Both the position numbers and the translations under genes were made by a program. Positions 1-64,000 of a DNA stretch of 64,000 bases are shown here, one piece after another (positions within the stretch are counted from its first letter, which is position 1; each line of letters begins with the position of its first letter). Origin of the DNA: Bacteroidota bacterium. Its GTDB lineage: Bacteria; Bacteroidota; Bacteroidia; Chitinophagales; Saprospiraceae. The DNA lies in contig JAIUPL010000011.1 of NCBI GenBank assembly GCA_020160935.1, positions 62,001-126,000 on the forward strand. The letters run 5' to 3'. The notes below the pieces were generated by a model, which was given only the letters and a program-made list of their open reading frames with translations, did no database searches and was not told the origin of the DNA.

Positions 1-9
1 TTGCTGGAT

Positions 10-60
10 GTGTTTGGAATGCCGGTTGCATCATTGGCCGGCAAACCGGCATTCCAACAC
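10..60. repeat. Long hairpin just 3' of cas6
   Basis: An inverted repeat with a core stem TTGGAATGCCGGTT (14-27) pairs perfectly with its complement at 44-57. It extends to about 18 bp if one bulged T is allowed, and the loop is 16 nt. It ends two bases from the cas6 stop codon, so it would form at the 3' end of the cas6 message. No T-run follows on the cas6 strand, so it is not a classical intrinsic terminator. Confidence 0.7.
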
Positions 61-61
61 G

Positions 62-853
62 TTATTTAATGTCGACGTATCCGAAACCAAGGTGCGGGTA
101 TTCGCCAAATCCGGCAAAATAGGAAAACTCCATGGCGCCCAGCGGCATGCTGACTTCAAATTCGTACGTGAAGCCACGCAATTGCTGAATATCGTCCGGA
201 TTGGGTTTTAGGTGAATCAGCCGCGATTTAGCCTGGCCCATCAACCTGTAATGCATAGGAAACGCCGGATCGAGCAATTTCATATTTGCCAGCGACTTAT
301 ATTGCATGGCCGACTTGAAACGGCGTACAATGTGGTGGAAAAAACTCACATCGTAGGCTTCGTTGTCGGGCAACAAATATGGATTGGGCGTTTTGACCTC
401 TTCTACCGTTGTCACGGAAATGGGCGAGACAGCCTTGAACTGCATGGTTTCCTTAAAAACCGGGCGGCTCATTACCTGCCAGTGCTTCACTTCGAAATAG
501 GCAGGCTTCCCTTCATTGGTTCCGAGCGACAGGGGCATCTGACGGAAAAGGTGCACCACCTGCTGCTCGAAAACGGGCGGCAGATAGATAGAAAAACTCA
601 GTTTGACCTGATTGCCCAACAATTTAAACTCTTGTTTCACCTGGTCCATTTCATAGGGGTAAATGGCCAAAGGACTAAAAGTAAATAACTTGTAATTCCG
701 GGAAGTCAAATCGAAACCTTGCTGCTGTACCCAGGTGGAGAGTTCAGTGCCTGCTTTTGAAAGTACAGAGAAGATCCACTGCGAAATTTCAGATTGGTAG
801 TTAATTGGAATAATGGTGCCTTTCTGACAGGAAAGGCTGAACTGTATGCGCAT
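62..853 (-). CDS. cas6: CRISPR-associated endoribonuclease Cas6
   Basis: This is a 263-residue Cas6-family protein, the RAMP-fold enzyme that cuts CRISPR precursor RNA inside its repeats. The N-terminus has the family pattern PINYQSEISQWIF followed by GF...KLFTFSPL (residues about 46-62). The C-terminus has the glycine-rich loop GFGEYPHLGFGYV typical of Cas6. In the usual W-L-H-x-x-G-Y/F motif the His is replaced by Gln (WVQQQGF, residues 41-47), and there is no other His before about residue 100, so the classical catalytic His may be missing. The start is an ATG with no nearby alternative. No other cas gene or array is visible; partners could lie left of the window. Family assignment is confident, activity is not. 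Confidence 0.85.
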   Translation of the reverse strand: MRIQFSLSCQKGTIIPINYQSEISQWIFSVLSKAGTELSTWVQQQGFDLTSRNYKLFTFSPLAIYPYEMDQVKQEFKLLGNQVKLSFSIYLPPVFEQQVVHLFRQMPLSLGTNEGKPAYFEVKHWQVMSRPVFKETMQFKAVSPISVTTVEEVKTPNPYLLPDNEAYDVSFFHHIVRRFKSAMQYKSLANMKLLDPAFPMHYRLMGQAKSRLIHLKPNPDDIQQLRGFTYEFEVSMPLGAMEFSYFAGFGEYPHLGFGYVDIK

Positions 854-997
854 AAATTACCTGTTGAGATTAAAGACAGATTAAAAGAAATCCATATACA
901 CTTTTGTATTGGAGTTCTTTTTTCGGGCGAAAAGTACAAATTAGTTCATTGTGGCAAACTAAATTTTTAACAATGTACTGCCCAAACTATCAAAAGT

Positions 998-3109
998 TCA
1001 TCGAATCAGGCTGACATCACCCTCCAATAGCAACATTTCACCATTGGAAAACTCTACGAGCGCAAACCAGGCATACACCCCGGCAGCCGCTTCCTTGCCC
1101 CGCCAGCGGCCATCCCAGCCATCCCAGTCGTACACGGGAATAAAATTGTCGCGACGAAAACACAGATCGCCCCAGCGGTCGGCAATTTGAAATGTTCGCA
1201 CCAGCAATTCCGGATCATCGCTGTACACAGGCAGGTAATCGCTGTATCCGTCGCCATTGGGAGAAAAGGCATTGGGTACCCATACGTGGTATTTTTTTGT
1301 GAGGGTAACCTGCACGGCGTCGGTGGACGTGCAGCCGTTTTGGTCGGTCACAGTAACGGCATATACACCTGATTGTGTAACGGTTATAGTAGGCGTGCCG
1401 GCGCCGGTACTCCACAGATAGGTCCAGCCGGCCTGCGCGCCGGGCACACTCAATTGGGTAGCATTGTTCACCTGAATATCGGCGCCCAGGTCGATCACCA
1501 GGGGCGGATGGGTGGCTATTTGCACCGTGTCGGATGCTGCACAGCCACTTTCATTGCAAACCAGCACCGAAAACGAGCCATTCGTACCGGGTGGCGCCTC
1601 AATGGACGCCGTGGTGTCGCCTGTACTCCATTGATAATGACAGCCATTGCAACCTGATACGGTAGCATCGAGCGTCAGCGGTTCATCGGAACAGGGCGGT
1701 TGCGGCCCTTGAACGGTGATTTGTGCGACCGACTGACAACTGCTGCCTACAATCCAAAAATCATTGACACCCAGCGAGTTGGATGTTTTTTCAAAACCCG
1801 CAGGACTGTCCGAATGTCCTCCAAAAAGCAACGAGCCAGCCGGAAATGAAGCCATTTGGGTGAGCGCATCGCCGCCGGTTCCGCCGAGGGTTTGTTCCCA
1901 TCTTTTTTGTCCATCCGGCCCAATAGACACGACCCAGTAATCGTAGCCGCCGCGGTGCTCGGCCGTTTTATTTCCCGAAATATCCGAATCGGACACACCA
2001 CCCAGCACCAGCCCGCCGCAAGGCTGCTCCTGAATGTAGTACAGGTCGTCGAGGCCGGTACCGCCAAAACTCCATTCGCGCATTTTTCGCCCGTCGGTAT
2101 CGAGTTCGAGCAGCCAGTAATCGCTGTCGCCGCCGTAGAAAGCGGCCGTTTTGCCGTTGTTGAACGGACCAGCCGATCCAGGCATCGATCCCGAACGCCC
2201 GCCGAAGTAAAGCCGGCCGTTGGATGCCAGGCAAAGGCTGTACGGGTAGTCTTCCCCGGCGCCACCAAACCGACGTGTCCAGTACAGGCTGCCGTTGGCG
2301 GGGTTCATTTTCATCAAAAGAAAGTCCATACCTCCGTGGGCGGTTTCGGGCCCCAGGTTGCCGTCATTTTCGGCAGAGGTAGTGCCACCTGCGCAATACA
2401 CGGCCCCATCGGGCGCCCAAATGAGGTCGTTGATTTGCTCGTAACCGCTGCCGCCGATGGTTTTATCCCAAAGTTTGTTGCCCGTAGCGTCGGTGCGTAT
2501 CATCCAGACATCGTGAAGGCCGAGGCTGTTTGCGGTTTTATCGCCTGAAATATTGGAGTTGGAATGGCAGCCCAGCAAAAAACCGCCATCTGGCATTTCC
2601 AGCAGGGTAAAGAGTTCGTCCTGAAACAGGCCGCCAAAGGTTTTGTCCCATAACAATTGTCCTTGCGCATCGATTTTTATGATCCATACGTCGCGATCGC
2701 CCCTGCTGGATTCTGTTTTGTCGCCATTGATACCGGAATAGGAATATCCACCTGCTACAAACCCGCCATCGCGGGTTGGAATAAGTGACCACAAACGTTC
2801 GTCCTGGTCGGCGCCGTAGGTATATTGCCAAATTGGATTGCCGTTGAAATCAAGTTTTGCAATGAGTAAATTCCAGGAAAAATCGCTTGGACTGCCGAAT
2901 GCGATGCCCGAACGAGTGGAACCTCCTGCAATAATGCCGTCAGGCAGTATTTCCAGTGCGTTGAGTTCTTCATAACTTTCACCTCCAATGATCCGGTCCC
3001 ATGCAATGGCAGGCTGCGCCCAAACGCTCGCCCCATTCGCTGCAGAGAGCAACAGGGCAAAAAGCAGGCGCTGTACAAATAGCCCGCGTGCAGGAAGAGC
3101 AGGGTGCAT
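998..3109 (-). CDS. T9SS type B sorted repeat protein
   Basis: This is a secreted surface protein of about 703 residues. The open frame begins at a GTG at 3133, but the ATG at 3109 gives a cleaner signal peptide (hydrophobic run ending ASVWAQ). The body has six or more repeats of about 60-70 residues with the signature W(D/E)xTxGGxGxDxL...L...DGGFxxGG(H/Y)S(D/N)S, followed by W-x-V/I-x-D-xxGxxxW. I infer a beta-propeller-like array. Ig/PKD-like segments with YxWSTGxxTxxI follow. The C-terminus has the gliding-motility-associated (CHU_C, type B) sorting domain beginning VPNAFSPNGDGYSDYLPV, with RWGD and WDGRWRG. It is probably exported by T9SS and anchored to the surface; ligand unknown. Confidence 0.85.
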   Translation of the reverse strand: MHPALPARGLFVQRLLFALLLSAANGASVWAQPAIAWDRIIGGESYEELNALEILPDGIIAGGSTRSGIAFGSPSDFSWNLLIAKLDFNGNPIWQYTYGADQDERLWSLIPTRDGGFVAGGYSYSGINGDKTESSRGDRDVWIIKIDAQGQLLWDKTFGGLFQDELFTLLEMPDGGFLLGCHSNSNISGDKTANSLGLHDVWMIRTDATGNKLWDKTIGGSGYEQINDLIWAPDGAVYCAGGTTSAENDGNLGPETAHGGMDFLLMKMNPANGSLYWTRRFGGAGEDYPYSLCLASNGRLYFGGRSGSMPGSAGPFNNGKTAAFYGGDSDYWLLELDTDGRKMREWSFGGTGLDDLYYIQEQPCGGLVLGGVSDSDISGNKTAEHRGGYDYWVVSIGPDGQKRWEQTLGGTGGDALTQMASFPAGSLLFGGHSDSPAGFEKTSNSLGVNDFWIVGSSCQSVAQITVQGPQPPCSDEPLTLDATVSGCNGCHYQWSTGDTTASIEAPPGTNGSFSVLVCNESGCAASDTVQIATHPPLVIDLGADIQVNNATQLSVPGAQAGWTYLWSTGAGTPTITVTQSGVYAVTVTDQNGCTSTDAVQVTLTKKYHVWVPNAFSPNGDGYSDYLPVYSDDPELLVRTFQIADRWGDLCFRRDNFIPVYDWDGWDGRWRGKEAAAGVYAWFALVEFSNGEMLLLEGDVSLIR

Positions 3110-3178
3110 GGGTTTGTTCAGTTTTGGGTACACGAAGGGGCAAATGGATTACATGCGGATAAAACTTTGAAGTCGTTT

Positions 3179-3212
3179 GGGTTAATATTTCGTGCCTCCA
3201 AAATATTAACCC
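3179..3212. repeat. 12-bp hairpin between T9SS genes
   Basis: GGGTTAATATTT (3179-3190) pairs perfectly with AAATATTAACCC (3201-3212) around a 10-nt loop. It sits upstream of the type B protein gene and downstream of the type A gene on the same strand. No T-run follows on the minus strand, so a terminator, mRNA-stabilising or regulator-binding role cannot be separated by eye. Confidence 0.55.
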
Positions 3213-3301
3213 GACAACTTCCGAACCAAGGTTTAACACTTTGGCCCATCCTTGTAGCCACATCTATACTTTTTGGAACCCAAATCCCAAAAATCATGCC
3301 C

Positions 3302-3357
3302 CTCTCTCCACCTCTCACCTCTCACCTCTTACCCCTCACCTCTCACTTCTCACCTCT
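3302..3357 (-). repeat. GAGAGGT-type tract at a stop codon
   Basis: A short-period tract reads (minus strand) as GAGAGGTGAG with variants, unit mostly 7 bp. It begins inside the 3' end of the preceding T9SS type A gene: the last four codons (R-G-E-K) and the TGA are themselves repeat units, and the tract continues about 40 bases past the stop. In the mRNA sense it has almost no C. No complementary arm is nearby. Confidence 0.75.
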
Positions 3358-4239
3358 AATTATCTTCCCCATTCTGTACCGTCCGCTTTCATCCGTAATT
3401 TTCCAGTAATAGAAGCCCGAGGCGCCAGGAGATTCAAAATTATACAGATGTTCGCCGGTTTCAAAGTTGTGTGCACGTTGCAGCACGACACGTCGACCGC
3501 TGGCATCGAATACTTCACACAGCAGTTCGGAAGCCGTATTCAGGTTCAGTTGAATGGAAAAACCGGCGTCCGTCGGATTGGGCCAGGCTTCCGAAACAGA
3601 AAAATCGGGTATAGAAGAAGTGCCGGTAACAGCACAGGCAGTGCCAGAAATCACACGCCCGAGTTGGACAGCCCGGAAAATTTCAGTGGAATTCAAGGTG
3701 CCTATTGTTTTAACAAGAAACCCGGGTGGAGAAGGGATCAGGGGTTGCGCCGGGTTGATAAATTGAAAGGAAGCAGGCACAAAACGCCAGGTTGGTATTT
3801 CCAGCCCTTGCAAGGTGGAAATATCAGCCGGTGTGATGGCGCCATCCAGGTTGCAGTCGGCTGCCAGAAACTGCCAGATTTCGGTGAAAGGCTCCGTACC
3901 GTCGAGGTGCCGCTGAATGCGTTGCAGATTTAGTTGCAGGTCGAAGGTGGTGAGTCCGGATAGCGGATTTGCATCTTTTGTTGGTGTGATCCGGACGAGG
4001 GCATTGGTATTTGTTGTGGAAGGAAGACCAAACGCCACGCACCCGTTGTCGGAAGAGAGCAGCATGTTTACATTGGAAAAGGGTGATTGCGCATCTGCCG
4101 CAAATTCAACCAGAAACGTGGTTTCGCTTATTCCGCTTCCGCTACACCACTGGTGTGCGCATGCTTGAAAGGTAACGGGTTGGGCAGAAAGGGAAGAATA
4201 AGTCAGGGCAAAGGCAAGGTGGATGTAATGTCTTTTCAT
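3343..4239 (-). CDS. T9SS type A protein with dockerin-like loop
   Basis: This is a 298-residue secreted protein with a signal peptide ending SLSAQ at residue 20. Residues about 21-120 look like a cohesin-type beta domain, including LQLNLQRIQRHLDGTEPF. Next comes a calcium-loop motif DCNLDGAITPAD (D128-x-N130-x-D132-G-x-I-x-x-x-D139), as in one half of a dockerin. The C-terminal ~85 residues are a type A sorting domain (AWPNPTDAGFSIQLNL ... GFYYWKITDESGRYRMGKII). The final residues RGEK come from the adjoining repeat tract. It is probably displayed on the surface through T9SS. The next gene on the strand is also a T9SS cargo. Confidence 0.8.
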   Translation of the reverse strand: MKRHYIHLAFALTYSSLSAQPVTFQACAHQWCSGSGISETTFLVEFAADAQSPFSNVNMLLSSDNGCVAFGLPSTTNTNALVRITPTKDANPLSGLTTFDLQLNLQRIQRHLDGTEPFTEIWQFLAADCNLDGAITPADISTLQGLEIPTWRFVPASFQFINPAQPLIPSPPGFLVKTIGTLNSTEIFRAVQLGRVISGTACAVTGTSSIPDFSVSEAWPNPTDAGFSIQLNLNTASELLCEVFDASGRRVVLQRAHNFETGEHLYNFESPGASGFYYWKITDESGRYRMGKIIRGEK

Positions 4240-4296
4240 GAGGAGTAAAATAAATTTTCCTGCAATTTATTCTCCATTCCCCATTCTCCCAAATTT

Positions 4297-4326
4297 TTCT
4301 CACCTCTTGCTTCTCGCTTCTCACCT
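4297..4326. repeat. Short CTCACCTC-type tract
   Basis: About 30 bases of degenerate 7-bp pyrimidine repeats (CTCACCTCTTGCTTCTCG and similar) lie between the type A gene start and the araC terminator. No complementary arm is present. Of the tracts in this window, this is one that does not touch a stop codon. Confidence 0.5.
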
Positions 4327-4330
4327 CAAA

Positions 4331-4366
4331 AAACAAGGCTATGGACGTACTCAGACGCCCATAGCC
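4331..4366 (-). terminator. Intrinsic terminator of the araC-type gene
   Basis: On the minus strand GGCTATGG (4366-4359) pairs with CCATAGCC (4344-4337) and is followed by TTGTTTTTTG. It lies about 75 bases after the AraC-family stop codon. Stem plus T-run is the ordinary intrinsic terminator form, in contrast with the repeat tracts that follow many other genes here. Confidence 0.75.
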
Positions 4367-4440
4367 GTAAACACTCCATGCGTGTTCAATAGGTACTATT
4401 GCTGATGCAAAAGTGGGGCTGGAGTGTCAGATGCTGTTTG

Positions 4441-5352
4441 TCAAATCGTGCTAATTTTCAGGATTTTGGAAGGCGGTTCTCCATAGTATTGTTTATAGGC
4501 TTTGCTGAAACTGGCCAGGTCGGCAAAGCCGCATTGCAGGGCAATATCCAGCGCCGAGCGGCCGCCGATTCGCAACATGGCGCGGCCGTATTCCAGTCTT
4601 TTTTGCCATAAATACCGGTGCGGAGGTACCCCATAGGCAGACTGAAACATGCGCGAAAAATGGTATTTTGACATATTCCCTGCCCGCGCAATGTCTTGTA
4701 CGGAAAGGGGGTCCGACCAGCGATCATCCATCAATGCCTTGCTACGGGCCAGCAGACGCAAAATGTCTTTGCGCACATAGGTTTTAACAGCGTGTACAGA
4801 CTGAATTCTTTTTACAATTTCCTTGTAATCAGCCACATATAATTCAGTCAGGTGGTAGAAAAAGGATTCATCCAATGCAGGTAAAACCTCCGGATGGTGG
4901 CGAAATTGATTGGTAAAATGATGCAGAAATGCACCCAGCCCCCGCGTCTCTGTGGTGGCATAATGTTCCAGAAAATCGCCACTGTGCAACATATCGTGCA
5001 GGCTGATCGTCGCTTCGGGCTCCATTGGCATCAACAGACTCGACAATACTTCCTGAAACATCCCGGGTAGCACGTCGATACAAAGCCCATGCACCGCTTG
5101 CCGGCTTTTTAAATACACATGCCCACTGCAATACGGGTTGCTGAGCAAATATTGTCCTGGCGCTACATCGTAAGATCGGCCGTTCAGGGTATGATGCTCC
5201 ACGCCCTCGCACACATACACGATGGAAAACCCCTGAAAAGTGGAACTCAGTTGCGCGTCTTTCAGGATAGAGTAATTCAGGGCGTGGTAGTTTTTCGGCC
5301 TTGAATGAAGTAGTGATAAATTGTGTTCATTGAGCAGGTTAAACCAATACAT
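4441..5352 (-). CDS. AraC-family transcriptional regulator
   Basis: This is a 303-residue regulator. The N-terminal ~170 residues form a cupin-like sensor domain (YDVAPGQYLLSNPY segment). The C-terminal ~100 residues carry the two AraC helix-turn-helix motifs: DPLSVQDIARAGNMSKYHFSRMF and ALDIALQCGFADLASFSKAYKQ, then the family signature YYGEPPSKI. It would bind DNA in response to an unknown small ligand. Length and domain order are standard. The neighbours on both sides do not suggest a dedicated target operon. It ends in its own intrinsic terminator. Confidence 0.9.
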   Translation of the reverse strand: MYWFNLLNEHNLSLLHSRPKNYHALNYSILKDAQLSSTFQGFSIVYVCEGVEHHTLNGRSYDVAPGQYLLSNPYCSGHVYLKSRQAVHGLCIDVLPGMFQEVLSSLLMPMEPEATISLHDMLHSGDFLEHYATTETRGLGAFLHHFTNQFRHHPEVLPALDESFFYHLTELYVADYKEIVKRIQSVHAVKTYVRKDILRLLARSKALMDDRWSDPLSVQDIARAGNMSKYHFSRMFQSAYGVPPHRYLWQKRLEYGRAMLRIGGRSALDIALQCGFADLASFSKAYKQYYGEPPSKILKISTI

Positions 5353-5395
5353 GGGATTAAATTAATCTTCAATTTGCCCACCTCTCCGCAAAATT

Positions 5396-5528
5396 CGATC
5401 AACCCCCTCTCTCCTGCCCTTAAAAACAGTTCTGCCCCTCTCACTCTCTCACCTCTCACTCTCTCATCCTCTCACTCTCTCACCCTCTCACCCTCTCACC
5501 CTCTCACCCTCTCACTCTCTCACATCTA
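5396..5528 (-). repeat. GAGAGGGT tract at the tamL stop
   Basis: About 130 bases of short tandem units (minus-strand GAGAGGGT, GAGAGAGT, GAGAGGT; period 7-8) run from the TAG of tamL towards the araC-type gene. In the sense of the tamL message the tract is nearly free of C. It starts within a few bases of the stop codon. No complementary arm is present, so it cannot fold as the palindromes elsewhere do. Confidence 0.8.
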
Positions 5529-7877
5529 GAAAGGGTATCCAAACGAGAAGTTCCAGTTCAGGTTCTCCTTCCGCCACTGGCGGACGCCGAAATGCAGGTC
5601 GTCGGCCACCCAGCGCTCGCCCACAGGCAGGAAGGGTTTGGACAGCGGTACGCCCAGGTCGAGGCGCAGCACAAAAAAGCCGAGGTTGACGCGCAGCCCC
5701 ATGCCTGCGCCCATCGCCAGTTCACGATAAAACCTGTCGAGGTAAAACCGGGAGGCATCGGATGCATCGGCGCCGCTGGTGAGCCAGATATTTCCGGCAT
5801 CGACAAAAACGGCCAGTTCGGGGTATTTGCCGATGGGCATTCGGTATTCAATACTGCTTTCGAGCAGGACATTGCCGGTGTAACGTCCGACCGTCAGGCC
5901 CGACGGTGAGTCATCGCGCGGCACGCTGCCCGGCCCGACAGTACGGGGCGGGAATGCGCGCACGCTGGCAGCACCACCAACGACATAACGGTCGAGCAGA
6001 GCGACGTTGCCATTTTTGCGCAGCGGAATACCTGCGCCAATAGCAAAACGCGCAGCCAGCACATTGCGGCCGTGGGTGCGCTGGTATTGCCGGTAGTCGG
6101 ATTCGATGAAAAAATTGAGCGGGCTCTCCAGCAGATACCCGGACGGCAGATACTTGCTGCCCGTGTAGCCGCTTACCTGCGCAGCAAAACGCTGGCGGAA
6201 ATATCGAGTGTGTTGTTTGGCTGGCCCCAGCCGCTCGTCGAAAGTGAAGGTGTAGTTCGGTTTGTATTCCACAAAGGTGAGCAGGGTACGGGCCGTTCCC
6301 GTGGTGTCCTGCGGAATTTGCCCGATCAATTGGCGGCGTATTTCACGGTCGCTGACGGTGGAAAATTGCAGGCCCAGACTCAGTGGGTTAATTTCCTGCA
6401 ACACCGAACCGCGGCGGTTCTTTTTCCATAAATAACCTGCCTCGGCGCCTACGCGCTGAAAACTCAGGCGGAATGCGCCCGTTTCAGGCAGGTCGTATTT
6501 GAACCAGTTGGTTTCGTGTTGCAATTTGAAACGCGTGGTGCTGAATGCGCGCCTGTTTTTTTCCTGCAACAACAAAAACCGCGGATAGGTCAGTTGAATG
6601 CCGATATTGCTCACGATAAAATCCTGAAAGTCGAAGTTGCGCCTGCTGGTACGCAGATAGGCCCCGTCGAACGATATGCGCAATGCCTCGGCCCCCCGGA
6701 AGGTATTGCGATGCGAATATGCCCCTCCCAGCCGCGCTCCCGAGTAAAACCCGGGCGAAAACACCGCCGACAAGGTGCCTTCCAGGCGCTCCGGTTTGTA
6801 CGGCGTGAGATATACTCGCGCATCGAGCAACGTATCGGCCAGTGGCGACACCTCGAAGCGAATGTTGACAAACTTGTACACATTGAGGTTGAGCAGCCTG
6901 AAAATAGTCGCCTGATAGGCTCGATTGGAGTAAAAACGGCCACAGCGCAAGGTGATCTGGCGATTCAGCACCTCAGGCCGCAGGGGCATATGGTGGTAGG
7001 CGTATTGCAAACAATTGAACTGCAAGGAATCATAGGTGGTATGGGTACTGTCTGACTGCCGAGACAGGTCATAGTCCGGATATACCGTAACACTGGCCAG
7101 GCGATAACGCCTGCGTTCGCGTTCGCCGGTTTCTTTTTTTACATGCAGCGTCAGGTTCACTTCGCCGGCAGGATGGAGGGTATCTGCTTCAAAAACGAGG
7201 TTGTCAGGTGAAAAATAATACCAGCCTTCGTTGCGCAGGGTGTCCGACAGGCGCTGCCTTTCGGCAATCATTTCTTCGAGGTGGTAAAACTGGCCGGGTT
7301 GCACCAGCGCACCCGGGCGCAAGGATGCGAGCCTGCGTGTGAGCAGGCTGGAATCGGCAGGGTAAGTGACGTTGTCGATTTGTTCGCGGGGTGTTTTGAC
7401 GGTGATGTTGTGGGTGAGGCGAACGCTGTGTTTCCGTATTTTTTCTTCAGAATCGATGCTCACTTTAAAAAAACCGTCGTTGGCGGCACGCTCGGCCAGC
7501 AGTTCCCGATGCCGATTAGCAACCTTGGATTCATACAACACAGGCGGCTCGCCTAGCCGATTGGCAAAAAAACTGCCGAGGCTGTTTTCCCGACTGTTTT
7601 TGAACATGTTGTAAATCACCAGTTTGGGACGCATCCACAACACTTTTCGATTGGGCCTGGGTAGGATAACGGCTATTTTCAGATCGGTTTTGAGGATCTT
7701 TGTATTCCAGTCTTTGTCGGGTTTGATGATTTTTGTTTTGGCTTTGACGTACAGGCGCTCTCCTTCCTGCAGGTGGCCGGTTCCGGTGCAGGCGGCAAAA
7801 AGAAACAATAGGGCGAACAAAGCCGTAGCCTTATTTGCCCGTTTTAACAGCCTTTTCTGTATTTGCTGGTGGTGCAT
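5526..7877 (-). CDS. tamL: TamL-type BamA-family outer-membrane lipoprotein
   Basis: This is a 783-residue Omp85-family protein. The N-terminal segment ends LLFLFAACTGTG, a lipobox-like site at which Cys would be lipidated; this is the TamL form found in Bacteroidota instead of TamA. POTRA-like regions span about residues 110-400 (for example NDGFFKVSIDSEEKI and NEGWYYFSPDNL). The C-terminal half is a beta-barrel with the family hallmark VRAFPPRTVGPG and a final aromatic residue (SFGYPF). It should sit in the outer membrane and work with TamB, encoded just upstream. The intercistronic gap carries a 50-bp hairpin, and the stop codon borders a repeat tract. Confidence 0.85.
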   Translation of the reverse strand: MHHQQIQKRLLKRANKATALFALLFLFAACTGTGHLQEGERLYVKAKTKIIKPDKDWNTKILKTDLKIAVILPRPNRKVLWMRPKLVIYNMFKNSRENSLGSFFANRLGEPPVLYESKVANRHRELLAERAANDGFFKVSIDSEEKIRKHSVRLTHNITVKTPREQIDNVTYPADSSLLTRRLASLRPGALVQPGQFYHLEEMIAERQRLSDTLRNEGWYYFSPDNLVFEADTLHPAGEVNLTLHVKKETGERERRRYRLASVTVYPDYDLSRQSDSTHTTYDSLQFNCLQYAYHHMPLRPEVLNRQITLRCGRFYSNRAYQATIFRLLNLNVYKFVNIRFEVSPLADTLLDARVYLTPYKPERLEGTLSAVFSPGFYSGARLGGAYSHRNTFRGAEALRISFDGAYLRTSRRNFDFQDFIVSNIGIQLTYPRFLLLQEKNRRAFSTTRFKLQHETNWFKYDLPETGAFRLSFQRVGAEAGYLWKKNRRGSVLQEINPLSLGLQFSTVSDREIRRQLIGQIPQDTTGTARTLLTFVEYKPNYTFTFDERLGPAKQHTRYFRQRFAAQVSGYTGSKYLPSGYLLESPLNFFIESDYRQYQRTHGRNVLAARFAIGAGIPLRKNGNVALLDRYVVGGAASVRAFPPRTVGPGSVPRDDSPSGLTVGRYTGNVLLESSIEYRMPIGKYPELAVFVDAGNIWLTSGADASDASRFYLDRFYRELAMGAGMGLRVNLGFFVLRLDLGVPLSKPFLPVGERWVADDLHFGVRQWRKENLNWNFSFGYPF

Positions 7878-7894
7878 AAGCCAAAAGAATGTTG

Positions 7895-8006
7895 GTGTAC
7901 GCTACGCATTGTGTCCTTTGTGAAACCTTGGTGGCCTTCGTGGTTAATTTTTTTTTACCACGAAGGGCACCAAGGTTTCACAAAGGACACAATGCGTAGC
8001 GTACAC
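7895..8006. repeat. 50-bp near-perfect palindrome between tamB and tamL
   Basis: The left arm 7895-7944 and right arm 7957-8006 are complementary over 50 positions with one mismatch. The 12-nt loop is TAATTTTTTTTT. The arms contain short-period segments (CACGAAGG, CACCAAGG, CACAAAGG). On the plus strand the right arm is followed by GTTTTTTA. It lies in the 231-base gap between two genes of one presumed operon, so it could terminate, attenuate or process the tamB-tamL message. Confidence 0.9.
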
Positions 8007-8108
8007 GTTTTTTATTCACAATGCAAAAAAAATCTGTTCCCATCTGAAGTTTCACTCCGTCAGTAAAGTCACAAAACAAACATTATCAACTATTTACCAA
8101 ACTTCATC

Positions 8109-11100
8109 TCATTCATACCCTCCAAATTCCCGGCTCAGGATAATCCCTGCTCCCGAATTCCTCAAATTGGCCGAAGACGCATTCAGCAGTTCGAATCCTC
8201 TTTCTGAAAACACCGTCACTTTCAGGTTCCCGTCACGGGTGAGCGCATATTCCACCGAAGCATTCTCCAGGGCGCTGTGCGAAGCGTCGCCATTGGAGCC
8301 GCCCACGGTAGTGCCGCCCGAGAGCCGGAACACCAGCCGATCTTCGAAAAACGATTTTTGCAGGCGCAACTGGTAATTCGTCGTGCCTTCGGCCGTGGCA
8401 GCGCCCGTGTTGGTGCTGCCTTGCGTGGTGGTAAAATCCACGTCAATCCAGGTGAGGTACTGATCAGCCAGGGCGTTGAGTTGCCCGGTCAGGAAATTGC
8501 TCAGTCCTGATTGTAACGGATTGCCACCTGAACCAGGCAGGTTGAGCGTCGGTTCGGCGATAAAATTGCGCAGGAGCAACACCCCGAACACCTGTTTCGA
8601 CAACTGGTTTTTGTCTTCGTTCACTGTATTCAGCGCGCTTTCTACCAGGCCCGTTTCCTGGCTGCCAAACGAGGCGGCGAGGCCCTTTTGCGTTTCCGCC
8701 GAAGGGTACACAAACTGGAAATTGATATTGGGCTCCGTGACCGAACCGCTGATACTCGTTTGCAGGAAAAATACCTGCGACCTTCGGTATGCAGCTGCTT
8801 CCTCCGCAGAAGCCGTCGACAACTGATTGACAACCAATGGATAAGGTGATGCCTTGAATTGGTAACGGGCTTTCAGATCGAGTTCCGGGCGGGTAATATC
8901 GCCTGTCCAGGTGATGGTGCTGCCCGTCGTCACTTCAAAACTGCGTTTCACTACCGATTGATAGGAATAGTTGTACACGCCGCGCACCAGTTCCACCCTG
9001 CCCGCCAGGGTCATATTGCCGTTCTGCAATACATCGAGTTGGAGTTTGCCGGTGGCTTTTCCCCTGAAATCGTCGCCCGTCACCGGATCGATCACACTGC
9101 TGATGGTGAGGTTGGAGTCAATTTCTATGCTGGCGCTGAGGGTAAAAGGCTGTTCGTTCACCGGCGCATCGTACACCGGTGGACGCACATACCTGCGCGG
9201 AGGTGGCACAAAATAGACGATACCTTCGTGTTGCAAGGCCTGGGTAGCAGCATCATACACGTAGGTAAAACGCGATTCCTTAGCGGTTCCTACTACCAGT
9301 TGAATGTCGGGCTGAGTGATTGGGCCTTTTACTGAGCCGTTTAAATTGACATAAACCTCGCCAAAATACACCGGATTTTGTTGTTTGGTAGAATTCAGCG
9401 CCTGCCAGCCTTCGGCTTTCAGGGTCAGGTTCGTACGGATGTCTTTCCAGTCGCTGGTCGTCAATTGGCCATCTATCTTCAGATCGTGCCCTGCCGGGTC
9501 GCGCAAACGGAGGCCATCGAGCAAGATACCGTTTTCAGTAAATTCAAGGGGGGTATCGCTGAGTTCGTAGCGCACATTGGTAAAACTCGGCGTAAAATAC
9601 GTTTCGTGAAACTGCACCTTGCCCCGCACTTTCAGGGCATCGGTACTCCCTCCTATCGTCAGGTGCGCCTCCGCCCAGCCACCCAGTTCGCGCAGGGTTC
9701 CTGCCACCAGCAAGTCGAAGTTGTTGTAATTAATCCGGTCGATGTCGACCGCAATGTCGAGGTTGGTTTTATTGCCTTTTGTGCGCGTATTTCCTTTTAC
9801 TTCAATGGATTGCCCGGCGCCCTGCATGGAAAAACGCTCCACATCGACGCCGCCTGGCAAGATGCGAATGCGGTTGTCGGTATCTACCGACCATTCCTTG
9901 AAATCTATGATCTGACGGGGTGCAAATGTGACGATGGTTTCTTTTTTGCTGCCATCGATCGCCGCCTGCAAGGCCAGCACAAACCGCTCCTGCCCTTCAT
10001 CATCGCGGGCGTTAAAAGTTACCCGGGCTGTGTTGGCAACAAACTGTCCGTTCAGTTCCGTATTTTCAATAAAACCTTCATTGCCCCGGCGCACCAATGG
10101 CGTGGTTAGCACAAATATGGCTGCCGAATCGCCGGCATACGAACGGATGGTCAGTGAATCTACATGCCAGTCCTGATACACCACCCGGGGCGCATGTACC
10201 TCCAGGTTGAAATAATTGCGACGCGCGATTAAGTCCCCTTGCAGACGTACAGGTGCGAGGTCGCTGAGGCCGGGTATAAGGCCGGTAGTGAGCACATCGG
10301 GACGCAGCAGGTGCAGGTCGACAGTTACGGAATCCGTTCCAACCCTCGGTACATATTTGGTGCGATCCACCACAAAATACTGCTCCGCGATATTGGAAAT
10401 GGTGGTAGACAGTTCGGCCGGGGAGAAATAGCCGCCTATTTCACCTTTTAGCCAGTCTGACTCGATTGCAAGGCGGTTGTTGCGCTGCAGCAGTTGAAGA
10501 TCCATGACGAGATTGCCTGGCCTCACATGCACTGTATCATATTGTAAATCAATATCTTCTATTACAATTTTTGCCTTCAGACTATCAAGCGACAAGCCTT
10601 CCGACTCCGATATCAGGTGCAGGCAAATGGTAGTGGGGCGCCTCGACCAACCGAATTCGCGCAAATCCACACAATTCAGATACAGGTCTGTTTTCAGTTG
10701 TGGAAGGGCCAACCCCAGGTCGCCCTCCACCCTTGCCCGCACTGCCAGGCGATCGTCGGGCGATTCAAAAGTGCCCAGAAACTTTTTTCCCTCGATGTCT
10801 GCCGCAAGTCGCAGTTCGCGCAAAATGACATTGTCCCAGATCAGAGAATCTACCACGCCGTTGAATTTTACAAGGGCCGTTTCGCCCAACTGAAACCCCG
10901 TTCCATCTAAGCCGGCATGGAAACTCAGCAGTTTGAGTGGCCGCAAGGCCGTATCGACAGCCAGTTGCGCAGGCCGGATGTTTTCTGCCCGTACATCGGC
11001 GTGGTAGGTGCTGTCCCGGAGATTTCCTGTAAGGTAAATAAGGCCTGCATTGCCCAATGCCACTTGCAGATTGCCGTTTGCCTCTTGCAGGTTGCCTTTT

Positions 11101-13130
11101 GCCTGTCCTTTCACCTGCGTTATATCTGGCAAACGCAGCACGGATGTTACTACGGAGTCGGGCACATAGCCCAGAATTTCCGCCCGTGTGAGCGCTGCGT
11201 CGAATTGCAGGTCAAAACCTGCCTGTTGTGTATTCCGGATGTTTTTCAAATCACCCTGAACTTTCAATTCGCTGGTTTGTCCATTTCGCAAAGCATTGAT
11301 ATTCAAACTGGTATTCAATACGGTCATATTGCCGCGCAGCGTACCTGTAGCATTTAATACATCCGGAAAACGCAGGCCCTCTGGCTCCAGAAATGTAAAA
11401 AAAGCATGTCGTGCTTCCAGTTTCCGAATGTTCATATCCATGCCAAGGTGCTCGGGATTGGCGACATGCGACAAGGTGCCTTCCACATCGAATTGCAACG
11501 CAGATGCAGTATCTGCCGGAAATGCCGGGCCGGTTTGCAGGCTCCCGACCTCTCCGTTCAGGTGGAGTGTCAGATTCGACAGCGCACCCTCGATCGTACC
11601 TTTGGCACTCAGGCGCGCAGGCAAGGGTTGTGAAAGGATGCTGTCGCGGGGCGTATCCGTGAGCGACATCCATTGCACCAGATCTTCGCGCAGGGTTTGA
11701 ATATTGGCAATATTCAGGGCCATGGACATACGCGTCGTGTCGGTCAGGTTCTGGAGCGTGCCGCTCACCCTTGCTGCGGTGCCGTTGCCTGCATTCAGGT
11801 TCAGGTTGTCCAATCGCAATTGGTCCAGCCATCCACTGAGGCGCCCTGAAACCTCATAGGGAGTAGCGCTCAGTTTATTCAAAGCGTCATTTTCCTGCGG
11901 CGGCAGCAATACAATCAGGTCGCCCACGATACCCTGCAAGCGGCGCAAATCTACCTGCATGCGTTCAAAAGTAGAGTCTTTTCGCAGCAGCCGGACATCA
12001 CCGTTGAGTTGTGTCCGATTCACACTGGCTTGCGTTTTTTCGAGTTGTATTACCCTCGGCGTGATGTGTATTTCTGCGTTCAGGGAATGTACCTGAATAC
12101 CACTTTTATCAAAACCTGACAAAGATGCCACCGCTATCTGAATGGTATCGCCCTTCATGGAAAACGAGGGCAAATCGGCATTCATCTGTGTCAACCCCAG
12201 GTCGGCGGCGTTCAAATGACCGGGTGTGGGTGCTGTTTCAGGATCGCGGTAGGCAATGGCGCTGTTTTTTACTTCGAGCCCTTCCGTTTGCAGGCTCAAC
12301 TGATCGGCTGACTGCATTTGCAGGCTGCCCACGCGCGTTTCATCCAGCGCCGCGTCCAGTGAAAGTTCAGGTGTGGCATAAAGTATGTGCGAGCGCTCCA
12401 ACCCGGCATCATTTAGAACCAGGCCGAAAGAAGTGGGCGGCGATCCATCGTCGGGGCTTTTTTGGGTTTGGACCAATCGGATATCTGAATCAGCCAGGTT
12501 CAGCCCTTTCAGTTCAAAAAACAAACGGTCGAAATCGGCACGGACGAGGGTGGTTTCCAGGCTGCCAATATCGGCACGTGTGGTACTTTGTGTGTCGTCG
12601 TCCTGCATGCGGAAACGCACATGTTCGAGTTCCAGCACCGTCAGGTCGACCTGCAATTTCCAGGCACTTGCACTGGTATCGGCAGGTTCGGGTTTCGGTG
12701 CATCGGGGTTGGAAAACGCCTTGACGATAAAATCGAAGTTGTAAATGCTGTCTCTCCGATGCAAAAAAGCGGAAGCGTTTTTCAGGGTAATACGCTGTAA
12801 TTCAATGCGTTGATCGAGCAGTTTCCACATGTCCACCGTTACCAGCAGGCTGCCTACCTGCACCAGTGTATCGCCGCTTTGGTCTTCCAGCAAAAATTTA
12901 TCCAGGGAAAGATGATAGGGAAATTGCAGGCCGATGGAACCTATTTCAACCCTTGTTTCCAGTTTTTTTTGCAAAAACGCCTGTGCCTCCCGGGTGAGTC
13001 GCCGCTGCACAGGCGGCAAGGTAAGCGCATACAGCAAGCCCGTCACCAGCAACAACAATGTGCCGAGTGTATACAATAGAAACCGCAGGAACTTGTGCCG
13101 GCGGCCTTGGGCGGGCCTGGTGTCGTTCAT
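8109..13130 (-). CDS. tamB: Translocation/assembly module protein TamB
   Basis: This is a very large (1673-residue) envelope protein. One N-terminal transmembrane helix (about residues 15-35, FLLYTLGTLLLLVTGLLYAL) anchors it in the inner membrane. A long, beta-rich, low-identity repeat body, the AsmA/DUF490 type, would span the periplasm. The C-terminal ~400 residues form the conserved TamB domain (for example GKATGKLQLDVLQNGNMTL, GVYNYSYQSVVKRSFEV, ITWTGDITRPELDL, QVFGVLLL). TamB-like proteins help barrel insertion and inter-membrane lipid transfer. TamL, the outer-membrane partner, is encoded directly downstream. Length is usual for the phylum. Confidence 0.92.
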   Translation of the reverse strand: MNDTRPAQGRRHKFLRFLLYTLGTLLLLVTGLLYALTLPPVQRRLTREAQAFLQKKLETRVEIGSIGLQFPYHLSLDKFLLEDQSGDTLVQVGSLLVTVDMWKLLDQRIELQRITLKNASAFLHRRDSIYNFDFIVKAFSNPDAPKPEPADTSASAWKLQVDLTVLELEHVRFRMQDDDTQSTTRADIGSLETTLVRADFDRLFFELKGLNLADSDIRLVQTQKSPDDGSPPTSFGLVLNDAGLERSHILYATPELSLDAALDETRVGSLQMQSADQLSLQTEGLEVKNSAIAYRDPETAPTPGHLNAADLGLTQMNADLPSFSMKGDTIQIAVASLSGFDKSGIQVHSLNAEIHITPRVIQLEKTQASVNRTQLNGDVRLLRKDSTFERMQVDLRRLQGIVGDLIVLLPPQENDALNKLSATPYEVSGRLSGWLDQLRLDNLNLNAGNGTAARVSGTLQNLTDTTRMSMALNIANIQTLREDLVQWMSLTDTPRDSILSQPLPARLSAKGTIEGALSNLTLHLNGEVGSLQTGPAFPADTASALQFDVEGTLSHVANPEHLGMDMNIRKLEARHAFFTFLEPEGLRFPDVLNATGTLRGNMTVLNTSLNINALRNGQTSELKVQGDLKNIRNTQQAGFDLQFDAALTRAEILGYVPDSVVTSVLRLPDITQVKGQAKGNLQEANGNLQVALGNAGLIYLTGNLRDSTYHADVRAENIRPAQLAVDTALRPLKLLSFHAGLDGTGFQLGETALVKFNGVVDSLIWDNVILRELRLAADIEGKKFLGTFESPDDRLAVRARVEGDLGLALPQLKTDLYLNCVDLREFGWSRRPTTICLHLISESEGLSLDSLKAKIVIEDIDLQYDTVHVRPGNLVMDLQLLQRNNRLAIESDWLKGEIGGYFSPAELSTTISNIAEQYFVVDRTKYVPRVGTDSVTVDLHLLRPDVLTTGLIPGLSDLAPVRLQGDLIARRNYFNLEVHAPRVVYQDWHVDSLTIRSYAGDSAAIFVLTTPLVRRGNEGFIENTELNGQFVANTARVTFNARDDEGQERFVLALQAAIDGSKKETIVTFAPRQIIDFKEWSVDTDNRIRILPGGVDVERFSMQGAGQSIEVKGNTRTKGNKTNLDIAVDIDRINYNNFDLLVAGTLRELGGWAEAHLTIGGSTDALKVRGKVQFHETYFTPSFTNVRYELSDTPLEFTENGILLDGLRLRDPAGHDLKIDGQLTTSDWKDIRTNLTLKAEGWQALNSTKQQNPVYFGEVYVNLNGSVKGPITQPDIQLVVGTAKESRFTYVYDAATQALQHEGIVYFVPPPRRYVRPPVYDAPVNEQPFTLSASIEIDSNLTISSVIDPVTGDDFRGKATGKLQLDVLQNGNMTLAGRVELVRGVYNYSYQSVVKRSFEVTTGSTITWTGDITRPELDLKARYQFKASPYPLVVNQLSTASAEEAAAYRRSQVFFLQTSISGSVTEPNINFQFVYPSAETQKGLAASFGSQETGLVESALNTVNEDKNQLSKQVFGVLLLRNFIAEPTLNLPGSGGNPLQSGLSNFLTGQLNALADQYLTWIDVDFTTTQGSTNTGAATAEGTTNYQLRLQKSFFEDRLVFRLSGGTTVGGSNGDASHSALENASVEYALTRDGNLKVTVFSERGFELLNASSANLRNSGAGIILSREFGGYE

Positions 13131-13273
13131 TCGAGTAGTGTGACTTGTTTGTCAATAAACAGATATTAACTAAAAACAAAGCCACGGAAATCGAGGACGC
13201 TACCAGGGCGTTTTGAGGAAAAATTTGCCCGAATTTTCCGATTTGGGGAAAGTAAAAACTGCTACCTTGTCTC

Positions 13274-13660
13274 CTACCCGAAGTACCACATCCAGGCCAC
13301 GACCAGCGATCCGGCGACCAGCATGACGAATGTCAGAATCATGCCCATCATGTACGCTGTTCCAATGCCTGGGCCTTGCTCGCTGTGCGCGCCCAGTCCG
13401 CGGTCGAGCACGAAATGCGCCCCGAAAATGCAGGACACCCAAATACGCAGCAATAACCACGCGTGTGGTATGCCGGGAAACTGGTACAGCAAAAACGTCA
13501 TGGGAACGGCAATCAGCGGGACGAAATTGGCTAGGCTGAGCCACAAGCGGTCCATCTGCTTGCGCGGCGAGCGGGTGAATCGGATCAGCGCCTTCAGGTA
13601 TGCGAAGAAGAGCAGCCAAAGCATTTCGGGGCCGACCAGGAGTGTGTAGAAGATGTCCAT
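13274..13660 (-). CDS. Small multi-pass membrane protein, unknown
   Basis: A 128-residue hydrophobic protein with about four predicted transmembrane helices: residues about 1-25 (LLVGPEMLWLLFFAYLKAL), 42-60 (LANFVPLIAVPMTFLLY), 66-85 and 100-125 (MGMILTFVMLVAGSLVVAW). I do not recognise the family. It lies between the unknown 345-residue gene and tamB, all on one strand with small gaps (34 and 143 bases), so it may be co-transcribed with them. A longer frame overlapping it (13200-13685) is rich in Arg, His and Pro and looks like a shadow. Confidence 0.6.
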   Translation of the reverse strand: MDIFYTLLVGPEMLWLLFFAYLKALIRFTRSPRKQMDRLWLSLANFVPLIAVPMTFLLYQFPGIPHAWLLLRIWVSCIFGAHFVLDRGLGAHSEQGPGIGTAYMMGMILTFVMLVAGSLVVAWMWYFG

Positions 13661-13694
13661 TTATTTTTTTGGCAGGATGCAACAACGAAGATAA

Positions 13695-14732
13695 CTACCG
13701 CCGTGCATAATACATCCCTACATTGATCATACGGTTGATATTGACCTGACTGAGCCAGGGATATTGCTGTTTTGCAGTTCCAGGCAGGTCGGACTCCCTG
13801 ATTTCGCCAGCCAGTTCTTTCTCGCACAGGTTGTACACCCAGGAGCGCACTTCGCGGGCCAGTCGGTCGAGTTCGTCTGCTTTTGCCTGGGATATTTCAG
13901 AAAATTGTTTCATCATGCGTTCCTGCGTAGGCTGGTTGAACATTTCACCCCATTCCAGGCAGTAGGCGAGGGCGACATTGCGCATATCCTGTTCTTCGAG
14001 ACCACTGAATTCGGGCGTATCCCTCGTTGCAGGAGATGTTGTCGCAAAAGCGTTGGAAATGATTTCTTCCGCCATACGTTGCCATTCTTTTTTGGGCGCC
14101 GACGGAATTTTGGCCGGGTCGATGTACAAGGGGAAAAACTTGATAAATCGCAGCACATGGTACCATCCGCCCGGAAAATGTACCTGCAAATCAAAAAAAC
14201 CGGGATATAAATCGGACACATCCCAGGTAAGTTCGCGGTCGGTATGTTTGTAATTGCGCAGCACATAATCCAGCACCTGCACGCCGCGCAGGGTATCCAT
14301 CAGCACCATTTTTTCCGCCACCTCTTCAAATTCGGGCAGGCGAATGAGAAATCCCTGCGATTTCAGGGCTTCGTTGATCTGAACGGACACGTCTATTTCG
14401 CGCAATCGGCCACAAGGCGGATTTTGCCGCTCATTTTTATCGGAGTCAGGGTGAAAAGTGCCCGCCATGGTCATACGCGCTTCACCTTTGCGGAGGTCTA
14501 CGCCTTCCAGTACATGTTCGGGGCATGGAACAGTATCGCTCACGTCGAGGCTCACACCAAAGCCACGACCGCCATCGGGCAGGAAATAGGCCTGCTTGTG
14601 AAAGGATATTTTTTCACGCAGACGGTCATCGTCGGGCCAGTTGGCCGGCTCCGTATCGGCTGACAATTCCAGTATTGTGCCGGCAGGATGTCGATGAAAC
14701 GGGACTTTGAGGATGATGCGAATAGTTTCCAT
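13695..14732 (-). CDS. Unknown 345-residue soluble protein
   Basis: I do not recognise this protein. It lacks a signal peptide and transmembrane helices, and codon use and composition look like a normal cytoplasmic gene. The N-terminal 140 residues appear beta-rich (IILKVPFHRHPAGTILEL, YFLPDGGRGFGVSLDV). The C-terminal half is helical (MMKQFSEISQAKADELDRLAREV). It stands at the head of a same-strand run with the small membrane protein, tamB and tamL. That proximity is the only functional hint and is weak. Confidence 0.65.
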   Translation of the reverse strand: METIRIILKVPFHRHPAGTILELSADTEPANWPDDDRLREKISFHKQAYFLPDGGRGFGVSLDVSDTVPCPEHVLEGVDLRKGEARMTMAGTFHPDSDKNERQNPPCGRLREIDVSVQINEALKSQGFLIRLPEFEEVAEKMVLMDTLRGVQVLDYVLRNYKHTDRELTWDVSDLYPGFFDLQVHFPGGWYHVLRFIKFFPLYIDPAKIPSAPKKEWQRMAEEIISNAFATTSPATRDTPEFSGLEEQDMRNVALAYCLEWGEMFNQPTQERMMKQFSEISQAKADELDRLAREVRSWVYNLCEKELAGEIRESDLPGTAKQQYPWLSQVNINRMINVGMYYARR

Positions 14733-14849
14733 TTTGATGGTGATGATATCAAACAGATTGGCTTCGCCAAAGGATCATGTAGGTTACATGGATTAATTCT
14801 CCAAATAATAAACCACAAGGTACACATACAACACCAGGCGCAACGCCCC

Positions 14850-14881
14850 TCTCACTTCTCACTTCTCACCTCTCACCTCTA
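14850..14881 (-). repeat. GAGAGGT tract at the fhs stop
   Basis: Four to five 7-bp units (minus strand GAGAGGT, GAGAAGT) start immediately at the TAG stop of the formate-THF ligase gene and run 30 bases downstream. The tract is purine-rich and nearly C-free in the mRNA sense, with no complementary arm. It has the same unit as the tracts at 3302 and 54720. Confidence 0.75.
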
Positions 14882-16552
14882 AAAAAGGCCTTTCACCTTC
14901 CCCTCCGCATCCACATCGATGTTTTCTGCGGAAGGCACTTTTGGCAAGCCCGGCATGGTCATGATATCGCCGCAAACCATCACGATAAACTCGGCGCCTG
15001 CGGAAAGCCGCACCTCGCGGATTTTCACCACGTGGTCGCTGGGGGCGCCGCGCAATTTAGGGTCGGTGGAAAAGGAATACTGCGTTTTGGCAACGCATAC
15101 CGGGTAATGCCCGTACGATTCCTGCAGTTTTTTGATCTGGTTGCGCACGTCAGTATCGGCGATGATGTCGGAAGCGCCATACACCTTGGTAGCGATGGTT
15201 TTCATTTTTTCCCAAAGCGGTGTACCGTCTTCGTACAGGAAATGGAAATCTGCATGGCCATTAGAGGTCAGTTCTACCACTTTCCGGGCCAGTTCGGCAG
15301 CACCTTTCCCACCTTCCGCCCAATGGCGCGACACGATAGCAGGCACGCCGTATGGAGCGAGTTTTTGCTGAACCATGGCAATTTCCGCCTCCGTATCGTA
15401 GGTGAAATGGTTGATCGCCACGATGCAGGGCAGGCCATAGTGCTTGCGCACGTTTTTGATATGGCGTTCGAGGTTGGCAAAACCCTTGTCGACAGCCGCC
15501 ACATTTTCCTGGTTGATTTCTTTTAAATCGACGCCACCGTGGTATTTCAGCGCGCGGATGGTGACCACCAGCACCACAGCATCAGGTTGCAGGCCAGACT
15601 TGCGGCATTTGATGTCGATAAACTTTTCTGCGCCCAAGTCGGCGCCAAAACCCGCCTCGGTTACTACGTAGTCGGCGAGTTTGAGCGCATTTTTAGTCGC
15701 AATCACCGAATTGCAGCCATGCGCGATATTGGCAAACGGGCCACCGTGGATGAAAGCGGGCGTGTGTTCCAGGGTTTGTACGAGGTTGGGCTGAATGGAA
15801 TCTTTCAGCAGCACAGCCATAGCGCCGTGGGCATGGATGTCGCTCGCCAGCACAGGCTGACGATCGTAGGTAAACCCAACAACGATTTTTCCGAGTCGCT
15901 CGCGCAGGTCGGCCAGCGAAGTAGACAGGCAAAAAATGGCCATTACTTCCGAAGCAACAACGATATCGAAGCCTGCTTCACGCGGGTAACCATTGGCAGT
16001 GCCGCCCAGCCCGGTCACGATGTCGCGCAGAGCCCGGTCGTTCATATCCATCACGCGTTTCCAGGTCACGCGGCGCGGGTCGATACCCAGCGCATTGCCC
16101 TGATGTATGTGGTTGTCTATCAAGGCTGCCAGCAGGTTGTTGGCCAGCGCGATGGCATTAAAATCGCCGGTAAAATGCAGGTTGATGTCTTCCATCGGAA
16201 TCACCTGCGCATAGCCGCCGCCTGCTGCGCCGCCTTTCATGCCGAAAACCGGGCCGAGGCTGGGTTCGCGCAGGCATATCATGGTTTTTTGGCCGATATG
16301 GCTGAGTCCGTCACCCAGTCCCACGCTCACGGTGGTTTTCCCTTCGCCGGCAGGCGTAGGGCTCATGCCGGTGACGAGGATGAGTTTGCTGTCGGGCTGT
16401 TCGGGCAGGCTGTTGAGATAGGGGAGGTCGACCTTGGCTTTGAAATGGCCGTACGGGATCAGGGCGTCTTCCGGGATGCCGAGTTGTTCGGCAGCGAGTG
16501 GGACAATGCGGCGGGGCGTTGCCGCCTGTGCAATTTCAATATCGGAAAGCAT
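14879..16552 (-). CDS. fhs: Formate--tetrahydrofolate ligase
   Basis: This enzyme of one-carbon metabolism joins formate to tetrahydrofolate with ATP, making 10-formyl-THF in the cytoplasm. The 557-residue length is standard. The ATP-binding loop is [19 protein letters not shown] (about residues 66-84), and other family blocks are present ([28 protein letters not shown]-like [42 protein letters not shown]). It stands alone, without other folate genes nearby. The stop codon merges into a repeat tract, and a 17-bp inverted repeat lies just upstream of the start. Confidence 0.97.
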
Positions 16553-16574
16553 ACAATTTGATTCTGGTTGGTGA

Positions 16575-16630
16575 GGGCGTGTTTTAATTTACGCGCTTTC
16601 GCCTCGGTACTGAAATTAAAACACGCTCTA
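16575..16630. repeat. 17-bp inverted repeat upstream of fhs
   Basis: AGGGCGTGTTTTAATTT (16575-16591) pairs with 16614-16630, one mismatch, 22-nt loop. It lies between the fused OmpA gene (stop at 16665) and fhs (start at 16552). The minus-strand arm AGAGCGTGTTTTAATTT resembles AGAGTGTGTTTCAATTT found at about 18172, on the far side of the OmpA gene, which suggests a small repeat family. Confidence 0.65.
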
Positions 16631-16664
16631 AGGCGGGTGAAAGGTAGAGAAATTTGAGAAGTTG

Positions 16665-18125
16665 TTATTCCCGCCCAATTCGAATCTCTACGCGCCGGTT
16701 TTGCGCCTTGTTTTCCGGGGTGTCGTTGGGAACGATGGGTTGTGTTTCACCCATACCTTTTGCCACAATTCTTTCCGGTGCGATGCTGTGTTCAGAGAGC
16801 CATTTTTTGACGGCATCGGCGCGTTGCTGCGAGAGTTTGAGGTTGGCAGCGTCTTTGCCGTCGGAATCGGTGTGGCCGGTTACTTCCACCTTCCAGGTCG
16901 GAAAATCGCGCAGCAAAACAGGCAACTGATTCATTTCCGGCTCATTTACCTCCGTTACGGCGGCGCTGCCGACGTCGAAAGTGACATTTCGGATGGTGAG
17001 CACAGATGTATTGGGGGCCAGCGCCTGTGTCACGGAAAAGTCGTCGTAGTAGTAGTGGTACAGGCAATGGAGACCCTCGGCTTCGGGTGTGGACGAAGAA
17101 GTCCAGTTTTCATCGTAGCCGATTTCCCTGGCATTGGCGCCGGGAAAATTGCCCAGCCACAGGAATCGCTCCCCGCCTTTGGCCTGATAATAGGCCACCA
17201 CTTCTGTCCATTCAAAAGCGGAAAGCAGGTATTGCTCCTTGGAAGACTGCACAGATTTTAGCATCAGGTACGGGATTGTTTTATCAAATCCATACCACAA
17301 ATCGGATTTCGGCAGGGTGTCAGAAAGCACGAAGGCAATGCCATACACTGCCGTATTGCAATCGGCAGCAGGGCGGCGCACCTTGCCGCTCACGCGGTAC
17401 CAGCGATCCTTGTACATCGATTTTTCCAGTCGGCCGCTGAGTATTTCCGTGGCATCGTCGAAAGCGCGGATGCCAACGTAGTTTTTGCCCGATGCTGGCG
17501 GCGGGAATTTGGGCGCCGAGCCTTCAAATGTCGTTCGTGCCAGCGTGCCATTCTGGTAAAAATCGACCGTTCCAAGAGGAGTCCAGGATTTGGGCTGGCG
17601 GTAGGAGGGCTCTTCCATACCGGGGTTGAGGAGGAGGTTGGTTTGGGCGGTGAGTCGGGAGGCCACACCTGTTATAAAGAAAAACAAAAAGAATATCGCC
17701 AGTCTGGCCACTCTTTCCATTCCATTCATAATTCCGCGTTTTATCATATTTCCGTATCCATTTTGTGGCAACAGGTGGGTATATTGAAGTGCAGCGTCGT
17801 AATGCTGACGGGCAAGGGCCGGGTCTTTCAAATCCTCGTAGCCTTTTGCTACATTCAAAAACAGGGAAGGTAACGCTTCTTTGGCGGCCTTATTATCTGT
17901 ATTCAATGCCAATCCCAGGGCTATTTTATCCCATTTCAGTTTGTCTGAAACGGATTGCTGGTGCCTCGCTACATAATGCGCTGCTATACATTTTTCAAAG
18001 TCGTTTGCCGCCTCTTCCCATGCCCGTAGAAAAAGTTTGCTTGCTTCTTCTGGCTTGCCAGCGCCTTCCATAGACATCCCGTCGGCGCAGAGTTGGATGA
18101 TTTTGTTATTTGGGTCGTATTGCAT
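16665..18125 (-). CDS. Helical domain fused to secreted OmpA-domain protein
   Basis: This is a single open frame with two parts that normally belong to different compartments. Residues about 1-140 (from MQYDPNNKIIQLCADGM) match, as I recall, a soluble Bacteroidota family with helical TPR-like character (AAHYVARHQQSVSDKLKWD). Immediately after, at MNGMERVARLAIFFLFFFITG..LTAQ, is what looks like a complete signal peptide. Next come a beta-rich domain and a C-terminal OmpA peptidoglycan-binding domain (VEVTGHTDSDG, NRRVEIRIGRE). I chose the ATG at 18125 because a promoter-like element lies at 18150-18157; the frame itself opens at 18152. It may be a true fusion, or two genes joined by loss of a stop, with the OmpA part starting internally near 17731. 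Confidence 0.75.
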   Translation of the reverse strand: MQYDPNNKIIQLCADGMSMEGAGKPEEASKLFLRAWEEAANDFEKCIAAHYVARHQQSVSDKLKWDKIALGLALNTDNKAAKEALPSLFLNVAKGYEDLKDPALARQHYDAALQYTHLLPQNGYGNMIKRGIMNGMERVARLAIFFLFFFITGVASRLTAQTNLLLNPGMEEPSYRQPKSWTPLGTVDFYQNGTLARTTFEGSAPKFPPPASGKNYVGIRAFDDATEILSGRLEKSMYKDRWYRVSGKVRRPAADCNTAVYGIAFVLSDTLPKSDLWYGFDKTIPYLMLKSVQSSKEQYLLSAFEWTEVVAYYQAKGGERFLWLGNFPGANAREIGYDENWTSSSTPEAEGLHCLYHYYYDDFSVTQALAPNTSVLTIRNVTFDVGSAAVTEVNEPEMNQLPVLLRDFPTWKVEVTGHTDSDGKDAANLKLSQQRADAVKKWLSEHSIAPERIVAKGMGETQPIVPNDTPENKAQNRRVEIRIGRE

Positions 18126-18149
18126 GATAGTTTTTTTAGAAACAGGTGG

Positions 18150-18157
18150 CAAAACTA
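18150..18157 (-). promoter_or_regulatory. Bacteroidota-type -7 element TAGTTTTG
   Basis: On the minus strand TAGTTTTG fits the Bacteroidota sigma consensus TAnnTTTG. An ATTG stands about 23 bases upstream as a possible -33 box. It would start transcription roughly 15-20 bases before the ATG at 18125, which supports that start over the one at 18152. Confidence 0.45.
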
Positions 18158-18169
18158 AGAAACTGTTTT

Positions 18170-18375
18170 AGAGTGTGTTTCAATTTCCCGAGGTCTCAAT
18201 GGGCGATGCCCCCAAAGGTTTCTGCCTTCATACAGGAGCACCCATACCACGGTGCGAACGTGTGTTTTTTGTTACCTTTGGTTGCTTCAAATACGTCACC
18301 CTCACTGGTGTAATCGCTTACACGATGGCTTGTTTTTGTATACAGGAATTCCGGCTGTCGCTTAATTTGAAGTGC
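18170..18375. other. Unexplained spacer with possible RNA structure
   Basis: About 200 bases precede the sensor kinase. No convincing coding region is present; the upstream extension of the kinase frame lacks protein-like composition. The spacer opens with AGAGTGTGTTTCAATTT, similar to the arm near fhs. It contains several short pairings: TGGGCGATGCCCCCA, CCAAAGGT (about 18212) with ACCTTTGG (about 18275), and GTGTAA-TCGC-TTACAC. TACCTTTG at 18273-18280 fits the TAnnTTTG promoter form and would give a leader of about 90 bases. It could hold a regulatory leader or a degenerate repeat; I cannot decide. Confidence 0.35.
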
Positions 18376-21228
18376 ATGAAACATCTTTTAACAGGCTTGT
18401 TTTTTATTTTTTCGCTCATTTTAACGGCACAGGCTGTTTTACCTGTTCATATTTTACCCAAGGACAACCCGTCCGTAAAATGGCAGCCGGAAGCCCTCTT
18501 TCTGATGGACGAACGCAATTCCATGTCCTATTCGAAAGCAATGGAGATGCTGAAGCAGGGGCGTTTTTTGCCGCCGGAAAAAGAAAAACTGCCGGGTTAT
18601 CTGTCTTTTGGGCACTGGGTGTATTGGTCTGCATTTATTCTGGACAACCGTTCTGTCGATACCCTTCAGTATGTAGTTGAAATTTCCGGTCAGGATACTT
18701 TTTGGGTAAAAAGCGGTTTGGGCGCATTACAGGTGATAGAAGCGCCTTATCCTTTCCCGACGCGGGATCGGCTGGGCTTGCTGCCCGACCCCTTGTATTA
18801 TGGGCAGACATACGAAATACCACCTCATCGGCGGGATACCTTGCTGATAAAACGCAGCATGATCAAGCCGTCGGCTTACCTGACGCCGCGCTTTTCAACC
18901 CCGTCCACCTATGTTACCATGCGTCGGCAAGATGCTGTACACCCCAACATCATACACAGTTTTTTTCTGGGCGCGGTCGGGATCATCATGATTTTTGTGT
19001 TTATGCAATTCAGCCAGCAGCGCGATGCCGCGCTGTTCTGGTACGGCTGTTATCTGCTCTCCCTGTTGTTTGTAAACTGGCGGCTGATAGAAGAGTGGAA
19101 TCCGGGTTTTTCTGCCACCATGTACCTGGCGCCATGGGCATGGACCAAAGTATTCCACACGGCAGCACACTATTGTACCTACACGCTTTTTGTGTATCAT
19201 TTCCTGAAACAAGGCGATGAAAGTCCGGCGTTTATGGAGCGCATACGGCGGTTTGTACTCTTTTTTAGCCTGCTGGTTTGCCTGACGGAATGCTTGTTTC
19301 TGATACGTCATCTTCAACACGAAAGTTGGTTGCTGTATATGGGCTACCGGGGCTTTTTTACGGCTTTCTCTCTTGTTGTGCTTACCCTGCTGTGGCGCGA
19401 ACGCAGTATGCTCACTCGGTTGGTCTTTCTGGGCACCATTTTCGCCTTGTGTGGTGAAGTGGCCTCCCTGTTCCTGCGCTTTCCATTTTCTTCCTATGCT
19501 GGCGCTTGCGGCACCTTGATCGAGGTGTTGGTGTTCACGACGGCATTGATATATCGCAACCGGCTTTTTCAGAATGCCTACATCGATCTTCAGAAGAATC
19601 ATATTGCCCAACTACAGGAAAATGAACAATTGCGGGAAGTCGCGCGACGCGAGGAAATAGAGGCCTTTAAAAATCGCTTCTATACCAATATTACCCACGA
19701 ATTCCGTACGCCGCTGACCATATTGCTGGGTATGGCTCAATCGCTTCGGGAAAACAAGGAGGTGGATGTGCGCGAAGCAGGACAGGTGGTAGAACGCAAC
19801 GGAAAGAATCTGCTAGGTCTTGTCAACCAGATGCTCGATCTGTCGAAAATTGAATCGGGCGCACTGCAACTCCAGCCCCGGCCCGGTGATGTCATGCAGT
19901 TCATTAAAGTTGTAACGGAGTCGTTCGACGTTCTGGCCGGGAGCAAAAACCAAAAACTGTCTGTAAGCACCCGCCCCGACCATTTTACGACCGCATTCGA
20001 TCCCGTACGGCTTCAACAGATTTTGGCCAATTTGATCGGAAACGCCCTCAAATATACTCCTGAAGGCGGAGAGATTATTGTACAGGCCGACATTCTTTCG
20101 GACGAAATAGTGCAATCGGATGACTCGCTTCCACATGAAACCTTGGCGACCCTGTCCATTGAAGTCCGCGACAATGGCATCGGCATCCCTCCTGAAAAAC
20201 AGCCCCGGATTTTTAACCGTTTTTATCGGGTGGAAAACGGTACCAGCCAGCAGGAAGACGGTAGCGGTATTGGCCTGGCGCTGGTAAAAGAACTGGTCGG
20301 CCTGATGGAAGGCGATGTGCAGGTAGAAAGTTTTGACAGCCAGGGAAGTATTTTCCGGCTAAGATTGCCTGTACAGGCACACCAGGGCGCTCCTGATGCG
20401 GAAAAGGAGCAAGAGCCGGTGTCACTCGCAGCAAGGCAGCCTTCCCAGACACCTCAAAAACCATTGTTGCTGTTGGTGGAAGATAACGCCGATCTGACAT
20501 CCTATTTATCCAGATTGCTCGATGGAGAATACCAGTTGATCAGTGCCAAAAACGGTAATGAAGGCCTTGAAAAAGCATTCGAGCATATGCCCGATATTGT
20601 ACTCAGTGATATATTGATGCCGGAAATGGATGGACTGGAATTTTGCAGAACCCTGAAAAACGACTTGCGAACAAGTCATATTCCGGTGGTGATGCTCACC
20701 GCAAGGGCCACCACGGGCGACAAGATTGAAGGGCTGCAAGACGGGGCAGATGCCTGGCTGACCAAACCATTTGATCACCGGGAACTCTTTGCCACCTTGC
20801 TGGCCGTCCAGGAAAGTCGGCGCCGTTTGTGGGCCTATTTCCAGCAAATGCCTGCCAAATCGCCTCCAAATGATTTTGCACATCTGGTCGAGCAGGAAAG
20901 CGAGTTCCTGCACCGGGCCTGGGCAAGCATCGACGCTCATTTACAGGACGAATCTTATGACATCGGTCAGTTGTGCCGCGACCTGGCCATGAGCCGGACC
21001 AACCTCCATCGCAAACTCACTGCTTTGAGCGGACAGTCTGCCTCTCATTTTATACGGTCTCGCCGCCTGACCCATGCGGTGCAATTGCTGGAGACGACCA
21101 GTCTGACCGTAGCAGAAATTTCATTCAGAACGGGTTTCTCAGACCCTGCCTGGTTTACACGTTGTTTTGGAGAAGTATTGGGTCGAACACCCGGCGCATG
21201 GCGCAAACAAAAGCAATTGAAACAATAG
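18376..21228 (+). CDS. Hybrid sensor kinase-regulator with AraC output
   Basis: This one-protein two-component system has about 950 residues. The start at 18376 gives a signal peptide (LLTGLFFIFSLILTAQA); a longer frame begins at 18175. A periplasmic 7TMR-DISM-type sensor (about 40-180) is followed by about seven transmembrane helices (about 190-390). The HisKA domain carries phospho-His 441 (NITHEFRTPLT), then an HATPase domain (NLIGNALKYTPEGG, DNGIGIPPE, GSGIGLALVKELV). The receiver domain has phospho-Asp 745 (VLSDILMPEMDG). The C-terminus is an AraC helix-turn-helix (YDIGQLCRDLAMSRTNLHRKL ... VAEISFRTGFSDPAWFTRCF). It senses an unknown envelope signal and probably regulates nearby genes; the surface cluster just downstream on the same strand is a candidate target. 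Confidence 0.93.
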   Translation: MKHLLTGLFFIFSLILTAQAVLPVHILPKDNPSVKWQPEALFLMDERNSMSYSKAMEMLKQGRFLPPEKEKLPGYLSFGHWVYWSAFILDNRSVDTLQYVVEISGQDTFWVKSGLGALQVIEAPYPFPTRDRLGLLPDPLYYGQTYEIPPHRRDTLLIKRSMIKPSAYLTPRFSTPSTYVTMRRQDAVHPNIIHSFFLGAVGIIMIFVFMQFSQQRDAALFWYGCYLLSLLFVNWRLIEEWNPGFSATMYLAPWAWTKVFHTAAHYCTYTLFVYHFLKQGDESPAFMERIRRFVLFFSLLVCLTECLFLIRHLQHESWLLYMGYRGFFTAFSLVVLTLLWRERSMLTRLVFLGTIFALCGEVASLFLRFPFSSYAGACGTLIEVLVFTTALIYRNRLFQNAYIDLQKNHIAQLQENEQLREVARREEIEAFKNRFYTNITHEFRTPLTILLGMAQSLRENKEVDVREAGQVVERNGKNLLGLVNQMLDLSKIESGALQLQPRPGDVMQFIKVVTESFDVLAGSKNQKLSVSTRPDHFTTAFDPVRLQQILANLIGNALKYTPEGGEIIVQADILSDEIVQSDDSLPHETLATLSIEVRDNGIGIPPEKQPRIFNRFYRVENGTSQQEDGSGIGLALVKELVGLMEGDVQVESFDSQGSIFRLRLPVQAHQGAPDAEKEQEPVSLAARQPSQTPQKPLLLLVEDNADLTSYLSRLLDGEYQLISAKNGNEGLEKAFEHMPDIVLSDILMPEMDGLEFCRTLKNDLRTSHIPVVMLTARATTGDKIEGLQDGADAWLTKPFDHRELFATLLAVQESRRRLWAYFQQMPAKSPPNDFAHLVEQESEFLHRAWASIDAHLQDESYDIGQLCRDLAMSRTNLHRKLTALSGQSASHFIRSRRLTHAVQLLETTSLTVAEISFRTGFSDPAWFTRCFGEVLGRTPGAWRKQKQLKQ

Positions 21229-21428
21229 CGCAAGGTTTTGGAAGAATAATACAAGGAATCAAAAGGGCGAAGTGCTCACTTTTGACGGTAGAAAGGCTTG
21301 CTGTCCACAGCGATCCTGATTCTACCCGCAGCCTCTATATCGTACGCTGCGAAACCGCATTTTTTTCTACAAACACTTGAGGTGGAGGCGCTGTTGGCGA
21401 TCACCTCATTATCAAATCAATTGACTTT

Positions 21429-21953
21429 ATGGAAATTTCCAGCCTGCAATCGGCGCATGTAATGGTACTTCCCGCGCCCAGTTTCATGAATTCTCCTGCG
21501 ACCCAGAACTTCAGCCTTTCCTTTACCGGTATAGCCGTCCTCGGCGATTTTAAAGGACTGGCCAATGGCGACTGGCACCACGAGGTGCTTCAAATTAATA
21601 TTGAAGATATGCGCATGGATAAAATTATGGAAAGAGTCAATAGCCTGTTGCCGCCTGTTTCTCCGGACTCAGATGGGTACAAGTTTGTGCCACTTCAGTG
21701 GACGATACATGCCTCTTTTCCTTCCATTTTTAATGCCGGAGCGGCCACCAACGCTGGTTGGGAAATAGATAACTGGAAAATTATTCGCGGAGATATGACA
21801 GCAGTCGGTGCGGGTCCAAATACCGTGAAAGTACTGGAAGGTTTGCAACTGGACATTTCCGTTCGGGACAAAGACGGTGAGATGAAAAAAGTAGGATATA
21901 CCATGGAGTTGTATGGCTACTTCGTACAGGTACGCAAGCCCAAGATTGACTAA
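21429..21953 (+). CDS. Unknown 174-residue protein
   Basis: I do not recognise this protein. It has no signal peptide or membrane segment. Sequence such as FSLSFTGIAVLGDFKGLANGDWHHEVLQINI and KVLEGLQLDISVRDKDGEM suggests a compact beta-rich fold. It begins 200 bases after the sensor kinase and is followed at 15 bases by a T9SS cargo gene and then an S74-type protein, so the three are probably one transcript. Its role may be in handling or forming the surface structure they encode, but that is only inferred from position. Confidence 0.6.
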   Translation: MEISSLQSAHVMVLPAPSFMNSPATQNFSLSFTGIAVLGDFKGLANGDWHHEVLQINIEDMRMDKIMERVNSLLPPVSPDSDGYKFVPLQWTIHASFPSIFNAGAATNAGWEIDNWKIIRGDMTAVGAGPNTVKVLEGLQLDISVRDKDGEMKKVGYTMELYGYFVQVRKPKID

Positions 21954-21968
21954 AACAAATAAGTTTTT

Positions 21969-22463
21969 ATGAAAAAACGGATTGTTTTTTTCGTTTTAGC
22001 AGCCTTGGTAGTCTGTATTCCTGCAGGTTATTGCCAGCAGCAGATGGAGTTGCAGGTAGTGGCTAACAGCGGTTTGGTTCTGACTTCGAATAGTGGTAAT
22101 ACCCTGCATTTTACCCTTGGAGAAGTGATGGTTACCGAGTCGCAAAGCGACAACAACCTTCTTTCGCAAGGATTTCACCAGGTCGTTGTGTTGCAAAGCG
22201 TATCTGATGAAGAACCTCTGTTCAGCGGTATCAAACTGCAGGTTTATCCCAATCCCGGTTCCGATTTCCTGAATGTAGAAACGGATACGCCGGTAAAAGT
22301 CAGCGTCGTGGATCTTCATGGCCGATCCGTGCTGCCCGCAATCATGGTACCTGTTTTTACAAGTTTGGACGTGCAAGGATTGGCTGCCGGGGTTTATTTT
22401 CTACACGCAACTGATGCTGCCGGCAAAATATTCAAAATTTTTCCTGTTCTTTTAACCCATTGA
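21969..22463 (+). CDS. Small T9SS type A sorted protein
   Basis: A 164-residue exported protein. The signal peptide (KKRIVFFVLAALVVCIPAGYC) is followed by a short beta domain seen in many Bacteroidota surface proteins (TLHFTLGEVMVTESQSDNNLLSQGFHQ). The type A sorting domain follows (LQVYPNPGSDFLNVETD ... GLAAGVYFLHATD). Almost the whole mature chain is one small domain plus the sorting tag. Its stop codon is two bases from the next start, so it is translationally linked to the S74-type gene. Confidence 0.82.
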   Translation: MKKRIVFFVLAALVVCIPAGYCQQQMELQVVANSGLVLTSNSGNTLHFTLGEVMVTESQSDNNLLSQGFHQVVVLQSVSDEEPLFSGIKLQVYPNPGSDFLNVETDTPVKVSVVDLHGRSVLPAIMVPVFTSLDVQGLAAGVYFLHATDAAGKIFKIFPVLLTH

Positions 22464-22465
22464 AT

Positions 22466-24835
22466 ATGAGGCACTTTTTGACAATTTTGCTCTACATCAT
22501 GGCTTCCGGTCTGGCATTATCCCAGGTTGGCGCACCCAAAAAATTCAATTACCAGGCAGTGCCACGGAAAGCCGACGGAAGTCTGTTGGCTGCCAATTCC
22601 ACGGTCAAAGTTCAGTTTGTCATTACGGAGGACGGTTCTGCCAATATTAGGTATGCTGAGGAGCACTCAATTACTGTGTCGCAGCATGGTGTAGTGAGCG
22701 CCATGGTAGGCGACGGGGCGCCTGCAGGGTCGTTGCCTTTCGATTTTGAAGTTCTGGACTGGAAAAACCACCCTTATTTCCTGGCAGTAGCCGTAGATAT
22801 GGATGGGAGCGGCACCTTTGAAAGTTCTGAACAATTTGCTTCCAGCCAACTGATCTCAGTACCGTATGCGCTGTATGCTGAGCAATCGGGCAGCGATGGG
22901 CCGAACTATATCTGGGGCAATGGGCTTTCTTTAGACCCTGCCACCTCGACGGTCAGCAACACTGGCGACCTGAATGGCAGTGATGATGTATTAAAAAGCA
23001 GCAATTTTACTTCAGGCGACGTAACAGGTTCTTTCGACAACGGTCTTGAAATCATGCCCAATACCGTATCGGGTGTGGAGATCATCAATCAGTCCGTTCA
23101 GGCGGAAGACCTCGCGCCCGGCGTCATACCTGCCACTTTGCCGCCAAGTGGTGCAGCGAGTGGTGATTTAAGCGGTACTTATCCGGCTCCACAGGTAAAT
23201 GCACTACGGGGATTTTCCGTCAGTCCAACCGCCCCTGCCAGCGGACAGGTGCTGAAATGGAATGGCGCGGCATGGGCCCCTGCAACAGACGCTACCTCCG
23301 GCCCCGGGGTGGGAGACAACTGGGGCACCCAGACGGCTAATACAACCCTACCCATAACCGGCAACGGTACCGCAGGCAGCCCCATCGGACTTGCTACCAA
23401 CAGCATCAACAGCAGTCATATCGTCAATGGAAGTATTACGCAAGCGGATATCGCAACAGGCACTATCCCAACGGTTACGGCAGGCACTGGAATTAGTCTG
23501 AATCCCACGGCCAATGGCTATGCCATCGAAAATACCACCCCCAACCAGCCCGTTACCCTGACCGGCACGGGTGCAACTACCATTTCGGGCACTTACCCAA
23601 ATTTTACGATCAATACGCCCGCGGCCAGCGGTATCAGCGGTTCGGGCACCGGCGGTTATATATCCAAATTCGGTACAGCCACAACGCTTGGAAACTCCGT
23701 CATTTACCAGGCGGGCAACAACATTGGTATCGGTACCATCAACCCTACCGGAAACCTGGATATTAATGGCGGTACATTGGCCTTGCACAACATTGGCAAC
23801 GCTTTCAACATGGCCCTGCGCTCCGATGGCAAACTGGCGTTTGAAGCGGGCGGGGCCTCGGGCAACAATTTACTGGTGCTTCATAGTTCCAATAATACGA
23901 TCAGTATCGGTTCCGATGCAGCCCCTACAGCAGCCAACGAAATCGTTCGGGTATCCGGTATTGTAAGAAGTGATGGCATCCGTTTTAGTACAGGCGGTAT
24001 CTACAATGGCGATCTAGGTTCCATTGATATAGTAAGTGGTATTGTTCCGGATATAAACGACACTTATTTTGTGGGTCGTGCCGACAGGCGCTGGGCAGCA
24101 GGTTATCTGAATAAAATACACTCCAGTGAATATATCATAGCGGGTACTACAAGCAACGTCGACAACGGCGCTTCCCTTCGGGTAGTAGGCAGCGAAAACG
24201 GGGGTAGCAGTGCAGCGGTGCGGATAGAAAGCGGCAGCCAGGTGTTATTAATGGATGGCAACGAAATAGATGCCTTGTCCAGCGGGCTTTATCTGAATAA
24301 CAACTCTTCTGGCAATGTGGTGTTGGCTGCCGGGGGCGGCGCTGTCAATATTGGTGATGTAACTGCTACGAGCGGGCTACTCAATGTGCAGGGGACGGCA
24401 TATAAAACCGGAGGAGGTTCCTGGTCGTCTTTCTCCGATCGTCGACTCAAGGAAAAGATTGCCCCTTTTAGTGCAGGCATCGACCTGCTGGAAAAGGTCA
24501 ACCCTGTTACCTTTCATTACAATGGCAAACTGGGCATGTCGAACGTACCGGAATACGTAGGTGTTGTGGCACAGGAACTCAAAGAAGCCGCTCCATTTAT
24601 GGTCACAGAAACACTCGTCAAGGAAGGTCCGGAGGCAGGACACACATACCTGAGTGTAGACCCCTCTGCATTTACGTATATGTTGATCAATGCTGTCAAG
24701 ACCCAGCAGACGGAAATTGGAAACTTGAAACAACAGATGGCAGCGCAGCAGGCGCAGATCGATGCGCTGATAGAGGGTTTTGAACAATTGAAATTGGAAG
24801 TAAGCCGGAAAAAGGCGAGCGAATCTGGAGAATAG
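22466..24835 (+). CDS. Surface protein with S74 self-cleaving chaperone domain
   Basis: A 789-residue exported protein with a signal peptide (HFLTILLYIMASGLALSQ). I start at the ATG at 22466, not the TTG six bases earlier. A conserved N-terminal domain (KKFNYQAVPRKADGSLL) is followed by low-complexity, Gly/Thr/Asn-rich beta-helix-like sequence. The C-terminus holds the intramolecular chaperone domain of phage tail spikes (peptidase S74): SDRRLKEKI with the expected Ser657-Lys662 dyad, PEYVGVVAQELKEAAP, then a trimeric coiled coil (NLKQQMAAQQAQIDALIEGFEQL). By family knowledge it would trimerise the fibre and cut itself off. Probably a surface fibre or adhesin. Confidence 0.88.
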   Translation: MRHFLTILLYIMASGLALSQVGAPKKFNYQAVPRKADGSLLAANSTVKVQFVITEDGSANIRYAEEHSITVSQHGVVSAMVGDGAPAGSLPFDFEVLDWKNHPYFLAVAVDMDGSGTFESSEQFASSQLISVPYALYAEQSGSDGPNYIWGNGLSLDPATSTVSNTGDLNGSDDVLKSSNFTSGDVTGSFDNGLEIMPNTVSGVEIINQSVQAEDLAPGVIPATLPPSGAASGDLSGTYPAPQVNALRGFSVSPTAPASGQVLKWNGAAWAPATDATSGPGVGDNWGTQTANTTLPITGNGTAGSPIGLATNSINSSHIVNGSITQADIATGTIPTVTAGTGISLNPTANGYAIENTTPNQPVTLTGTGATTISGTYPNFTINTPAASGISGSGTGGYISKFGTATTLGNSVIYQAGNNIGIGTINPTGNLDINGGTLALHNIGNAFNMALRSDGKLAFEAGGASGNNLLVLHSSNNTISIGSDAAPTAANEIVRVSGIVRSDGIRFSTGGIYNGDLGSIDIVSGIVPDINDTYFVGRADRRWAAGYLNKIHSSEYIIAGTTSNVDNGASLRVVGSENGGSSAAVRIESGSQVLLMDGNEIDALSSGLYLNNNSSGNVVLAAGGGAVNIGDVTATSGLLNVQGTAYKTGGGSWSSFSDRRLKEKIAPFSAGIDLLEKVNPVTFHYNGKLGMSNVPEYVGVVAQELKEAAPFMVTETLVKEGPEAGHTYLSVDPSAFTYMLINAVKTQQTEIGNLKQQMAAQQAQIDALIEGFEQLKLEVSRKKASESGE

Positions 24836-24849
24836 AAGAAAGGCCTGGA

Positions 24850-24897
24850 AAAAGAAATTCCGGATGCTCCTTAGTGGCAGCATCCGGAATTTCTTTT
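24850..24897. terminator. Bidirectional intrinsic terminator
   Basis: A 19-bp perfect stem (24850-24868 with 24879-24897, core GAAATTCCGGATGCT) around a 10-nt loop is flanked by A-rich sequence on one side and TTTT on the other. It lies between the convergent S74-type gene and the DUF151 gene, 15 and 28 bases from their stop codons. It is a standard terminator, usable from both sides. Confidence 0.9.
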
Positions 24898-24924
24898 CAC
24901 TGTTCGCCTCACAACAGCAACGTT

Positions 24925-25515
24925 TCAATCCTTTGCCTGCCGGCGTTTGATCTCATCCCGAATCTTCGCCGCCATTTCATAGTCTTCGGCTTCCAGCACT
25001 TCCTGGAGTTTGGTTTGCAGGGCATCCATCGAAAAGGTTTCGATCGAGTCGCTGTCGAGGTTGCTGCCGGCCACTTGCGAGGCGCGGAGGCTTCCGTCTT
25101 CCTGTTCTTCCAGTACGACGCCGGCCGCTTCCAGTATAAAATCGTAGGTATAAATCGGGCATTCAAAGCGCACGGCCATGGCAATGGCGTCGGAGGTGCG
25201 CGAGTCTATTTCAAACAGTTCGCCATCGCGTACACAAATCAGGCGCGCGTAAAAAATGCCGTCGAGCAAGTTGTTGATGACAACTTCCTTGAGTTGAATA
25301 TCAAAAGTATCGAGGGTGCTTTTAAACAAATCGTGCGTAAGGGGGCGGTTTGGTACCATGCGCTCCATAGCAACAGCGATGGCTTGCGCTTCAAAACTGC
25401 CGATTACGATAGGCAGCCTGCGCTGTCCCTTGCGTTCGCCCAGTACCACGGCGTAATTGTGCGATTGGGTCATGCTGTGCGACAGTGCAACGATGTCGAG
25501 TTCTATTCGTCTCAT
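24925..25515 (-). CDS. Bifunctional nuclease family protein (DUF151)
   Basis: A 196-residue cytoplasmic protein if started at MRRIELDIVALS (25515); the open frame extends 14 residues further, but those look non-coding. The DUF151 domain (about 1-135) has the family blocks YAVVLGERKGQRRLPIVIGSFEAQAIA, RPLTHDLFKSTLD, and IDSRTSDAIAMAVRFECPIYT. The C-terminal ~35 residues form a UVR motif (LQEVLEAEDYEMAAKIRDEI), a typical add-on in Bacteroidota members. Proposed functions in the family are RNA/DNA cleavage, but the physiological role is unclear. It is transcribed towards the shared terminator. Confidence 0.9.
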   Translation of the reverse strand: MRRIELDIVALSHSMTQSHNYAVVLGERKGQRRLPIVIGSFEAQAIAVAMERMVPNRPLTHDLFKSTLDTFDIQLKEVVINNLLDGIFYARLICVRDGELFEIDSRTSDAIAMAVRFECPIYTYDFILEAAGVVLEEQEDGSLRASQVAGSNLDSDSIETFSMDALQTKLQEVLEAEDYEMAAKIRDEIKRRQAKD

Positions 25516-25667
25516 TATCAAGTAGATAAAGGTTCTTGTCAGGAAATTGGGAGGCACTGCGCAGCCAAATTAAAACCGGATTACAGCGGGCATACGCATT
25601 GCGGCCGCAAAAATAATAATAAAAACACTGGATTATAGTATTTGGATGCGCGGGAAATGGAAAAAAA
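25516..25667. other. Non-coding leader upstream of DUF151 gene
   Basis: The first half of a 340-base gap. It is AT-rich with a run AAAATAATAATAAAAACACTGG, and I see no open frame or clear promoter. The second half of the gap is the repeat palindrome described next. Confidence 0.4.
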
Positions 25668-25855
25668 TGCAACACGGATTACGCGGATCAAAGGCAGATT
25701 TTCACAGATTGGATGGAGTTGAAGGGAAATTTGTTCTTTATCCTTCATCCAATCTGTGTAAATCCGCCTCTTATCCGCGTAATCCGTGTTGCAAATCCGT
25801 GTTGCAAATCCGTGTAAATCCGTCTCTAATCCGCGCAATCCGTGTTGCAAGTGTT
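25668..25855. repeat. ACACGGATT palindrome ending at the etfA stop
   Basis: The arms 25668-25717 and 25744-25793 are complementary over about 50 bases with few mismatches. Units are of the type AACACGGATTACGCGGAT / CACAGATTGGATGGA. The right arm is followed by two further tandem copies up to the TGA of etfA at 25856. Read in the etfA sense, the tract starts seven bases after the stop with AACACGGATTGCGCGGA, the same phrase seen after hscA, the TSP3-OmpA gene and the Lrp gene. The 26-nt loop contains TTGTTCTTTA, similar to the loop at 45696-45724. Confidence 0.88.
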
Positions 25856-26815
25856 TCAATGGGCCGCCTTAAACTTCTTCAGCGACGCATTCAAACGCGG
25901 TACGATGTCGAACAAATCGCCTACCACTCCATAGTCGGCTGCTTTGAAGAAAGGCGCTTCCGGGTCTTTGTTGATCACCACGATCACTTTGGAGTTGTTC
26001 ACGCCGGCGAGGTGCTGAATGGCGCCGCTGATGCCGATAGCGATATACAGGTTGGGGCGGATGGCGATGCCCGTTTGTCCCACGTGTTCGTGGTGCGGGC
26101 GCCAGTGGCTATCGGCTACCGGGCGCGAGCAGGCGGTCGTAGCACCCAGCGTAGCAGCCAGATCTTCCACGATGCCCCAGTTAGCCGGGTCTTTCATGCC
26201 ACGTCCGGCCGATACCACGATTTCTGCCTCGGGCAGCGGCACGGTACCTTCCTGGGTTTTTACGTCTTTCACGCGGATGCGGCCTTTTGCGCTGGTAGAT
26301 ACATTTTCTACAGCAACAGCCGATCCGGTGGCTTCCGGTTTCACGGCATTGCCCATAAGTGACAGCACTTTCACCGCACTGTCAATTTCATATTCTGCGA
26401 TGGCTTTACCGGAAAAAACCGATTTTTTTACGCGCAGGGCGTTTCCATTCATCGTTGGCAGGCTGTTGACACCCGAAACGAGTCCGGCGTTGAGGCGCAC
26501 AGCCAGGCGGCCGGCCACCGATTTGCCCGTAGACGTATGGCTGAGCACTACAACCGTTGCGCCTTGCTGCTGGGCTACAGAGGCCACCGCAGCGGCAATG
26601 GCCTGGCTGTCGAAATGATCGAATGCGGCATCGGCGATGTTCAGCACTTTGGAAGCGCCGTAAACGCCCAGTTCGCCGGCATTTTTGACGGTGCCCAGGG
26701 TGAGCGCTACACAGGAAACGCCCAGTATATCGGCAGTTTTTTTGCCGTATGTAACGGCTTCGAAGGCCGCTTTTTTCAAATTACCACGTGGAGATTCTGC
26801 AAAAACAAGAACCAT
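25856..26815 (-). CDS. etfA: Electron transfer flavoprotein subunit alpha
   Basis: This FAD-binding alpha subunit (319 residues) accepts electrons from acyl-CoA and other dehydrogenases together with EtfB. The start at MVLVFAESPRG (26815) is the family start; the frame upstream is only translated repeat sequence. Family blocks include VAGRLAVRLNAGLVSGV, VVSAGRGMKDPANW, and the FAD site RPVADSHWRPHHEHVGQTG..IRPNLYIAIGISGAIQHLAG. It follows etfB on the same strand; the 145-base gap between them is filled by a repeat palindrome, unusual for two subunits of one complex. Confidence 0.95.
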   Translation of the reverse strand: MVLVFAESPRGNLKKAAFEAVTYGKKTADILGVSCVALTLGTVKNAGELGVYGASKVLNIADAAFDHFDSQAIAAAVASVAQQQGATVVVLSHTSTGKSVAGRLAVRLNAGLVSGVNSLPTMNGNALRVKKSVFSGKAIAEYEIDSAVKVLSLMGNAVKPEATGSAVAVENVSTSAKGRIRVKDVKTQEGTVPLPEAEIVVSAGRGMKDPANWGIVEDLAATLGATTACSRPVADSHWRPHHEHVGQTGIAIRPNLYIAIGISGAIQHLAGVNNSKVIVVINKDPEAPFFKAADYGVVGDLFDIVPRLNASLKKFKAAH

Positions 26816-26845
26816 ATTGTTAGGTTGAGATGGTGGAGAGAGATA

Positions 26846-26966
26846 GGGTTGAGGGGTTGAGGGGTTGAGAGGTTGAGGGGGTGAGAGGTTGAGAGGCAAA
26901 ATATCGTTTTGTAACAAAAAACGAGTCTCAACTATTCAACTTCTCAACCTCTCAACCCTCTCAAAT
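26846..26966. repeat. GGTTGAGG palindrome between etfB and etfA
   Basis: The left arm (about 26846-26896, units GGTTGAGG/GAGAGGTT) faces the right arm (about 26925-26966, CTCAACCTCTC type), with some mismatches. The apex holds a small inner pairing CGTTTTGT / AAAAAACG. The right arm runs into the TGA of etfB at 26961. In the etfB mRNA sense the tract after the stop is nearly C-free. It interrupts what should be a single transcript. Confidence 0.78.
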
Positions 26967-27701
26967 CACCTTCGCTTCCTCATGCAGCAGTCGCACGAGT
27001 TCGTCCATATTTTCCGGATCGACCAGTTTGACGCCGGCTTTGGCAGGTGGAAGGGTGAATTGTACGGCTTTGGCGGCCTCTTCGAAAGCGACAGGGGCTA
27101 CTTCTACCAGTGGTTTGGTGCGGGCGGTCATGATGCCACGCATATTCGGAATGCGTTGTTCGGCCATGCCTTTGGCGGCGCTGACGACAAACGGCATATC
27201 CACTTCCAGTATTTCCACACCGCCCTCGATATCGCGTTCGAGTGTGGCAGTATTGCCATTGAGGTCGAGTTTGGAAGCATAGGACACGTAAGGCAGGTCG
27301 AGGTATTCGGCTACCATGGCGCCCACTTCGGAGCCGTTGTAGTCGATGGTTTCCTTGCCGAAGAAAATGATGTCGAAATTTTGGCTTTTCGCGTATTCGG
27401 CGATTTGTTTGGCAACAAAACCGGCGCTTTGCGGTTCGGCATTGATACGAACGGCATCATCGGCGCCGATGGCCAGTGCCTTGCGGATGGTGGTTTCATT
27501 GGCAGCAGGCCCGACATTCAGGGCCGTGACCGAGCCGCCAAGGGTTTCACGCAGTTCACAGGCGCGCACGAGGGCGTACCACTCGTCGTACGGATTCATG
27601 ATAAACTGTACACCGGCTGCATCAAACTCCTTACCGTCCGATTTGAAAGCAACTTTCGCGGTGGTGTCGGGCGTTTGGCTGATACAAACTAATAACTTCA
27701 T
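26961..27701 (-). CDS. etfB: Electron transfer flavoprotein subunit beta
   Basis: A 246-residue AMP-binding beta subunit of the electron transfer flavoprotein. Family features are KLLVCISQTPDTTAKV at the N-terminus, MNPYDEWYALVRACELRE (residues about 36-53), the recognition-loop signature VAEYLDLPYVSYASKL, and RGIMTARTKPL. It forms a heterodimer with EtfA in the cytoplasm and passes electrons to the quinone pool through ETF-QO, not encoded here. A good promoter-like element lies about 75 bases upstream. The stop codon adjoins the palindrome. Confidence 0.95.
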   Translation of the reverse strand: MKLLVCISQTPDTTAKVAFKSDGKEFDAAGVQFIMNPYDEWYALVRACELRETLGGSVTALNVGPAANETTIRKALAIGADDAVRINAEPQSAGFVAKQIAEYAKSQNFDIIFFGKETIDYNGSEVGAMVAEYLDLPYVSYASKLDLNGNTATLERDIEGGVEILEVDMPFVVSAAKGMAEQRIPNMRGIMTARTKPLVEVAPVAFEEAAKAVQFTLPPAKAGVKLVDPENMDELVRLLHEEAKVI

Positions 27702-27774
27702 TTTGAACAGGTTACTAAATGAATGGTTAAGGTTGGAGCGTCCCTGGTCGGGAAACCCTATTTTTGCGGGCCTG

Positions 27775-27782
27775 CAAAGATA
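27775..27782 (-). promoter_or_regulatory. Promoter element TATCTTTG for etfB
   Basis: Minus-strand TATCTTTG fits TAnnTTTG, and TTTG stands 16 bases upstream (27799-27802) as a -33 box, slightly closer than usual. The predicted start lies about 65 bases before the etfB ATG. Confidence 0.5.
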
Positions 27783-27916
27783 TACACATCAGGCGGCACA
27801 AAAAAATTATATTCGGCGAATTTTCGCTAAAATCATAACTCTTACAACACTTCAACCGCAAGGCGGAGAAAAGGTTCTACCTTGTTTCTGCTTTTTGTGG
27901 TTCATTTAAATCAAAT

Positions 27917-28240
27917 ATGAGCACCAGACTGGAACAACTGAGTGGTTTGCTGGCTTCGTCGCCTAACGATGCTTTCCTGCTTTTTGCCGTGGCAAAAGAA
28001 TACGAAAAACACGGCAATGATTCGGAAGCCCTTGCGTTTTACCTGCGATTGCAGGAAACGAATCCCAACTACACAGGCTTGTACTACCACCTTGGGAAAC
28101 TGTACGAAAAACAGCAGGATTTCGACCAAGCGATCCTCACCTACAAGCAAGGCATCGACATCTGCAAACAAGCCGGCGACCGCCACGCCATGAGTGAGTT
28201 GGCCGGAGCGCTGATGGGGATTGAGGAGGAGGGGGAGTGA
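27917..28240 (+). CDS. Small tetratricopeptide repeat protein
   Basis: A 107-residue cytoplasmic protein made of about two TPR units (NDAFLLFAVAKEYEKHGNDSEALAFYLRLQETNPNY and LYYHLGKLYEKQQDFDQAILTYKQGIDIC), a protein-protein interaction fold. It precedes the DUF4292 and M23 peptidase genes on the same strand, an arrangement I recall as common in the phylum, so it may assist envelope assembly. The C-terminus becomes acidic and repeat-like (EEEGE) where the neighbouring repeat tract starts. Confidence 0.85.
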   Translation: MSTRLEQLSGLLASSPNDAFLLFAVAKEYEKHGNDSEALAFYLRLQETNPNYTGLYYHLGKLYEKQQDFDQAILTYKQGIDICKQAGDRHAMSELAGALMGIEEEGE

Positions 28241-28418
28241 GGGTTGATAAGGTTGATGAGGGTTGATGAGGGTTGATGAGGGTTGATGAGGGTTGATAAG
28301 TGTTGATATTCAACCGCTCTATGAAAGTAAATTTCAACCCTTATCCCTAGACGCTTTTTATCAACCCTATCAACCTTCATCAACCCTATCAACCTCATCA
28401 ACTTTACCAACCCTCATC
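28238..28418. repeat. GGTTGATGAG palindrome from stop to start
   Basis: From the TPR-gene TGA the sequence continues as units GGGTTGATGA (10 bp; five near-identical copies to about 28300). It then turns at a short apex and returns as ATCAACCCT/CATCAACC units (28358-28418). The return arm ends directly at the ATG of the DUF4292 gene, so the whole 178-base gap is palindrome and the start codon has no normal-looking leader. Confidence 0.85.
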
Positions 28419-29207
28419 ATGCGTTCCCTACTATTTCTTCTCTCCCTTTCCCTCTTGTTGTCGGCCAAACAAACCGGCTGTAAACGCCATGCTGCCGATG
28501 CGAATGATCCTGTGCCCGGTGCTACGAAGGCGCGTAGCAGTGAGTTCCTGGTAAAAAAACTACAGGCCCGCGACCTGACGAAAGTCAAACAACTCAACGC
28601 CCAGGCAAAAGTGTTTGTAGAAGGCGAAGGCCAGTCGATAGAAGCCAATGCCAACCTGATCTGGATACGCGACAGCGTGATGTGGTTGAATATCAAGAAG
28701 TTCGGCATTGAATTTGCGCGGGTACTGATTACCCGCGACTCGATCATAACGCTCAACCGGCTGGAAAAAACCGTTTCGCAGCAATCCTTGACGGCGCTGC
28801 AAAAGCAATACAACCTGCCGGACGGCTTCAGCCTCTTGCAACAAACCCTGCTGGCCTCTGCCTGGTTATCGGATGGCATGGCACTCGAATCGGATGTGGC
28901 TGAGGGCTTGCACCGACTTCGCGGCAACGATGGTCAATTGGGCGCCGATTACCGACTGCGGGAAGGCAACTTTTTGCTGGCCAAGGAGTCATTTGTGCAA
29001 CAACGAGACGCCCGCGTGGTGTCGCTGGGTTTTGAAAATTACAAAAAAGTGCCTGATGCTCAATGGTTTCCGTATCTTCGCCACATTGAAGCATTCAGTC
29101 CGGAAGCCGGAACAATGCGCCTCGAAATAGAATTTTCAGATGTCGAGATCAATGTGCCGAAAAATTACCGATTTGAAATTCCCGACCATTATGAGCGTGT
29201 GCAATAA
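28419..29207 (+). CDS. DUF4292 LolA/LppX-like envelope protein
   Basis: A 262-residue exported protein. The N-terminus (MRSLLFLLSLSLLLSAKQTGC) is a signal peptide with Cys at residue 21; a lipobox is possible but imperfect. The body matches the DUF4292 family (LNAQAKVFVEGEGQSIEANANLIWIRDSVMWLNI, PDAQWFPYLRHIEAFSPEAGTMRLEIEFSDVEIN), related in fold to the lipoprotein carriers LolA and LppX. It probably works in the periplasm. The gene is coupled to the downstream M23 peptidase gene with one base between stop and start. The frame extends upstream only into repeat sequence. Confidence 0.85.
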   Translation: MRSLLFLLSLSLLLSAKQTGCKRHAADANDPVPGATKARSSEFLVKKLQARDLTKVKQLNAQAKVFVEGEGQSIEANANLIWIRDSVMWLNIKKFGIEFARVLITRDSIITLNRLEKTVSQQSLTALQKQYNLPDGFSLLQQTLLASAWLSDGMALESDVAEGLHRLRGNDGQLGADYRLREGNFLLAKESFVQQRDARVVSLGFENYKKVPDAQWFPYLRHIEAFSPEAGTMRLEIEFSDVEINVPKNYRFEIPDHYERVQ

Positions 29208-29208
29208 A

Positions 29209-30510
29209 ATGCATGGATTTCGCCTGCTCTTGCTGCTGCTCTTGCTGCCGACACTGCTTTTGGCGCAATCGAAGAAAGAACTCGAAGAAAAACGCAAGAA
29301 AATCATCCGCGATATCAATACCACCGAGCGGATGATCAAAAAAACGGCCCAGACCCGCGAAGCCACGTACGACAAGTATGTGGCCCTGCAAAGCCAGATT
29401 CAAAACCGCGAAACCCTCATTCGCACGATCCAGGAAGAAGTGGAAGCCGCTGAGGAAAGCATCGTACGCAACCAGGATGTGATTGCTTCGCTTGAAAAGG
29501 ACATCGAGCAAATGCAGCAAGAGTACGGAAAAATGGTGCGCAACGCTTTCCGAAGAAAAAGCCTGAGCAATCCGCTGCTCTACATCCTGTCTGCAGAAAG
29601 CCTTAATCAGGCCTTTCGCCGCTGGCTGTTTTTGCGCAAATACGACCGTTTCCGAAAACAACAGGCCGATGCTATTGCCGCCACCCGGGAAATGCTGGCC
29701 CAAAAAATTCGTTCCATCAACGAAACCCGCCTTGAAAAGGAAAGCCTGCTCGGTTCCATCCAGAACCAGAAAGCAACCCTGTCCAACGAACTGCTGCAAA
29801 AGGACGAAACGCTGAAATTCCTCAGCAAAGACGAAGAACGGCTCAAGCAGGACCTGCAAAAAAAGCAGGTCGCTCACGAACAACTCAACCAGGCCATCGA
29901 AAATATCATTCAGGAAGAAGTGCGAAAACGGGCCGAAGAAGCGCGCCGGGCGCCACCCGTAGCAGCCGCTCCTGCCAAACCGGAAAAAACACCGACACCC
30001 TCAACTCCTGCGCCCCAACCCGCCACCAAAGCGCCCCAACCCGCTGTGACTGCAGCGCCCGCCAACGCCAAGCCCGAAGCCGCAGAAGATATGCAGTCTT
30101 TCGATTTCAGGCGCAACAAGGGCCGCCTGCCCTGGCCAGTGGAAAGTGGCTTTATTTCCAGGGGATTTGGCAAACAACAGCACCCCACCATCAAAAACAT
30201 CAGTATCACCAACAACGGCATCGATATCCGTACAGAAGAATCGGCTGCCGTACGCGCCATTCACGAGGGCGTTGTAGCAGGGGTGCAGTTTATTCCCGGC
30301 CACGACTACACCGTCATCCTGCAACACGGCGATTATTACACCGTGTACACCAATCTGGCCGAAACCAGCCTTACCAAAGGAGAAACGGTGCGCGCCAAGC
30401 AGGTGATGGGGAAAGTCAGCACTAATGCTATTACGGGCGCTTCCGAGTTGCACTTCGAACTCTGGCACCAAAAAGACAGGATAAATCCGGTGGGGTGGAT
30501 CAAGAAGTGA
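29209..30510 (+). CDS. EnvC-like M23 murein hydrolase/activator
   Basis: A 433-residue exported protein with signal peptide HGFRLLLLLLLLPTLLLAQ. The start at 29209 is favoured because it fits the signal peptide and follows the previous stop by one base; an ATG at 29191 is possible. Long coiled coil (about residues 20-230, KKELEEKRKKIIRDINTTE ...), an Ala/Pro-rich linker (PAKPEKTPTPSTPAPQP), then an M23 (LytM) domain with GFGKQQHPT, NNGIDIRTEESAAVRAIHEG and ASELHFELWH. The usual HxH ends are altered (NNGID and LHFEL), so whether it binds zinc, or activates amidases as EnvC does, is open. Function: septal or envelope peptidoglycan processing. Confidence 0.88.
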   Translation: MHGFRLLLLLLLLPTLLLAQSKKELEEKRKKIIRDINTTERMIKKTAQTREATYDKYVALQSQIQNRETLIRTIQEEVEAAEESIVRNQDVIASLEKDIEQMQQEYGKMVRNAFRRKSLSNPLLYILSAESLNQAFRRWLFLRKYDRFRKQQADAIAATREMLAQKIRSINETRLEKESLLGSIQNQKATLSNELLQKDETLKFLSKDEERLKQDLQKKQVAHEQLNQAIENIIQEEVRKRAEEARRAPPVAAAPAKPEKTPTPSTPAPQPATKAPQPAVTAAPANAKPEAAEDMQSFDFRRNKGRLPWPVESGFISRGFGKQQHPTIKNISITNNGIDIRTEESAAVRAIHEGVVAGVQFIPGHDYTVILQHGDYYTVYTNLAETSLTKGETVRAKQVMGKVSTNAITGASELHFELWHQKDRINPVGWIKK

Positions 30511-30603
30511 GTGGTGAGTAGTGAGTGGTGAGTAGTGAGTGAAATTTAACTTTTCTCACTACTCACTACTCACTACTCACTACTCACTACTCACCACTCA
30601 CTA
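30507..30603. repeat. GTGAGTA palindrome from stop to stop
   Basis: 7-bp units GTGAGTA/GTGAGTG start at the TGA of the M23 gene (about 30507-30543). The complementary arm TACTCAC (30551-30602) ends inside the stop codon of the convergent Crp/Fnr gene. The right arm has two units more than the left. The apex is AATTTAAC-like and very short. The same 7-mer occurs as a single arm at 63300-63342. Confidence 0.9.
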
Positions 30604-31281
30604 TGCCAATTTCTCCACGTCCCGAATCAAAATGCTGTTTCGGTTGAAGTAGATGAGGTTGGATTTGCGCAGGTCGTTGAGTACGGACGTAACCGTTTGG
30701 CGGCTCGTACCGGTGAGGTTGGCAATGTCCTGTTGCGTCAGGTGGTGTTTTACAAGGGTTTCGTAGCCTACGCGGCGGCCTTCCTTGCCGGCGGTTTCGA
30801 CCAGGAATTCGATGATGCGTTCGCGGGCGTCTTTCAGTACCAGTTTGGCAAGCCGATCCTCTACCCGTTGCAAACGCTGGGTAAGGTGGTGCATACAGGC
30901 GAAAACAAGCCGCTGGTTGTGTTGCATAAGTTGTTGAAAATCAGCAACTCGAATAGCCAGGTACTCCACGTCGTCGTGCAGGGCCTGTGCATAATCGCTG
31001 CGGCGGGTTTCTCCTGTAAGCGCCAGATCGCCAAACAGGGTTTCCGGCTGAAGGATTTCCTTGATCACCTCGCGTCCTTCTGCTGAAAAAGTACCGGTTT
31101 TGACACGGCCTTTCAGAAGAATGAATACATGTTCGGCAACTTCGTCAGGCATAAAAATAAACTGGAACTTGGCTACCCGGCGAAAGGTGGCGATAGATGC
31201 AATCTGTTCCAGTTCGCTTGCTGACAAAGATGACAACAGCGGGAGTTTTCCGAGAACATTCATTTTGCTACTCGTTTCCAT
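30601..31281 (-). CDS. Crp/Fnr-family transcriptional regulator
   Basis: A 226-residue regulator starting at METSSKMNVLGKLPLL (31281). The cyclic-nucleotide-binding-fold domain spans about 10-130 (FQFIFMPDEVAEHVFILLKGRVKTGTFSAEGREVIKEIL, PETLFGDLAL). The winged-helix domain is at the C-terminus, with recognition helix LTQQDIANLTGTSRQTVTSVLNDLRK. No Fnr-type N-terminal Cys cluster is present, so it is not an Fe-S oxygen sensor; the ligand is unknown. It is a close paralogue of the gene cut by the right edge of the window. Confidence 0.93.
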   Translation of the reverse strand: METSSKMNVLGKLPLLSSLSASELEQIASIATFRRVAKFQFIFMPDEVAEHVFILLKGRVKTGTFSAEGREVIKEILQPETLFGDLALTGETRRSDYAQALHDDVEYLAIRVADFQQLMQHNQRLVFACMHHLTQRLQRVEDRLAKLVLKDARERIIEFLVETAGKEGRRVGYETLVKHHLTQQDIANLTGTSRQTVTSVLNDLRKSNLIYFNRNSILIRDVEKLA

Positions 31282-31445
31282 GGCGGCGTAGTTTTTGTAA
31301 GTAGTGGAGTGTTGTGTTTGATTGTGGTCAGAGTTTCCCTCTGGAAGACATCGGTTCCTGGAGCATCCAACATTACGCCTGTTGCAATAACCTGAGTTCA
31401 AGGAAGAAGACTTGAAAAATGGTCTTTGCCTGTCAACTCATGATA

Positions 31446-31453
31446 CAAAAGTA
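31446..31453 (-). promoter_or_regulatory. Promoter element TACTTTTG for crp-like gene
   Basis: Minus-strand TACTTTTG matches TAnnTTTG, and TTTG lies upstream in an A/T-rich stretch, though closer than typical. It would give a leader of about 155 bases before the start at 31281. Confidence 0.42.
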
Positions 31454-31644
31454 GCCGGGTTTGTCTTCAAAAAAAGGGACATTATTTGCATATTGTCGCC
31501 TACATTTTTTTTAAAAAATTATTGTAACTATTTGAAAAACAGTTTTTTGTAATAGCCATCTTTTGCTAAAAAAAAGTAATGATACCATTTGCACGACAAA
31601 ACATCATCTCTGTATTTGGGCAGTAATGCTCTGTCAGGAAGCGT

Positions 31645-31652
31645 TACTTTTG
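31645..31652 (+). promoter_or_regulatory. Promoter element TACTTTTG for T9SS type B gene
   Basis: TACTTTTG fits TAnnTTTG, with TTTG at 31615-31618, somewhat far upstream. The leader to the ATG at 31797 would be about 140 bases. The 515-base gap between this gene and the crp-like gene otherwise holds AT-rich sequence without a convincing gene. Confidence 0.4.
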
Positions 31653-31796
31653 CCATGGAGTTTCGTTTTTAATCGTTTTCCGCCATGTTTTACACCGATT
31701 TCAATCTGTATAGCGGCAACATACAAATGCGCAACGAGTAAAAATGTGCACGTTTGTCGGGTTGGCCTTGCACGTTTGTTCCCAGTTTTCAATACC

Positions 31797-34184
31797 ATGT
31801 ACATCCGCCATTATCGTTTTTACATTGCAAGCCTGGTTGCGTTGTTGTCGTTGTTGTTTCAGGCGAATACGGCTGCAGGACAGACGCCCTGCAACAACCC
31901 CGTCAGCCTTTCCTCCATCCTCATTTCCAATGCGACCTGCAGCAATGCGACCGGTACCATTATTTTGAATCTGGGTAGTGGCGCCTATCAATTCAACTGG
32001 ACACCCGCTGTTTCCGTGTCCAACGTGGCATCCAACCTTCAGGCAGGAACGTACCATGTGGAAGTGGTTAGGGCCGACAACCCTGACTGTACCCTCGATA
32101 CGACCATTGTGGTCAACAATTCCAACGGCCCGGCAGTGCAGGTCAGCAGCATCGAACCAGCCAATTGCCTGGCATCCAACGGAAAAGTTACCCTGTCGCC
32201 ATTCGCTCTCACCTATACCTGGAGCAACGGAGAAACGGGCGCTGTCAACGATGGCCTGGCCGCCGGCTGCTACTACGTGACAGCCACCAATGGCGCTGGC
32301 TGCTACTCCGTACATAAAATTTGTGTGCCCAATACCAATCCGCTCAACAGCAATGTGGTCGTGCTCCAGAATGCAAAATGTGGTCTGCCAACCGGCGCTG
32401 CCAATGTCATTGTAAATGGAGGCTCGGGGCAATACTCATATACGCTGGGCGCCGCGCCACCCTTTACCGATCTGCAGGCTGCTCTGTATTTCTGTGGAAT
32501 TTCAGATGTCATCACAGGCTGTACCGATGAGGTCTCCTTCCTGATAGAAGATATTCCGGTCAGTGCCACGCTGGAATTGATGCCCCAAAATGTGCAATGC
32601 CCCGGCGAGAGCAACGGCTCAGTCAGTATCGCCCTCACACCGGGCGACAATTTTGCGCTTCCTTACACAGCAGTAGTACAAAATGCACAGGGTGAAGAGG
32701 TTACGCCGGGGCAACTGCCACCGGGCGAGTATTTTATCCATGTAAACGATGCCAGCGGGTGCCCTTTGCCACTGGATTCCTTTTTGATTGAAGCGCCGCC
32801 GCTGTTTGTATCGCAGGCGCTGGTAGTTCCCGGCGATTGCCAGAATGGCGGACAAATTTTACTCACGCTTTCAGGAGGCACAGGCCCTTTGCGGGTCGAC
32901 TGGGTAGATATTCCTGGAAACAACAACCCCGAGGATCGACAAAATCTGTTGCCGGGTCTTTATTCGGCATCGGTATATGACAACCTGGGATGTGCTTTTA
33001 CTGTAAATCCGGTGCTGGTCACTTCAACCTGCGTCGGTATCGACACCGTGACGCTGGAGGTTTCAGCCGGTACGACAGATACATTTTGCATGGGTATCCC
33101 GGCGGGCGTTCAGCCGGGGGCGGTTACTTTTTTTATGCAAGGATCAGGTACCAATGTGGGCAGTTCCGCATTTGGAAACTGGATACTCAAGCCAAACGGT
33201 TGCCTGTTGTACACGGCCGGAAATATGATGGGACATGCGGTCGATACCATTTGTATTATCCGCGATGTGAACATAACGGGGCTGGATGATACGGTTTGTG
33301 TGCTGGTAAATATCGTTCAGCAAGCATGCCTGCCCATACATACTTACCAGCCCGACGGGACAGGCACCATAGCCTGGACGGTCAGCAATTGCAATGTGGA
33401 CACCCTGTTTTGTACCACGATTCCGTATCAGGAAGTTGCTTTTTGGTCGATTACCGATTTCCTTCAACCACCCCAGTCGATCACCCCTTGTGGCACCAAC
33501 ACCGGCGTTGTACTGGATACTGGCCTGCATCTGCTGCAAATCAGAAACCTGCAAAATACCTGCATCTACAACGTGCGTGTGTTGCTTCAGTGCCCCATGG
33601 ATACCATCGTACCGCAGCCCGACACTACCTACGCCGTGGCGGATGTGGTGTACACACAGCGGGGCGTTCCAGTTTCGATTCCTTTGCTCGATAATGACAT
33701 CATCATTGGCTTGGCCGGCAACCTGGCCGGTCTGGCCGCCGTTGAATTTCTGAGCACTCCCGCAGAGGGGCAATACTCTTATCAGGCCAATACGGGTGTT
33801 TTGACCTATTCTCCCGAAGAGAGCCAATGCGTGCCTGCATCTTTTACCTATCAGTTGACGGATACACTGGGCAGGCAGGCTGAAACAACAGTCACTATTA
33901 CCATTATCTGTGATAAAATACTGGTTTTCAATGGTATATCGCCCAATGGGGACGGCCTGAACGATGAATGGCACCTGCCTGGTATCGAGCAATATCCGCT
34001 CAACGAGGTGCGGGTGTTCAACCGTTGGGGACAAATGGTGTTCGAACGCATTGCTTACTCCAATGCTACCGGCTGGGACGGCCGCTGGAATGGCCATGAA
34101 TTGCCGGATGGCACGTATTACTATACAATTGATTTGAGAGACGGCTCGAAGGTGCTGAGCGGGTTTTTGCAAATACAGAGATGA
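31797..34184 (+). CDS. Large T9SS type B adhesin-like protein
   Basis: A 795-residue surface protein. Start at MYIRHYRFYIASLVALLSLL (31797), a signal peptide; the frame extends 78 codons upstream without protein-like sequence. Residues about 30-380 contain SprB-like repeats (ATCSNATGTIILNLGSG, YTWSNGETGAVNDGLAAGCYYVTATN). Next are unusual Cys-containing beta segments, then a cadherin/Ig-like domain (VPVSIPLLDNDIIIG ... ASFTYQLTDTLGR). The C-terminal type B sorting domain reads FNGISPNGDGLNDEWHLPG, NRWGQMVFE, WDGRWNGHELPDGTYYYTIDL. It is likely exported by T9SS and used in adhesion or gliding. The stop adjoins a palindrome. Confidence 0.88.
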   Translation: MYIRHYRFYIASLVALLSLLFQANTAAGQTPCNNPVSLSSILISNATCSNATGTIILNLGSGAYQFNWTPAVSVSNVASNLQAGTYHVEVVRADNPDCTLDTTIVVNNSNGPAVQVSSIEPANCLASNGKVTLSPFALTYTWSNGETGAVNDGLAAGCYYVTATNGAGCYSVHKICVPNTNPLNSNVVVLQNAKCGLPTGAANVIVNGGSGQYSYTLGAAPPFTDLQAALYFCGISDVITGCTDEVSFLIEDIPVSATLELMPQNVQCPGESNGSVSIALTPGDNFALPYTAVVQNAQGEEVTPGQLPPGEYFIHVNDASGCPLPLDSFLIEAPPLFVSQALVVPGDCQNGGQILLTLSGGTGPLRVDWVDIPGNNNPEDRQNLLPGLYSASVYDNLGCAFTVNPVLVTSTCVGIDTVTLEVSAGTTDTFCMGIPAGVQPGAVTFFMQGSGTNVGSSAFGNWILKPNGCLLYTAGNMMGHAVDTICIIRDVNITGLDDTVCVLVNIVQQACLPIHTYQPDGTGTIAWTVSNCNVDTLFCTTIPYQEVAFWSITDFLQPPQSITPCGTNTGVVLDTGLHLLQIRNLQNTCIYNVRVLLQCPMDTIVPQPDTTYAVADVVYTQRGVPVSIPLLDNDIIIGLAGNLAGLAAVEFLSTPAEGQYSYQANTGVLTYSPEESQCVPASFTYQLTDTLGRQAETTVTITIICDKILVFNGISPNGDGLNDEWHLPGIEQYPLNEVRVFNRWGQMVFERIAYSNATGWDGRWNGHELPDGTYYYTIDLRDGSKVLSGFLQIQR

Positions 34185-34317
34185 GAGGGGAGTTATGAGT
34201 TATAAGTTATGAGTTATGAGTTATACACACGTTGCTTTTGGCAACCCTGCAAAAGAAGCCAATAGCAATGTGTGTATAACTCATAACTTATAACTTATAA
34301 CTCATAACTCCCCCCTC
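34185..34317. repeat. GAGTTAT palindromic element, copy 1
   Basis: The arms 34185-34242 and 34258-34317 match at about 56 of 60 positions and enclose a 15-nt loop. Distal arms are GAGTTAT/AAGTTAT heptamers, and the apical stem is ACACACGTTGCTTTTGGC / GCCAATAGCAATGTGTGT. The element spans from directly after the TGA of the T9SS type B gene to the stop codon of the convergent S41 peptidase gene. Inverted in orientation relative to copies 2 and 3, its loop reads TTCTTTTGCAGGGTT. Confidence 0.95.
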
Positions 34318-35950
34318 ATTTCTTCACGATCGGTTGTCCGCTTTTCAGCAACTGCTGTGCCTTTTCCACAGCCGGATCGTCGTCGTTCAGCACGCGATAC
34401 AAGCCTTCTTCCCGATACAGCGCTTTGGCAATGCGGGCCTTGAATTGGTGTTTGAGTTCGGCGCGACATTTGGCGAGTTGGGCGGGTTGCGATTTGACGC
34501 CTTGTTTGTCAGCAAATGCAATGAAGCCATCGAAAGCCGCATCGCTGACCTGAAAATCGCGGATAAAACTGTTCAAATCAGCAGGAAGCAACTTGCGGTC
34601 GTTTTGTTCGAGCCAGCGCGCCACGAATTGTGGAATCAACTGCCGCATTTCAAAAAAGTAATCGCTGGCAAAAGAAGTATCCAGCGGAATAAACACGTCC
34701 GGGTAGATGCCGCCTCCACCATAAACCACCCTGCCCATGCCGGTGTAGTACTGGGTGCTGTCGGCAATGGTGATTTTGGAAGCATCGGCGAGTTCGCCAC
34801 TTTTCAGCCTCCGTTCGGCTTCGTGGCTGTATTCTTCATTGTGCTTGTAAGCGCGCTGGATACTTCGCCCACTGGGTGTGTAGTAGCGCGCTACCGTGAG
34901 GCGCAGGGCGCCACCGTCGCCGAGCGGATATTGTTCCTGTACCAGGCCTTTTCCGAACGAGCGCCTTCCCACAACCCAGCCGCGATCCCAGTCCTGAATA
35001 GCGCCGGCTACGATTTCACTGGCCGAGGCCGAGCCTTCATCGATCAGCACGGCAATGTTCTGGATATTGAAACGGGCGCGGCCATTGCTTTTGTAGTCGC
35101 GGCGCGCTTCGGTGCGGCCCTTGGTGTACACCAGTAATTTTCCATCGGGGAAAAGTTGGCTCAGCAGGTCGGTGGCTTCATTGAGGTAGCCGCCGGGGTT
35201 TCCACGCAGGTCGAGTACGAGGTTTTGAAGGCTTTTCTGATCCACCAGGGGTTGCAGTGCTTCCATGAACTCGCGGTACGTGGTGGCGCTGAAACGGTTC
35301 ACTTTGATGTACCCCGTGTGTTCGTCGAGCATATAGGCCACGTCGACACTGTGTACCGGAATAATATCGCGGGTAATGGTAAAAGAGCGCAGGCCTTTCT
35401 CCCGGCCACGTTTCACACCGAGGGCTACCTGGGTGCCTTTTTTCCCGCGCAGGTACCTGAAAATTTCCTTGTTTTCAATTTTTACACCAGCCACAACCGT
35501 GTCGCCAATGGAAACAATCTTGTCGCCCGGGAGCATACCCGCCATTTCGGAAGGGCCGCCGGGAAATACGGAAACAACCTGCATCGTGTCATCGACAAAG
35601 ACATATTCGATGCCAACGCCTTCAAATTCGCCGCTCATGTCGTCTTCCACAGCCTGCAATTCTTCCGGCGAGATGTACACGGAATGTGGGTCGAGTTGTT
35701 CCAGCAAGTGATCTATGGCACCCGTTTTTACGTCATCGATGTCAACCGAGTCGACATATTTGGATTGCACATAGCGCAATATTTCGTCGAGTGTGCCACC
35801 CGAAACACTGCCGGGATTGCCCATCTGGAACAATACATCGCTGTCGTAACGCGGCAATTGCTGGCCAATAAACATACCGATGGTGAGTGCAGCAGCCAGC
35901 ATCAGTGGCAACCTGATTTGCCATTTGGGGGAATTTTCGTCTTGCATCAT
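34316..35950 (-). CDS. S41-family C-terminal processing peptidase
   Basis: A 544-residue periplasmic protease. An N-terminal anchor (LPLMLAAALTIGMFIGQQL, about 14-32) is followed by a PDZ domain (about 95-195, GVGIEYVFVDDTMQVVSVFPGGPSEMAGMLPGDKI). The tail-specific protease core follows, with LVLDLRGNPGGYLNEATDL, and the Ser-Lys dyad S309 (GSASASEI) and K334 (SFGKGLVQ), 25 residues apart as in CtpA/Prc. It degrades or trims proteins by recognising their C-termini. It is transcribed away from the Lrp-type gene, and its stop is embedded in the palindrome at 34185. Confidence 0.95.
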   Translation of the reverse strand: MMQDENSPKWQIRLPLMLAAALTIGMFIGQQLPRYDSDVLFQMGNPGSVSGGTLDEILRYVQSKYVDSVDIDDVKTGAIDHLLEQLDPHSVYISPEELQAVEDDMSGEFEGVGIEYVFVDDTMQVVSVFPGGPSEMAGMLPGDKIVSIGDTVVAGVKIENKEIFRYLRGKKGTQVALGVKRGREKGLRSFTITRDIIPVHSVDVAYMLDEHTGYIKVNRFSATTYREFMEALQPLVDQKSLQNLVLDLRGNPGGYLNEATDLLSQLFPDGKLLVYTKGRTEARRDYKSNGRARFNIQNIAVLIDEGSASASEIVAGAIQDWDRGWVVGRRSFGKGLVQEQYPLGDGGALRLTVARYYTPSGRSIQRAYKHNEEYSHEAERRLKSGELADASKITIADSTQYYTGMGRVVYGGGGIYPDVFIPLDTSFASDYFFEMRQLIPQFVARWLEQNDRKLLPADLNSFIRDFQVSDAAFDGFIAFADKQGVKSQPAQLAKCRAELKHQFKARIAKALYREEGLYRVLNDDDPAVEKAQQLLKSGQPIVKK

Positions 35951-36005
35951 ATACAGAGCAGTCTGTGTTTATTGCAGGTAAATTATGGGTTTGTCAAAAC
36001 AATTG

Positions 36006-36013
36006 TACTTTTG
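36006..36013 (+). promoter_or_regulatory. Promoter element TACTTTTG for Lrp-type gene
   Basis: TACTTTTG fits TAnnTTTG; TTTG at 35990-35993 is nearer than usual. The leader to the start at 36089 would be about 70 bases. It lies in the 138-base divergent gap shared with the S41 peptidase gene. Confidence 0.42.
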
Positions 36014-36088
36014 TTCAACTTTTTGCAAACATCATCCCTTTTACACCCGCATCAATTCAAAAAAATTGCTTTAACTTACACTTCGGCC

Positions 36089-36562
36089 ATGGCAGAAAAT
36101 CCTGATATAGATCAACTGGACAAGCAAATCCTGACAAAACTCATCGAGGACGGTAAAATTCCGTACACCGATATTGCCAAACAACTCTTTGTTTCCAGCG
36201 GCACCATCCACGTCCGGATGAAGAAAATGGAACAACTCGGCATCGTCAAGGGCTCCAGTTTGATCGTCGACTACCACAAACTCGGCTTCGATGTAACGGC
36301 TTTTTTGGGTATTTACCTCGATAAAAGTTCGTTGTACGATGAAGTTGCCGAACAACTCAAACAAATTTCCGAAGTGGTGGAAGCCAATTATACCACTGGC
36401 CTCTACAGTATTTTTGCCAAAATCGTGTGCAAAGATACGAACCACCTGCGCCTGATATTGCATGATAAAATCCAGAAAATATCGGGCATTCAGCGAACCG
36501 AGACTTTTATCTCCCTGGAACAAAGCATCAGCCGCCCGGTTCATTTTCTGGATGGCGAGTAA
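36089..36562 (+). CDS. Lrp/AsnC-family transcriptional regulator
   Basis: A 157-residue regulator starting at MAENPDIDQLDKQILTKL (36089); a much longer frame opening upstream is antisense to the S41 gene and not real. The AsnC-type helix-turn-helix (IPYTDIAKQLFVSSGTIHVRMKKMEQLGIVKG, about 23-55) is followed by a RAM/ligand-binding domain (about 70-150). Such proteins sense amino acids and form octamers. The end of the gene runs directly into an ACACGGATT-type tract. Confidence 0.95.
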   Translation: MAENPDIDQLDKQILTKLIEDGKIPYTDIAKQLFVSSGTIHVRMKKMEQLGIVKGSSLIVDYHKLGFDVTAFLGIYLDKSSLYDEVAEQLKQISEVVEANYTTGLYSIFAKIVCKDTNHLRLILHDKIQKISGIQRTETFISLEQSISRPVHFLDGE

Positions 36563-36567
36563 GTGTA

Positions 36568-36612
36568 ACACGGATTGCGCGGAGAAGGACGGATTTACAC
36601 GGATTTTGTGGG
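36568..36612 (+). repeat. Single ACACGGATT arm after the Lrp-type gene
   Basis: Six bases after the TAA the sequence reads AACACGGATTGCGCGGA followed by ACGGATTTACACGGAT, as after etfA, hscA and the TSP3-OmpA gene. I find no complementary arm in the following 230 bases, so this is a half-element. Confidence 0.75.
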
Positions 36613-36840
36613 GAGAAGGGCGGCATCTGGATTTATGCAGGAGAATGATATTGGTTGGGGTAAGGCAAATATTTTGACTACTGCCAACCAATTGCCAAAA
36701 ACACGAGCCGAAATTTCCGCTGCGCGCCTGACATTTGTTCGCACTATCGTTGGAGAAAACCTCCGGACGGTATGCTGCTGACTTTCGGTTTTGAAATGCC
36801 GCTTGTCGCTACTATTGCTGCTTTACCATCCATGCTGTTC

Positions 36841-38829
36841 ATGAAAAAGACCGTACTCATTGCCCTTACTGTGCCTGCTTTTATAGGCGCCATAACACTT
36901 TATCCTGTTGAAAATCAAAAAGTTGAATTTCATACCAATGCCGAACATGCCTTTTTTAAGGAACATGGGCTGAGTGTGGAGGCTTTTGAAAAACAATTGG
37001 GAGAATCGCCTGATTTTTTGCCCATCGATTCGACGATTCTTTTTCCCACGGCCAAGTTATGTGGCGGTTGCCACGGGCATGACCCCAACGGACATGCACT
37101 GGTGACTACCAGCGGCGAAGATGTAAACATTTACGACCGCTGGCGATCGACTATGATGGCCAACAGTGCCAAAGATCCGTTCTGGCGTGCAAAAGTGACC
37201 CATGAAATTCTGGTGAATCCCTCACACAGCCTCGCCCTGCAGGACAAATGCACGAGTTGCCACGCACCTGCCGGCCATTACCAGGCCAAACTCCAGAAAC
37301 ACCAACTCACTTATACGCTCGCCGATCTGTATTCCGACACGCTAGGGCTTGATGGCGTGAACTGTCAGGCATGCCATGCACAGTCGCCGCTCAACATCGG
37401 CAGCACGCATTCCGGACAACTCAACTACGATACCAATCATATTCGGGTAGCGTATGGCCCTTATGAACTCGTTTTTGCACCACCCATGCACGAATTCGTG
37501 GGTATCACGCCCGAATACGGCGAACATATACTCGATGGCGGACTGTGCGCCGGCTGCCATACCCTGATTACCAATACTGTCGATCTGGAAGGACACCTGA
37601 CGGGCAATACGTTTGTGGAGCAGGCCACGTACCATGAGTGGCTCAACAGCCGCTACGACCGCGATCACGACAATGTATCTTGTCAGACCTGCCACGTGCC
37701 GCAATTGCAGGACGAGATTATTATTTCTGCCAATTACCAGTTTCTGACGCCGAAATTCCCATTCGGCCTGCACGAACTGGCCGGCGCCAATGTATCGATG
37801 CTCAAACTCCTGAAAGAGAATCGCCAGGCCCTGGGCATCACGGCCGAGCCACAGCATTTCGACAGCACCATTGTGGCCACCTTGCGCATGCTCCAGCACA
37901 ATACGCTCGATTTGGAACTGAATACGGGCATTTTGAACGGCGATTCGGTTGATTTTTCTGTAAAACTCAGCAACAAAGCCGGTCACAAATTCCCTTCAGG
38001 CTATCCTTCCCGCCGCGCCTGGATCGAGTTTGAAGTAGAAAATGAGGCTGGCGAGGTGGTATTCCATTCCGGCCGCATGAATGCCGATTACAGCCTGCCC
38101 GATGAAGATGCCAACTTCGAACCACACTACGACTGGATCAATGCGCCGGGGCAGGTGCAGATTTATGAACTGGTGCCTGGCGACGTGAATGGCAATTTTA
38201 CCAATGTGCTGGAACGCGGTGATGAAGGCATCAAAGACAACCGCCTGACGCCCCAGGGATTCCGCATCAGTGACCCTGTGTACGATACGACGCTGATTAT
38301 CGGCGCTGCCCTCCTGGACCCCGACTTTAACCGCGATGCCGCTGGTATGGAAGGCTCTGGCAGCGACATTGTGCACTACCGGATTCCTACCCACGGCTAC
38401 GATGGCCTCTTGAAAGTGCGCGCACGGGTATGGTACCAGTCGCTTCCGCCGAAATGGATGATGCCGATGTTTGAATATTCTTCTCCAGAAATCGATTCTT
38501 TCAAAAATATGTTCAACGCGGCCGACCGCTCGCCGGTACTGGTAGCCGAGCGTGTGCTCGATTCCGTGCTGGTGAGTTCCGTTGCTACCCACCAGGCTGT
38601 AGACCCGTCATTGGTGCAGGTAACGCCTACCCTGAGCCGCGATGGGCAGGTGCATATCCAGACCAGTGGCGATGTGCAACTGCGCCGCATTCAAATCTGG
38701 GACAGCGCCGGCCACCTTGTATGGGATCAGCCTGCGCGCGCGGTGTGGCTGCCTGCCGACAAGGGCGTTTATTTTATTGCCATTGATACGAACAAGGGAA
38801 GAGTGGTGAGAAGAGTGGTGAGAGGGTGA
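36841..38829 (+). CDS. Exported five-heme c-type cytochrome
   Basis: A 662-residue protein starting at MKKTVLIALTVPAFIGAI (36841), a signal peptide; the frame upstream is not protein-like. Five heme-binding CxxCH motifs are visible: CGGCH (C74), CTSCH, CQACH, CAGCH and CQTCH, all in the first ~290 residues, as in cytochrome c554-like electron carriers. The second half is a beta domain (VDFSVKLSNKAGHKFPSGYPSRRAWIEFEV). The C-terminus resembles a type A T9SS tail (WDSAGHLVWDQPARAVWLPADKGVYFIAIDTNKG), suggesting export to the cell surface. The last ten residues GRVVRRVVRG are encoded by a repeat tract that continues past the stop. Confidence 0.88.
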   Translation: MKKTVLIALTVPAFIGAITLYPVENQKVEFHTNAEHAFFKEHGLSVEAFEKQLGESPDFLPIDSTILFPTAKLCGGCHGHDPNGHALVTTSGEDVNIYDRWRSTMMANSAKDPFWRAKVTHEILVNPSHSLALQDKCTSCHAPAGHYQAKLQKHQLTYTLADLYSDTLGLDGVNCQACHAQSPLNIGSTHSGQLNYDTNHIRVAYGPYELVFAPPMHEFVGITPEYGEHILDGGLCAGCHTLITNTVDLEGHLTGNTFVEQATYHEWLNSRYDRDHDNVSCQTCHVPQLQDEIIISANYQFLTPKFPFGLHELAGANVSMLKLLKENRQALGITAEPQHFDSTIVATLRMLQHNTLDLELNTGILNGDSVDFSVKLSNKAGHKFPSGYPSRRAWIEFEVENEAGEVVFHSGRMNADYSLPDEDANFEPHYDWINAPGQVQIYELVPGDVNGNFTNVLERGDEGIKDNRLTPQGFRISDPVYDTTLIIGAALLDPDFNRDAAGMEGSGSDIVHYRIPTHGYDGLLKVRARVWYQSLPPKWMMPMFEYSSPEIDSFKNMFNAADRSPVLVAERVLDSVLVSSVATHQAVDPSLVQVTPTLSRDGQVHIQTSGDVQLRRIQIWDSAGHLVWDQPARAVWLPADKGVYFIAIDTNKGRVVRRVVRG

Positions 38830-38848
38830 GTGGAGTGGGGGGGTGAGG
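38797..38848 (+). repeat. GAGTGGT/GAGAAGA tract overlapping a 3' end
   Basis: Short-period purine-rich units (GAGTGGT, GAGAAGA, GAGGGT) start ten codons before the TGA of the cytochrome gene and continue about 20 bases after it. Facing C-rich sequence (CCTTCCCCCACTTCC, 38861-38876) can pair imperfectly with part of it. The tract is C-free in the mRNA sense. Confidence 0.65.
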
Positions 38849-38949
38849 CCCTCAAACCCTTCCCCCACTTCCCCCCGCCGCCCCTCTGTCGAATTTCTCC
38901 CACCCAACAACCTGCCTGCGCCGTTCTTCGGGTCATCAACCACCTGAAC

Positions 38950-41391
38950 ATGACGCAGACCCACCACAAATACTGGTTTTTGCCCCTGATCTTCCTCGCG
39001 TGCAACCTTACGGCCGCTTTTTCCCAAACCTTGCGCGGTATGGTAAAAGACGCCCAAGGCAAGCCGCTCGAAGCCGTTACCCTCAGCCTCCTGCGCAGCG
39101 CCGACAGCACACTGGTAAAAGTAGAACTCAGCGATGCGGCGGGGCAGTTCGAATTTCCCGGCCTGAAACCCGGCGCATATCGTGTGGCTGCTACTTCGCT
39201 GGGTTTTGAAAAACAAATGAGCGAGGTGCTGCAAATAGGCGCTTCCGACGCCAGTCTGCCACCCATCACGCTCCACGAATCTGCACAAGCCTTGCAGGAA
39301 GTGACTGTGGCGGCCCAGCGGCCCTTCATCGAGCGGCGCAGCGACCGGCTCATCGTCAATGTCGACAACAGCATACTGGCTACGGGCAGCACAGCCTTCG
39401 AGATTCTGGGCCGCTCGCCGGGCGTGATCGTCAATGCCAACGATGCCATCACCATCCGGGGTCGGGCGGGCACCATCATCCTGATCGATGGCAAACCTAC
39501 GCCGCTGTCGGGGCAGGATTTGGCCAATTACCTGCGAGCCCTACCTTCGGGCAGCATCGACCGCATCGAGGTCATCACCAACCCATCGGCCAAATACGAC
39601 GCGGCGGGCAATGCGGGCATCATCGATATTCGCCTGAAAAAAGACAAAAGCCTGGGTACCAACGGCTCGGCCAATGCCTACTACAGCCAGGGCGTGTACC
39701 CGAAATTCGGGGCCGGATTCAACTTCAACCACCGGCAAAAGAAGTGGAACCTGTTCGGCAACTACAATTACAGCGACCGCGACTGGATGAATGACCTGAA
39801 ACTGTACCGCACTTTTTATGAAAACGGGCAGCCAACGGGCGCGTACGACCAGCGCAATTTGCTCATTTTGCCTTTCCATTTTCACAACGGCAGGGTAGGG
39901 GTCGATTATTTCCTGAGCCCCGTCACCACGGTCGGCGTGCTGGCTTCCGGCTCGCTGAATCGCTACAACGCGCGCACCAACAATTTTTCAGATGTGGAAA
40001 ACGGCGCAGGGGAAAAAATCGGCGCCTTCAACACCACCAACGCCGGGCGCGACAAATGGCCCATGCTGGCCCTGAACGGCAACCTGAAACACAGTTTCAA
40101 ACAAAAAGGCCGGGAAATCAGCGTCGACCTCGACTATATCCAATTCGGCAATACCACCGCGCAAAACTACACCACGCGCTACTTCGACACGGAAGGCGTG
40201 GAATACCGGTCGCCGTACCTGCTCGTCGGCGACCTGCACGGCGACCTGAAAATTCGCAGCGTCAAAGCCGACTACACGCATCCGCTGGGCAGCGCAGGTA
40301 AACTAGAAGCGGGCCTGAAAAGCAGCCTCGTGGATGCCGACAACGAACTGGAATTTTATGACAAAAGCGACGCCGCGCACCCTATCCTCGACACCACGAT
40401 CAGCAATCACTTTTTATACCGCGAAAACATCAACGCCGCCTACCTGAATTACAGCCGCGAATGGACAAAATTCAGCCTGCAAGCGGGCATACGTGCTGAA
40501 AATACCATCGCCAAAGGCAAACAACTTACCACCGGCCAAACCTTCGACCGCAATTACGTCAACTGGTTTCCCAGCACGTTTTTTACATATCAGTTTTCGG
40601 AAAAATACACCATGGGCCTCAATATGAGTCGCCGCCTCGACCGACCCACCTACGATCAACTCAATCCGTTCAAATCTTTCCTCGATCCCAGTACGCTGAA
40701 GGTGGGCAATCCGTACCTGAATCCGCAATTCACCTGGTCGTTCGAATGGAACCACACGTTCCGGCAGCGCTACACGGCCACACTCTCGTATGCGCGCACA
40801 ATCGACAACATCACGCAGGTGATTGGACCGGTGGAGGGCCTGATACGTGTGACGGCCCAAACAGACCGCAACTTAGCCGTCGCCGAATACTACTCGCTCA
40901 ACCTCAGCGCACCGCTGCAGCCGTTCAAATGGTGGAACAGCATCAACAGCCTCGATGTGTACCAGGGCCTGTACCGCGGCATTTATGCCAATACCAACCT
41001 CAACGACGGCAATCTCGTGCTGTTTTTCAATAACAACAACACGTTTACCCTGAAAAACGACTGGTCGGCCGAACTCAATTTCCGCTACAAAACCCATGAA
41101 GTGTACGGATTTATGGACATCAACCCGATGTGGGGCCTGGGTTTCGGCGTGCAAAAACAGGTGTGGAACAAGCAGGTCTCCATCAAACTGGCCTTCACCG
41201 ACGTATTCTGGACGGATTTGCCCTCGGCTACCATCCGCTACCGCGATTACATCGAAATGTTCGATGTGCGCCGCGAAACCCGTCTGGCAACGCTGTCCGT
41301 TTCCTATCGTTTCGGCAGCAACCAGGTGGCGCAAGCCCGCAGAAGAACTGGTGGGGCGGAAGAGGAACGGCGGAGAGCAGGGGGGACTTAG
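38950..41391 (+). CDS. TonB-dependent outer-membrane receptor
   Basis: An 813-residue outer-membrane barrel. Start at MTQTHHKYWFLPLIFLACNL (38950), a signal peptide ending AAFSQ. A carboxypeptidase-regulatory-like domain (about 27-105, LRGMVKDAQGKPLEAVTLSLL) is followed by a plug (about 115-220, FEILGRSPGVIVNANDAITIRGRAGTIILIDGKPT). A barrel of the outer-membrane beta-barrel family 3 type follows (YSQGVYPKFGAGFNFNHRQK ... RRLDRPTYDQLNPF). It probably imports an unknown substrate using TonB energy. No SusD or DUF4249 partner is on its own strand. The C-terminus ends GGAEEERRRAGGT, possibly extended, and the stop borders a palindrome. Confidence 0.92.
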   Translation: MTQTHHKYWFLPLIFLACNLTAAFSQTLRGMVKDAQGKPLEAVTLSLLRSADSTLVKVELSDAAGQFEFPGLKPGAYRVAATSLGFEKQMSEVLQIGASDASLPPITLHESAQALQEVTVAAQRPFIERRSDRLIVNVDNSILATGSTAFEILGRSPGVIVNANDAITIRGRAGTIILIDGKPTPLSGQDLANYLRALPSGSIDRIEVITNPSAKYDAAGNAGIIDIRLKKDKSLGTNGSANAYYSQGVYPKFGAGFNFNHRQKKWNLFGNYNYSDRDWMNDLKLYRTFYENGQPTGAYDQRNLLILPFHFHNGRVGVDYFLSPVTTVGVLASGSLNRYNARTNNFSDVENGAGEKIGAFNTTNAGRDKWPMLALNGNLKHSFKQKGREISVDLDYIQFGNTTAQNYTTRYFDTEGVEYRSPYLLVGDLHGDLKIRSVKADYTHPLGSAGKLEAGLKSSLVDADNELEFYDKSDAAHPILDTTISNHFLYRENINAAYLNYSREWTKFSLQAGIRAENTIAKGKQLTTGQTFDRNYVNWFPSTFFTYQFSEKYTMGLNMSRRLDRPTYDQLNPFKSFLDPSTLKVGNPYLNPQFTWSFEWNHTFRQRYTATLSYARTIDNITQVIGPVEGLIRVTAQTDRNLAVAEYYSLNLSAPLQPFKWWNSINSLDVYQGLYRGIYANTNLNDGNLVLFFNNNNTFTLKNDWSAELNFRYKTHEVYGFMDINPMWGLGFGVQKQVWNKQVSIKLAFTDVFWTDLPSATIRYRDYIEMFDVRRETRLATLSVSYRFGSNQVAQARRRTGGAEEERRRAGGT

Positions 41392-41506
41392 GAGTTATGA
41401 GTTATGAGTTATGAGTTTTTTCTCACGTTGCTTTTGGCTTCTTTATCAGGGCTGCCAAAAGCAACGTGCGTAAAACTCATAACTCATAACTTATAACTCA
41501 TAACTA
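41391..41506. repeat. GAGTTAT palindromic element, copy 2
   Basis: The arms 41391-41438 and 41454-41506 pair around a 15-nt loop TTCTTTATCAGGGCT. The apical stem is CACGTTGCTTTTGGC with GCCAAAAGCAACGTG, perfect over 15 bp. Distal arms are GAGTTAT heptamers, with one unit more on the right. The left arm begins in the stop codon of the TonB receptor and the right arm ends in the stop codon of the convergent DUF4249 gene. Confidence 0.95.
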
Positions 41507-42556
41507 CTCCTCCCATCCCTCCGGCTCCACCTGTGTCCGATACAATCCTTCAATACAAGGCGCCGAAGCGAGCGGCAGGCTGGTGAAGGGCAGATAAAAC
41601 TTGGAGATACGGGCGTAACGGCCGTTGATAGGCTTGGAGCGGTCGACGATGACCACTTTTTTGCTGTAGGAGAATACGCTGAACACGCCGAGAATCTTTT
41701 CAGCGGGGTTGTTGACGTTGACGATGTTGGGGCTGAAACGCGTTTGGGCCGGGATGTCGAAAACCGAGCCGTTGTTTTGCGTTTGGGTTTCCAGCGATTG
41801 CAGGTAGGTAAAAACCGTAGGCGTGATGGCGCGTTGCTGCACCTGCAGATAATACTTGTTGGGTGGATTGGTGAATGGCACGCGCATGATCTTGTGGGCC
41901 AGCGGCTGCCCGTCGCGCAATTGATCCGACTGCACATTCACGAGGGTGTTGTACGTGATATTCCAGCAGCCATACGGATTGCAGGGGTACAACACATCCA
42001 TGCCATTTTCCCTAAAAACTCCACAGCCGACAGCCTTTTCGTAGTGAATCCAGTCCCACTGGTAGAAGTTGGGCTGCCCCGGAATGTCCTGGGTATTGGC
42101 ATACACGTCGAAGCCGTAGTAGGAAAAATCTTCCGGCACCCGGTTTCTTTCTTCGGTGTAAATCACCGCCAGTGAGTCAAGTGTCGGACAGGCGGGCATG
42201 GTTTCAGGGCTGGATTCGTAGTTGTTCCCATCTACGGTTACAAACAGGCGGTACGTTTCGCCCACCACTCCGTGGAAATTCGGATTTTTGTTGCCATCAA
42301 TAGAAAAAAACGTTGCATTCCCTTGACTGTCAACCACATATGCCGAGGCATTGGCCGGCGGTGTTGGGAATTGGTAAGCGCCCTGCGAAGTCACTTTATC
42401 AAGGGTGTAGGTGACGCGCACTTTTCCGTAGTCCGGCGTCAGTTCTGCGTCAATCACCAGAAAACGTTGCCCATCAGGCAGCGTGGAAGTATCCACCGGA
42501 TATTGGCAGGCATAGGTCAGCAGCATCAAGGCCAGTGCAGTGAGGCAGTTGCGCAT
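41504..42556 (-). CDS. DUF4249 lipoprotein, receptor partner
   Basis: A 350-residue exported protein. The ATG at 42556 is the likely start (a TTG nine bases earlier opens the frame). The signal sequence LTALALMLLTYAC ends in a lipobox-like Cys. Family features include LPDGQRFLVIDAELTPDYGKVRVTYT, VVGETYRLFVTVDGNNYESSPETMP, and GRYARISKFYLPFTSLP. DUF4249 proteins are encoded next to TonB receptors in Bacteroidota and may act as SusD-like surface partners. Here the receptor gene ends one base before this start, so the two form a tight operon. Confidence 0.9.
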   Translation of the reverse strand: MRNCLTALALMLLTYACQYPVDTSTLPDGQRFLVIDAELTPDYGKVRVTYTLDKVTSQGAYQFPTPPANASAYVVDSQGNATFFSIDGNKNPNFHGVVGETYRLFVTVDGNNYESSPETMPACPTLDSLAVIYTEERNRVPEDFSYYGFDVYANTQDIPGQPNFYQWDWIHYEKAVGCGVFRENGMDVLYPCNPYGCWNITYNTLVNVQSDQLRDGQPLAHKIMRVPFTNPPNKYYLQVQQRAITPTVFTYLQSLETQTQNNGSVFDIPAQTRFSPNIVNVNNPAEKILGVFSVFSYSKKVVIVDRSKPINGRYARISKFYLPFTSLPLASAPCIEGLYRTQVEPEGWEE

Positions 42557-42557
42557 G

Positions 42558-44981
42558 TTATTCAAATTTAAAATTATAGGTCAGGGAAAACAGCGGCGCC
42601 GGGAACACGCTCACTTTAAACGGTTTGAACGACGCCAGGGCCGGGTTGAAGAAGTACGAAAACGCATTTTTGCGGCCGTAAATGTTGTACACCGTTACGA
42701 TCCAGGAACTCTCCCAGCGCCGTTGTTTCAGCGAAGGATTCTGGATCGTCCAGGAAACGTCGAGCCGATGGTAATCCGACACACGCGCATTGTTCCGATC
42801 CGTGTACACGGGAATGATATTCAGCCCGTTTTGGTAAAAACTCACGGGCGCCGTGTATGGCCTGCCGGTGCTGTAGGTAAAGGTAAATGATACGGAATTG
42901 TGTTTATCTGACTGAAAATTCAGCAACATGTTGACTGTGTGCGGTTTGTCGATGTTTGTTCTGAACCAGTCGCCGTTGTTCAACTGCTGCAATGCCGGGT
43001 AGTCGCCCAGGATCTGCTGAAAACTGCGGGCATAGGTATAACTCACCCAGCCCGTCATCACACCTTTTTTTTTGCTGACAAACAATTCGGCGCCGTAGGC
43101 ACGGGCGCTGCCTTTGAGCAACTGCGTTTCAACCAGCGGGTTGATACTCAGTTCAGCGCCGCTGAGGTAATCAAAAATCGAACGTTGCCAGCGGTAATAC
43201 CCTTCCAGTGACCATTCCCACATGCGGCTTTTTGTATCGCGGAAATAACCCACCGACACCAGATCGCTTTGCGCCGGCGGTACGTAGCGGTTCGAAGTTT
43301 TCCAGCGGGCATTAGGCAGCGGCGTGGTGTTGTTGGCAATGATTTGCAGAAACTGGTTCATGCGGTTGTATCCCGCTTTTACCGAACTGTTTTCCGTAAG
43401 TTTGTAGCGCAGCGCCAGGCGCGGTTCGAGCCGACCGTAGGTAGATTCCACTTCGCTGTTGCCCAGGCTCAGGTAATTCAGCACACTACCGGGCGTTTTG
43501 GGGCCTTCTTCCGAAAAAACGGGCACTTGCAGCGGTCCCACATTCCAGTATTGCACATAGCGAAGTCCGGGTTCGACGAGCAGTTTGTCGCCAATTTCAT
43601 ATTCGTCGGCGGCAAAAATGGCGGCTTCCCAGGCCTGTTCGTCGGGTAGCAGCACCGAGGCCACCGACGAGCCTTCATGCGGAATCAGTTTGGCCGGACT
43701 GATGCCGTAGCGCGTCAGCGAAGCGCCCACATTGATGCGTTGCCTGGTATCCGGTGCATACGTCAGTTCACCTTTCAACTGGTGGTAGCGCAGGCGTGTA
43801 TCGAAATCGAAGCCAGCCTGCACATCCTCTCCGGTCGTGGTGGTGTTGTACAGCGACTGCACAGCCAGCACATTGAGGTTCATTTGGTCGGAAATGGAGC
43901 GGTTCCAGCGCAGGGCCAGGTTGTTGTGCCCGTATTGCATAGTCGACTGCCGGGGCACAATGCCAGCGATGGAAAACAACGAATCGACCTGATACGAGTC
44001 GTAACTGATGTAACTGGTCAGGGAAATATTGTCGCGATACGTCGGTTTCCAGGTTATTTTATTGGCAAAATCTACAAAAACGGGCTTGTTGTTGGGGATG
44101 CGTTTGTTGACAATCCGGTCGTACAGGATGTTGTTGTAAAATTTGATGAGGTACTCATTCAGGGAAAAACGCGCGGAAGTCATCCAGCCGATTTTATCTT
44201 TCACCAACGGTATTTCTGCGTGCAACCTGTTGGAAATGAGCCCGATACCGCCACGCATTTTGAACTTTTCGGCGCTGGGTTCGCTCATTTTTACATCCAG
44301 CACACCGGCAGTGCGGCCGCCGTAACGCGCCGGGATGGAGCCTTTGTAAATCTGCATTTCCCGAATAGCATCGGTTGGAAACAGGGAAAACAGGCCTAGC
44401 AGGTGTGTGGGGTTGAACACGGGCATGTTGTCGAGCAGGATCAGGTTTTGATCAACTGCTCCACCCCGAATATTGATGCCATTGGCGCCTTCACCCACGG
44501 CCGAGATGCCGGGAAGCGTTTGAATGCCGCGCAGGATATCGACCTCACCTGCGGCAGGCGGCAGTTTTTGCACGGCTTTGATGCTGAGCACACTCACGCC
44601 GAGCGCGGGTGTTTCCATGGTGCGCACACTGCTCTGCGAACTGATGACCACCTCTTCAATTTGCGTGGCGATGTTTTCCATGCTGAATTCCTGCACTTCC
44701 TGCCCGCTTACAGTTATTTTTTTATTAAACGGCTTGTAGCCCAGGGTTTGCAGACGGATCGTGTGTTCGGCACAGGTGACGGGCATTTTCAGTCGCCCCA
44801 GCGAGTCGCTCGACATGCCGGTTTCCCGGCCGTCCATTTTCAGCGAAACGCCATGCAACGGCTCCTCGCTTTGGGCGTCGATGATTCTGGCAACGAAATA
44901 ACAGGGTGTTTGCGCGTAAAGGGAGAGCGAAGCCAGCAAGAGTAGAAAAACCCGGAAGGAGCCGTAAAGAGATTGCATCAT
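42558..44981 (-). CDS. TonB-dependent receptor, DUF4249 partner
   Basis: An 807-residue outer-membrane receptor with signal peptide (SFRVFLLLLASLSLYAQ). It has an N-terminal carboxypeptidase-regulatory-like domain (about 20-100, YFVARIIDAQSEEPLHGVSLKM), a plug (about 115-230, ILRGIQTLPGISAVGEGANGI, NLILLDNMPVFNPTHLLGLF) and a barrel to the C-terminal aromatic residue (LTYNFKFE). The plug start SSQSSVRTMETPALGVSVLSI is typical of receptors encoded with DUF4249. Substrate unknown. It is first in the two-gene operon; I see no clear promoter in the 143 bases upstream. Confidence 0.93.
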   Translation of the reverse strand: MMQSLYGSFRVFLLLLASLSLYAQTPCYFVARIIDAQSEEPLHGVSLKMDGRETGMSSDSLGRLKMPVTCAEHTIRLQTLGYKPFNKKITVSGQEVQEFSMENIATQIEEVVISSQSSVRTMETPALGVSVLSIKAVQKLPPAAGEVDILRGIQTLPGISAVGEGANGINIRGGAVDQNLILLDNMPVFNPTHLLGLFSLFPTDAIREMQIYKGSIPARYGGRTAGVLDVKMSEPSAEKFKMRGGIGLISNRLHAEIPLVKDKIGWMTSARFSLNEYLIKFYNNILYDRIVNKRIPNNKPVFVDFANKITWKPTYRDNISLTSYISYDSYQVDSLFSIAGIVPRQSTMQYGHNNLALRWNRSISDQMNLNVLAVQSLYNTTTTGEDVQAGFDFDTRLRYHQLKGELTYAPDTRQRINVGASLTRYGISPAKLIPHEGSSVASVLLPDEQAWEAAIFAADEYEIGDKLLVEPGLRYVQYWNVGPLQVPVFSEEGPKTPGSVLNYLSLGNSEVESTYGRLEPRLALRYKLTENSSVKAGYNRMNQFLQIIANNTTPLPNARWKTSNRYVPPAQSDLVSVGYFRDTKSRMWEWSLEGYYRWQRSIFDYLSGAELSINPLVETQLLKGSARAYGAELFVSKKKGVMTGWVSYTYARSFQQILGDYPALQQLNNGDWFRTNIDKPHTVNMLLNFQSDKHNSVSFTFTYSTGRPYTAPVSFYQNGLNIIPVYTDRNNARVSDYHRLDVSWTIQNPSLKQRRWESSWIVTVYNIYGRKNAFSYFFNPALASFKPFKVSVFPAPLFSLTYNFKFE

Positions 44982-45124
44982 TTATGTTGGAGCAGGAGAA
45001 AAAGGAATATTCAAATTCCGTATTCTCTATAAAAGACGCAATAATAAAATAAACTGTTGGACTTATTTGAAAAAATGGAATAAGAGGTGGGGTATGTCGG
45101 GATATTGCAAAAGGGCAGGAAAAT

Positions 45125-45553
45125 CTATTTGAGCAATTCAAATTTGTATTCTACCGATTCGATCCGTGGATTCCCTTTTTCGTCATTTTGTTTGAATACC
45201 ACGGTGATCCCAATGGTTTCACTTTCGTCCTTGTCTTTGCTGTCGAATACCACATCGAGGCGACCTTTCTGTCCGGGAGCAAATACGCCGCGTGGAAAAT
45301 CGACGCGCGTGCATTCGCAGGCATCCACGATGTCGATCTGTATGTTTTCGGCAGATGTATTGGTAAATTCAAAAAAAGTAGTACGCTTCTCACCCTTTTT
45401 CACCTGGCCGAGGTCGACCATTTTTTTATCCCAGGTGACAAACGCAGCAGGTTTGACAGGCGGCGGCGGCGCAGGGGCGACTGCTTGTGCGGTTTGAGCC
45501 GTGTGGCAGGAGAGGAGGGTGAAGAACGAGAGGATGGTGAGTAGATGTTTCAT
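45125..45553 (-). CDS. DUF1573 lipoprotein
   Basis: A 142-residue exported protein starting at MKHLLTILSFFTLLSCHTAQ (45553). FFTLLSC is a good lipobox, so it is probably a lipoprotein. The DUF1573 (ASH/MSP-like beta-sandwich) domain covers residues about 38-130 (VDLGQVKKGEKRTTFFEFTNTSAENIQI, DACECTRVDFPRGVFAPGQKG). Function of the family is unknown. The open frame upstream of 45553 is only the translated 42-bp repeat. Confidence 0.9.
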   Translation of the reverse strand: MKHLLTILSFFTLLSCHTAQTAQAVAPAPPPPVKPAAFVTWDKKMVDLGQVKKGEKRTTFFEFTNTSAENIQIDIVDACECTRVDFPRGVFAPGQKGRLDVVFDSKDKDESETIGITVVFKQNDEKGNPRIESVEYKFELLK

Positions 45554-45566
45554 AAGACTGATTTTT

Positions 45567-45692
45567 GAACACGGATTGCGCGGAATAAACGGATTTACAC
45601 GGATATGGGAACACGGATTGCACGGAATAAACGGATTTACACGAATATGGGAACACGGATTGCGCGGAATAAACGGATTTACACAGATTGGA
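45567..45692. repeat. Three direct repeats of 42 bp
   Basis: Copies start at 45567, 45609 and 45651 with an exact 42-base period, differing at a few positions. The unit is the ACACGGATT phrase AACACGGATTGCGCGGA plus ATAAACGGATTTACACGGAT and a short ATATGG spacer. There are no unique spacers, so it is not a CRISPR array. The third copy is also the left arm of the palindrome that follows. Confidence 0.92.
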
Positions 45693-45768
45693 TGGAGGAA
45701 AAGCAAAGACTGTTCTTTTTTTCACCATCCAATCCGTGTAAATCCGTTTATTCCGTGCAATCCGTGTT
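45652..45768. repeat. ACACGGATT palindrome ending at the hscA stop
   Basis: The arms 45652-45695 and 45725-45768 (44 bp each, few mismatches) enclose a 29-nt loop with TGTTCTTT, like the loop of the element upstream of etfA's stop. The right arm ends in the TAA of hscA, so in the hscA sense the message reads TAAACACGGATTGCACGG. Only this third 42-bp unit has a complementary partner. Confidence 0.92.
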
Positions 45769-47627
45769 TATATTTTTTTCCCTGCCATTGCCGACTGAAT
45801 ATTAATATCCAGCGCCCGGTGTGCCAGCGGCGTGGTGTAGGTATTCAGCGTTTCAATGGCGCGGTGAATAACGTCCTTGTCGTCGGATTTGGTGGCAGCC
45901 TCCAGTTCGTTTAACAAAGCGTTTGTATGGCTTTTTTCTTCTTCCGTTAAAATGGCGTGGTTTTGCTGGAGGAATTTGCGGCCCGACAGCAGCATATTAT
46001 TGGCTTCGTTGCGCGCTTCCAGCAGGCCCCGGGCTTGCATGTCCGACTGCGCATGCTGAATACTGTCGAGCAGCATCATGGCCATCTCTTCTTCTGAAAT
46101 GCCGTAAGTAGGTTTTATTTCCACCTGTGTTTCCAGGTTGCTGCGCAGTTCGCGGGCCCGCACGGTTAGGATACCATCGGCATTTATGATGAACTGGATG
46201 TCGATTTTCGGCAGCCCGGCCGGCATGGGAGGGATGTCACGCAGGATAAACTCGCCAAGTTTGCGGTTGTGTTCCACCAGGTCGCGTTCGCCCTGGAACA
46301 CGCTGATTTTCAGGTTTTTCTGTCCGTCGATGCTGGTGGTGTACTGACGCCCGGCTTTGGACGGGATTTTGGAGTTGCGCGGTATGATCACGTCCATCAG
46401 TCCGCCGACCGTTTCGATGCCAAGCGACAAGGGTGTCACGTCGAGCAGCAGCAGTTCTTTTTGGTTGCCAGCCAGAATATCGGCCTGGATGGCAGCGCCA
46501 AGCGCCACCACTTCATCGGGATTGAGGCTGTCGAACACAGGTTTTCCGAAGAAAGCCGACACGGTATTTTTCACACAAGGCATGCGCGTGCTGCCGCCCA
46601 CCATGATGATATGGTCGATCTGTTCGGGGTGGAGGCCGGCATCGCGCAGGGCGTTGTTGCAGCAGGCCATGGTGCGCTCGATCAGCGGCTCTACCAGTCG
46701 TTCGAAGCGGCTTTTGGTGATGGCAACTTTCCGGCCCTGGAGTTCGGCATCAAATTCATCTGCGCCGGACAGGTGTTTTTTGGCGGCTTCTGCCAAGAGG
46801 CGAATTTCCTGTCCGAGTTCCTTGTTGTCGTTGAGTTCCTGGGTGGTAATGCCCAATTCTTGCTGCCAGAGGTGCACAATGGCGCGGTCGAAGTCGTCGC
46901 CCCCCAGAAACGTATCGCCATTGGTAGACAGCACTTCAAAAATGCCATTTTCGATGCGTAGAATGGAAATATCGAAGGTGCCGCCACCGAGGTCGTACAC
47001 GGCCACGGTGCCCGGCGGCGCATCGGCGCCCTGGCCGAGTCCGTAAGCAAGGGCTGCGGCAGTGGGTTCATTTACAATGCGCAGTACGTCGAGTCCGGCG
47101 AGTTTGCCGGCATCGCGGGTGGCTTGCCGCTGGGTGTCGTTGAAATAGGCGGGCACAGTGATCACGGCCTTGCTGATCGTGGACTGCAAATTTTGCTCTA
47201 TCCGCACTTTCAGTTCGCGCAGGATGTGGGCGCTGAGTTCGACGGGGGTGTAAAAACGATCCTTTACCCGAATTTTTACCAGCGAGTCGGTATCGTCATC
47301 GATGATCTGGTAGCCGTAAAAACTTTCGGTGCCGTGCACGTCTTTGAACGACTTGCCCATGAGGCGTTTGACGGAGTAAATGGTATTGGACGGGTCGGTA
47401 ACGAGGAAGCGTTTGGCTTCGTCACCGACCGTAATTTGTTCATTTTCACTAAAATGCACCACGGAAGGTACCAACGTGCTTTTTCCATCGGCGCCGGATA
47501 CGCACACTGGTTGCCCGTTATTCATATATGCCACCAGGCTGTTGGTGGTACCCAGATCGATGCCCACGATGGTTTCGCGGTTGGATTCCACCGTGCCGTC
47601 TTTCAGATTTATTGCGAATGTTGCCAT
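45768..47627 (-). CDS. hscA: Hsp70-family chaperone HscA
   Basis: A 619-residue Hsp70. Nucleotide-binding domain (about 20-390): GIDLGTTNSLVAY, VYDLGGGTFDISIL, IIMVGGSTRMP; substrate-binding domain about 395-550. NPDEVVALGAAIQADILAGNQ and the overall length of about 620 fit HscA, the chaperone that helps IscU deliver Fe-S clusters, rather than DnaK of about 640 residues with its long acidic tail. No isc or hscB genes are nearby, so it stands apart from its usual cluster. Plain DnaK is the alternative. Both gene ends adjoin palindromes of two different families. Confidence 0.88.
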   Translation of the reverse strand: MATFAINLKDGTVESNRETIVGIDLGTTNSLVAYMNNGQPVCVSGADGKSTLVPSVVHFSENEQITVGDEAKRFLVTDPSNTIYSVKRLMGKSFKDVHGTESFYGYQIIDDDTDSLVKIRVKDRFYTPVELSAHILRELKVRIEQNLQSTISKAVITVPAYFNDTQRQATRDAGKLAGLDVLRIVNEPTAAALAYGLGQGADAPPGTVAVYDLGGGTFDISILRIENGIFEVLSTNGDTFLGGDDFDRAIVHLWQQELGITTQELNDNKELGQEIRLLAEAAKKHLSGADEFDAELQGRKVAITKSRFERLVEPLIERTMACCNNALRDAGLHPEQIDHIIMVGGSTRMPCVKNTVSAFFGKPVFDSLNPDEVVALGAAIQADILAGNQKELLLLDVTPLSLGIETVGGLMDVIIPRNSKIPSKAGRQYTTSIDGQKNLKISVFQGERDLVEHNRKLGEFILRDIPPMPAGLPKIDIQFIINADGILTVRARELRSNLETQVEIKPTYGISEEEMAMMLLDSIQHAQSDMQARGLLEARNEANNMLLSGRKFLQQNHAILTEEEKSHTNALLNELEAATKSDDKDVIHRAIETLNTYTTPLAHRALDINIQSAMAGKKI

Positions 47628-47640
47628 GGGAGAGAGGAGA

Positions 47641-47794
47641 GAAGTGAGGAAAGAGTTATGAGTTAGGGAGTTATGAGTTATGAGTTATACACACATTGCT
47701 ATTGGCTTTTTCATTAGAGTGGCCGAAAGCAATGTGTGTATAACTCATAACTCATAACTCATAACTCCCTAACTCATAACTCTTTCCTAACTTC
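47641..47794. repeat. GAGTTAT palindromic element, copy 3
   Basis: The arms 47641-47706 (66 bases) and 47722-47794 (73 bases) are nearly identical except that the right arm has exactly one extra GAGTTAT unit. The loop is 15 nt, TTTTTCATTAGAGTG. The apical stem is ACACACATTGCTATTGGC / GCCGAAAGCAATGTGTGT. On the plus strand it is followed by TTTTTTT. Unlike copies 1 and 2 it lies between divergent genes (hscA and the queuosine transporter), upstream of both. Confidence 0.95.
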
Positions 47795-47898
47795 TTTTTT
47801 TGCCGCGAAGGTAATAAACATCTCCCCTAAACCCTGCCGGCCCTGTACTTGTTCATTTCCCGATTTATTCCAACCTTGCACGGCTAAACGAAACCTTC

Positions 47899-48702
47899 AT
47901 GCAGTATCAATTTGATTCCAAGCCCAATCGCCTCTGGATATTCCTGGCAGGTATTTTCCTGACCAATGCCATCGTCGCCGAATTCATGGGCGTCAAACTT
48001 TTTTCCCTGGAAAAAACACTCGGATTCCAGCCGGTCAACTGGTCGATCATGGGCCAGAGCGGCCTGGCGTTTACCCTTTCGGCAGGCGTGTTGTTGTGGC
48101 CGATTGTGTTTGTCATGACCGATATTATCAACGAATACTTTGGCCGCCGGGGCATTCGCCTGCTTTCTTACATGACGGCCGGACTGATCGCCTACGGGTT
48201 TTTGATGCTTTATTTTGCTATTGGACTGGAGCCGGCCGATTTCTGGCGCACCGCCCACATCAAACCCGGCATGGCGCCCGAAGCACAGGAAGCCTTGCGC
48301 GCACAGGTGGGAGATTATAACACGGCCTTTTCTGTCGTGTTTGGGCAAAGTTTGTGGATCATCGTCGGGTCGCTGGTAGCCTTTCTCGTAGCGCAAGTAG
48401 TGGATGTGGATATTTTTCACCGCATCAAAAATGTGACGGGCGAAAACCGTATTTGGCTGCGCTCTACCGGCAGCAGCCTGGTGTCGCAATTTTTGGACAG
48501 TTTTGTGGTCGTTTTTATCGCTTTATACATCGGACAGCAATTGCCGTTTTTGCAGGTACTGGCCATTTCCATTATGAGTTACATTTACAAAGCCATTATG
48601 GCGGTGGTGCTGACGCCTGTAATTTACCTCGTTCACGGTGCGATAGAGCGCTATCTAGGCCATGAACTGGCTGCTGAAATGAAGCGCGAAGCACAGCGTT
48701 GA
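47899..48702 (+). CDS. Queuosine precursor transporter (YhhQ/VUT family)
   Basis: A 267-residue inner-membrane protein with about six to seven helices. Family hallmarks: ANAIVAEFMGVKLFSL-like TNAIVAEFMGVKLF, WPIVFVMTDIINEYFGRRG, RSTGSSLVSQFLDSFVVVFIAL, and AISIMSYIYKAIMAVVLTPVIYLVH. It imports queuosine precursors (preQ0/preQ1) for tRNA modification. No preQ1 riboswitch is recognisable in the ~100-base leader. It lies next to hscA divergently, with the palindrome between them. Confidence 0.93.
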   Translation: MQYQFDSKPNRLWIFLAGIFLTNAIVAEFMGVKLFSLEKTLGFQPVNWSIMGQSGLAFTLSAGVLLWPIVFVMTDIINEYFGRRGIRLLSYMTAGLIAYGFLMLYFAIGLEPADFWRTAHIKPGMAPEAQEALRAQVGDYNTAFSVVFGQSLWIIVGSLVAFLVAQVVDVDIFHRIKNVTGENRIWLRSTGSSLVSQFLDSFVVVFIALYIGQQLPFLQVLAISIMSYIYKAIMAVVLTPVIYLVHGAIERYLGHELAAEMKREAQR

Positions 48703-48810
48703 TTGGGAGAATTGTCCGCTGGCTTTCAAAAAACGCCGGACACGCTCTACCATAAATCGGTTATTGGCATTGCTTTTGATTTGTCGTTCCCAACATTAAT
48801 CAAAGTCGCA

Positions 48811-50286
48811 ATGAGAAAACTTCCTGTACTAACCGTACTGGCGCTATGCCTATGCCTTCAGGCAGCATCCGCCCAAAACCGAGAATTTCCGAATGCCATT
48901 CAAGCGAAACTGAACCTTACTGATTACGGCCTTTTAAATGAAGACGGGCTCAAAATCAGCCAGGGATTCGAACTGGGTTATTCTCGCAACATCGCTCCAT
49001 TCCTCAATGTCGGTTTGCCGTTCAAATTGGGTTTGGCCAAACTACCCGGCACCACCGGGAATACCGTTACCACCAGCCTCGACCTGGTATTTCGCCTGGA
49101 AAACCTCCGGGATGGAGCCAAAGTTATACCTTATGCCTTCGGCGGCGCCGGTTATGCGCTGGCTGATTTCAAAGATGGCCACGTGCAATTTCCATTCGGC
49201 GCAGGTCTGAATTTCCGGGCCTCCAAATACGCTTTCGTTAATTTACAATTCGAATATAGAAAAGCGCAAACCGATAATCGTGACAACCTTCAATTGGGAC
49301 TGGGCTATCATTACCTGCTTCACAAATCTGACCCCAAACCAATGGTACCCGCAGACACCGATAAAGACGGCGTAGCGGACAACATCGACAAGTGTCCCAC
49401 CGTACCTGGCCCGGCTACTGCTTTCGGCTGCCCCGATCGCGACAACGACGGATTGGCCGATACACAAGACAACTGCCCCGATGACGCTGGCCCGATTGCG
49501 ACCAAAGGCTGCCCCGACTATGACAACGACGGTTTTGCCGACCAGGTTGACCAGTGCCCCAACGATCCGGGAACCCTGGATGGCTGCCCGGACTCGGACG
49601 GCGACGGCGTGGCGGATAAAATGGACCGCTGCCCGACGGAAGCAGGCCCTGCCAGCAACGGTGGCTGCCCACAAATGGCCGATGCAGATGGCGATGGTAT
49701 TCCTGATAAAGACGATGAATGCCCCACGCAGGCGGGTACGCTCAATGGTTGCCCTGATGGAGACAATGACGGTATTGCCGACAACCTCGACAATTGCCCC
49801 ACCGAGCCTGGATTGCCCAAAAACAACGGCTGCCCCGACACCGATGGCGATGGTATGGTGGACAACCTTGACAAGTGTCCCGACCAGCCCGGTCCGGTCT
49901 CCAATTTCGGATGCCCCGAAGTGAAAAAAGAAGTAAAGGAACGCCTCGAATTCGCTACCAAAGCCGTTCAGTTTGAAACGGGTAAAAATGCTCTCAAACA
50001 GGAATCTTATCCGATTCTGGATGAAATCGTGGCTATTTTGCGCGAATATCCGGCTTATTCACTGGCCATCACCGGCCATACCGATGACATTGGCCCCAGC
50101 GATCGCAACCTGCAACTTTCGATGGATCGTGCCAAAGCATGTATGGATTACCTGGTGTTCCGGGGCATCGATTCAGCGCGCCTGCACGCTACCGGCTTTG
50201 GGGAGGAAAAGCCGATTGCGACCAATCGCACGGCAGAAGGCCGGGAACTGAACCGGCGCGTGGAGTTTGAGATGAAAATAAAATAA
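48811..50286 (+). CDS. OmpA-family protein with TSP3 calcium repeats
   Basis: A 491-residue outer-membrane protein starting at MRKLPVLTVLALCLCLQAAS (48811), a signal peptide. Residues about 22-170 are an 8-stranded-barrel-like domain (FELGYSRNIAPFLNVGLPFKL, VPYAFGGAGYALADF-like). Seven or so thrombospondin type 3 repeats follow (DTDKDGVADNIDKCP, DSDGDGVADKMDRCP) and would bind calcium. The C-terminal OmpA domain (about 385-491, LAITGHTDDIGPSDRNLQLSMDRA, ELNRRVEFEMKIK) binds peptidoglycan. It links the outer membrane to the wall. A palindrome of ACACGGATT type follows the stop by about a dozen bases. Confidence 0.93.
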   Translation: MRKLPVLTVLALCLCLQAASAQNREFPNAIQAKLNLTDYGLLNEDGLKISQGFELGYSRNIAPFLNVGLPFKLGLAKLPGTTGNTVTTSLDLVFRLENLRDGAKVIPYAFGGAGYALADFKDGHVQFPFGAGLNFRASKYAFVNLQFEYRKAQTDNRDNLQLGLGYHYLLHKSDPKPMVPADTDKDGVADNIDKCPTVPGPATAFGCPDRDNDGLADTQDNCPDDAGPIATKGCPDYDNDGFADQVDQCPNDPGTLDGCPDSDGDGVADKMDRCPTEAGPASNGGCPQMADADGDGIPDKDDECPTQAGTLNGCPDGDNDGIADNLDNCPTEPGLPKNNGCPDTDGDGMVDNLDKCPDQPGPVSNFGCPEVKKEVKERLEFATKAVQFETGKNALKQESYPILDEIVAILREYPAYSLAITGHTDDIGPSDRNLQLSMDRAKACMDYLVFRGIDSARLHATGFGEEKPIATNRTAEGRELNRRVEFEMKIK

Positions 50287-50293
50287 AACACTG

Positions 50294-50582
50294 CAACACG
50301 GATTGCGCGGATAGAGACGGATTTGAAACACGGATTACACAGAAAGAGACAGATTTTCACGGATTGGATGGAGGGGTAAGGGTTGATTTTTACGGATGGG
50401 ATTGCAATGGATGATGTGTCTGTTGCAATCCTTTCTATTTGTTGATATAGCCTGCCTGCCCTAAAATTCGTAAAAATCAACCCTTATTCCTCCAACCAAT
50501 CTGTGAAAATCCGTCTCTATCTGTGTAATCCGTGTTCCCCAATCTGTGAAAATCCGTCTCTTTCTGTGTAATCCGTGTTTCA
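50294..50582. repeat. ACACGGATT palindrome after the TSP3-OmpA gene
   Basis: Beginning eight bases past the stop with AACACGGATTGCGCGGAT, units continue to the main arms 50325-50396 and 50467-50538: 72 bases each, about 64 matches, no gaps. The 70-nt loop has an inner hairpin GATTGCAA / TTGCAATC. A second copy of the outer unit follows at 50540-50582. With the bases up to 50668 it fills a 382-base gap before the Nudix gene. Confidence 0.9.
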
Positions 50583-50594
50583 ACTTTTTCCCTC

Positions 50595-50602
50595 TATTTT
50601 TG
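50595..50602 (+). promoter_or_regulatory. Promoter element TATTTTTG for Nudix gene
   Basis: TATTTTTG fits TAnnTTTG and lies just beyond the palindrome, 66 bases before the Nudix ATG. The leader contains GACTGTT repeats (50630-50660). No clear -33 box is seen. Confidence 0.4.
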
Positions 50603-50668
50603 TCTCCTGCTAAGCATCAACTTCCGACCGACTGTTGACTTTCGACTGTTGACTGTTGACTATTTTCC

Positions 50669-51307
50669 ATGGATTACTCCCGCATTGAATTATTAAAAAC
50701 CCGATTGACCCGACCTCTGCCGGGCCGGGAAGCCCAGTACCGTATGGCCAGTATCCGCCGTTTGGAAGAATTGGGGTTTAACCCCGTTCCTCCGGATGAT
50801 GCACGTATTGCATGTGTGCTCAATTTGCTTTCCTGGCAAGAGGACGGCTGGCATACGCTTCTCATTCAACGCACACAAAACCCCCACGATCGGCATAGCG
50901 GACAAGTGAGTTTTCCGGGCGGGCGGTATGAGGAAAATGATGGTGAACTGGAAAATGTCGCCTTGCGAGAAACCTTCGAAGAAGTTGGTATTCCGCCTGA
51001 TCAAATCGAAATCCTGGGCCGACTGACGGAATTGTACATTCCCGTAAGCAACCACGTGGTGCATCCTTTTGTCGGCTTGCTAAAAAATCCGGTCGATCTG
51101 AAACCTCAATGGAGCGAAGTGGAATCCGTTCTGCATCCGCCTATCGAATCGCTCCGGAAACCGGAAAGCCGCAAAACAACTACCCTGACGCTTTCCAATG
51201 GCATCACCCTGAAAGACGTGCCCTATTTTGATGTGGATGGAAAAATTGTGTGGGGCGCTACAGCGATGATATTGAGCGAGTTTTTGGAGGTGTGGAGTAG
51301 TTATTAA
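50669..51307 (+). CDS. Nudix hydrolase, CoA pyrophosphatase type
   Basis: A 212-residue cytoplasmic hydrolase. The Nudix box is complete: GGRYEENDGELENVALRETFEEVGI (G-x5-E-x7-R-E-x2-E-E-x-G, about residues 88-113). The CoA-type signature upstream (LLIQRTQNPHDRHSGQVSFPGG) matches CoA pyrophosphatases (NudL/YeaB), which split CoA or acyl-CoA into phosphopantetheine and 3',5'-ADP. Length is usual. The last codons (S-S-Y) and the TAA lie within the start of a TTATTAAG-type repeat. Confidence 0.92.
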   Translation: MDYSRIELLKTRLTRPLPGREAQYRMASIRRLEELGFNPVPPDDARIACVLNLLSWQEDGWHTLLIQRTQNPHDRHSGQVSFPGGRYEENDGELENVALRETFEEVGIPPDQIEILGRLTELYIPVSNHVVHPFVGLLKNPVDLKPQWSEVESVLHPPIESLRKPESRKTTTLTLSNGITLKDVPYFDVDGKIVWGATAMILSEFLEVWSSY

Positions 51308-51451
51308 GTTATTGGTTATTAAGTTATTTGGGGTGGTAGTGGGCCATTTTCACAAATAACTGGCTACACTATATAGGAAGCAAAATATTGTGAAAATGGT
51401 CCACTACCACCCCAATAACTTAATAACTAATAACTTAATAACCAATAACTA
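51298..51451. repeat. GTTATTA palindrome from stop to stop
   Basis: The arms 51298-51355 and 51388-51451 are built of GTTATTA/GTTATTG units plus a unique apical stem GGGGTGGTAGTGGGCCATTTTCACAA-type segment (with one G/A difference), around a 32-nt loop. The left arm begins before the TAA of the Nudix gene, and the right arm ends in the TAG of the convergent ABC permease gene. Confidence 0.93.
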
Positions 51452-52588
51452 AACCCGCTTCCGATACGTCCACACCGCCAGCCCATTCACGCCCACCGCA
51501 TATGCCAGTACGGTAAAGAAGTTCTGCTGAATATCCTGAAAACCGGCGCCTTTGAGCAGTACAAGACGCATAAATGATACGAAATAGGCAATAGGATTGA
51601 TCACATTGACCTTTTGAGCCCACTGAGGCATACTTTCTACTGGCGTAAACAAGCCGCACATCAGCAGGAAAATCAAAATAAAAAACCAGGCCGTAAACAT
51701 GGCTTGCTGCTGCGAATCGGCAAAATTGGAAATCAGAAAACCCAGGCCCAGCATGCAGGGCGTAAATACTGCGGTGTAGCCAAACACCAGCCACAGACTG
51801 CCCAGCATGGGAATGTCAAAAACCAGTTTTCCAACGGTAAGCCCAACAGTCATCATCACCAGCGAAAGCAACCAGAATGGGAGCAGTTTGCCCAGAATAA
51901 ACTGCCATTTCTGCACGGGCGTTACGTTCAGTTGCTCGATGGTACCCAGTTCGCGCTCGCGAACGATGTTCAGGGCCGTGAGAAAGCAGATAATCAGCGC
52001 CACAATTTCCCCTAGAATACCCGGCACCATAAAAGTTTTGTAGTCGAGCCGGGGATTGTACCAGTTGGAATATTCAATTTGAACAGTACGGGGTGCGGCG
52101 GGCGGGGCGGCGCCGGCTTCGGTGGAGGCCAGGCGGGGCGCCCACGTTTCGGCAAATTCGCGGTTGAAGTTGCGGATGATGTTTTGTGCATAGCCCATTC
52201 CGAGTCCTGCTTTGGTGGCGTTGATGGCATTAGCAGTAAGCGATACGCCTGCATTACCTTCCCGTACGAGGGTACGCTCGAAATGCGGCGGAATTTCCAG
52301 AATCAGATCCGTTTCATCATTCGACATCAGGGCATCGGCTTCCGAAGTAGCTGCCACTTGCCGGGTTTTAAAATAACCGGAGGCATTGAAACGGGCTGCG
52401 AGTTGTCGGCTGGAAGTGGACAAATCGGCATCCACTACAGCCAGGTTCAGGTTTTTTATTTCATAGTTGGCTGCAAAAGACAACAGCAATGTCTGAAATA
52501 CCGGCATCACCAGCAGCAGCGGCAACATCGTTTTATTGCGGAAAATCTGCAGAAATTCCTTTTGTATGAGGAAAAAAACAATACGCAT
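51449..52588 (-). CDS. ABC-2 type transporter permease
   Basis: A 379-residue inner-membrane permease of the YhhJ/YbhR-like type. An N-terminal helix (LLLVMPVFQTLLLSFAANY) is followed by a large external domain (about 50-180). A cluster of helices follows (GEIVALIICFLTALNIVRERELGTIEQLNVTPV, containing the coupling-helix signature ERELGTIEQLNVTP; FTAWFFILIFLLMCGLFTPVESMPQW). It pairs with the similar permease encoded 62 bases upstream, and the two likely form the membrane part of one exporter (drug or lipid efflux in relatives). No ATPase gene is present in the window. Confidence 0.9.
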   Translation of the reverse strand: MRIVFFLIQKEFLQIFRNKTMLPLLLVMPVFQTLLLSFAANYEIKNLNLAVVDADLSTSSRQLAARFNASGYFKTRQVAATSEADALMSNDETDLILEIPPHFERTLVREGNAGVSLTANAINATKAGLGMGYAQNIIRNFNREFAETWAPRLASTEAGAAPPAAPRTVQIEYSNWYNPRLDYKTFMVPGILGEIVALIICFLTALNIVRERELGTIEQLNVTPVQKWQFILGKLLPFWLLSLVMMTVGLTVGKLVFDIPMLGSLWLVFGYTAVFTPCMLGLGFLISNFADSQQQAMFTAWFFILIFLLMCGLFTPVESMPQWAQKVNVINPIAYFVSFMRLVLLKGAGFQDIQQNFFTVLAYAVGVNGLAVWTYRKRV

Positions 52589-52593
52589 TTTTC

Positions 52594-52650
52594 AGAGGTG
52601 AGAGGTGAGAAGCCAGAGGTGAGAAGCGAGAGGTGAGAGGTGAGAAGAGT
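52594..52650 (+). repeat. GAGAGGT tract between the two permeases
   Basis: Seven or so units of GAGAGGT with variants (GAGAAGC, GAGAAGA), purine-rich on the plus strand. It lies between the stop of the upstream permease and the start of the downstream one. This is an exception: in the sense of the preceding gene it is pyrimidine-rich, opposite to the other stop-adjacent tracts. Confidence 0.7.
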
Positions 52651-53763
52651 TTACTCAAGCCTGTCTTTGAAGTTGCGGAGGCTGAGTACCAGAAAAAAGA
52701 GGGCCATTCCGCCCAGAATAAGTGTCTGCTTCCAGATATACGTGAGCCCGACCCCTTTGATCATAATCCCTTTGATAATACTGTTGAACCAGGTAGCCGG
52801 AATAGCACTTCCAATCACTTGCAGCGGAACTGGCATACTTTCCCGTGGAAAAATAAACCCCGACAGCAGCATGGTGGGCATCATCAGGCCCAGTGCCGAG
52901 ATAAACATGGCGGTCATCTGATCCTTTGCTTTCGTACTGATAAAAATACCAAGCGATAAGGCCACAAACATATACAACACACACTCGGCTGCCAGCAAAC
53001 CGATAGAACCTTGTAGGGGCATTCCAAACACGAAAATTCCCAATAGTATGATAATCAATGTGTTAAGTATGGTGAGTGCGAGATAGGGTGCTGTTTTACC
53101 CAGAATAATCTGAATGGGTTTCAGGGGCGAAACCAGCAGCACTTCCATTGTCCCCATTTCCTTTTCGCGGGCAATGGTAATAGAGGTCATCATGGCCGAA
53201 ACCAGCATGAGTATAAGCGTCATCACACCTGGCACGAAATTGAACACGCCTTTTTGCTCCGGATTATAACGCATGCGTGTCTGGATGGCAATCAGCGGCG
53301 CCCCTGCAGAATTGCTTGCTTCCTGCAGCCTGTTTTTCTGAAAATCCAGCACAATCGCATTGGCATATTGAATCAGGGTAGTAGCAGTATTTGGGTCGGA
53401 AGCATCGCCTATCAGTTGAAGTTTTGCTTCGCCACGTGGTATGGATGCCGAGAAATCAGGTGGAAAAACCACCGCCATTTTGATTTTTCCGGCTCTAAAG
53501 GCCGCATCTGCTTCTTCCACCGTGGAAATGGTTCTCTCGACCTGGAAATAATGGCTCGACACGAGTTGATTCGTCAGCGCAATGCTTTCCGTGTCTTTCG
53601 AGGGGTCGAGTATGGCAATTGAAGCATTTTTGATCTCATTCGTCAGCACAAACCCGAAGAGTAATACCTGCGCCACTGGCATCCCGAACAGGATCAGCAG
53701 GGTGCGCCGGTCGCGCAGAATATGCCGGAATTCCTTGATAATGAAGGCAATTAGGCGTTCCAT
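52651..53763 (-). CDS. ABC-2 type transporter permease
   Basis: A 370-residue permease homologous to its downstream neighbour. Helix 1 is near residues 22-42 (LLILFGMPVAQVLLFGFVL). An external domain (about 45-165) is followed by about five helices with the coupling signature REKEMGTMEVLLVSPLKP and the LSGFIFPRESMP segment typical of this family. It is the first gene of the pair. A near-perfect 18-bp palindrome lies 100 bases upstream and could be a regulator site. The expected ATP-binding subunit (YbhF-like) and membrane-fusion protein are missing here. Confidence 0.9.
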   Translation of the reverse strand: MERLIAFIIKEFRHILRDRRTLLILFGMPVAQVLLFGFVLTNEIKNASIAILDPSKDTESIALTNQLVSSHYFQVERTISTVEEADAAFRAGKIKMAVVFPPDFSASIPRGEAKLQLIGDASDPNTATTLIQYANAIVLDFQKNRLQEASNSAGAPLIAIQTRMRYNPEQKGVFNFVPGVMTLILMLVSAMMTSITIAREKEMGTMEVLLVSPLKPIQIILGKTAPYLALTILNTLIIILLGIFVFGMPLQGSIGLLAAECVLYMFVALSLGIFISTKAKDQMTAMFISALGLMMPTMLLSGFIFPRESMPVPLQVIGSAIPATWFNSIIKGIMIKGVGLTYIWKQTLILGGMALFFLVLSLRNFKDRLE

Positions 53764-53864
53764 ACTTGTTATCAGTTATCGGTTATTGGTTATCAGGGTG
53801 GTAAGAGGGCGGTTGTGCGTCCATGTGGCTGCCTGGCAGGGGAAATAAAGAGTTGACAAACTGG

Positions 53865-53882
53865 TTTAACCGTTTGGTTAAA
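53865..53882. promoter_or_regulatory. Palindromic operator candidate
   Basis: TTTAACC-GTTT-GGTTAAA is a perfect 7+7 bp dyad about 100 bases upstream of the first permease gene. Its size and shape resemble operators of TetR-type repressors that often control such exporters. No tetR gene is in the window, so a distant regulator would be needed. Confidence 0.5.
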
Positions 53883-53940
53883 TCAGGTACAAATGTAGGT
53901 ATGGTTTGGGAAATTGGTGCAGAGAGGGGGGATTTTTTTT

Positions 53941-54149
53941 AAAGGGCAAGGGGCAAAAGGCAAGGGGCAAAAAGCAAAGGGCAAGAGGCAAAGTGCAAGG
54001 GGCAAAGGGTAAGAGCCGAACCCCTTGCCTTTTGCCCCTTGCCCCTTGCCCCTTGCCTTTTGCCCCTTGCCCCTTGCCCCTTGCCTTTTGCCCCTTGCCC
54101 CTTGCCCCTTGCCCCTTGCCCCTTGCCCCTTGCCCTTTGCCCCTTTCAC
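53941..54149. repeat. AAGGGGCA palindrome at the methyltransferase stop
   Basis: The left arm (53941-54012) has about ten 7-bp units AAGGGCA/AGGGGCA/AAAGGCA. The right arm (54023-54149) has about 18 complementary units (CCTTGCC, CCTTTTG) and ends one base before the TGA of the methyltransferase gene. The arms thus differ in unit number. The right arm read as protein gives Pro/Leu/Cys repeats, which are artefacts. Confidence 0.9.
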
Positions 54150-54150
54150 T

Positions 54151-54714
54151 TCATTCCTTGCAATACACCTTCATTCGCACTTTTTTCCCGCGTTCGGTCA
54201 CTACGCTGTCTTCCCAGGCCAGCGTGATACCTGGAAGAAGTTCAAGTTCGGGGCGTTTGTGCGGGGTAAGAATGGCCAGTGTAGGAGCGGCGTCGAGCAA
54301 TTGCCAGGTAAGCGAAAAGAGGTCGCGTGGCGGGCACAGGTGCATGGCAAAAGAACAGACAATCAGGGAATACTTGCCCGGCAGGCCGTTTTTGATAACA
54401 TCCATGAAGGAAAGACGCAGACAAGGCAGGCCCGTGTTTTTTTCAAACAGGGCGAATGTAAACGGGTCGCAACCCGCCATGCCGTTGATACCTGCCTGTT
54501 GAAGCACCTGCGTCACCTCGCCGCCACCGGCCGAAAAATCGAGTATGGCAGAGCAGTCGAATCGCGCCAGATTGCGTTCGATCAGGGCTTTTATTTCCGG
54601 AAAATGAGGGTTTTCGTACGCCTCGGCATGGTCGCGGTAATAACCCTCCGCGCCATGTTCGTCGTACAATGGCCGTATTTTTTTGACAACTGCTTTATTT
54701 TTATCTTCCTTCAT
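54151..54714 (-). CDS. Class I SAM-dependent methyltransferase
   Basis: A 187-residue protein if started at MKEDKNKAVVKKI (54714). It has the SAM-binding motif I ILDFSAGGGEVTQVLQQAG (about residues 56-75), followed by CDPFTFALFE and FSLIVCSFAMHLC-type motif IV (YSLIVCSFAMHLCPPRDLF). The N-terminal segment YDEHGAEGYYRDHAEAYENPHFPEIKALIE is likely substrate- or cofactor-lid forming. The substrate is unknown. It lies between the MCE gene and the permeases on the same strand, with repeat tracts on both sides. Confidence 0.88.
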   Translation of the reverse strand: MKEDKNKAVVKKIRPLYDEHGAEGYYRDHAEAYENPHFPEIKALIERNLARFDCSAILDFSAGGGEVTQVLQQAGINGMAGCDPFTFALFEKNTGLPCLRLSFMDVIKNGLPGKYSLIVCSFAMHLCPPRDLFSLTWQLLDAAPTLAILTPHKRPELELLPGITLAWEDSVVTERGKKVRMKVYCKE

Positions 54715-54719
54715 AGTCT

Positions 54720-54808
54720 CACCTCTCACCTCTCACCTCTCACCTCTCACCTCTCACCTCTCTCACCCTCTCACCCTCTCACTCTCTCACCTCTCTCACC
54801 CTCTCTCA
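54720..54808 (-). repeat. GAGAGGT tract at the MCE gene stop
   Basis: About 90 bases of minus-strand GAGAGGT and GAGAGGGT units run from the stop of the MCE gene to the start region of the methyltransferase gene, filling the whole gap. It is single-armed and nearly C-free in the sense of both genes. Confidence 0.82.
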
Positions 54809-55921
54809 CTGCTTCACCCTCTTGTCATAGTCCCGCTCCAGGCTATCCAGCAGCAACTGGTAGGCAGGGTCGTCGATTGGATTGGCGTATCCTTTCGTTT
54901 TGTTTTTGCCGAAGAGTTTGAGTTTCACGGTGGTGTAACGTTTCGGGTTGAGGCGCAGGTCCTGCAGCAGCAGGTTCATGTGGCGGGTCGTGCGTACGAG
55001 GTTGTCGTACAGGGCTTCATCGGTGAGTGATTTGCCCACCAGCCCTTCACCTTTGAGCATGTTTTGCGCCAGGGTGTCGACGCGCGAGATGGTGGATTCG
55101 GTGGTCGACAACGTGCCGCGCAGGGCTTTCAGCGACAGCGTAACGCTGTCGAGTGTAGCCACGGCTTTTTGCGTGCTGGCAGTCAGGTCGGCATTTTTCA
55201 ATTGATTGCTTACTTCCGAGAGGTTGGCAATCAGGGCCGAAATGTCCTTGTTGCTGTCGCGCAGGCCTTTGGTAATGGCGGCAGCATTGTCGGCTGTCGC
55301 GCTGATACCCGCCGAACTGGACGCCAGGAGGTGGTTGATGCGGTTGGTCATCACCTCCAGGTTGCGCAAGGAGCGGTCGAGCGACTGAATGGAAGCCGCA
55401 GGGCTTTCCGGATTGGCGGCTGCCAGCGAATCAAGGTTGATACTCAGCCCTTTGCGCAGGCGTTCGGTATACGCGTCGATCTGGCCAGGTTCTCCCACGA
55501 TGCTTTGCAGGAAAGAGCGGTAGGAGCCTTGCAGGTAGGAGCCGCTTTCGGCGCAGCCATCGCCTTCGCAGGGGTGGGTGATGGTAATCTCGATGGCTTT
55601 ACCGCCCATGAGGCTTTGCCCGACGATGGTGGCGATGGCGTCTTTCGGGATGTCGACGCCGCGTTCCACATCGAGCACAGCAATGATCGTTTTATCATCG
55701 GTTTGGTCGAGGTACAAATCGCGCACAGTCCCTACTCTCAGGCCTTTGATAAAGATGGGGCTGGAAGCGGTGAGTTGGTCTACGTTTTCATATTTGACGT
55801 AGAAGGTTTGAGAAGGTGTAAAAAGGTCGATGCCTTTCAAAAATTTAAACCCCCAAATGGCAATCAGCACTGCGGCAATGGCCAGCAGTGCAATCTTTGT
55901 TTCGTTGCTAATCCGTGTCAT
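54806..55921 (-). CDS. MlaD-family (MCE domain) lipid-transport protein
   Basis: A 371-residue protein with one N-terminal helix (KIALLAIAAVLIAIWGFKFL, about 9-28), then a single MCE domain (about 38-117, FYVKYENVDQLTASSPIFIKGLRVGTVRDL, VGQSLMGGKAIEI). A long helical segment (about 150-340) would form a barrel or needle across the periplasm, as in MlaD/PqiB/YebT relatives. It would shuttle lipids between membranes with an MlaE/F-type transporter not found here. It follows the amidase gene by 26 bases on the same strand, with lptD divergent from that pair: an outer-membrane assembly neighbourhood. Confidence 0.92.
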   Translation of the reverse strand: MTRISNETKIALLAIAAVLIAIWGFKFLKGIDLFTPSQTFYVKYENVDQLTASSPIFIKGLRVGTVRDLYLDQTDDKTIIAVLDVERGVDIPKDAIATIVGQSLMGGKAIEITITHPCEGDGCAESGSYLQGSYRSFLQSIVGEPGQIDAYTERLRKGLSINLDSLAAANPESPAASIQSLDRSLRNLEVMTNRINHLLASSSAGISATADNAAAITKGLRDSNKDISALIANLSEVSNQLKNADLTASTQKAVATLDSVTLSLKALRGTLSTTESTISRVDTLAQNMLKGEGLVGKSLTDEALYDNLVRTTRHMNLLLQDLRLNPKRYTTVKLKLFGKNKTKGYANPIDDPAYQLLLDSLERDYDKRVKQ

Positions 55922-55947
55922 GGTATATGATTGGTGCGTTTTCGCGT

Positions 55948-57258
55948 TTATCGGGTAGGTGCCAGAAAGGCGGTTTTAAATCCGAGGTTTTTTATTTCCG
56001 AAAGCATTTTATCTGCTTCTGTCCGGGCGGCAAAATTACCGATAAAATAGTGATACTGCCCGTTGATGATTTCTTCCTGCACATCGCTGAGCAATCCGAG
56101 TTGGCCGGTATTCCGATCGAGTCGCTGCGGCCAGGAAAGCAGGAATATGCGCACCGGGCCGGTGTAGTCGCCGGAAACAGGTTGTGGCGCTTTGGGGGGG
56201 GCAACGGTTTTCTGGGTAGCCTGCACGGTCGTCGAAGTATGCGCCGGCGGTGGCGTATTGCTTTTAACGGGTACACTTTTCGCTATTTGGACAGGTTGCG
56301 TATTGTTTACAGCCACCACCCTTGGTGTGGAAGGCTCGACATACGCCGGGTGTGTGATGGGTTTTTTGCCTTCCATTTGCCGCTTGTAGTCCTCAAAGCC
56401 GTAAAAAATGGAAAGCGCTATCTGATACCGGCCTTCATCAGACAAAAGGAAAGACTCTTCCAGTGCGTTGGTCATATAGCCTGCTTCCACCAGAATGGCG
56501 GGCATGGCCGTTTCGCGCAACACCAGAAATCCGGCCTGTTTGACGCCCCGGTCATCGCGTTTGGCCACGTTTTTGGCGTGTTTTTGTATGTTGCTTGCCA
56601 GCAGGATGCTTTGTTCGAGGTAGGCGCTTTGCCACACGGCGCCCAGGATATGCGCTTCCGGGCTATTGGGGTCGTAGTCGCCGTATTTTTTCTGGTACCC
56701 TTCTTCGAGCAGGATAGATGCGTTTTCGCGTTTGGCCACTTCCAGGTTGTGTTGGGCGGTGTGCAGTCCCATCACATATGTTTCGGTGCCTTTGGCCGAT
56801 GAAACCGACATGGAATTGCAGTGAACACTGATAAACACGTCGGCATGGTTGCGGTTGGCGATGGCAGCGCGTTCGTTCAGTTCGATGAAAACATCTTCTT
56901 TCCGGGTGTAAATCACTTTTATTTCCGGAAAATGCTCTTCGATCAGGGCGCCCAACTGAAGAATGATTGCCAGTGCATTGTGTTTTTCATGGGTGCCCGA
57001 CACGCCGGAACAGCCGGGGTCTTTGCCTCCGTGCCCGGCATCGAGTACCACGGTTTTTACCTGATAGCCCGATGTTGCAAGATGCTTTTGGAGAATAGAG
57101 GTTGCCGACAGAAAAGAATCCCTACTTTTGCCGCCGGTTTGCACCGAGGGCATCACCTGGCGGTGATGAGGTTTTTCTGGAGGCAGGACGTTAAAATTTT
57201 GTGAAACGAGCCACACTCCCAGCAGGAGCAGCGTTCGTATAACGATTTTTGAGCCCAT
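55948..57258 (-). CDS. N-acetylmuramoyl-L-alanine amidase
   Basis: A 436-residue exported cell-wall hydrolase started at MGSKIVIRTLLLLGVWLVSQ (57258); earlier ATGs are in frame but less apt. The Amidase_3 domain (about 65-290) has the zinc motif VVLDAGHGGKDPGCSG, Glu/His blocks (NERAAIANRNHADVFISVHCNSM) and ILVEAGYMTNALEESFL with the catalytic Glu. A Pro/Thr-rich linker follows, then a C-terminal SPOR-like domain (about 365-436, GQYHYFIGNFAARTEADKMLSEIKNLGFKTAFL) that would bind septal glycan. It cleaves the peptide from MurNAc during division. Confidence 0.93.
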   Translation of the reverse strand: MGSKIVIRTLLLLGVWLVSQNFNVLPPEKPHHRQVMPSVQTGGKSRDSFLSATSILQKHLATSGYQVKTVVLDAGHGGKDPGCSGVSGTHEKHNALAIILQLGALIEEHFPEIKVIYTRKEDVFIELNERAAIANRNHADVFISVHCNSMSVSSAKGTETYVMGLHTAQHNLEVAKRENASILLEEGYQKKYGDYDPNSPEAHILGAVWQSAYLEQSILLASNIQKHAKNVAKRDDRGVKQAGFLVLRETAMPAILVEAGYMTNALEESFLLSDEGRYQIALSIFYGFEDYKRQMEGKKPITHPAYVEPSTPRVVAVNNTQPVQIAKSVPVKSNTPPPAHTSTTVQATQKTVAPPKAPQPVSGDYTGPVRIFLLSWPQRLDRNTGQLGLLSDVQEEIINGQYHYFIGNFAARTEADKMLSEIKNLGFKTAFLAPTR

Positions 57259-57321
57259 AGAACGTTTCGGGGATAAACAAGCGGGTAATGGTCTGACCAT
57301 TGCAGCGTAGTTGTGAACTGT

Positions 57322-60078
57322 ATGATAACCCATCCCGAAGTGCAATTCCTTGATTATTTTATTGCTGTGAACATTTCACCCCGCAAATATCGACTTTTCT
57401 TTCAAATTGCCGGCTTTCTCTTGGCAATGCAGGTATCGGCACAAACGCCTGTAGATACCATTCCATTGCCTTCGGTCGATACGATTGCGCCCGCAGGCCG
57501 CGATTCGGCGGTGGTCGACCTGAATCGGGTGAAAATTTCCAGCGATGCACTGGACGATGTCGTCGACTACAACGCACGGGATTCCATGTGGTTCGACGTA
57601 AAAAACAAACAGGTGCACCTGTACGGCGAAGCCTCGGTAAAATATACCAGCCTGACCATCAAAGCCGGATATATCCTGCTCGATTATGCGCACAGTGAAA
57701 TTTCGGCCAAACCTTTTCCCGATTCCAGCGGACAGATGGTGGGCAGGCCCGACTTTCAGGACGACGAACAGTCCTTTACCGCAGAAGGCCTGCGCTACAA
57801 TTTCAAAACCAAAAAAGGCATTATTTATGAAGCGCGTACCAAACAGGAAGATTTGTACGTGCTCGGCGAACGCGCCAAGTTTATCGGCGCTGCCACAGTG
57901 GATACCACCCAAAAATCGAACAATACCATTTACAACTCCAATGCCATCATCACTACCTGCGACAAGGATCATCCGCACTATGGCATTCGAACCAAAAAAC
58001 TCAAGGTCATTCCCAATAAACTGGTGGTAACAGGTTTGTCCAACCTCGAAATAGGTGGCATCCCAACGCCTTTTTTCCTGCCTTTCGGCTTTTTCCCAAT
58101 CACCCAGACGCGAAAGGCGGGGTTGATTATTCCGCGTGACTTCGAATTTGCCGATCAGGAAGGCTTGGGTATCAAGGACTTCGGATGGTACCAACCCATT
58201 TCGGAGCACATGGACCTGACGTTTATTTTCAACGCCTACACCAGCGGCACCTGGGGCGTGATGGGCACGGCACGGTACAATCAGCGTTATAAATATACGG
58301 GCGATTTTCAGTTGAGATTCAACAACCGTGTGCGCGAAGACGCTACGGCAAAAAAGATTTCCAGCAAATCGTTCGGCCTGCGCTGGACGCACAACCAGGA
58401 CCCCAAAGCGCATCCGACACGCCGGTTCGGCGGCTCTATCAACATCGAAACCAACCGCGACCAGAACCGCAACCGCAACGATTACGCCAGTGTGTATCAG
58501 AATACGATGAGTTCCAACCTTACGTATTCCAAATCTTTCCCTGGCAAACCGTTTCAGATCAATGCCGGTATGCGCCACTCGCAGAATACCCAGACGCGCA
58601 TCATGGATATCAGCCTGCCCAGCGCGACTTTTACCATGCAGCGCATTTACCCCTTCAAGAAAAAAGAGCAGGTGGGCAAGGAGCAGTGGTACGAGAAAAT
58701 TTCGCTCACGTATTCATCGCGGCTCGACAACCAGTTTCGTACCATCGATACCCTGTTATTTACGGAAAAAACCTTGCAAAATGCGCGTATGGGCATCCAG
58801 CACCAGGCCAGTACCGATTTCAACTTCAAGTTGTTCAAATACATCAATATTGCGCCGCGCGTCGACCTCAAGGAAACCTGGTACCCGTACAGCATCGAAA
58901 AACAACTGCTGAACGAATCGAGGCTAAAATACGATACCACATTCCAGAACGACGAGATTGTTGCCATTACAGTTGATAGTGCAAAATCGCAATTCGGTAT
59001 CGACACCACATTCCGACGCTGGGGCTTCAATGCCATCCATGAGTACAATGCAGGACTTTCGGTCAATACTACTCCGCTGTTTTTTACCAAACAGTTCAAA
59101 AAAGGCTGGTTGCGGGGTGTTCGCCACACCATGAAACCTTCGGTGAACGTCGGCTACGGCCCTGATTTTACCAATTCCCGTTATTTCAAAACGGTGTATA
59201 CCGACCTGCGCCCGGCCTACAACGATACCGTCCGATACAGCATTTTTGAAGATGCTATCTTTGGCGGCCCCAGCATCGGCGGGCGCGATGTGGCGCTGAA
59301 TTATACCCTTGTCAACGTACTGGAAATAAAACACCGAACGCGCAACGATTCACTGCCGGTCAAAAAAGTGCGGATTTTTGATAACCTGGGCTTCACTGGT
59401 AATTACAGCCTTACCCGCGATACGCTGAAATGGAGCACCATCAGCACCGGCGGCTTGTTCCGCTTTTTCAAGGGAATCGTCAATGTTACCTGGAATGCTA
59501 CTTTCGATCCGTACATCGCCAATGCAAAAGGGCAACGTGTGAATCAGTTTGTTTTGCACGAAAAAGGCCGGCTCCTGCGTACGACTGCCTTGGGCTTGCA
59601 GGTGAATACGGGGTTCACTGTCAGCCAGTTGCGCGGTTATTTCGATAAAAAAGGCAACAGCGCCACTACCAGCAATACACCCCGCGCCGGCAGCACTTCT
59701 CCCAAAGACGATCTGCTGGGCTGGTTCGACAACTGGCGTATCAACCACCGCATTTCCTTCGAACGGCGCCTGATCCCGACTGGATACGGTACTGCCCGCG
59801 ATACCTTCGTGATCGGCACCAATAACATCGGCGTGGCCGGAAGCCTCCAACTGACCTCCAAGTGGTCGTTCGATATCAACAACATCAGTTACGACTTTCC
59901 CAGCAAAAGCCTCGTGTATCCGGATATCGGCATCACGCGCGACCTGCACTGCTGGCAACTTAGCCTGAGTTGGCAGCCTACGCGGGGTACTTATTCCTTC
60001 TTTATTGCTGTGAAACCGGGTTCGCTGGATTTCCTGAAGATTCCGTATCGGAAGAATTACTACGACGCGCAGTTTTAG
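57322..60078 (+). CDS. lptD: LPS assembly outer-membrane protein LptD
   Basis: A 918-residue outer-membrane protein. I start at the ATG at 57322; a GTG at 57367 would give a tidier signal peptide (LFFQIAGFLLAMQVSAQ). Residues about 60-250 are the OstA/LptA-like beta-jellyroll (DSMWFDVKNKQVHLYGEASVKYTSLTIKAGYILLDY, VTGLSNLEIGGIPTPFFLPFGFFP). The rest is the large barrel (SKSFGLRWTHNQDPKAHPTRRFGGSINIETNRD ... WQLSLSWQPTRGTYSFFIAVKPG). It delivers LPS to the outer leaflet. Divergent from the amidase-MCE pair and convergent with rpoD. Length is normal for the phylum. Confidence 0.9.
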   Translation: MITHPEVQFLDYFIAVNISPRKYRLFFQIAGFLLAMQVSAQTPVDTIPLPSVDTIAPAGRDSAVVDLNRVKISSDALDDVVDYNARDSMWFDVKNKQVHLYGEASVKYTSLTIKAGYILLDYAHSEISAKPFPDSSGQMVGRPDFQDDEQSFTAEGLRYNFKTKKGIIYEARTKQEDLYVLGERAKFIGAATVDTTQKSNNTIYNSNAIITTCDKDHPHYGIRTKKLKVIPNKLVVTGLSNLEIGGIPTPFFLPFGFFPITQTRKAGLIIPRDFEFADQEGLGIKDFGWYQPISEHMDLTFIFNAYTSGTWGVMGTARYNQRYKYTGDFQLRFNNRVREDATAKKISSKSFGLRWTHNQDPKAHPTRRFGGSINIETNRDQNRNRNDYASVYQNTMSSNLTYSKSFPGKPFQINAGMRHSQNTQTRIMDISLPSATFTMQRIYPFKKKEQVGKEQWYEKISLTYSSRLDNQFRTIDTLLFTEKTLQNARMGIQHQASTDFNFKLFKYINIAPRVDLKETWYPYSIEKQLLNESRLKYDTTFQNDEIVAITVDSAKSQFGIDTTFRRWGFNAIHEYNAGLSVNTTPLFFTKQFKKGWLRGVRHTMKPSVNVGYGPDFTNSRYFKTVYTDLRPAYNDTVRYSIFEDAIFGGPSIGGRDVALNYTLVNVLEIKHRTRNDSLPVKKVRIFDNLGFTGNYSLTRDTLKWSTISTGGLFRFFKGIVNVTWNATFDPYIANAKGQRVNQFVLHEKGRLLRTTALGLQVNTGFTVSQLRGYFDKKGNSATTSNTPRAGSTSPKDDLLGWFDNWRINHRISFERRLIPTGYGTARDTFVIGTNNIGVAGSLQLTSKWSFDINNISYDFPSKSLVYPDIGITRDLHCWQLSLSWQPTRGTYSFFIAVKPGSLDFLKIPYRKNYYDAQF

Positions 60079-60105
60079 GCTCGGTGAAGGAGCGATCAAA
60101 TTTTG

Positions 60106-60300
60106 GTTCGGCTTCGCCGAACGGGGACTTGGGATTTTGCGGATTATGCGGATTTTTTGGATTTTTTATGGCCTGTCGGCCATGTTTTATGATTTTTTCG
60201 GATTTTATTTATCATTCGCTATGGCCGGCAGGCCATAAGAAATCCAAAAAATCCGCATAATCCGCAAAATCCAAAATCCCCCCGTTCGGCGAAGCCGAAC
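60106..60300. repeat. 78-bp-arm palindrome between lptD and rpoD
   Basis: The arms 60106-60183 (78) and 60221-60300 (80) match closely with a few mismatches and a short length difference. Contents include GTTCGGCTTCGCCGAAC (itself a small palindrome), GCGGATTATGCGGATTTTTTGG repeats and, near the apex, ATGGCCTGTCGGCCAT-like pairing. The loop is 37 nt. It begins 28 bases after the lptD stop. In the lptD sense the arm is G-rich and C-poor apart from its outer palindrome. Confidence 0.92.
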
Positions 60301-60324
60301 AATCGATACCCCACTCCTGCAAAC

Positions 60325-60364
60325 AAAAAATCCCGAATTCTTCCGCTATGGAAAAATTCGGGAT
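60325..60364 (-). terminator. Intrinsic terminator of rpoD
   Basis: On the minus strand a 15-bp stem (core ATCCCGAATT / AATTCGGGAT, one G-U pair) with a 5-nt loop is followed by TTTTTTG. It lies 26 bases after the rpoD stop codon. A strong classical terminator, separate from the palindrome next to it. Confidence 0.92.
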
Positions 60365-60389
60365 CACCAAAAAGCCTTGCCTGAAAAAC

Positions 60390-61259
60390 TCAGGAGCCGA
60401 GGTATGTTTTCAGCAATTTGCTGCGGCTGGTAGCGCGCAATTTGTTGATAGCCTTGTCCTTGATCTGGCGTACGCGTTCGCGGGTGAGGCCAAACTTGTC
60501 GCCAATATCTTCCAGCGACATGGGGTGTTCCACACCGATACCGAAGTACAGTTTGATCACATCGCACTGGCGATCGGTCAGGGTGCCGAGCGAGCGCTCG
60601 ATTTCGCGGCGCAGCGAGTCGGCATATTCGAGGTGCGTATCGGTGCCGGGCATGGAATTGTTTTCCAGCACGTCGAGCAGCGAGTTGTCTTCGCCTTCCA
60701 CGAAAGGAGCGTCCATCGATACGTGGCGAGCGGCCACGCCGAGGGTAGTTTCCACTTCGTCGGTGGTGATTTCGAGCAGTTCGGCCAGTTCTTCCGGGCT
60801 TGGTTCGCGTTCGAAAGTTTGCTCGAGTTCGGAGAACGCCTTGTTGATTTTGTTCAGCGAACCCACTTTATTCAGCGGCAGGCGCACGATACGGCTTTGC
60901 TCGGCCAGAGCCTGTAGGATGCTCTGACGAATCCACCAAACGGCGTAGGAAATGAACTTGAAACCGCGCGTTTCGTCGAAACGCTGCGCAGCCTTGATCA
61001 GGCCGAGGTTGCCCTCGTTGATCAGGTCGGAAAGGCTAAGGCCTTGATTCTGATATTGTTTTGCAACAGATACCACAAAACGGAGGTTGGCTTTGGTGAG
61101 TTTTTCCAATGCAACCTGATCGCCTTGTTTGATCCGTTTTGCGAGGTCTACTTCTTCTTCGGGGGTGAGAAGATCCACTTTACCAATTTCCTGAAGATAC
61201 TTTTCGAGCGATTGGCTCTCCCGGTTGGTAATGGACTTCGTAATTTTTAGTTGCCTCAT
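60390..61259 (-). CDS. rpoD: Primary RNA polymerase sigma factor
   Basis: A 289-residue housekeeping sigma factor of the short Bacteroidota type, lacking the long acidic region 1.1. It has regions 1.2 ([20 protein letters not shown]), 2 ([55 protein letters not shown]), 3 and 4 ([28 protein letters not shown]). It directs RNA polymerase to TAnnTTTG promoters. It has its own upstream promoter element and strong terminator. Confidence 0.98.
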
Positions 61260-61378
61260 TGTGAGATGGTGCTATATGCTGGTGGATACGTGTAAAAAGG
61301 GCGGGTGAAAGCGCTTTTTTGCAGGTCTGACAGCCTGTGTTTCTGCTGTATTATTGCCAAATGCTGTTTTTCAGGCCG

Positions 61379-61386
61379 CAAAGTTA
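61379..61386 (-). promoter_or_regulatory. Promoter element TAACTTTG for rpoD
   Basis: Minus-strand TAACTTTG is an excellent fit to TAnnTTTG. The leader to the ATG at 61259 would be about 110 bases. A clear -33 TTTG is not seen. Confidence 0.55.
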
Positions 61387-61490
61387 TGTTTTTTCAGCGC
61401 TTGACATCATTTTTTTTTCATGAATAGATGTCTGTTTCTGAAAATGGTCGAAAAAATTTACAGGAAGCGGGTTATTAAACGGCATTCATT

Positions 61491-61538
61491 AAATTTTGTT
61501 TTACCGGCAGGATGTGGCCGAGTGGTAAAATAAAATTT
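61491..61538 (-). terminator. Hairpin after the deiminase gene
   Basis: AAATTTTGTTTTACC (61491-61505) pairs with GGTAAAATAAAATTT (61524-61538): 15 bp with one G-U, around an 18-nt loop. It lies about 40 bases after the deiminase stop codon and may terminate that message. T-runs flank it on the plus side better than on the minus side. Confidence 0.55.
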
Positions 61539-61577
61539 TTTGAAAGTCTTTAACAAACCCGTTTCCCAATAAACAAA

Positions 61578-63296
61578 TCAGCGGATCAATAGTTTTTTCA
61601 GAACGGAATATCCATTTGTTTGCAGTTGCACAAAATAGGTGCCTGGCGCATACCTGCTGGCATCGATGAAATAGTGGCTGGTACCGGCTGGGAAGTCGCC
61701 CTGATACACATTCGTTACCAGTTGTCCCAAAGCGTTGTACACAGCGATGCTTCCGTTGCTGCGTTGTGTTGCCGATACTGGAATAGCAGTAATGGCATGG
61801 GCCGGGTTGGGGAAAATGTCCAGCAAAGTTGCACGCGGTGCTTCTGTAGTCGATGCGGGAGCAAAAATAAGAGGAAATTCCCAGGGGCCTTCCGGACCGG
61901 GCATGGGCCGGGCAATGGTTTTGCCGTTGTTGGCTACGGCATCCAGGTAGTATTGCATATGGCCAACATAACCAGGCTGGTCGGGGATGTCGCCTGCCCA
62001 GAAATCGAGTGAATCCGGGTTGTTTACCTGCGTTAGATCAACGATGTGCCACTCCGTTTCGGTTTCGCGCCGATAGTGCAGGCTGACGGAAGCCACGCCG
62101 CTGCGGTGTTGCGCTTCGGCAATGATAGGGCACTGCCAGGGGTTGAACTCACCAACGAACACCTTTTCTACAGGTTTGTGAACGATACGCAGCGGATCGT
62201 TGACACCTATTTCCTTGGTGATGCAGTGAATGGCGCCCGACAGTCCGATGATGTCATTGCACTCGATGCCAACCACATTGTAGCCGGGCAAAGACTCGCG
62301 CCAGATGCGCAGGGCAGTGGTGTCGTATTGCTCTTCATAAATCGGCAGCAACACCGTTTTATTTACAAATACTGCATTGGCATAGGTGCGGTAATCGCCG
62401 CCGTTGTCGGGATAGTCGCCGAATTGCGGCGGCATCGGGATGCGAACAACCTTGTAGGGCGTGCCGAATGCCGACTGATAATTGCTGAGTACGTACTGGA
62501 TATTGGCCTCTATTTGCGGTCCGTCGGCCACGCCATCGGGGTACTGGCCAACGAGCAGGGTTTCTTCATCCAGCAGTTTCATGTGCATATCGATGTGGTG
62601 AATCCCGTCGTAGGGCAGTTCCTCCATTTTGATATACCGATCGATACCCATGTAATCTGACAGGATCTGATTGATTTGCGCTTCCGACTTCGTCGTGACG
62701 CCATAAGGATTGCCAGCCTGGTTTTCACTCATAATAAGGCGCGAAGCGAAAGCGGTACCCATACCGTCCGACATAAAGTTGCCACCTGTGTTGACCAGAT
62801 CGGAAGGCGCCAGGGTGGTGGCATACAAGGGAACGCCCATGTATTCTGCCACGGTGGCAGGCAGGGCGTCGTCGAGCGGGCGGCTGATGCGGTTGTATTT
62901 CCAGTCGACGAAATAGAGGGAGTCTACCTTGTTGGCATACACGCAGTTGGGGCCGTAGTCGCGTACCCAGATCGAGTTGTTGGGCACTACGAGGAAACTA
63001 ACGTTGGAACTGATGTCGACGCCGGCGTTGGCGAGGGTGTTTTGAGCAGAATTCGCGGTATTCTGGTCATTGCAACAAATAATTACGCGGCATTCTTCGC
63101 GGGCGGCGCGTACGATTTCCGTCAAAATAGCGGGAAAACTACGCCAGGTAATGACCAGTGCCTGGAGTTCCTCCCATTCGGCCATGGTGCGTACCGGCAC
63201 GGAAGGCGGAGCAGTAATGGCCGTTTCAGGCTGCTGTGCAGGCAGCAGGTAGGCGATGAGGCAAAGCAGGAAGAAAAAGTGTAGGCGTTTTATCAT
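61578..63296 (-). CDS. T9SS-exported peptidylarginine/agmatine deiminase family protein
   Basis: A 572-residue exported enzyme. Signal peptide 1-20 (LHFFFLLCLIAYLLPAQ). The PAD_porph-type deiminase domain spans about 30-390, with the catalytic set D113 (WVRDYGP), H234-x-D236 (HHIDMHMK), N307 and Cys358 (GLSGAIHCIT). A short beta domain follows, then a type A T9SS sorting domain (LLDIFPNPAHAITAIPVS ... APGTYFVQLQTNGYSVLKKLLIR). Cytoplasmic agmatine deiminases lack signal and sorting tags, so this one more resembles the secreted PPAD of Porphyromonas gingivalis, which converts arginine residues to citrulline. Its real substrate is unknown. Confidence 0.9.
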   Translation of the reverse strand: MIKRLHFFFLLCLIAYLLPAQQPETAITAPPSVPVRTMAEWEELQALVITWRSFPAILTEIVRAAREECRVIICCNDQNTANSAQNTLANAGVDISSNVSFLVVPNNSIWVRDYGPNCVYANKVDSLYFVDWKYNRISRPLDDALPATVAEYMGVPLYATTLAPSDLVNTGGNFMSDGMGTAFASRLIMSENQAGNPYGVTTKSEAQINQILSDYMGIDRYIKMEELPYDGIHHIDMHMKLLDEETLLVGQYPDGVADGPQIEANIQYVLSNYQSAFGTPYKVVRIPMPPQFGDYPDNGGDYRTYANAVFVNKTVLLPIYEEQYDTTALRIWRESLPGYNVVGIECNDIIGLSGAIHCITKEIGVNDPLRIVHKPVEKVFVGEFNPWQCPIIAEAQHRSGVASVSLHYRRETETEWHIVDLTQVNNPDSLDFWAGDIPDQPGYVGHMQYYLDAVANNGKTIARPMPGPEGPWEFPLIFAPASTTEAPRATLLDIFPNPAHAITAIPVSATQRSNGSIAVYNALGQLVTNVYQGDFPAGTSHYFIDASRYAPGTYFVQLQTNGYSVLKKLLIR

Positions 63297-63299
63297 GGG

Positions 63300-63342
63300 T
63301 GAGTGGTGATTAGTGAGTAGTGAGTAGTGAGTAGTGAATGGG
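63300..63342 (+). repeat. Single GTGAGTA tract upstream of the deiminase
   Basis: Six 7-bp units GTGAGTA/GTGATTA sit just upstream of the deiminase ATG. The unit is the same as in the palindrome at 30507, but there is no complementary arm and no neighbouring stop codon. It is thus a 5'-side exception. Confidence 0.7.
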
Positions 63343-63403
63343 TTGAGGCAGCGAAATTGATGCTTTTGTGAAAATTATTCAAGGCAAGATGCGACAAAGA
63401 GCC

Positions 63404-63433
63404 AAAAAAAGCGGCGTGCCTTTGCACGCCGCT
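63404..63433 (-). terminator. Intrinsic terminator of the second crp-like gene
   Basis: On the minus strand AGCGGCGTGC / GCACGCCGCT (10 bp) with a 4-nt loop is followed by TTTTTTTGG. It lies about 85 bases after the stop codon at 63519. Confidence 0.92.
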
Positions 63434-63518
63434 TGAACAAAACCCATTCTATCGTATGAAGTTAAACTGTTAACCGGAGTTGTGGGTAATACTGGTCAGG
63501 CTCTTTTATCTGATTTAT

Positions 63519-64000
63519 TTAAACGGCCATTGGCAGTGCATTCAGGTCGCGGAAAAGAATTTTTTTCCGGTTGAAATACAGCACATTGGAGCGTTTGAGT
63601 TGGTTGAGCACGGCCGTTACCATTTGTCGGCTGGTGCCGGTGAGGTCTGCAATATCCTGGTGGGTCATATTGTGTTTCACCAGGGTTTCGAAACCCACGC
63701 GGCGGCCCTGTTCGATGCCCATTTGATGCAGAAACTCCATGATTCTGCTTTTGGAATCTTTCAGCACCACATTTTCCAACTGGTTTTCTGTGTAGCGCAA
63801 GCGTTCACCGAGGAAGTGCAAGAGCGACTGTGCAAATGCGAAGTTGTTGCGCATGACATTCAGCACCATGGCCACATCCATTTCCAGCACCTGTACATTT
63901 TCATCCATGGCGTAAGCGAAATCGCGCCGTTGGGCATCACCAGTGAGGCAGGATTCGCCGAAGAAATTACCTTCACGAACCACGTATTTGATGATGTCTT
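63519..64000 (-). CDS. Crp/Fnr-family regulator (5' end outside window)
   Basis: Partial: the gene continues past the right edge; the visible part gives the C-terminal ~160 residues (reading in frame from DIIKYVVREGNFFGESCL). It has the end of the nucleotide-binding-fold domain and a winged helix NMTHQDIADLTGTSRQMVTAVLNQLKR. It is a clear paralogue of the regulator at 30601-31281 (shared motifs VLKDxxxRIxEFL, GRRVGxETLVKHxxTxQDIA, LNxLxRSNxxYFNR). The gene ends with its own intrinsic terminator, unlike the paralogue. Confidence 0.93.
   Translation of the reverse strand, partial: DIIKYVVREGNFFGESCLTGDAQRRDFAYAMDENVQVLEMDVAMVLNVMRNNFAFAQSLLHFLGERLRYTENQLENVVLKDSKSRIMEFLHQMGIEQGRRVGFETLVKHNMTHQDIADLTGTSRQMVTAVLNQLKRSNVLYFNRKKILFRDLNALPMAV

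Follow-up and report, generated by a model that had tools for sequence, protein, structure and literature searches.

Long palindromes in the genome analysed here (the source genome) hold fixed intergenic places while their sequences appear to be copied between places, so that related species often have a different hairpin at the same spot. We see an even chance that these are DNA-level elements, i.e., long palindromes at stable intergenic places whose contents are overwritten by copying. The long hairpins of the source genome and of one relative fell into a dozen clusters, the arms of which are often tandem repeats, most often of 7 nt. One of these clusters, the F1 family, is represented by three copies in the window (the whole stretch of 64,000 nt that was analysed).

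All three copies were found where the first-pass annotation had placed them (Table 1), and the 15-nt loop that it claimed for each was confirmed by sequence reading and by centroid folds; the loop given there for copy 1 corresponds to the minus-strand reading. The arms of copy 1 consist of GAGTTAT, a heptamer with 23 occurrences in the window versus 4.05 expected. The inverted repeat of copy 1 extends over 34177-34323 with 92% complementarity, that of copy 2 spans 41392-41505, and that of copy 3 (47633-47795) reaches 76% ungapped and 98% in the outer arms. When folded as single-stranded DNA, copies 1, 2 and 3 (the last trimmed to 47645-47790) gave z-scores of -16.2, -14.6 and -17.8, respectively. 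As had been stated for two of the three, copies 1 and 2 run from stop to stop in convergent gaps, the former between the genes for a CHU_C-domain protein and an S41 peptidase, the latter between an OMP_b-brl_3 and a DUF4249 gene. Copy 3 occupies a divergent gap between HSP70 and Vut_1 genes, and its outer AAGTGAG layer is also present in three relatives (G028, G031 and G006).

Table 1. Palindromes in the window and their counterparts in the relative G028.
Feature	Position	Strand	Remarks
CACGGATT-family palindrome	25668..25806		G028 counterpart of the same family
Palindrome, GGTTGAG-type arms	26862..26958		G028 counterpart: GGGTTGATGA-type arms, another tip
Imperfect palindrome, GGGTTGATGA-type arms	28213..28420		Found by eye; same family in G028
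Palindrome, GTGAGTG/GTGAGTA arms	30506..30603		G028 counterpart: GAGTTAT arms, GGC-15nt-GCC tip
F1 palindrome copy 1	34185..34317	- (set by loop)	Tip 34216-34284, loop 34243-34257 (15 nt)
F1 palindrome copy 2	41391..41506	+	Tip 41412-41480, loop 41439-41453
CACGGATT-family palindrome	45652..45768		G028 counterpart of the same family
F1 palindrome copy 3	47641..47794	+	Tip 47680-47748, loop 47707-47721
Long palindrome, outer arms CACGGATT-type	50295..50579
Palindrome, AAGTTATT-type arms	51298..51450		F1 tip model, minus strand: weak match, E 0.0005

The F1 tip measures about 69 nt and is composed of a 27-bp stem and a 15-nt loop. That the three copies belong to a dispersed family was borne out by a model of this tip, with which at least 80 F1 places were found in the source genome, a lower bound since 150 of 2283 candidates were scored with the model. 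The pattern TTGCTWTTGGC-N15-GCCAAWAGCAA, with up to 3 mismatches, matched 68 places genome-wide versus 1 for the reversed control pattern, and GAGTTATGAGTTAT had 383 matches versus 0 for the control; at least two of the 68 places carry other arms (L039, L084). Exact TTGGC-15-GCCAA hairpins, considered as the definition of a superfamily, proved too strict, with two in the source-genome stretches and four in those of G028. Matches to the tip model were present in G028, G016, G006 and G031. The strict tip pattern was also searched in a named genome collection (possibly without the source-genome records), where it hit 18 stretches, seven of them in MAG-362; among 11 single matches in other taxa, L225 alone resembled a tandem-armed palindrome, and a wide taxonomic spread of the tip was dismissed on this search.

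Both the covarying apical stem and the conserved loop anticipated from the three copies were recovered at the family level. Fourteen of the 27 stem pairs were altered on both sides, stem cells were paired in 94.4% of cases versus at most 41.9% in a slid alignment, and double-change cells numbered 83 versus 28.4 after shuffling. Among the 150 best of 163 model matches, 148 had a gap-free loop, and the two remaining rows are both strands of one place. No covarying inner stem was found within the loop, where double changes occurred in 0 of 4 pairs. Stem covariation and conservation of the 15-nt loop would also be expected of a regulatory RNA that is structured and has a recognised loop, which the first-pass annotation had suggested, or of RNA-mediated spread via a reverse transcriptase. 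However, wobble mismatches in the apex showed no strand preference (36 G·T versus 40 A·C, counted in 56 of 59 raw matches after removal of three that were due to chance or to another family), the orientation of the loop relative to the genes was random in tandem gaps (14 same, 17 opposite), and the window had no Rfam match. RVT_1 was likewise not found at E 0.001 in the four element-bearing relatives (G028, G016, G006 and G031), and a reverse transcriptase was rejected as a candidate. The RNA reading is thus left highly improbable; covariation in such repeats can arise from DNA copying instead.

The persistence of places was apparent from the comparison with G028, which is 84-88% identical to the source genome. 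At 13 junctions inspected by eye, a hairpin was present in both genomes; it was of the same family at four, had the same arms and another tip at two, and was different at seven, so that turnover is not universal. Eleven of these sites align on both flanks and two on one, namely L066:1948, which is followed by a source-genome gene that is missing there in G028, and L087:1948, at which the G028 sequence is interrupted by a rearrangement or the end of a contig; a fourteenth site row (G028 C40 versus L065) was excluded since its flanks could not be aligned. The palindrome at 28213..28420 had been overlooked by the automatic finder in the source genome. Of 24 orthologous gaps that are 30 bp or longer, 20 were mappable, and hairpins occurred in both genomes in 7, in the source genome only in 0, in G028 only in 1 and in neither in 12 (Fisher p 1e-4); three of the four unmapped gaps contain own hairpins, and 9 of the 139 own hairpins were mappable in the compared stretches. 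The single G028-only gap holds an imperfect palindrome in the source genome. No empty (hairpin-free) counterpart of an occupied site was seen in the G028 comparison, and in G016, G031 and G006 other palindromes stood at eight of nine site-genome combinations, the ninth of which could not be judged.

These occupancies argue against REP-like repeats having been inserted independently, without site memory, into a few tolerated intergenic gaps. Such insertion would account for the preference for 3'-3' gaps, but 12 of the 20 gaps are hairpin-free in both genomes, all seven mappable gaps with an own hairpin are occupied in G028, and the outer layer at the copy 3 site is common to relatives; we regard it as very unlikely. 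The small mobile palindrome envisaged in the first-pass annotation was close to the mark as a kind of element, but the comparison does not give the picture of simple insertion: sites persist between species and tips and arms are often replaced.

Evidence that tips are copied came from pairs of F1 copies. The tips of L061:1947 and L061:4258, 2.3 kb apart, differ at 0 of 69 positions, while their arms differ from the tip boundary onwards, with GAGTTAT in one and GAGTGAT in the other; those of L044 and L052 differ at one position. Identical or near-identical tips in different arms at unrelated sites show that tips are copied as separate units, and the identical tip at two unrelated sites supports duplication of copies, in line with the replicating element suggested earlier. 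F1 tips also occur within GTGAGTG/A arms (L057, L067). Of 75 tips, 73 had their nearest neighbour in their own species (10 of the 11 G028 tips among them), with a model that was built from source-genome copies and favours the detection of own-like ones; a single F1 pair from an orthologous site, aligned on one flank, ranked 62nd of 64 in similarity. Similarity among tips is higher within each genome than between the two, which is the pattern of concerted evolution, shown here with that one orthologous F1 pair. ORFs between four close copy pairs were listed, and three of the encoded proteins were searched against Pfam (a PMT_2-type transferase, a DUF4230 protein and an asparagine synthase); with no transposase among these three, an autonomous element between close copies was rejected.

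The arms, in turn, are matched within each copy. In 75 copies (76 minus the chance match L087:2132), the arm mirror score was 20.3 within a copy versus 15.7 between copies (p 7e-7), and the two arms of one copy resemble each other more than the arms of different copies. Mirroring continued for at least 10 nt past the heptamers in 15 of the 75 copies versus 1.8% of shuffled pairs, and unique flanking DNA was mirrored in L070 and L249; since several of the 15 cases contain an outer heptamer, few copies testify to mirroring of strictly unique flanks. A palindrome may be re-symmetrised in place as follows. The exchange would be a conversion anchored in the shared heptamer arms, by strand annealing or of RecA type, after which fold-back templated synthesis would copy one arm onto the other and could let the repeats grow, mostly in 7-nt steps. 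Arm-anchored conversion alone does not account for the change from GAGTTAT to GTGAGAG or AGGATTT arms at a single site. We tentatively entertain hairpin homing, in which tips of about 70 nt would home into existing hairpins and displace the resident tip, the address persisting across species.

Clearly less probable than overwriting by copying, in our judgement, is a trans-acting transposase, likeliest a RAYT-type Y1 (HUH) enzyme, that would move single-stranded tips into existing hairpins, with older arms as eroding nested layers. Nested palindromes in G006 and the common outer AAGTGAG layer at the copy 3 site are consistent with it, and so is the distribution of tandem-armed hairpins in the genus: 0 in 282 kb from 8 genomes without Y1_Tnp and 18 in 366 kb from 22 genomes with it, 11 of which had them. 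This correlation is, however, uncorrected for phylogeny, and four of the Y1-bearing stretches included the RAYT itself, three of their hairpins (one tandem-armed) resembling its own repeats. The two Y1 genes of the source genome and 29 of the relatives' RAYT loci among those listed were scanned up to 1.5 kb on each side. A hairpin with 8-nt tandem arms adjoins the gene at one locus (L149, G012) and a heptamer-armed hairpin lies about 1.2 kb off at another (L134, G021), but 29 of the 31 loci had REP-like repeats or no hairpin at the threshold used, and neither Y1 gene of the source genome adjoins an F1 element. With F1-like elements at 0 of 31 scanned loci and tandem-armed hairpins at two, RAYT was set aside as the obvious mobiliser. 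SbcD had no match in the source genome and scored above cut-off in 5 of 42 genus genomes; its loss as a permissive cause was rejected, as sampled hairpin-poor genomes were below cut-off too.

The gene context of the 75 copies (33 convergent, 31 tandem, 7 divergent, 2 inside and 2 at edges) showed a convergent excess over the background gaps of C43 and the window (47 convergent, 134 tandem, 58 divergent). For 26 of the 33 convergent copies, each of the two stop codons was 26-60 nt away from the 37-nt apex, so that the gap is taken up by the arms. Both observations would suit selection of the hairpins as 3'-end structures that work in both directions, either as terminators or as protectors of mRNA; this would fix the position and, as any hairpin sequence suffices, let sequences turn over freely. 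Nevertheless, a TTTTT run lay no more than 12 nt from the last heptamer at 7 of 149 ends (4.7% versus 3.2% in the background), short of the T-tract that follows the hairpin of an intrinsic terminator, and such selection would not explain why different sites share identical tips, why the loop is conserved or why a 7-nt period is common. We consider this account unlikely, though such selection may be compatible with overwriting by copying. Many sites lie directly after stop codons, where, in the overwriting account, turnover might be harmless or the hairpin might help to end or protect mRNAs.

The nearest known kinds of element are the small dispersed repeats (SDRs) of cyanobacteria, REPINs and yeast mitochondrial GC clusters. 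The SDRs of Nostoc punctiforme, described by Elhai and colleagues in 2008, are said to be hairpins of 21-27 nt with compensatory changes, lying within tandem heptamers; they are reportedly nested in one another and probably mobile, without a known enzyme. F1 likewise shows heptamer context and compensatory changes, and differs in its 69-nt tip, symmetric arms and phylum; the orthologous-site comparison is from the present work. According to passages of the REP/REPIN and RAYT literature (PMC3733652, PMC8049555; see also PMC3116915), these repeats resemble F1 as dispersed intergenic hairpins, many behind genes, with subfamilies that have alternative complementary stem residues and with long-lived populations per genome. 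GTAG REPs are described there with a stem of 5-13 bp and a loop of 2-20 nt (PMC3733652), and RAYT is reported to cleave their GTAG tag (PMC3733652, PMC8049555). F1, by contrast, has a 27-bp tip stem and repeat arms, its 15-nt loop being within the REP range, and the tag was absent at either foot of the 51-row F1 tip alignment (the 56 matches without one twin and L072, L085, L086 and L087, which have another tip type). GTAGAGT was present in other hairpin families of the analysed genomes. Unlike REP/REPIN, F1 has no adjacent RAYT (loci listed, up to 1.5 kb each side), and those passages do not mention content replacement at orthologous sites. As regards MITEs, which are recognised by terminal inverted repeats, a target site duplication and a parent transposon, there was no empty site and no transposase in the three Pfam-searched proteins between close copies. 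The yeast clusters differ in being organellar and GC-rich with AG as target nucleotides, and the relevant passages (PMC4478555) do not mention heptamer arms. Intergenic heptamers of Xanthomonas and Nostoc (GGGAATC), studied as G-quadruplex-forming, resemble F1 arms as many intergenic 7-nt tandem arrays, some inverted, the passages at hand (PMC4692102) making no mention of a conserved hairpin tip. A literature search for the heptamer strings found none.

Short palindromic repeats are usually viewed either as static and decaying or as jumping elsewhere. In the genomes compared here it is the place that is conserved, often without the sequence, and conservation of hairpin position must be distinguished from conservation of hairpin sequence. 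A dozen hairpin clusters in two genomes make the self-copying of small repeats without genes testable by strain comparison. If hairpin homing were true, a bacterial genome would hold docking sites in their hundreds, each of them lasting while its contents can be exchanged.

The GAGTTAT palindromes reported in the first-pass annotation were confirmed, with inverted arms and 15-nt loops at all three places. GAGTTAT was strongly enriched (23 versus 4.05 expected), and the three copies formed much more stable folds than shuffled controls did (z -14.6 to -17.8). They belong to a family (F1) in which a tip of about 69 nt lies inside tandem-repeat arms. Throughout the present genome (5.84 Mb, 51 contigs), the apex pattern was found at 68 places, at least two of them with other arms, compared to one for the reversed control. 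Further copies, as anticipated, were retrieved with a covariance model of the tip (R1), built from 51 copies which match by construction: at least 80 places (at least 147 matches, both strands together), a lower bound with 150 of 2283 first-look candidates scored. The expected covariation of the apical stem was also borne out, since both sides had changed in 14 of 27 pairs and 94.4% of cells paired, versus at most 41.9% after sliding the partner. The majority loop was TTCTTYATTAGAGTG, with a weak last base, and its conservation held in that 148 of the best 150 of 163 R1 matches had no gap. Of 120 genomes searched with stricter filters, R1 matched the present one and five more, each belonging to this genus.

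The further suggestion, that of an RNA with a recognised loop, was not sustained. G·T and A·C mismatches on the loop-defined strand were equal (36 and 40, respectively, in 56 copies), and hence point to neither strand as the one that folds as RNA. Moreover, the loop ran with the genes in 14 and against them in 17 of the 31 tandem gaps, no Rfam match was present within the window, and no covarying stem was found inside the loop. F1 is a dispersed palindrome family at the level of DNA, not of RNA. With regard to gene context, determined from simple gene models made for this analysis, 33 of the 75 F1 copies were in convergent gaps, 31 in tandem gaps and 7 in divergent gaps, with two further copies inside genes and two at edges; the corresponding totals for gaps of 30 bp or longer in contig C43 and the window were 47, 134 and 58. 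For 26 of the 33 copies in convergent gaps, both stops were 26–60 nt away from the apex. A canonical terminator was ruled out because no T-tract was found at the F1 hairpins.

F1 is accompanied by other hairpin families. Our own hairpin finder, which required 28 or more paired positions in the arms and a span of at most 500 nt, reported 12 hairpins for the window, 51 for a 400-kb part of contig C43, 106 for 719 kb of the same-genus relative G028 and none for 100 kb of shuffled sequence. The G028 total rose to 110 after inclusion of two further stretches and joining of adjacent pieces. Tandem-repeat arms were present in 38 of 63 hairpins in the present genome and in 79 of 110 in G028, versus 3–4% of random stretches, with 7 as the commonest period (25/38 and 48/79). 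Clustering of 158 tips yielded groups of 50, 13, 11, 9, 7, 6, 6, 6, 4, 4, 3 and 3, as well as smaller ones; the present genome had members in 8 of these 12, and the group of 50 united several heptamer types. F1 tips are also enclosed by GTGAGTG/A arms (L057, L067). In a Bacteroidota MAG (JAKQJD01; L225, about 640–800), a TTGCTCTTGGC-15nt-GCCAAGGGCAA tip within GTGTTTG-type arms resembles a G028 family having larger loops.

Palindromes and compared sites (own, present genome; L-numbers, fetched DNA stretches, with position where given)
Feature	Location	Character
F1 copy 1	window 34185-34317	
F1 copy 2	window 41391-41506	
F1 copy 3	window 47641-47794	
Other long intergenic palindrome	window 7895-8006	ACCACGAAGG
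Other long intergenic palindrome	window 50295-50579	CACGGATT
Other long intergenic palindrome	window 53941-54145	GGCAAGG heptamers
Other long intergenic palindrome	window 60049-60345	CGGATTTT with GGCC
Same hairpin family, own/G028	window 25668, 28213, 45652; L066:1948	one flank aligned at L066:1948
Same arms, other tip	window 41392; L087:3718	
Different hairpins	window 26862, 30506, 34187, 47647; L066:3845, L067:1846, L087:1948	L067:1846, arms different, tips related; one flank aligned at L087:1948
Asymmetric-tip subfamily, ten copies	L072, L085, L087, L159, L235, L238, L240, L248, L250, L251	GATGCTGTACTCTTGGC against GCCAAAAGCAGCGTGAG

Palindrome sites are persistent. G028 is 84–88% identical along the window from about 25 to 50 kb. 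The compared regions contain 24 gaps of 30 bp or more, of which 20 were mappable; three of the four unmapped ones hold hairpins in the present genome. Hairpins were found in both genomes in seven mapped gaps, in the present genome only in none, in G028 only in one and in neither in 12 (p 1e-4); at the lone G028-only gap, the present genome had an imperfect palindrome. Among 13 sites with hairpins in both genomes, compiled by eye and aligned on both flanks at 11, the family was the same at four, the arms were shared but not the tip at two, and the hairpins differed at seven. Reverse mapping placed 9 of 139 hairpins of the present genome in G028, the number being low because the stretches compared cover little of that genome. 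Three further relatives (G016, G031 and G006; 71–83% identity) carried yet other palindromes at the sites of F1 copies 1–3 in each of the eight assessable combinations (all of the nine but G016 at copy 3), some of them seen with one flank or at a contig end. Nested palindrome layers were observed in G006, and an AAGTGAG layer at the copy 3 site was common to the present genome, G028, G031 and G006.

In L066 (about 2076–3518) of the present genome, an F1 palindrome and a GTTATC-type palindrome enclose a segment that carries a PMT_2-type transferase gene; this segment is absent between the flanking stretches of G028, where there is one palindrome. Contigs of the relatives start or stop at or near such palindromes (L197, G028 contig C51; L110, G016 contig C339; L087 versus G028 contigs C197/C180). 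Assemblies thus seem to be interrupted at these places, and hairpin counts from short-read genomes are probably too low.

Genes for Y1_Tnp, a candidate HUH transposase (RAYT type) for moving tips, were present in 34 of 42 genus genomes. In raw counts ignoring phylogeny, from uneven sampling and with the RAYT itself in four Y1-bearing stretches, 22 genomes with Y1 showed 23 hairpins in 366 kb (18 tandem-armed, in 11 genomes) and eight without it showed two in 282 kb, none tandem-armed. Tandem-armed hairpins occurred at two of 31 RAYT loci (L149, L134), and an F1-like element at none of them. The two Y1_Tnp genes of the present genome adjoin repeat types of their own (L046, 1276–1370; L047, about 1260–2220), namely a GGGCGTTGCCC..GCCCTTTCAGGGC palindrome and GTAGTTGGCGAGGACGCCAACTAC repeats. 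No match to the reverse transcriptase family RVT_1 was found in G028, G016, G006 or G031. SbcD, which attacks long palindromes in E. coli, had no match in the present genome and exceeded the family cut-off in 5 of 42 genus genomes; the hairpin-poor genomes sampled were also below it.

Cyanobacterial SDRs sit in heptamer arrays, and we take them to be nearest to F1 in behaviour, together with yeast GC clusters (PMC4478555). Compared with REP/REPIN elements as described (PMC3733652, PMC8049555), F1 differs in tag, stem length and cognate RAYT, and membership was rejected. No published description of F1 was found among the matches listed from the open-licence literature.

Tips appear to be copied as units. 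Two F1 copies 2.3 kb apart shared an identical 69-nt tip, mismatches included, compared to the usual 10–15 differing positions, while their arms diverged from the tip boundary outward (GAGTTAT versus GAGTGAT, mirrored on both sides); a second pair differed at one position. An asymmetric tip, which seems to combine two tip types and to have multiplied in its own right, was reproduced in ten copies, yet only 9–13 of its 27 positions pair in register. For 64 tips of the present genome and 11 of G028, obtained from 78 input sources with a model built from copies of the former, mean distances were 0.195 and 0.141 within genomes, respectively, versus 0.260 between them, and the nearest neighbour was of the same species for 73 of 75 (10 of 11 from G028). 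The sole orthologous pair with F1 in both genomes, aligned on one flank, differed by 33% (rank 62 of 64 in similarity). Most G028 tips carried GTGTTACGTAC or a close variant, versus TATACTCAC or a variant here, with the other arm compensated.

Left and right arms matched better within than between copies (mean score 20.3 versus 15.7, p 7e-7). In 15 of 75 copies, several of which include an outer heptamer, mirroring continued for 10 nt or more beyond the heptamers, versus 1.8% of shuffled pairs. In L070 and L249 the mirror extends into unique flanking DNA. We read these matches as fold-back copying, by which arms would be mirrored at each site. Taken at the level of sequence, F1 palindromes at persistent sites show signs of concerted evolution, for which exchange of content between palindromes would be the mechanism.
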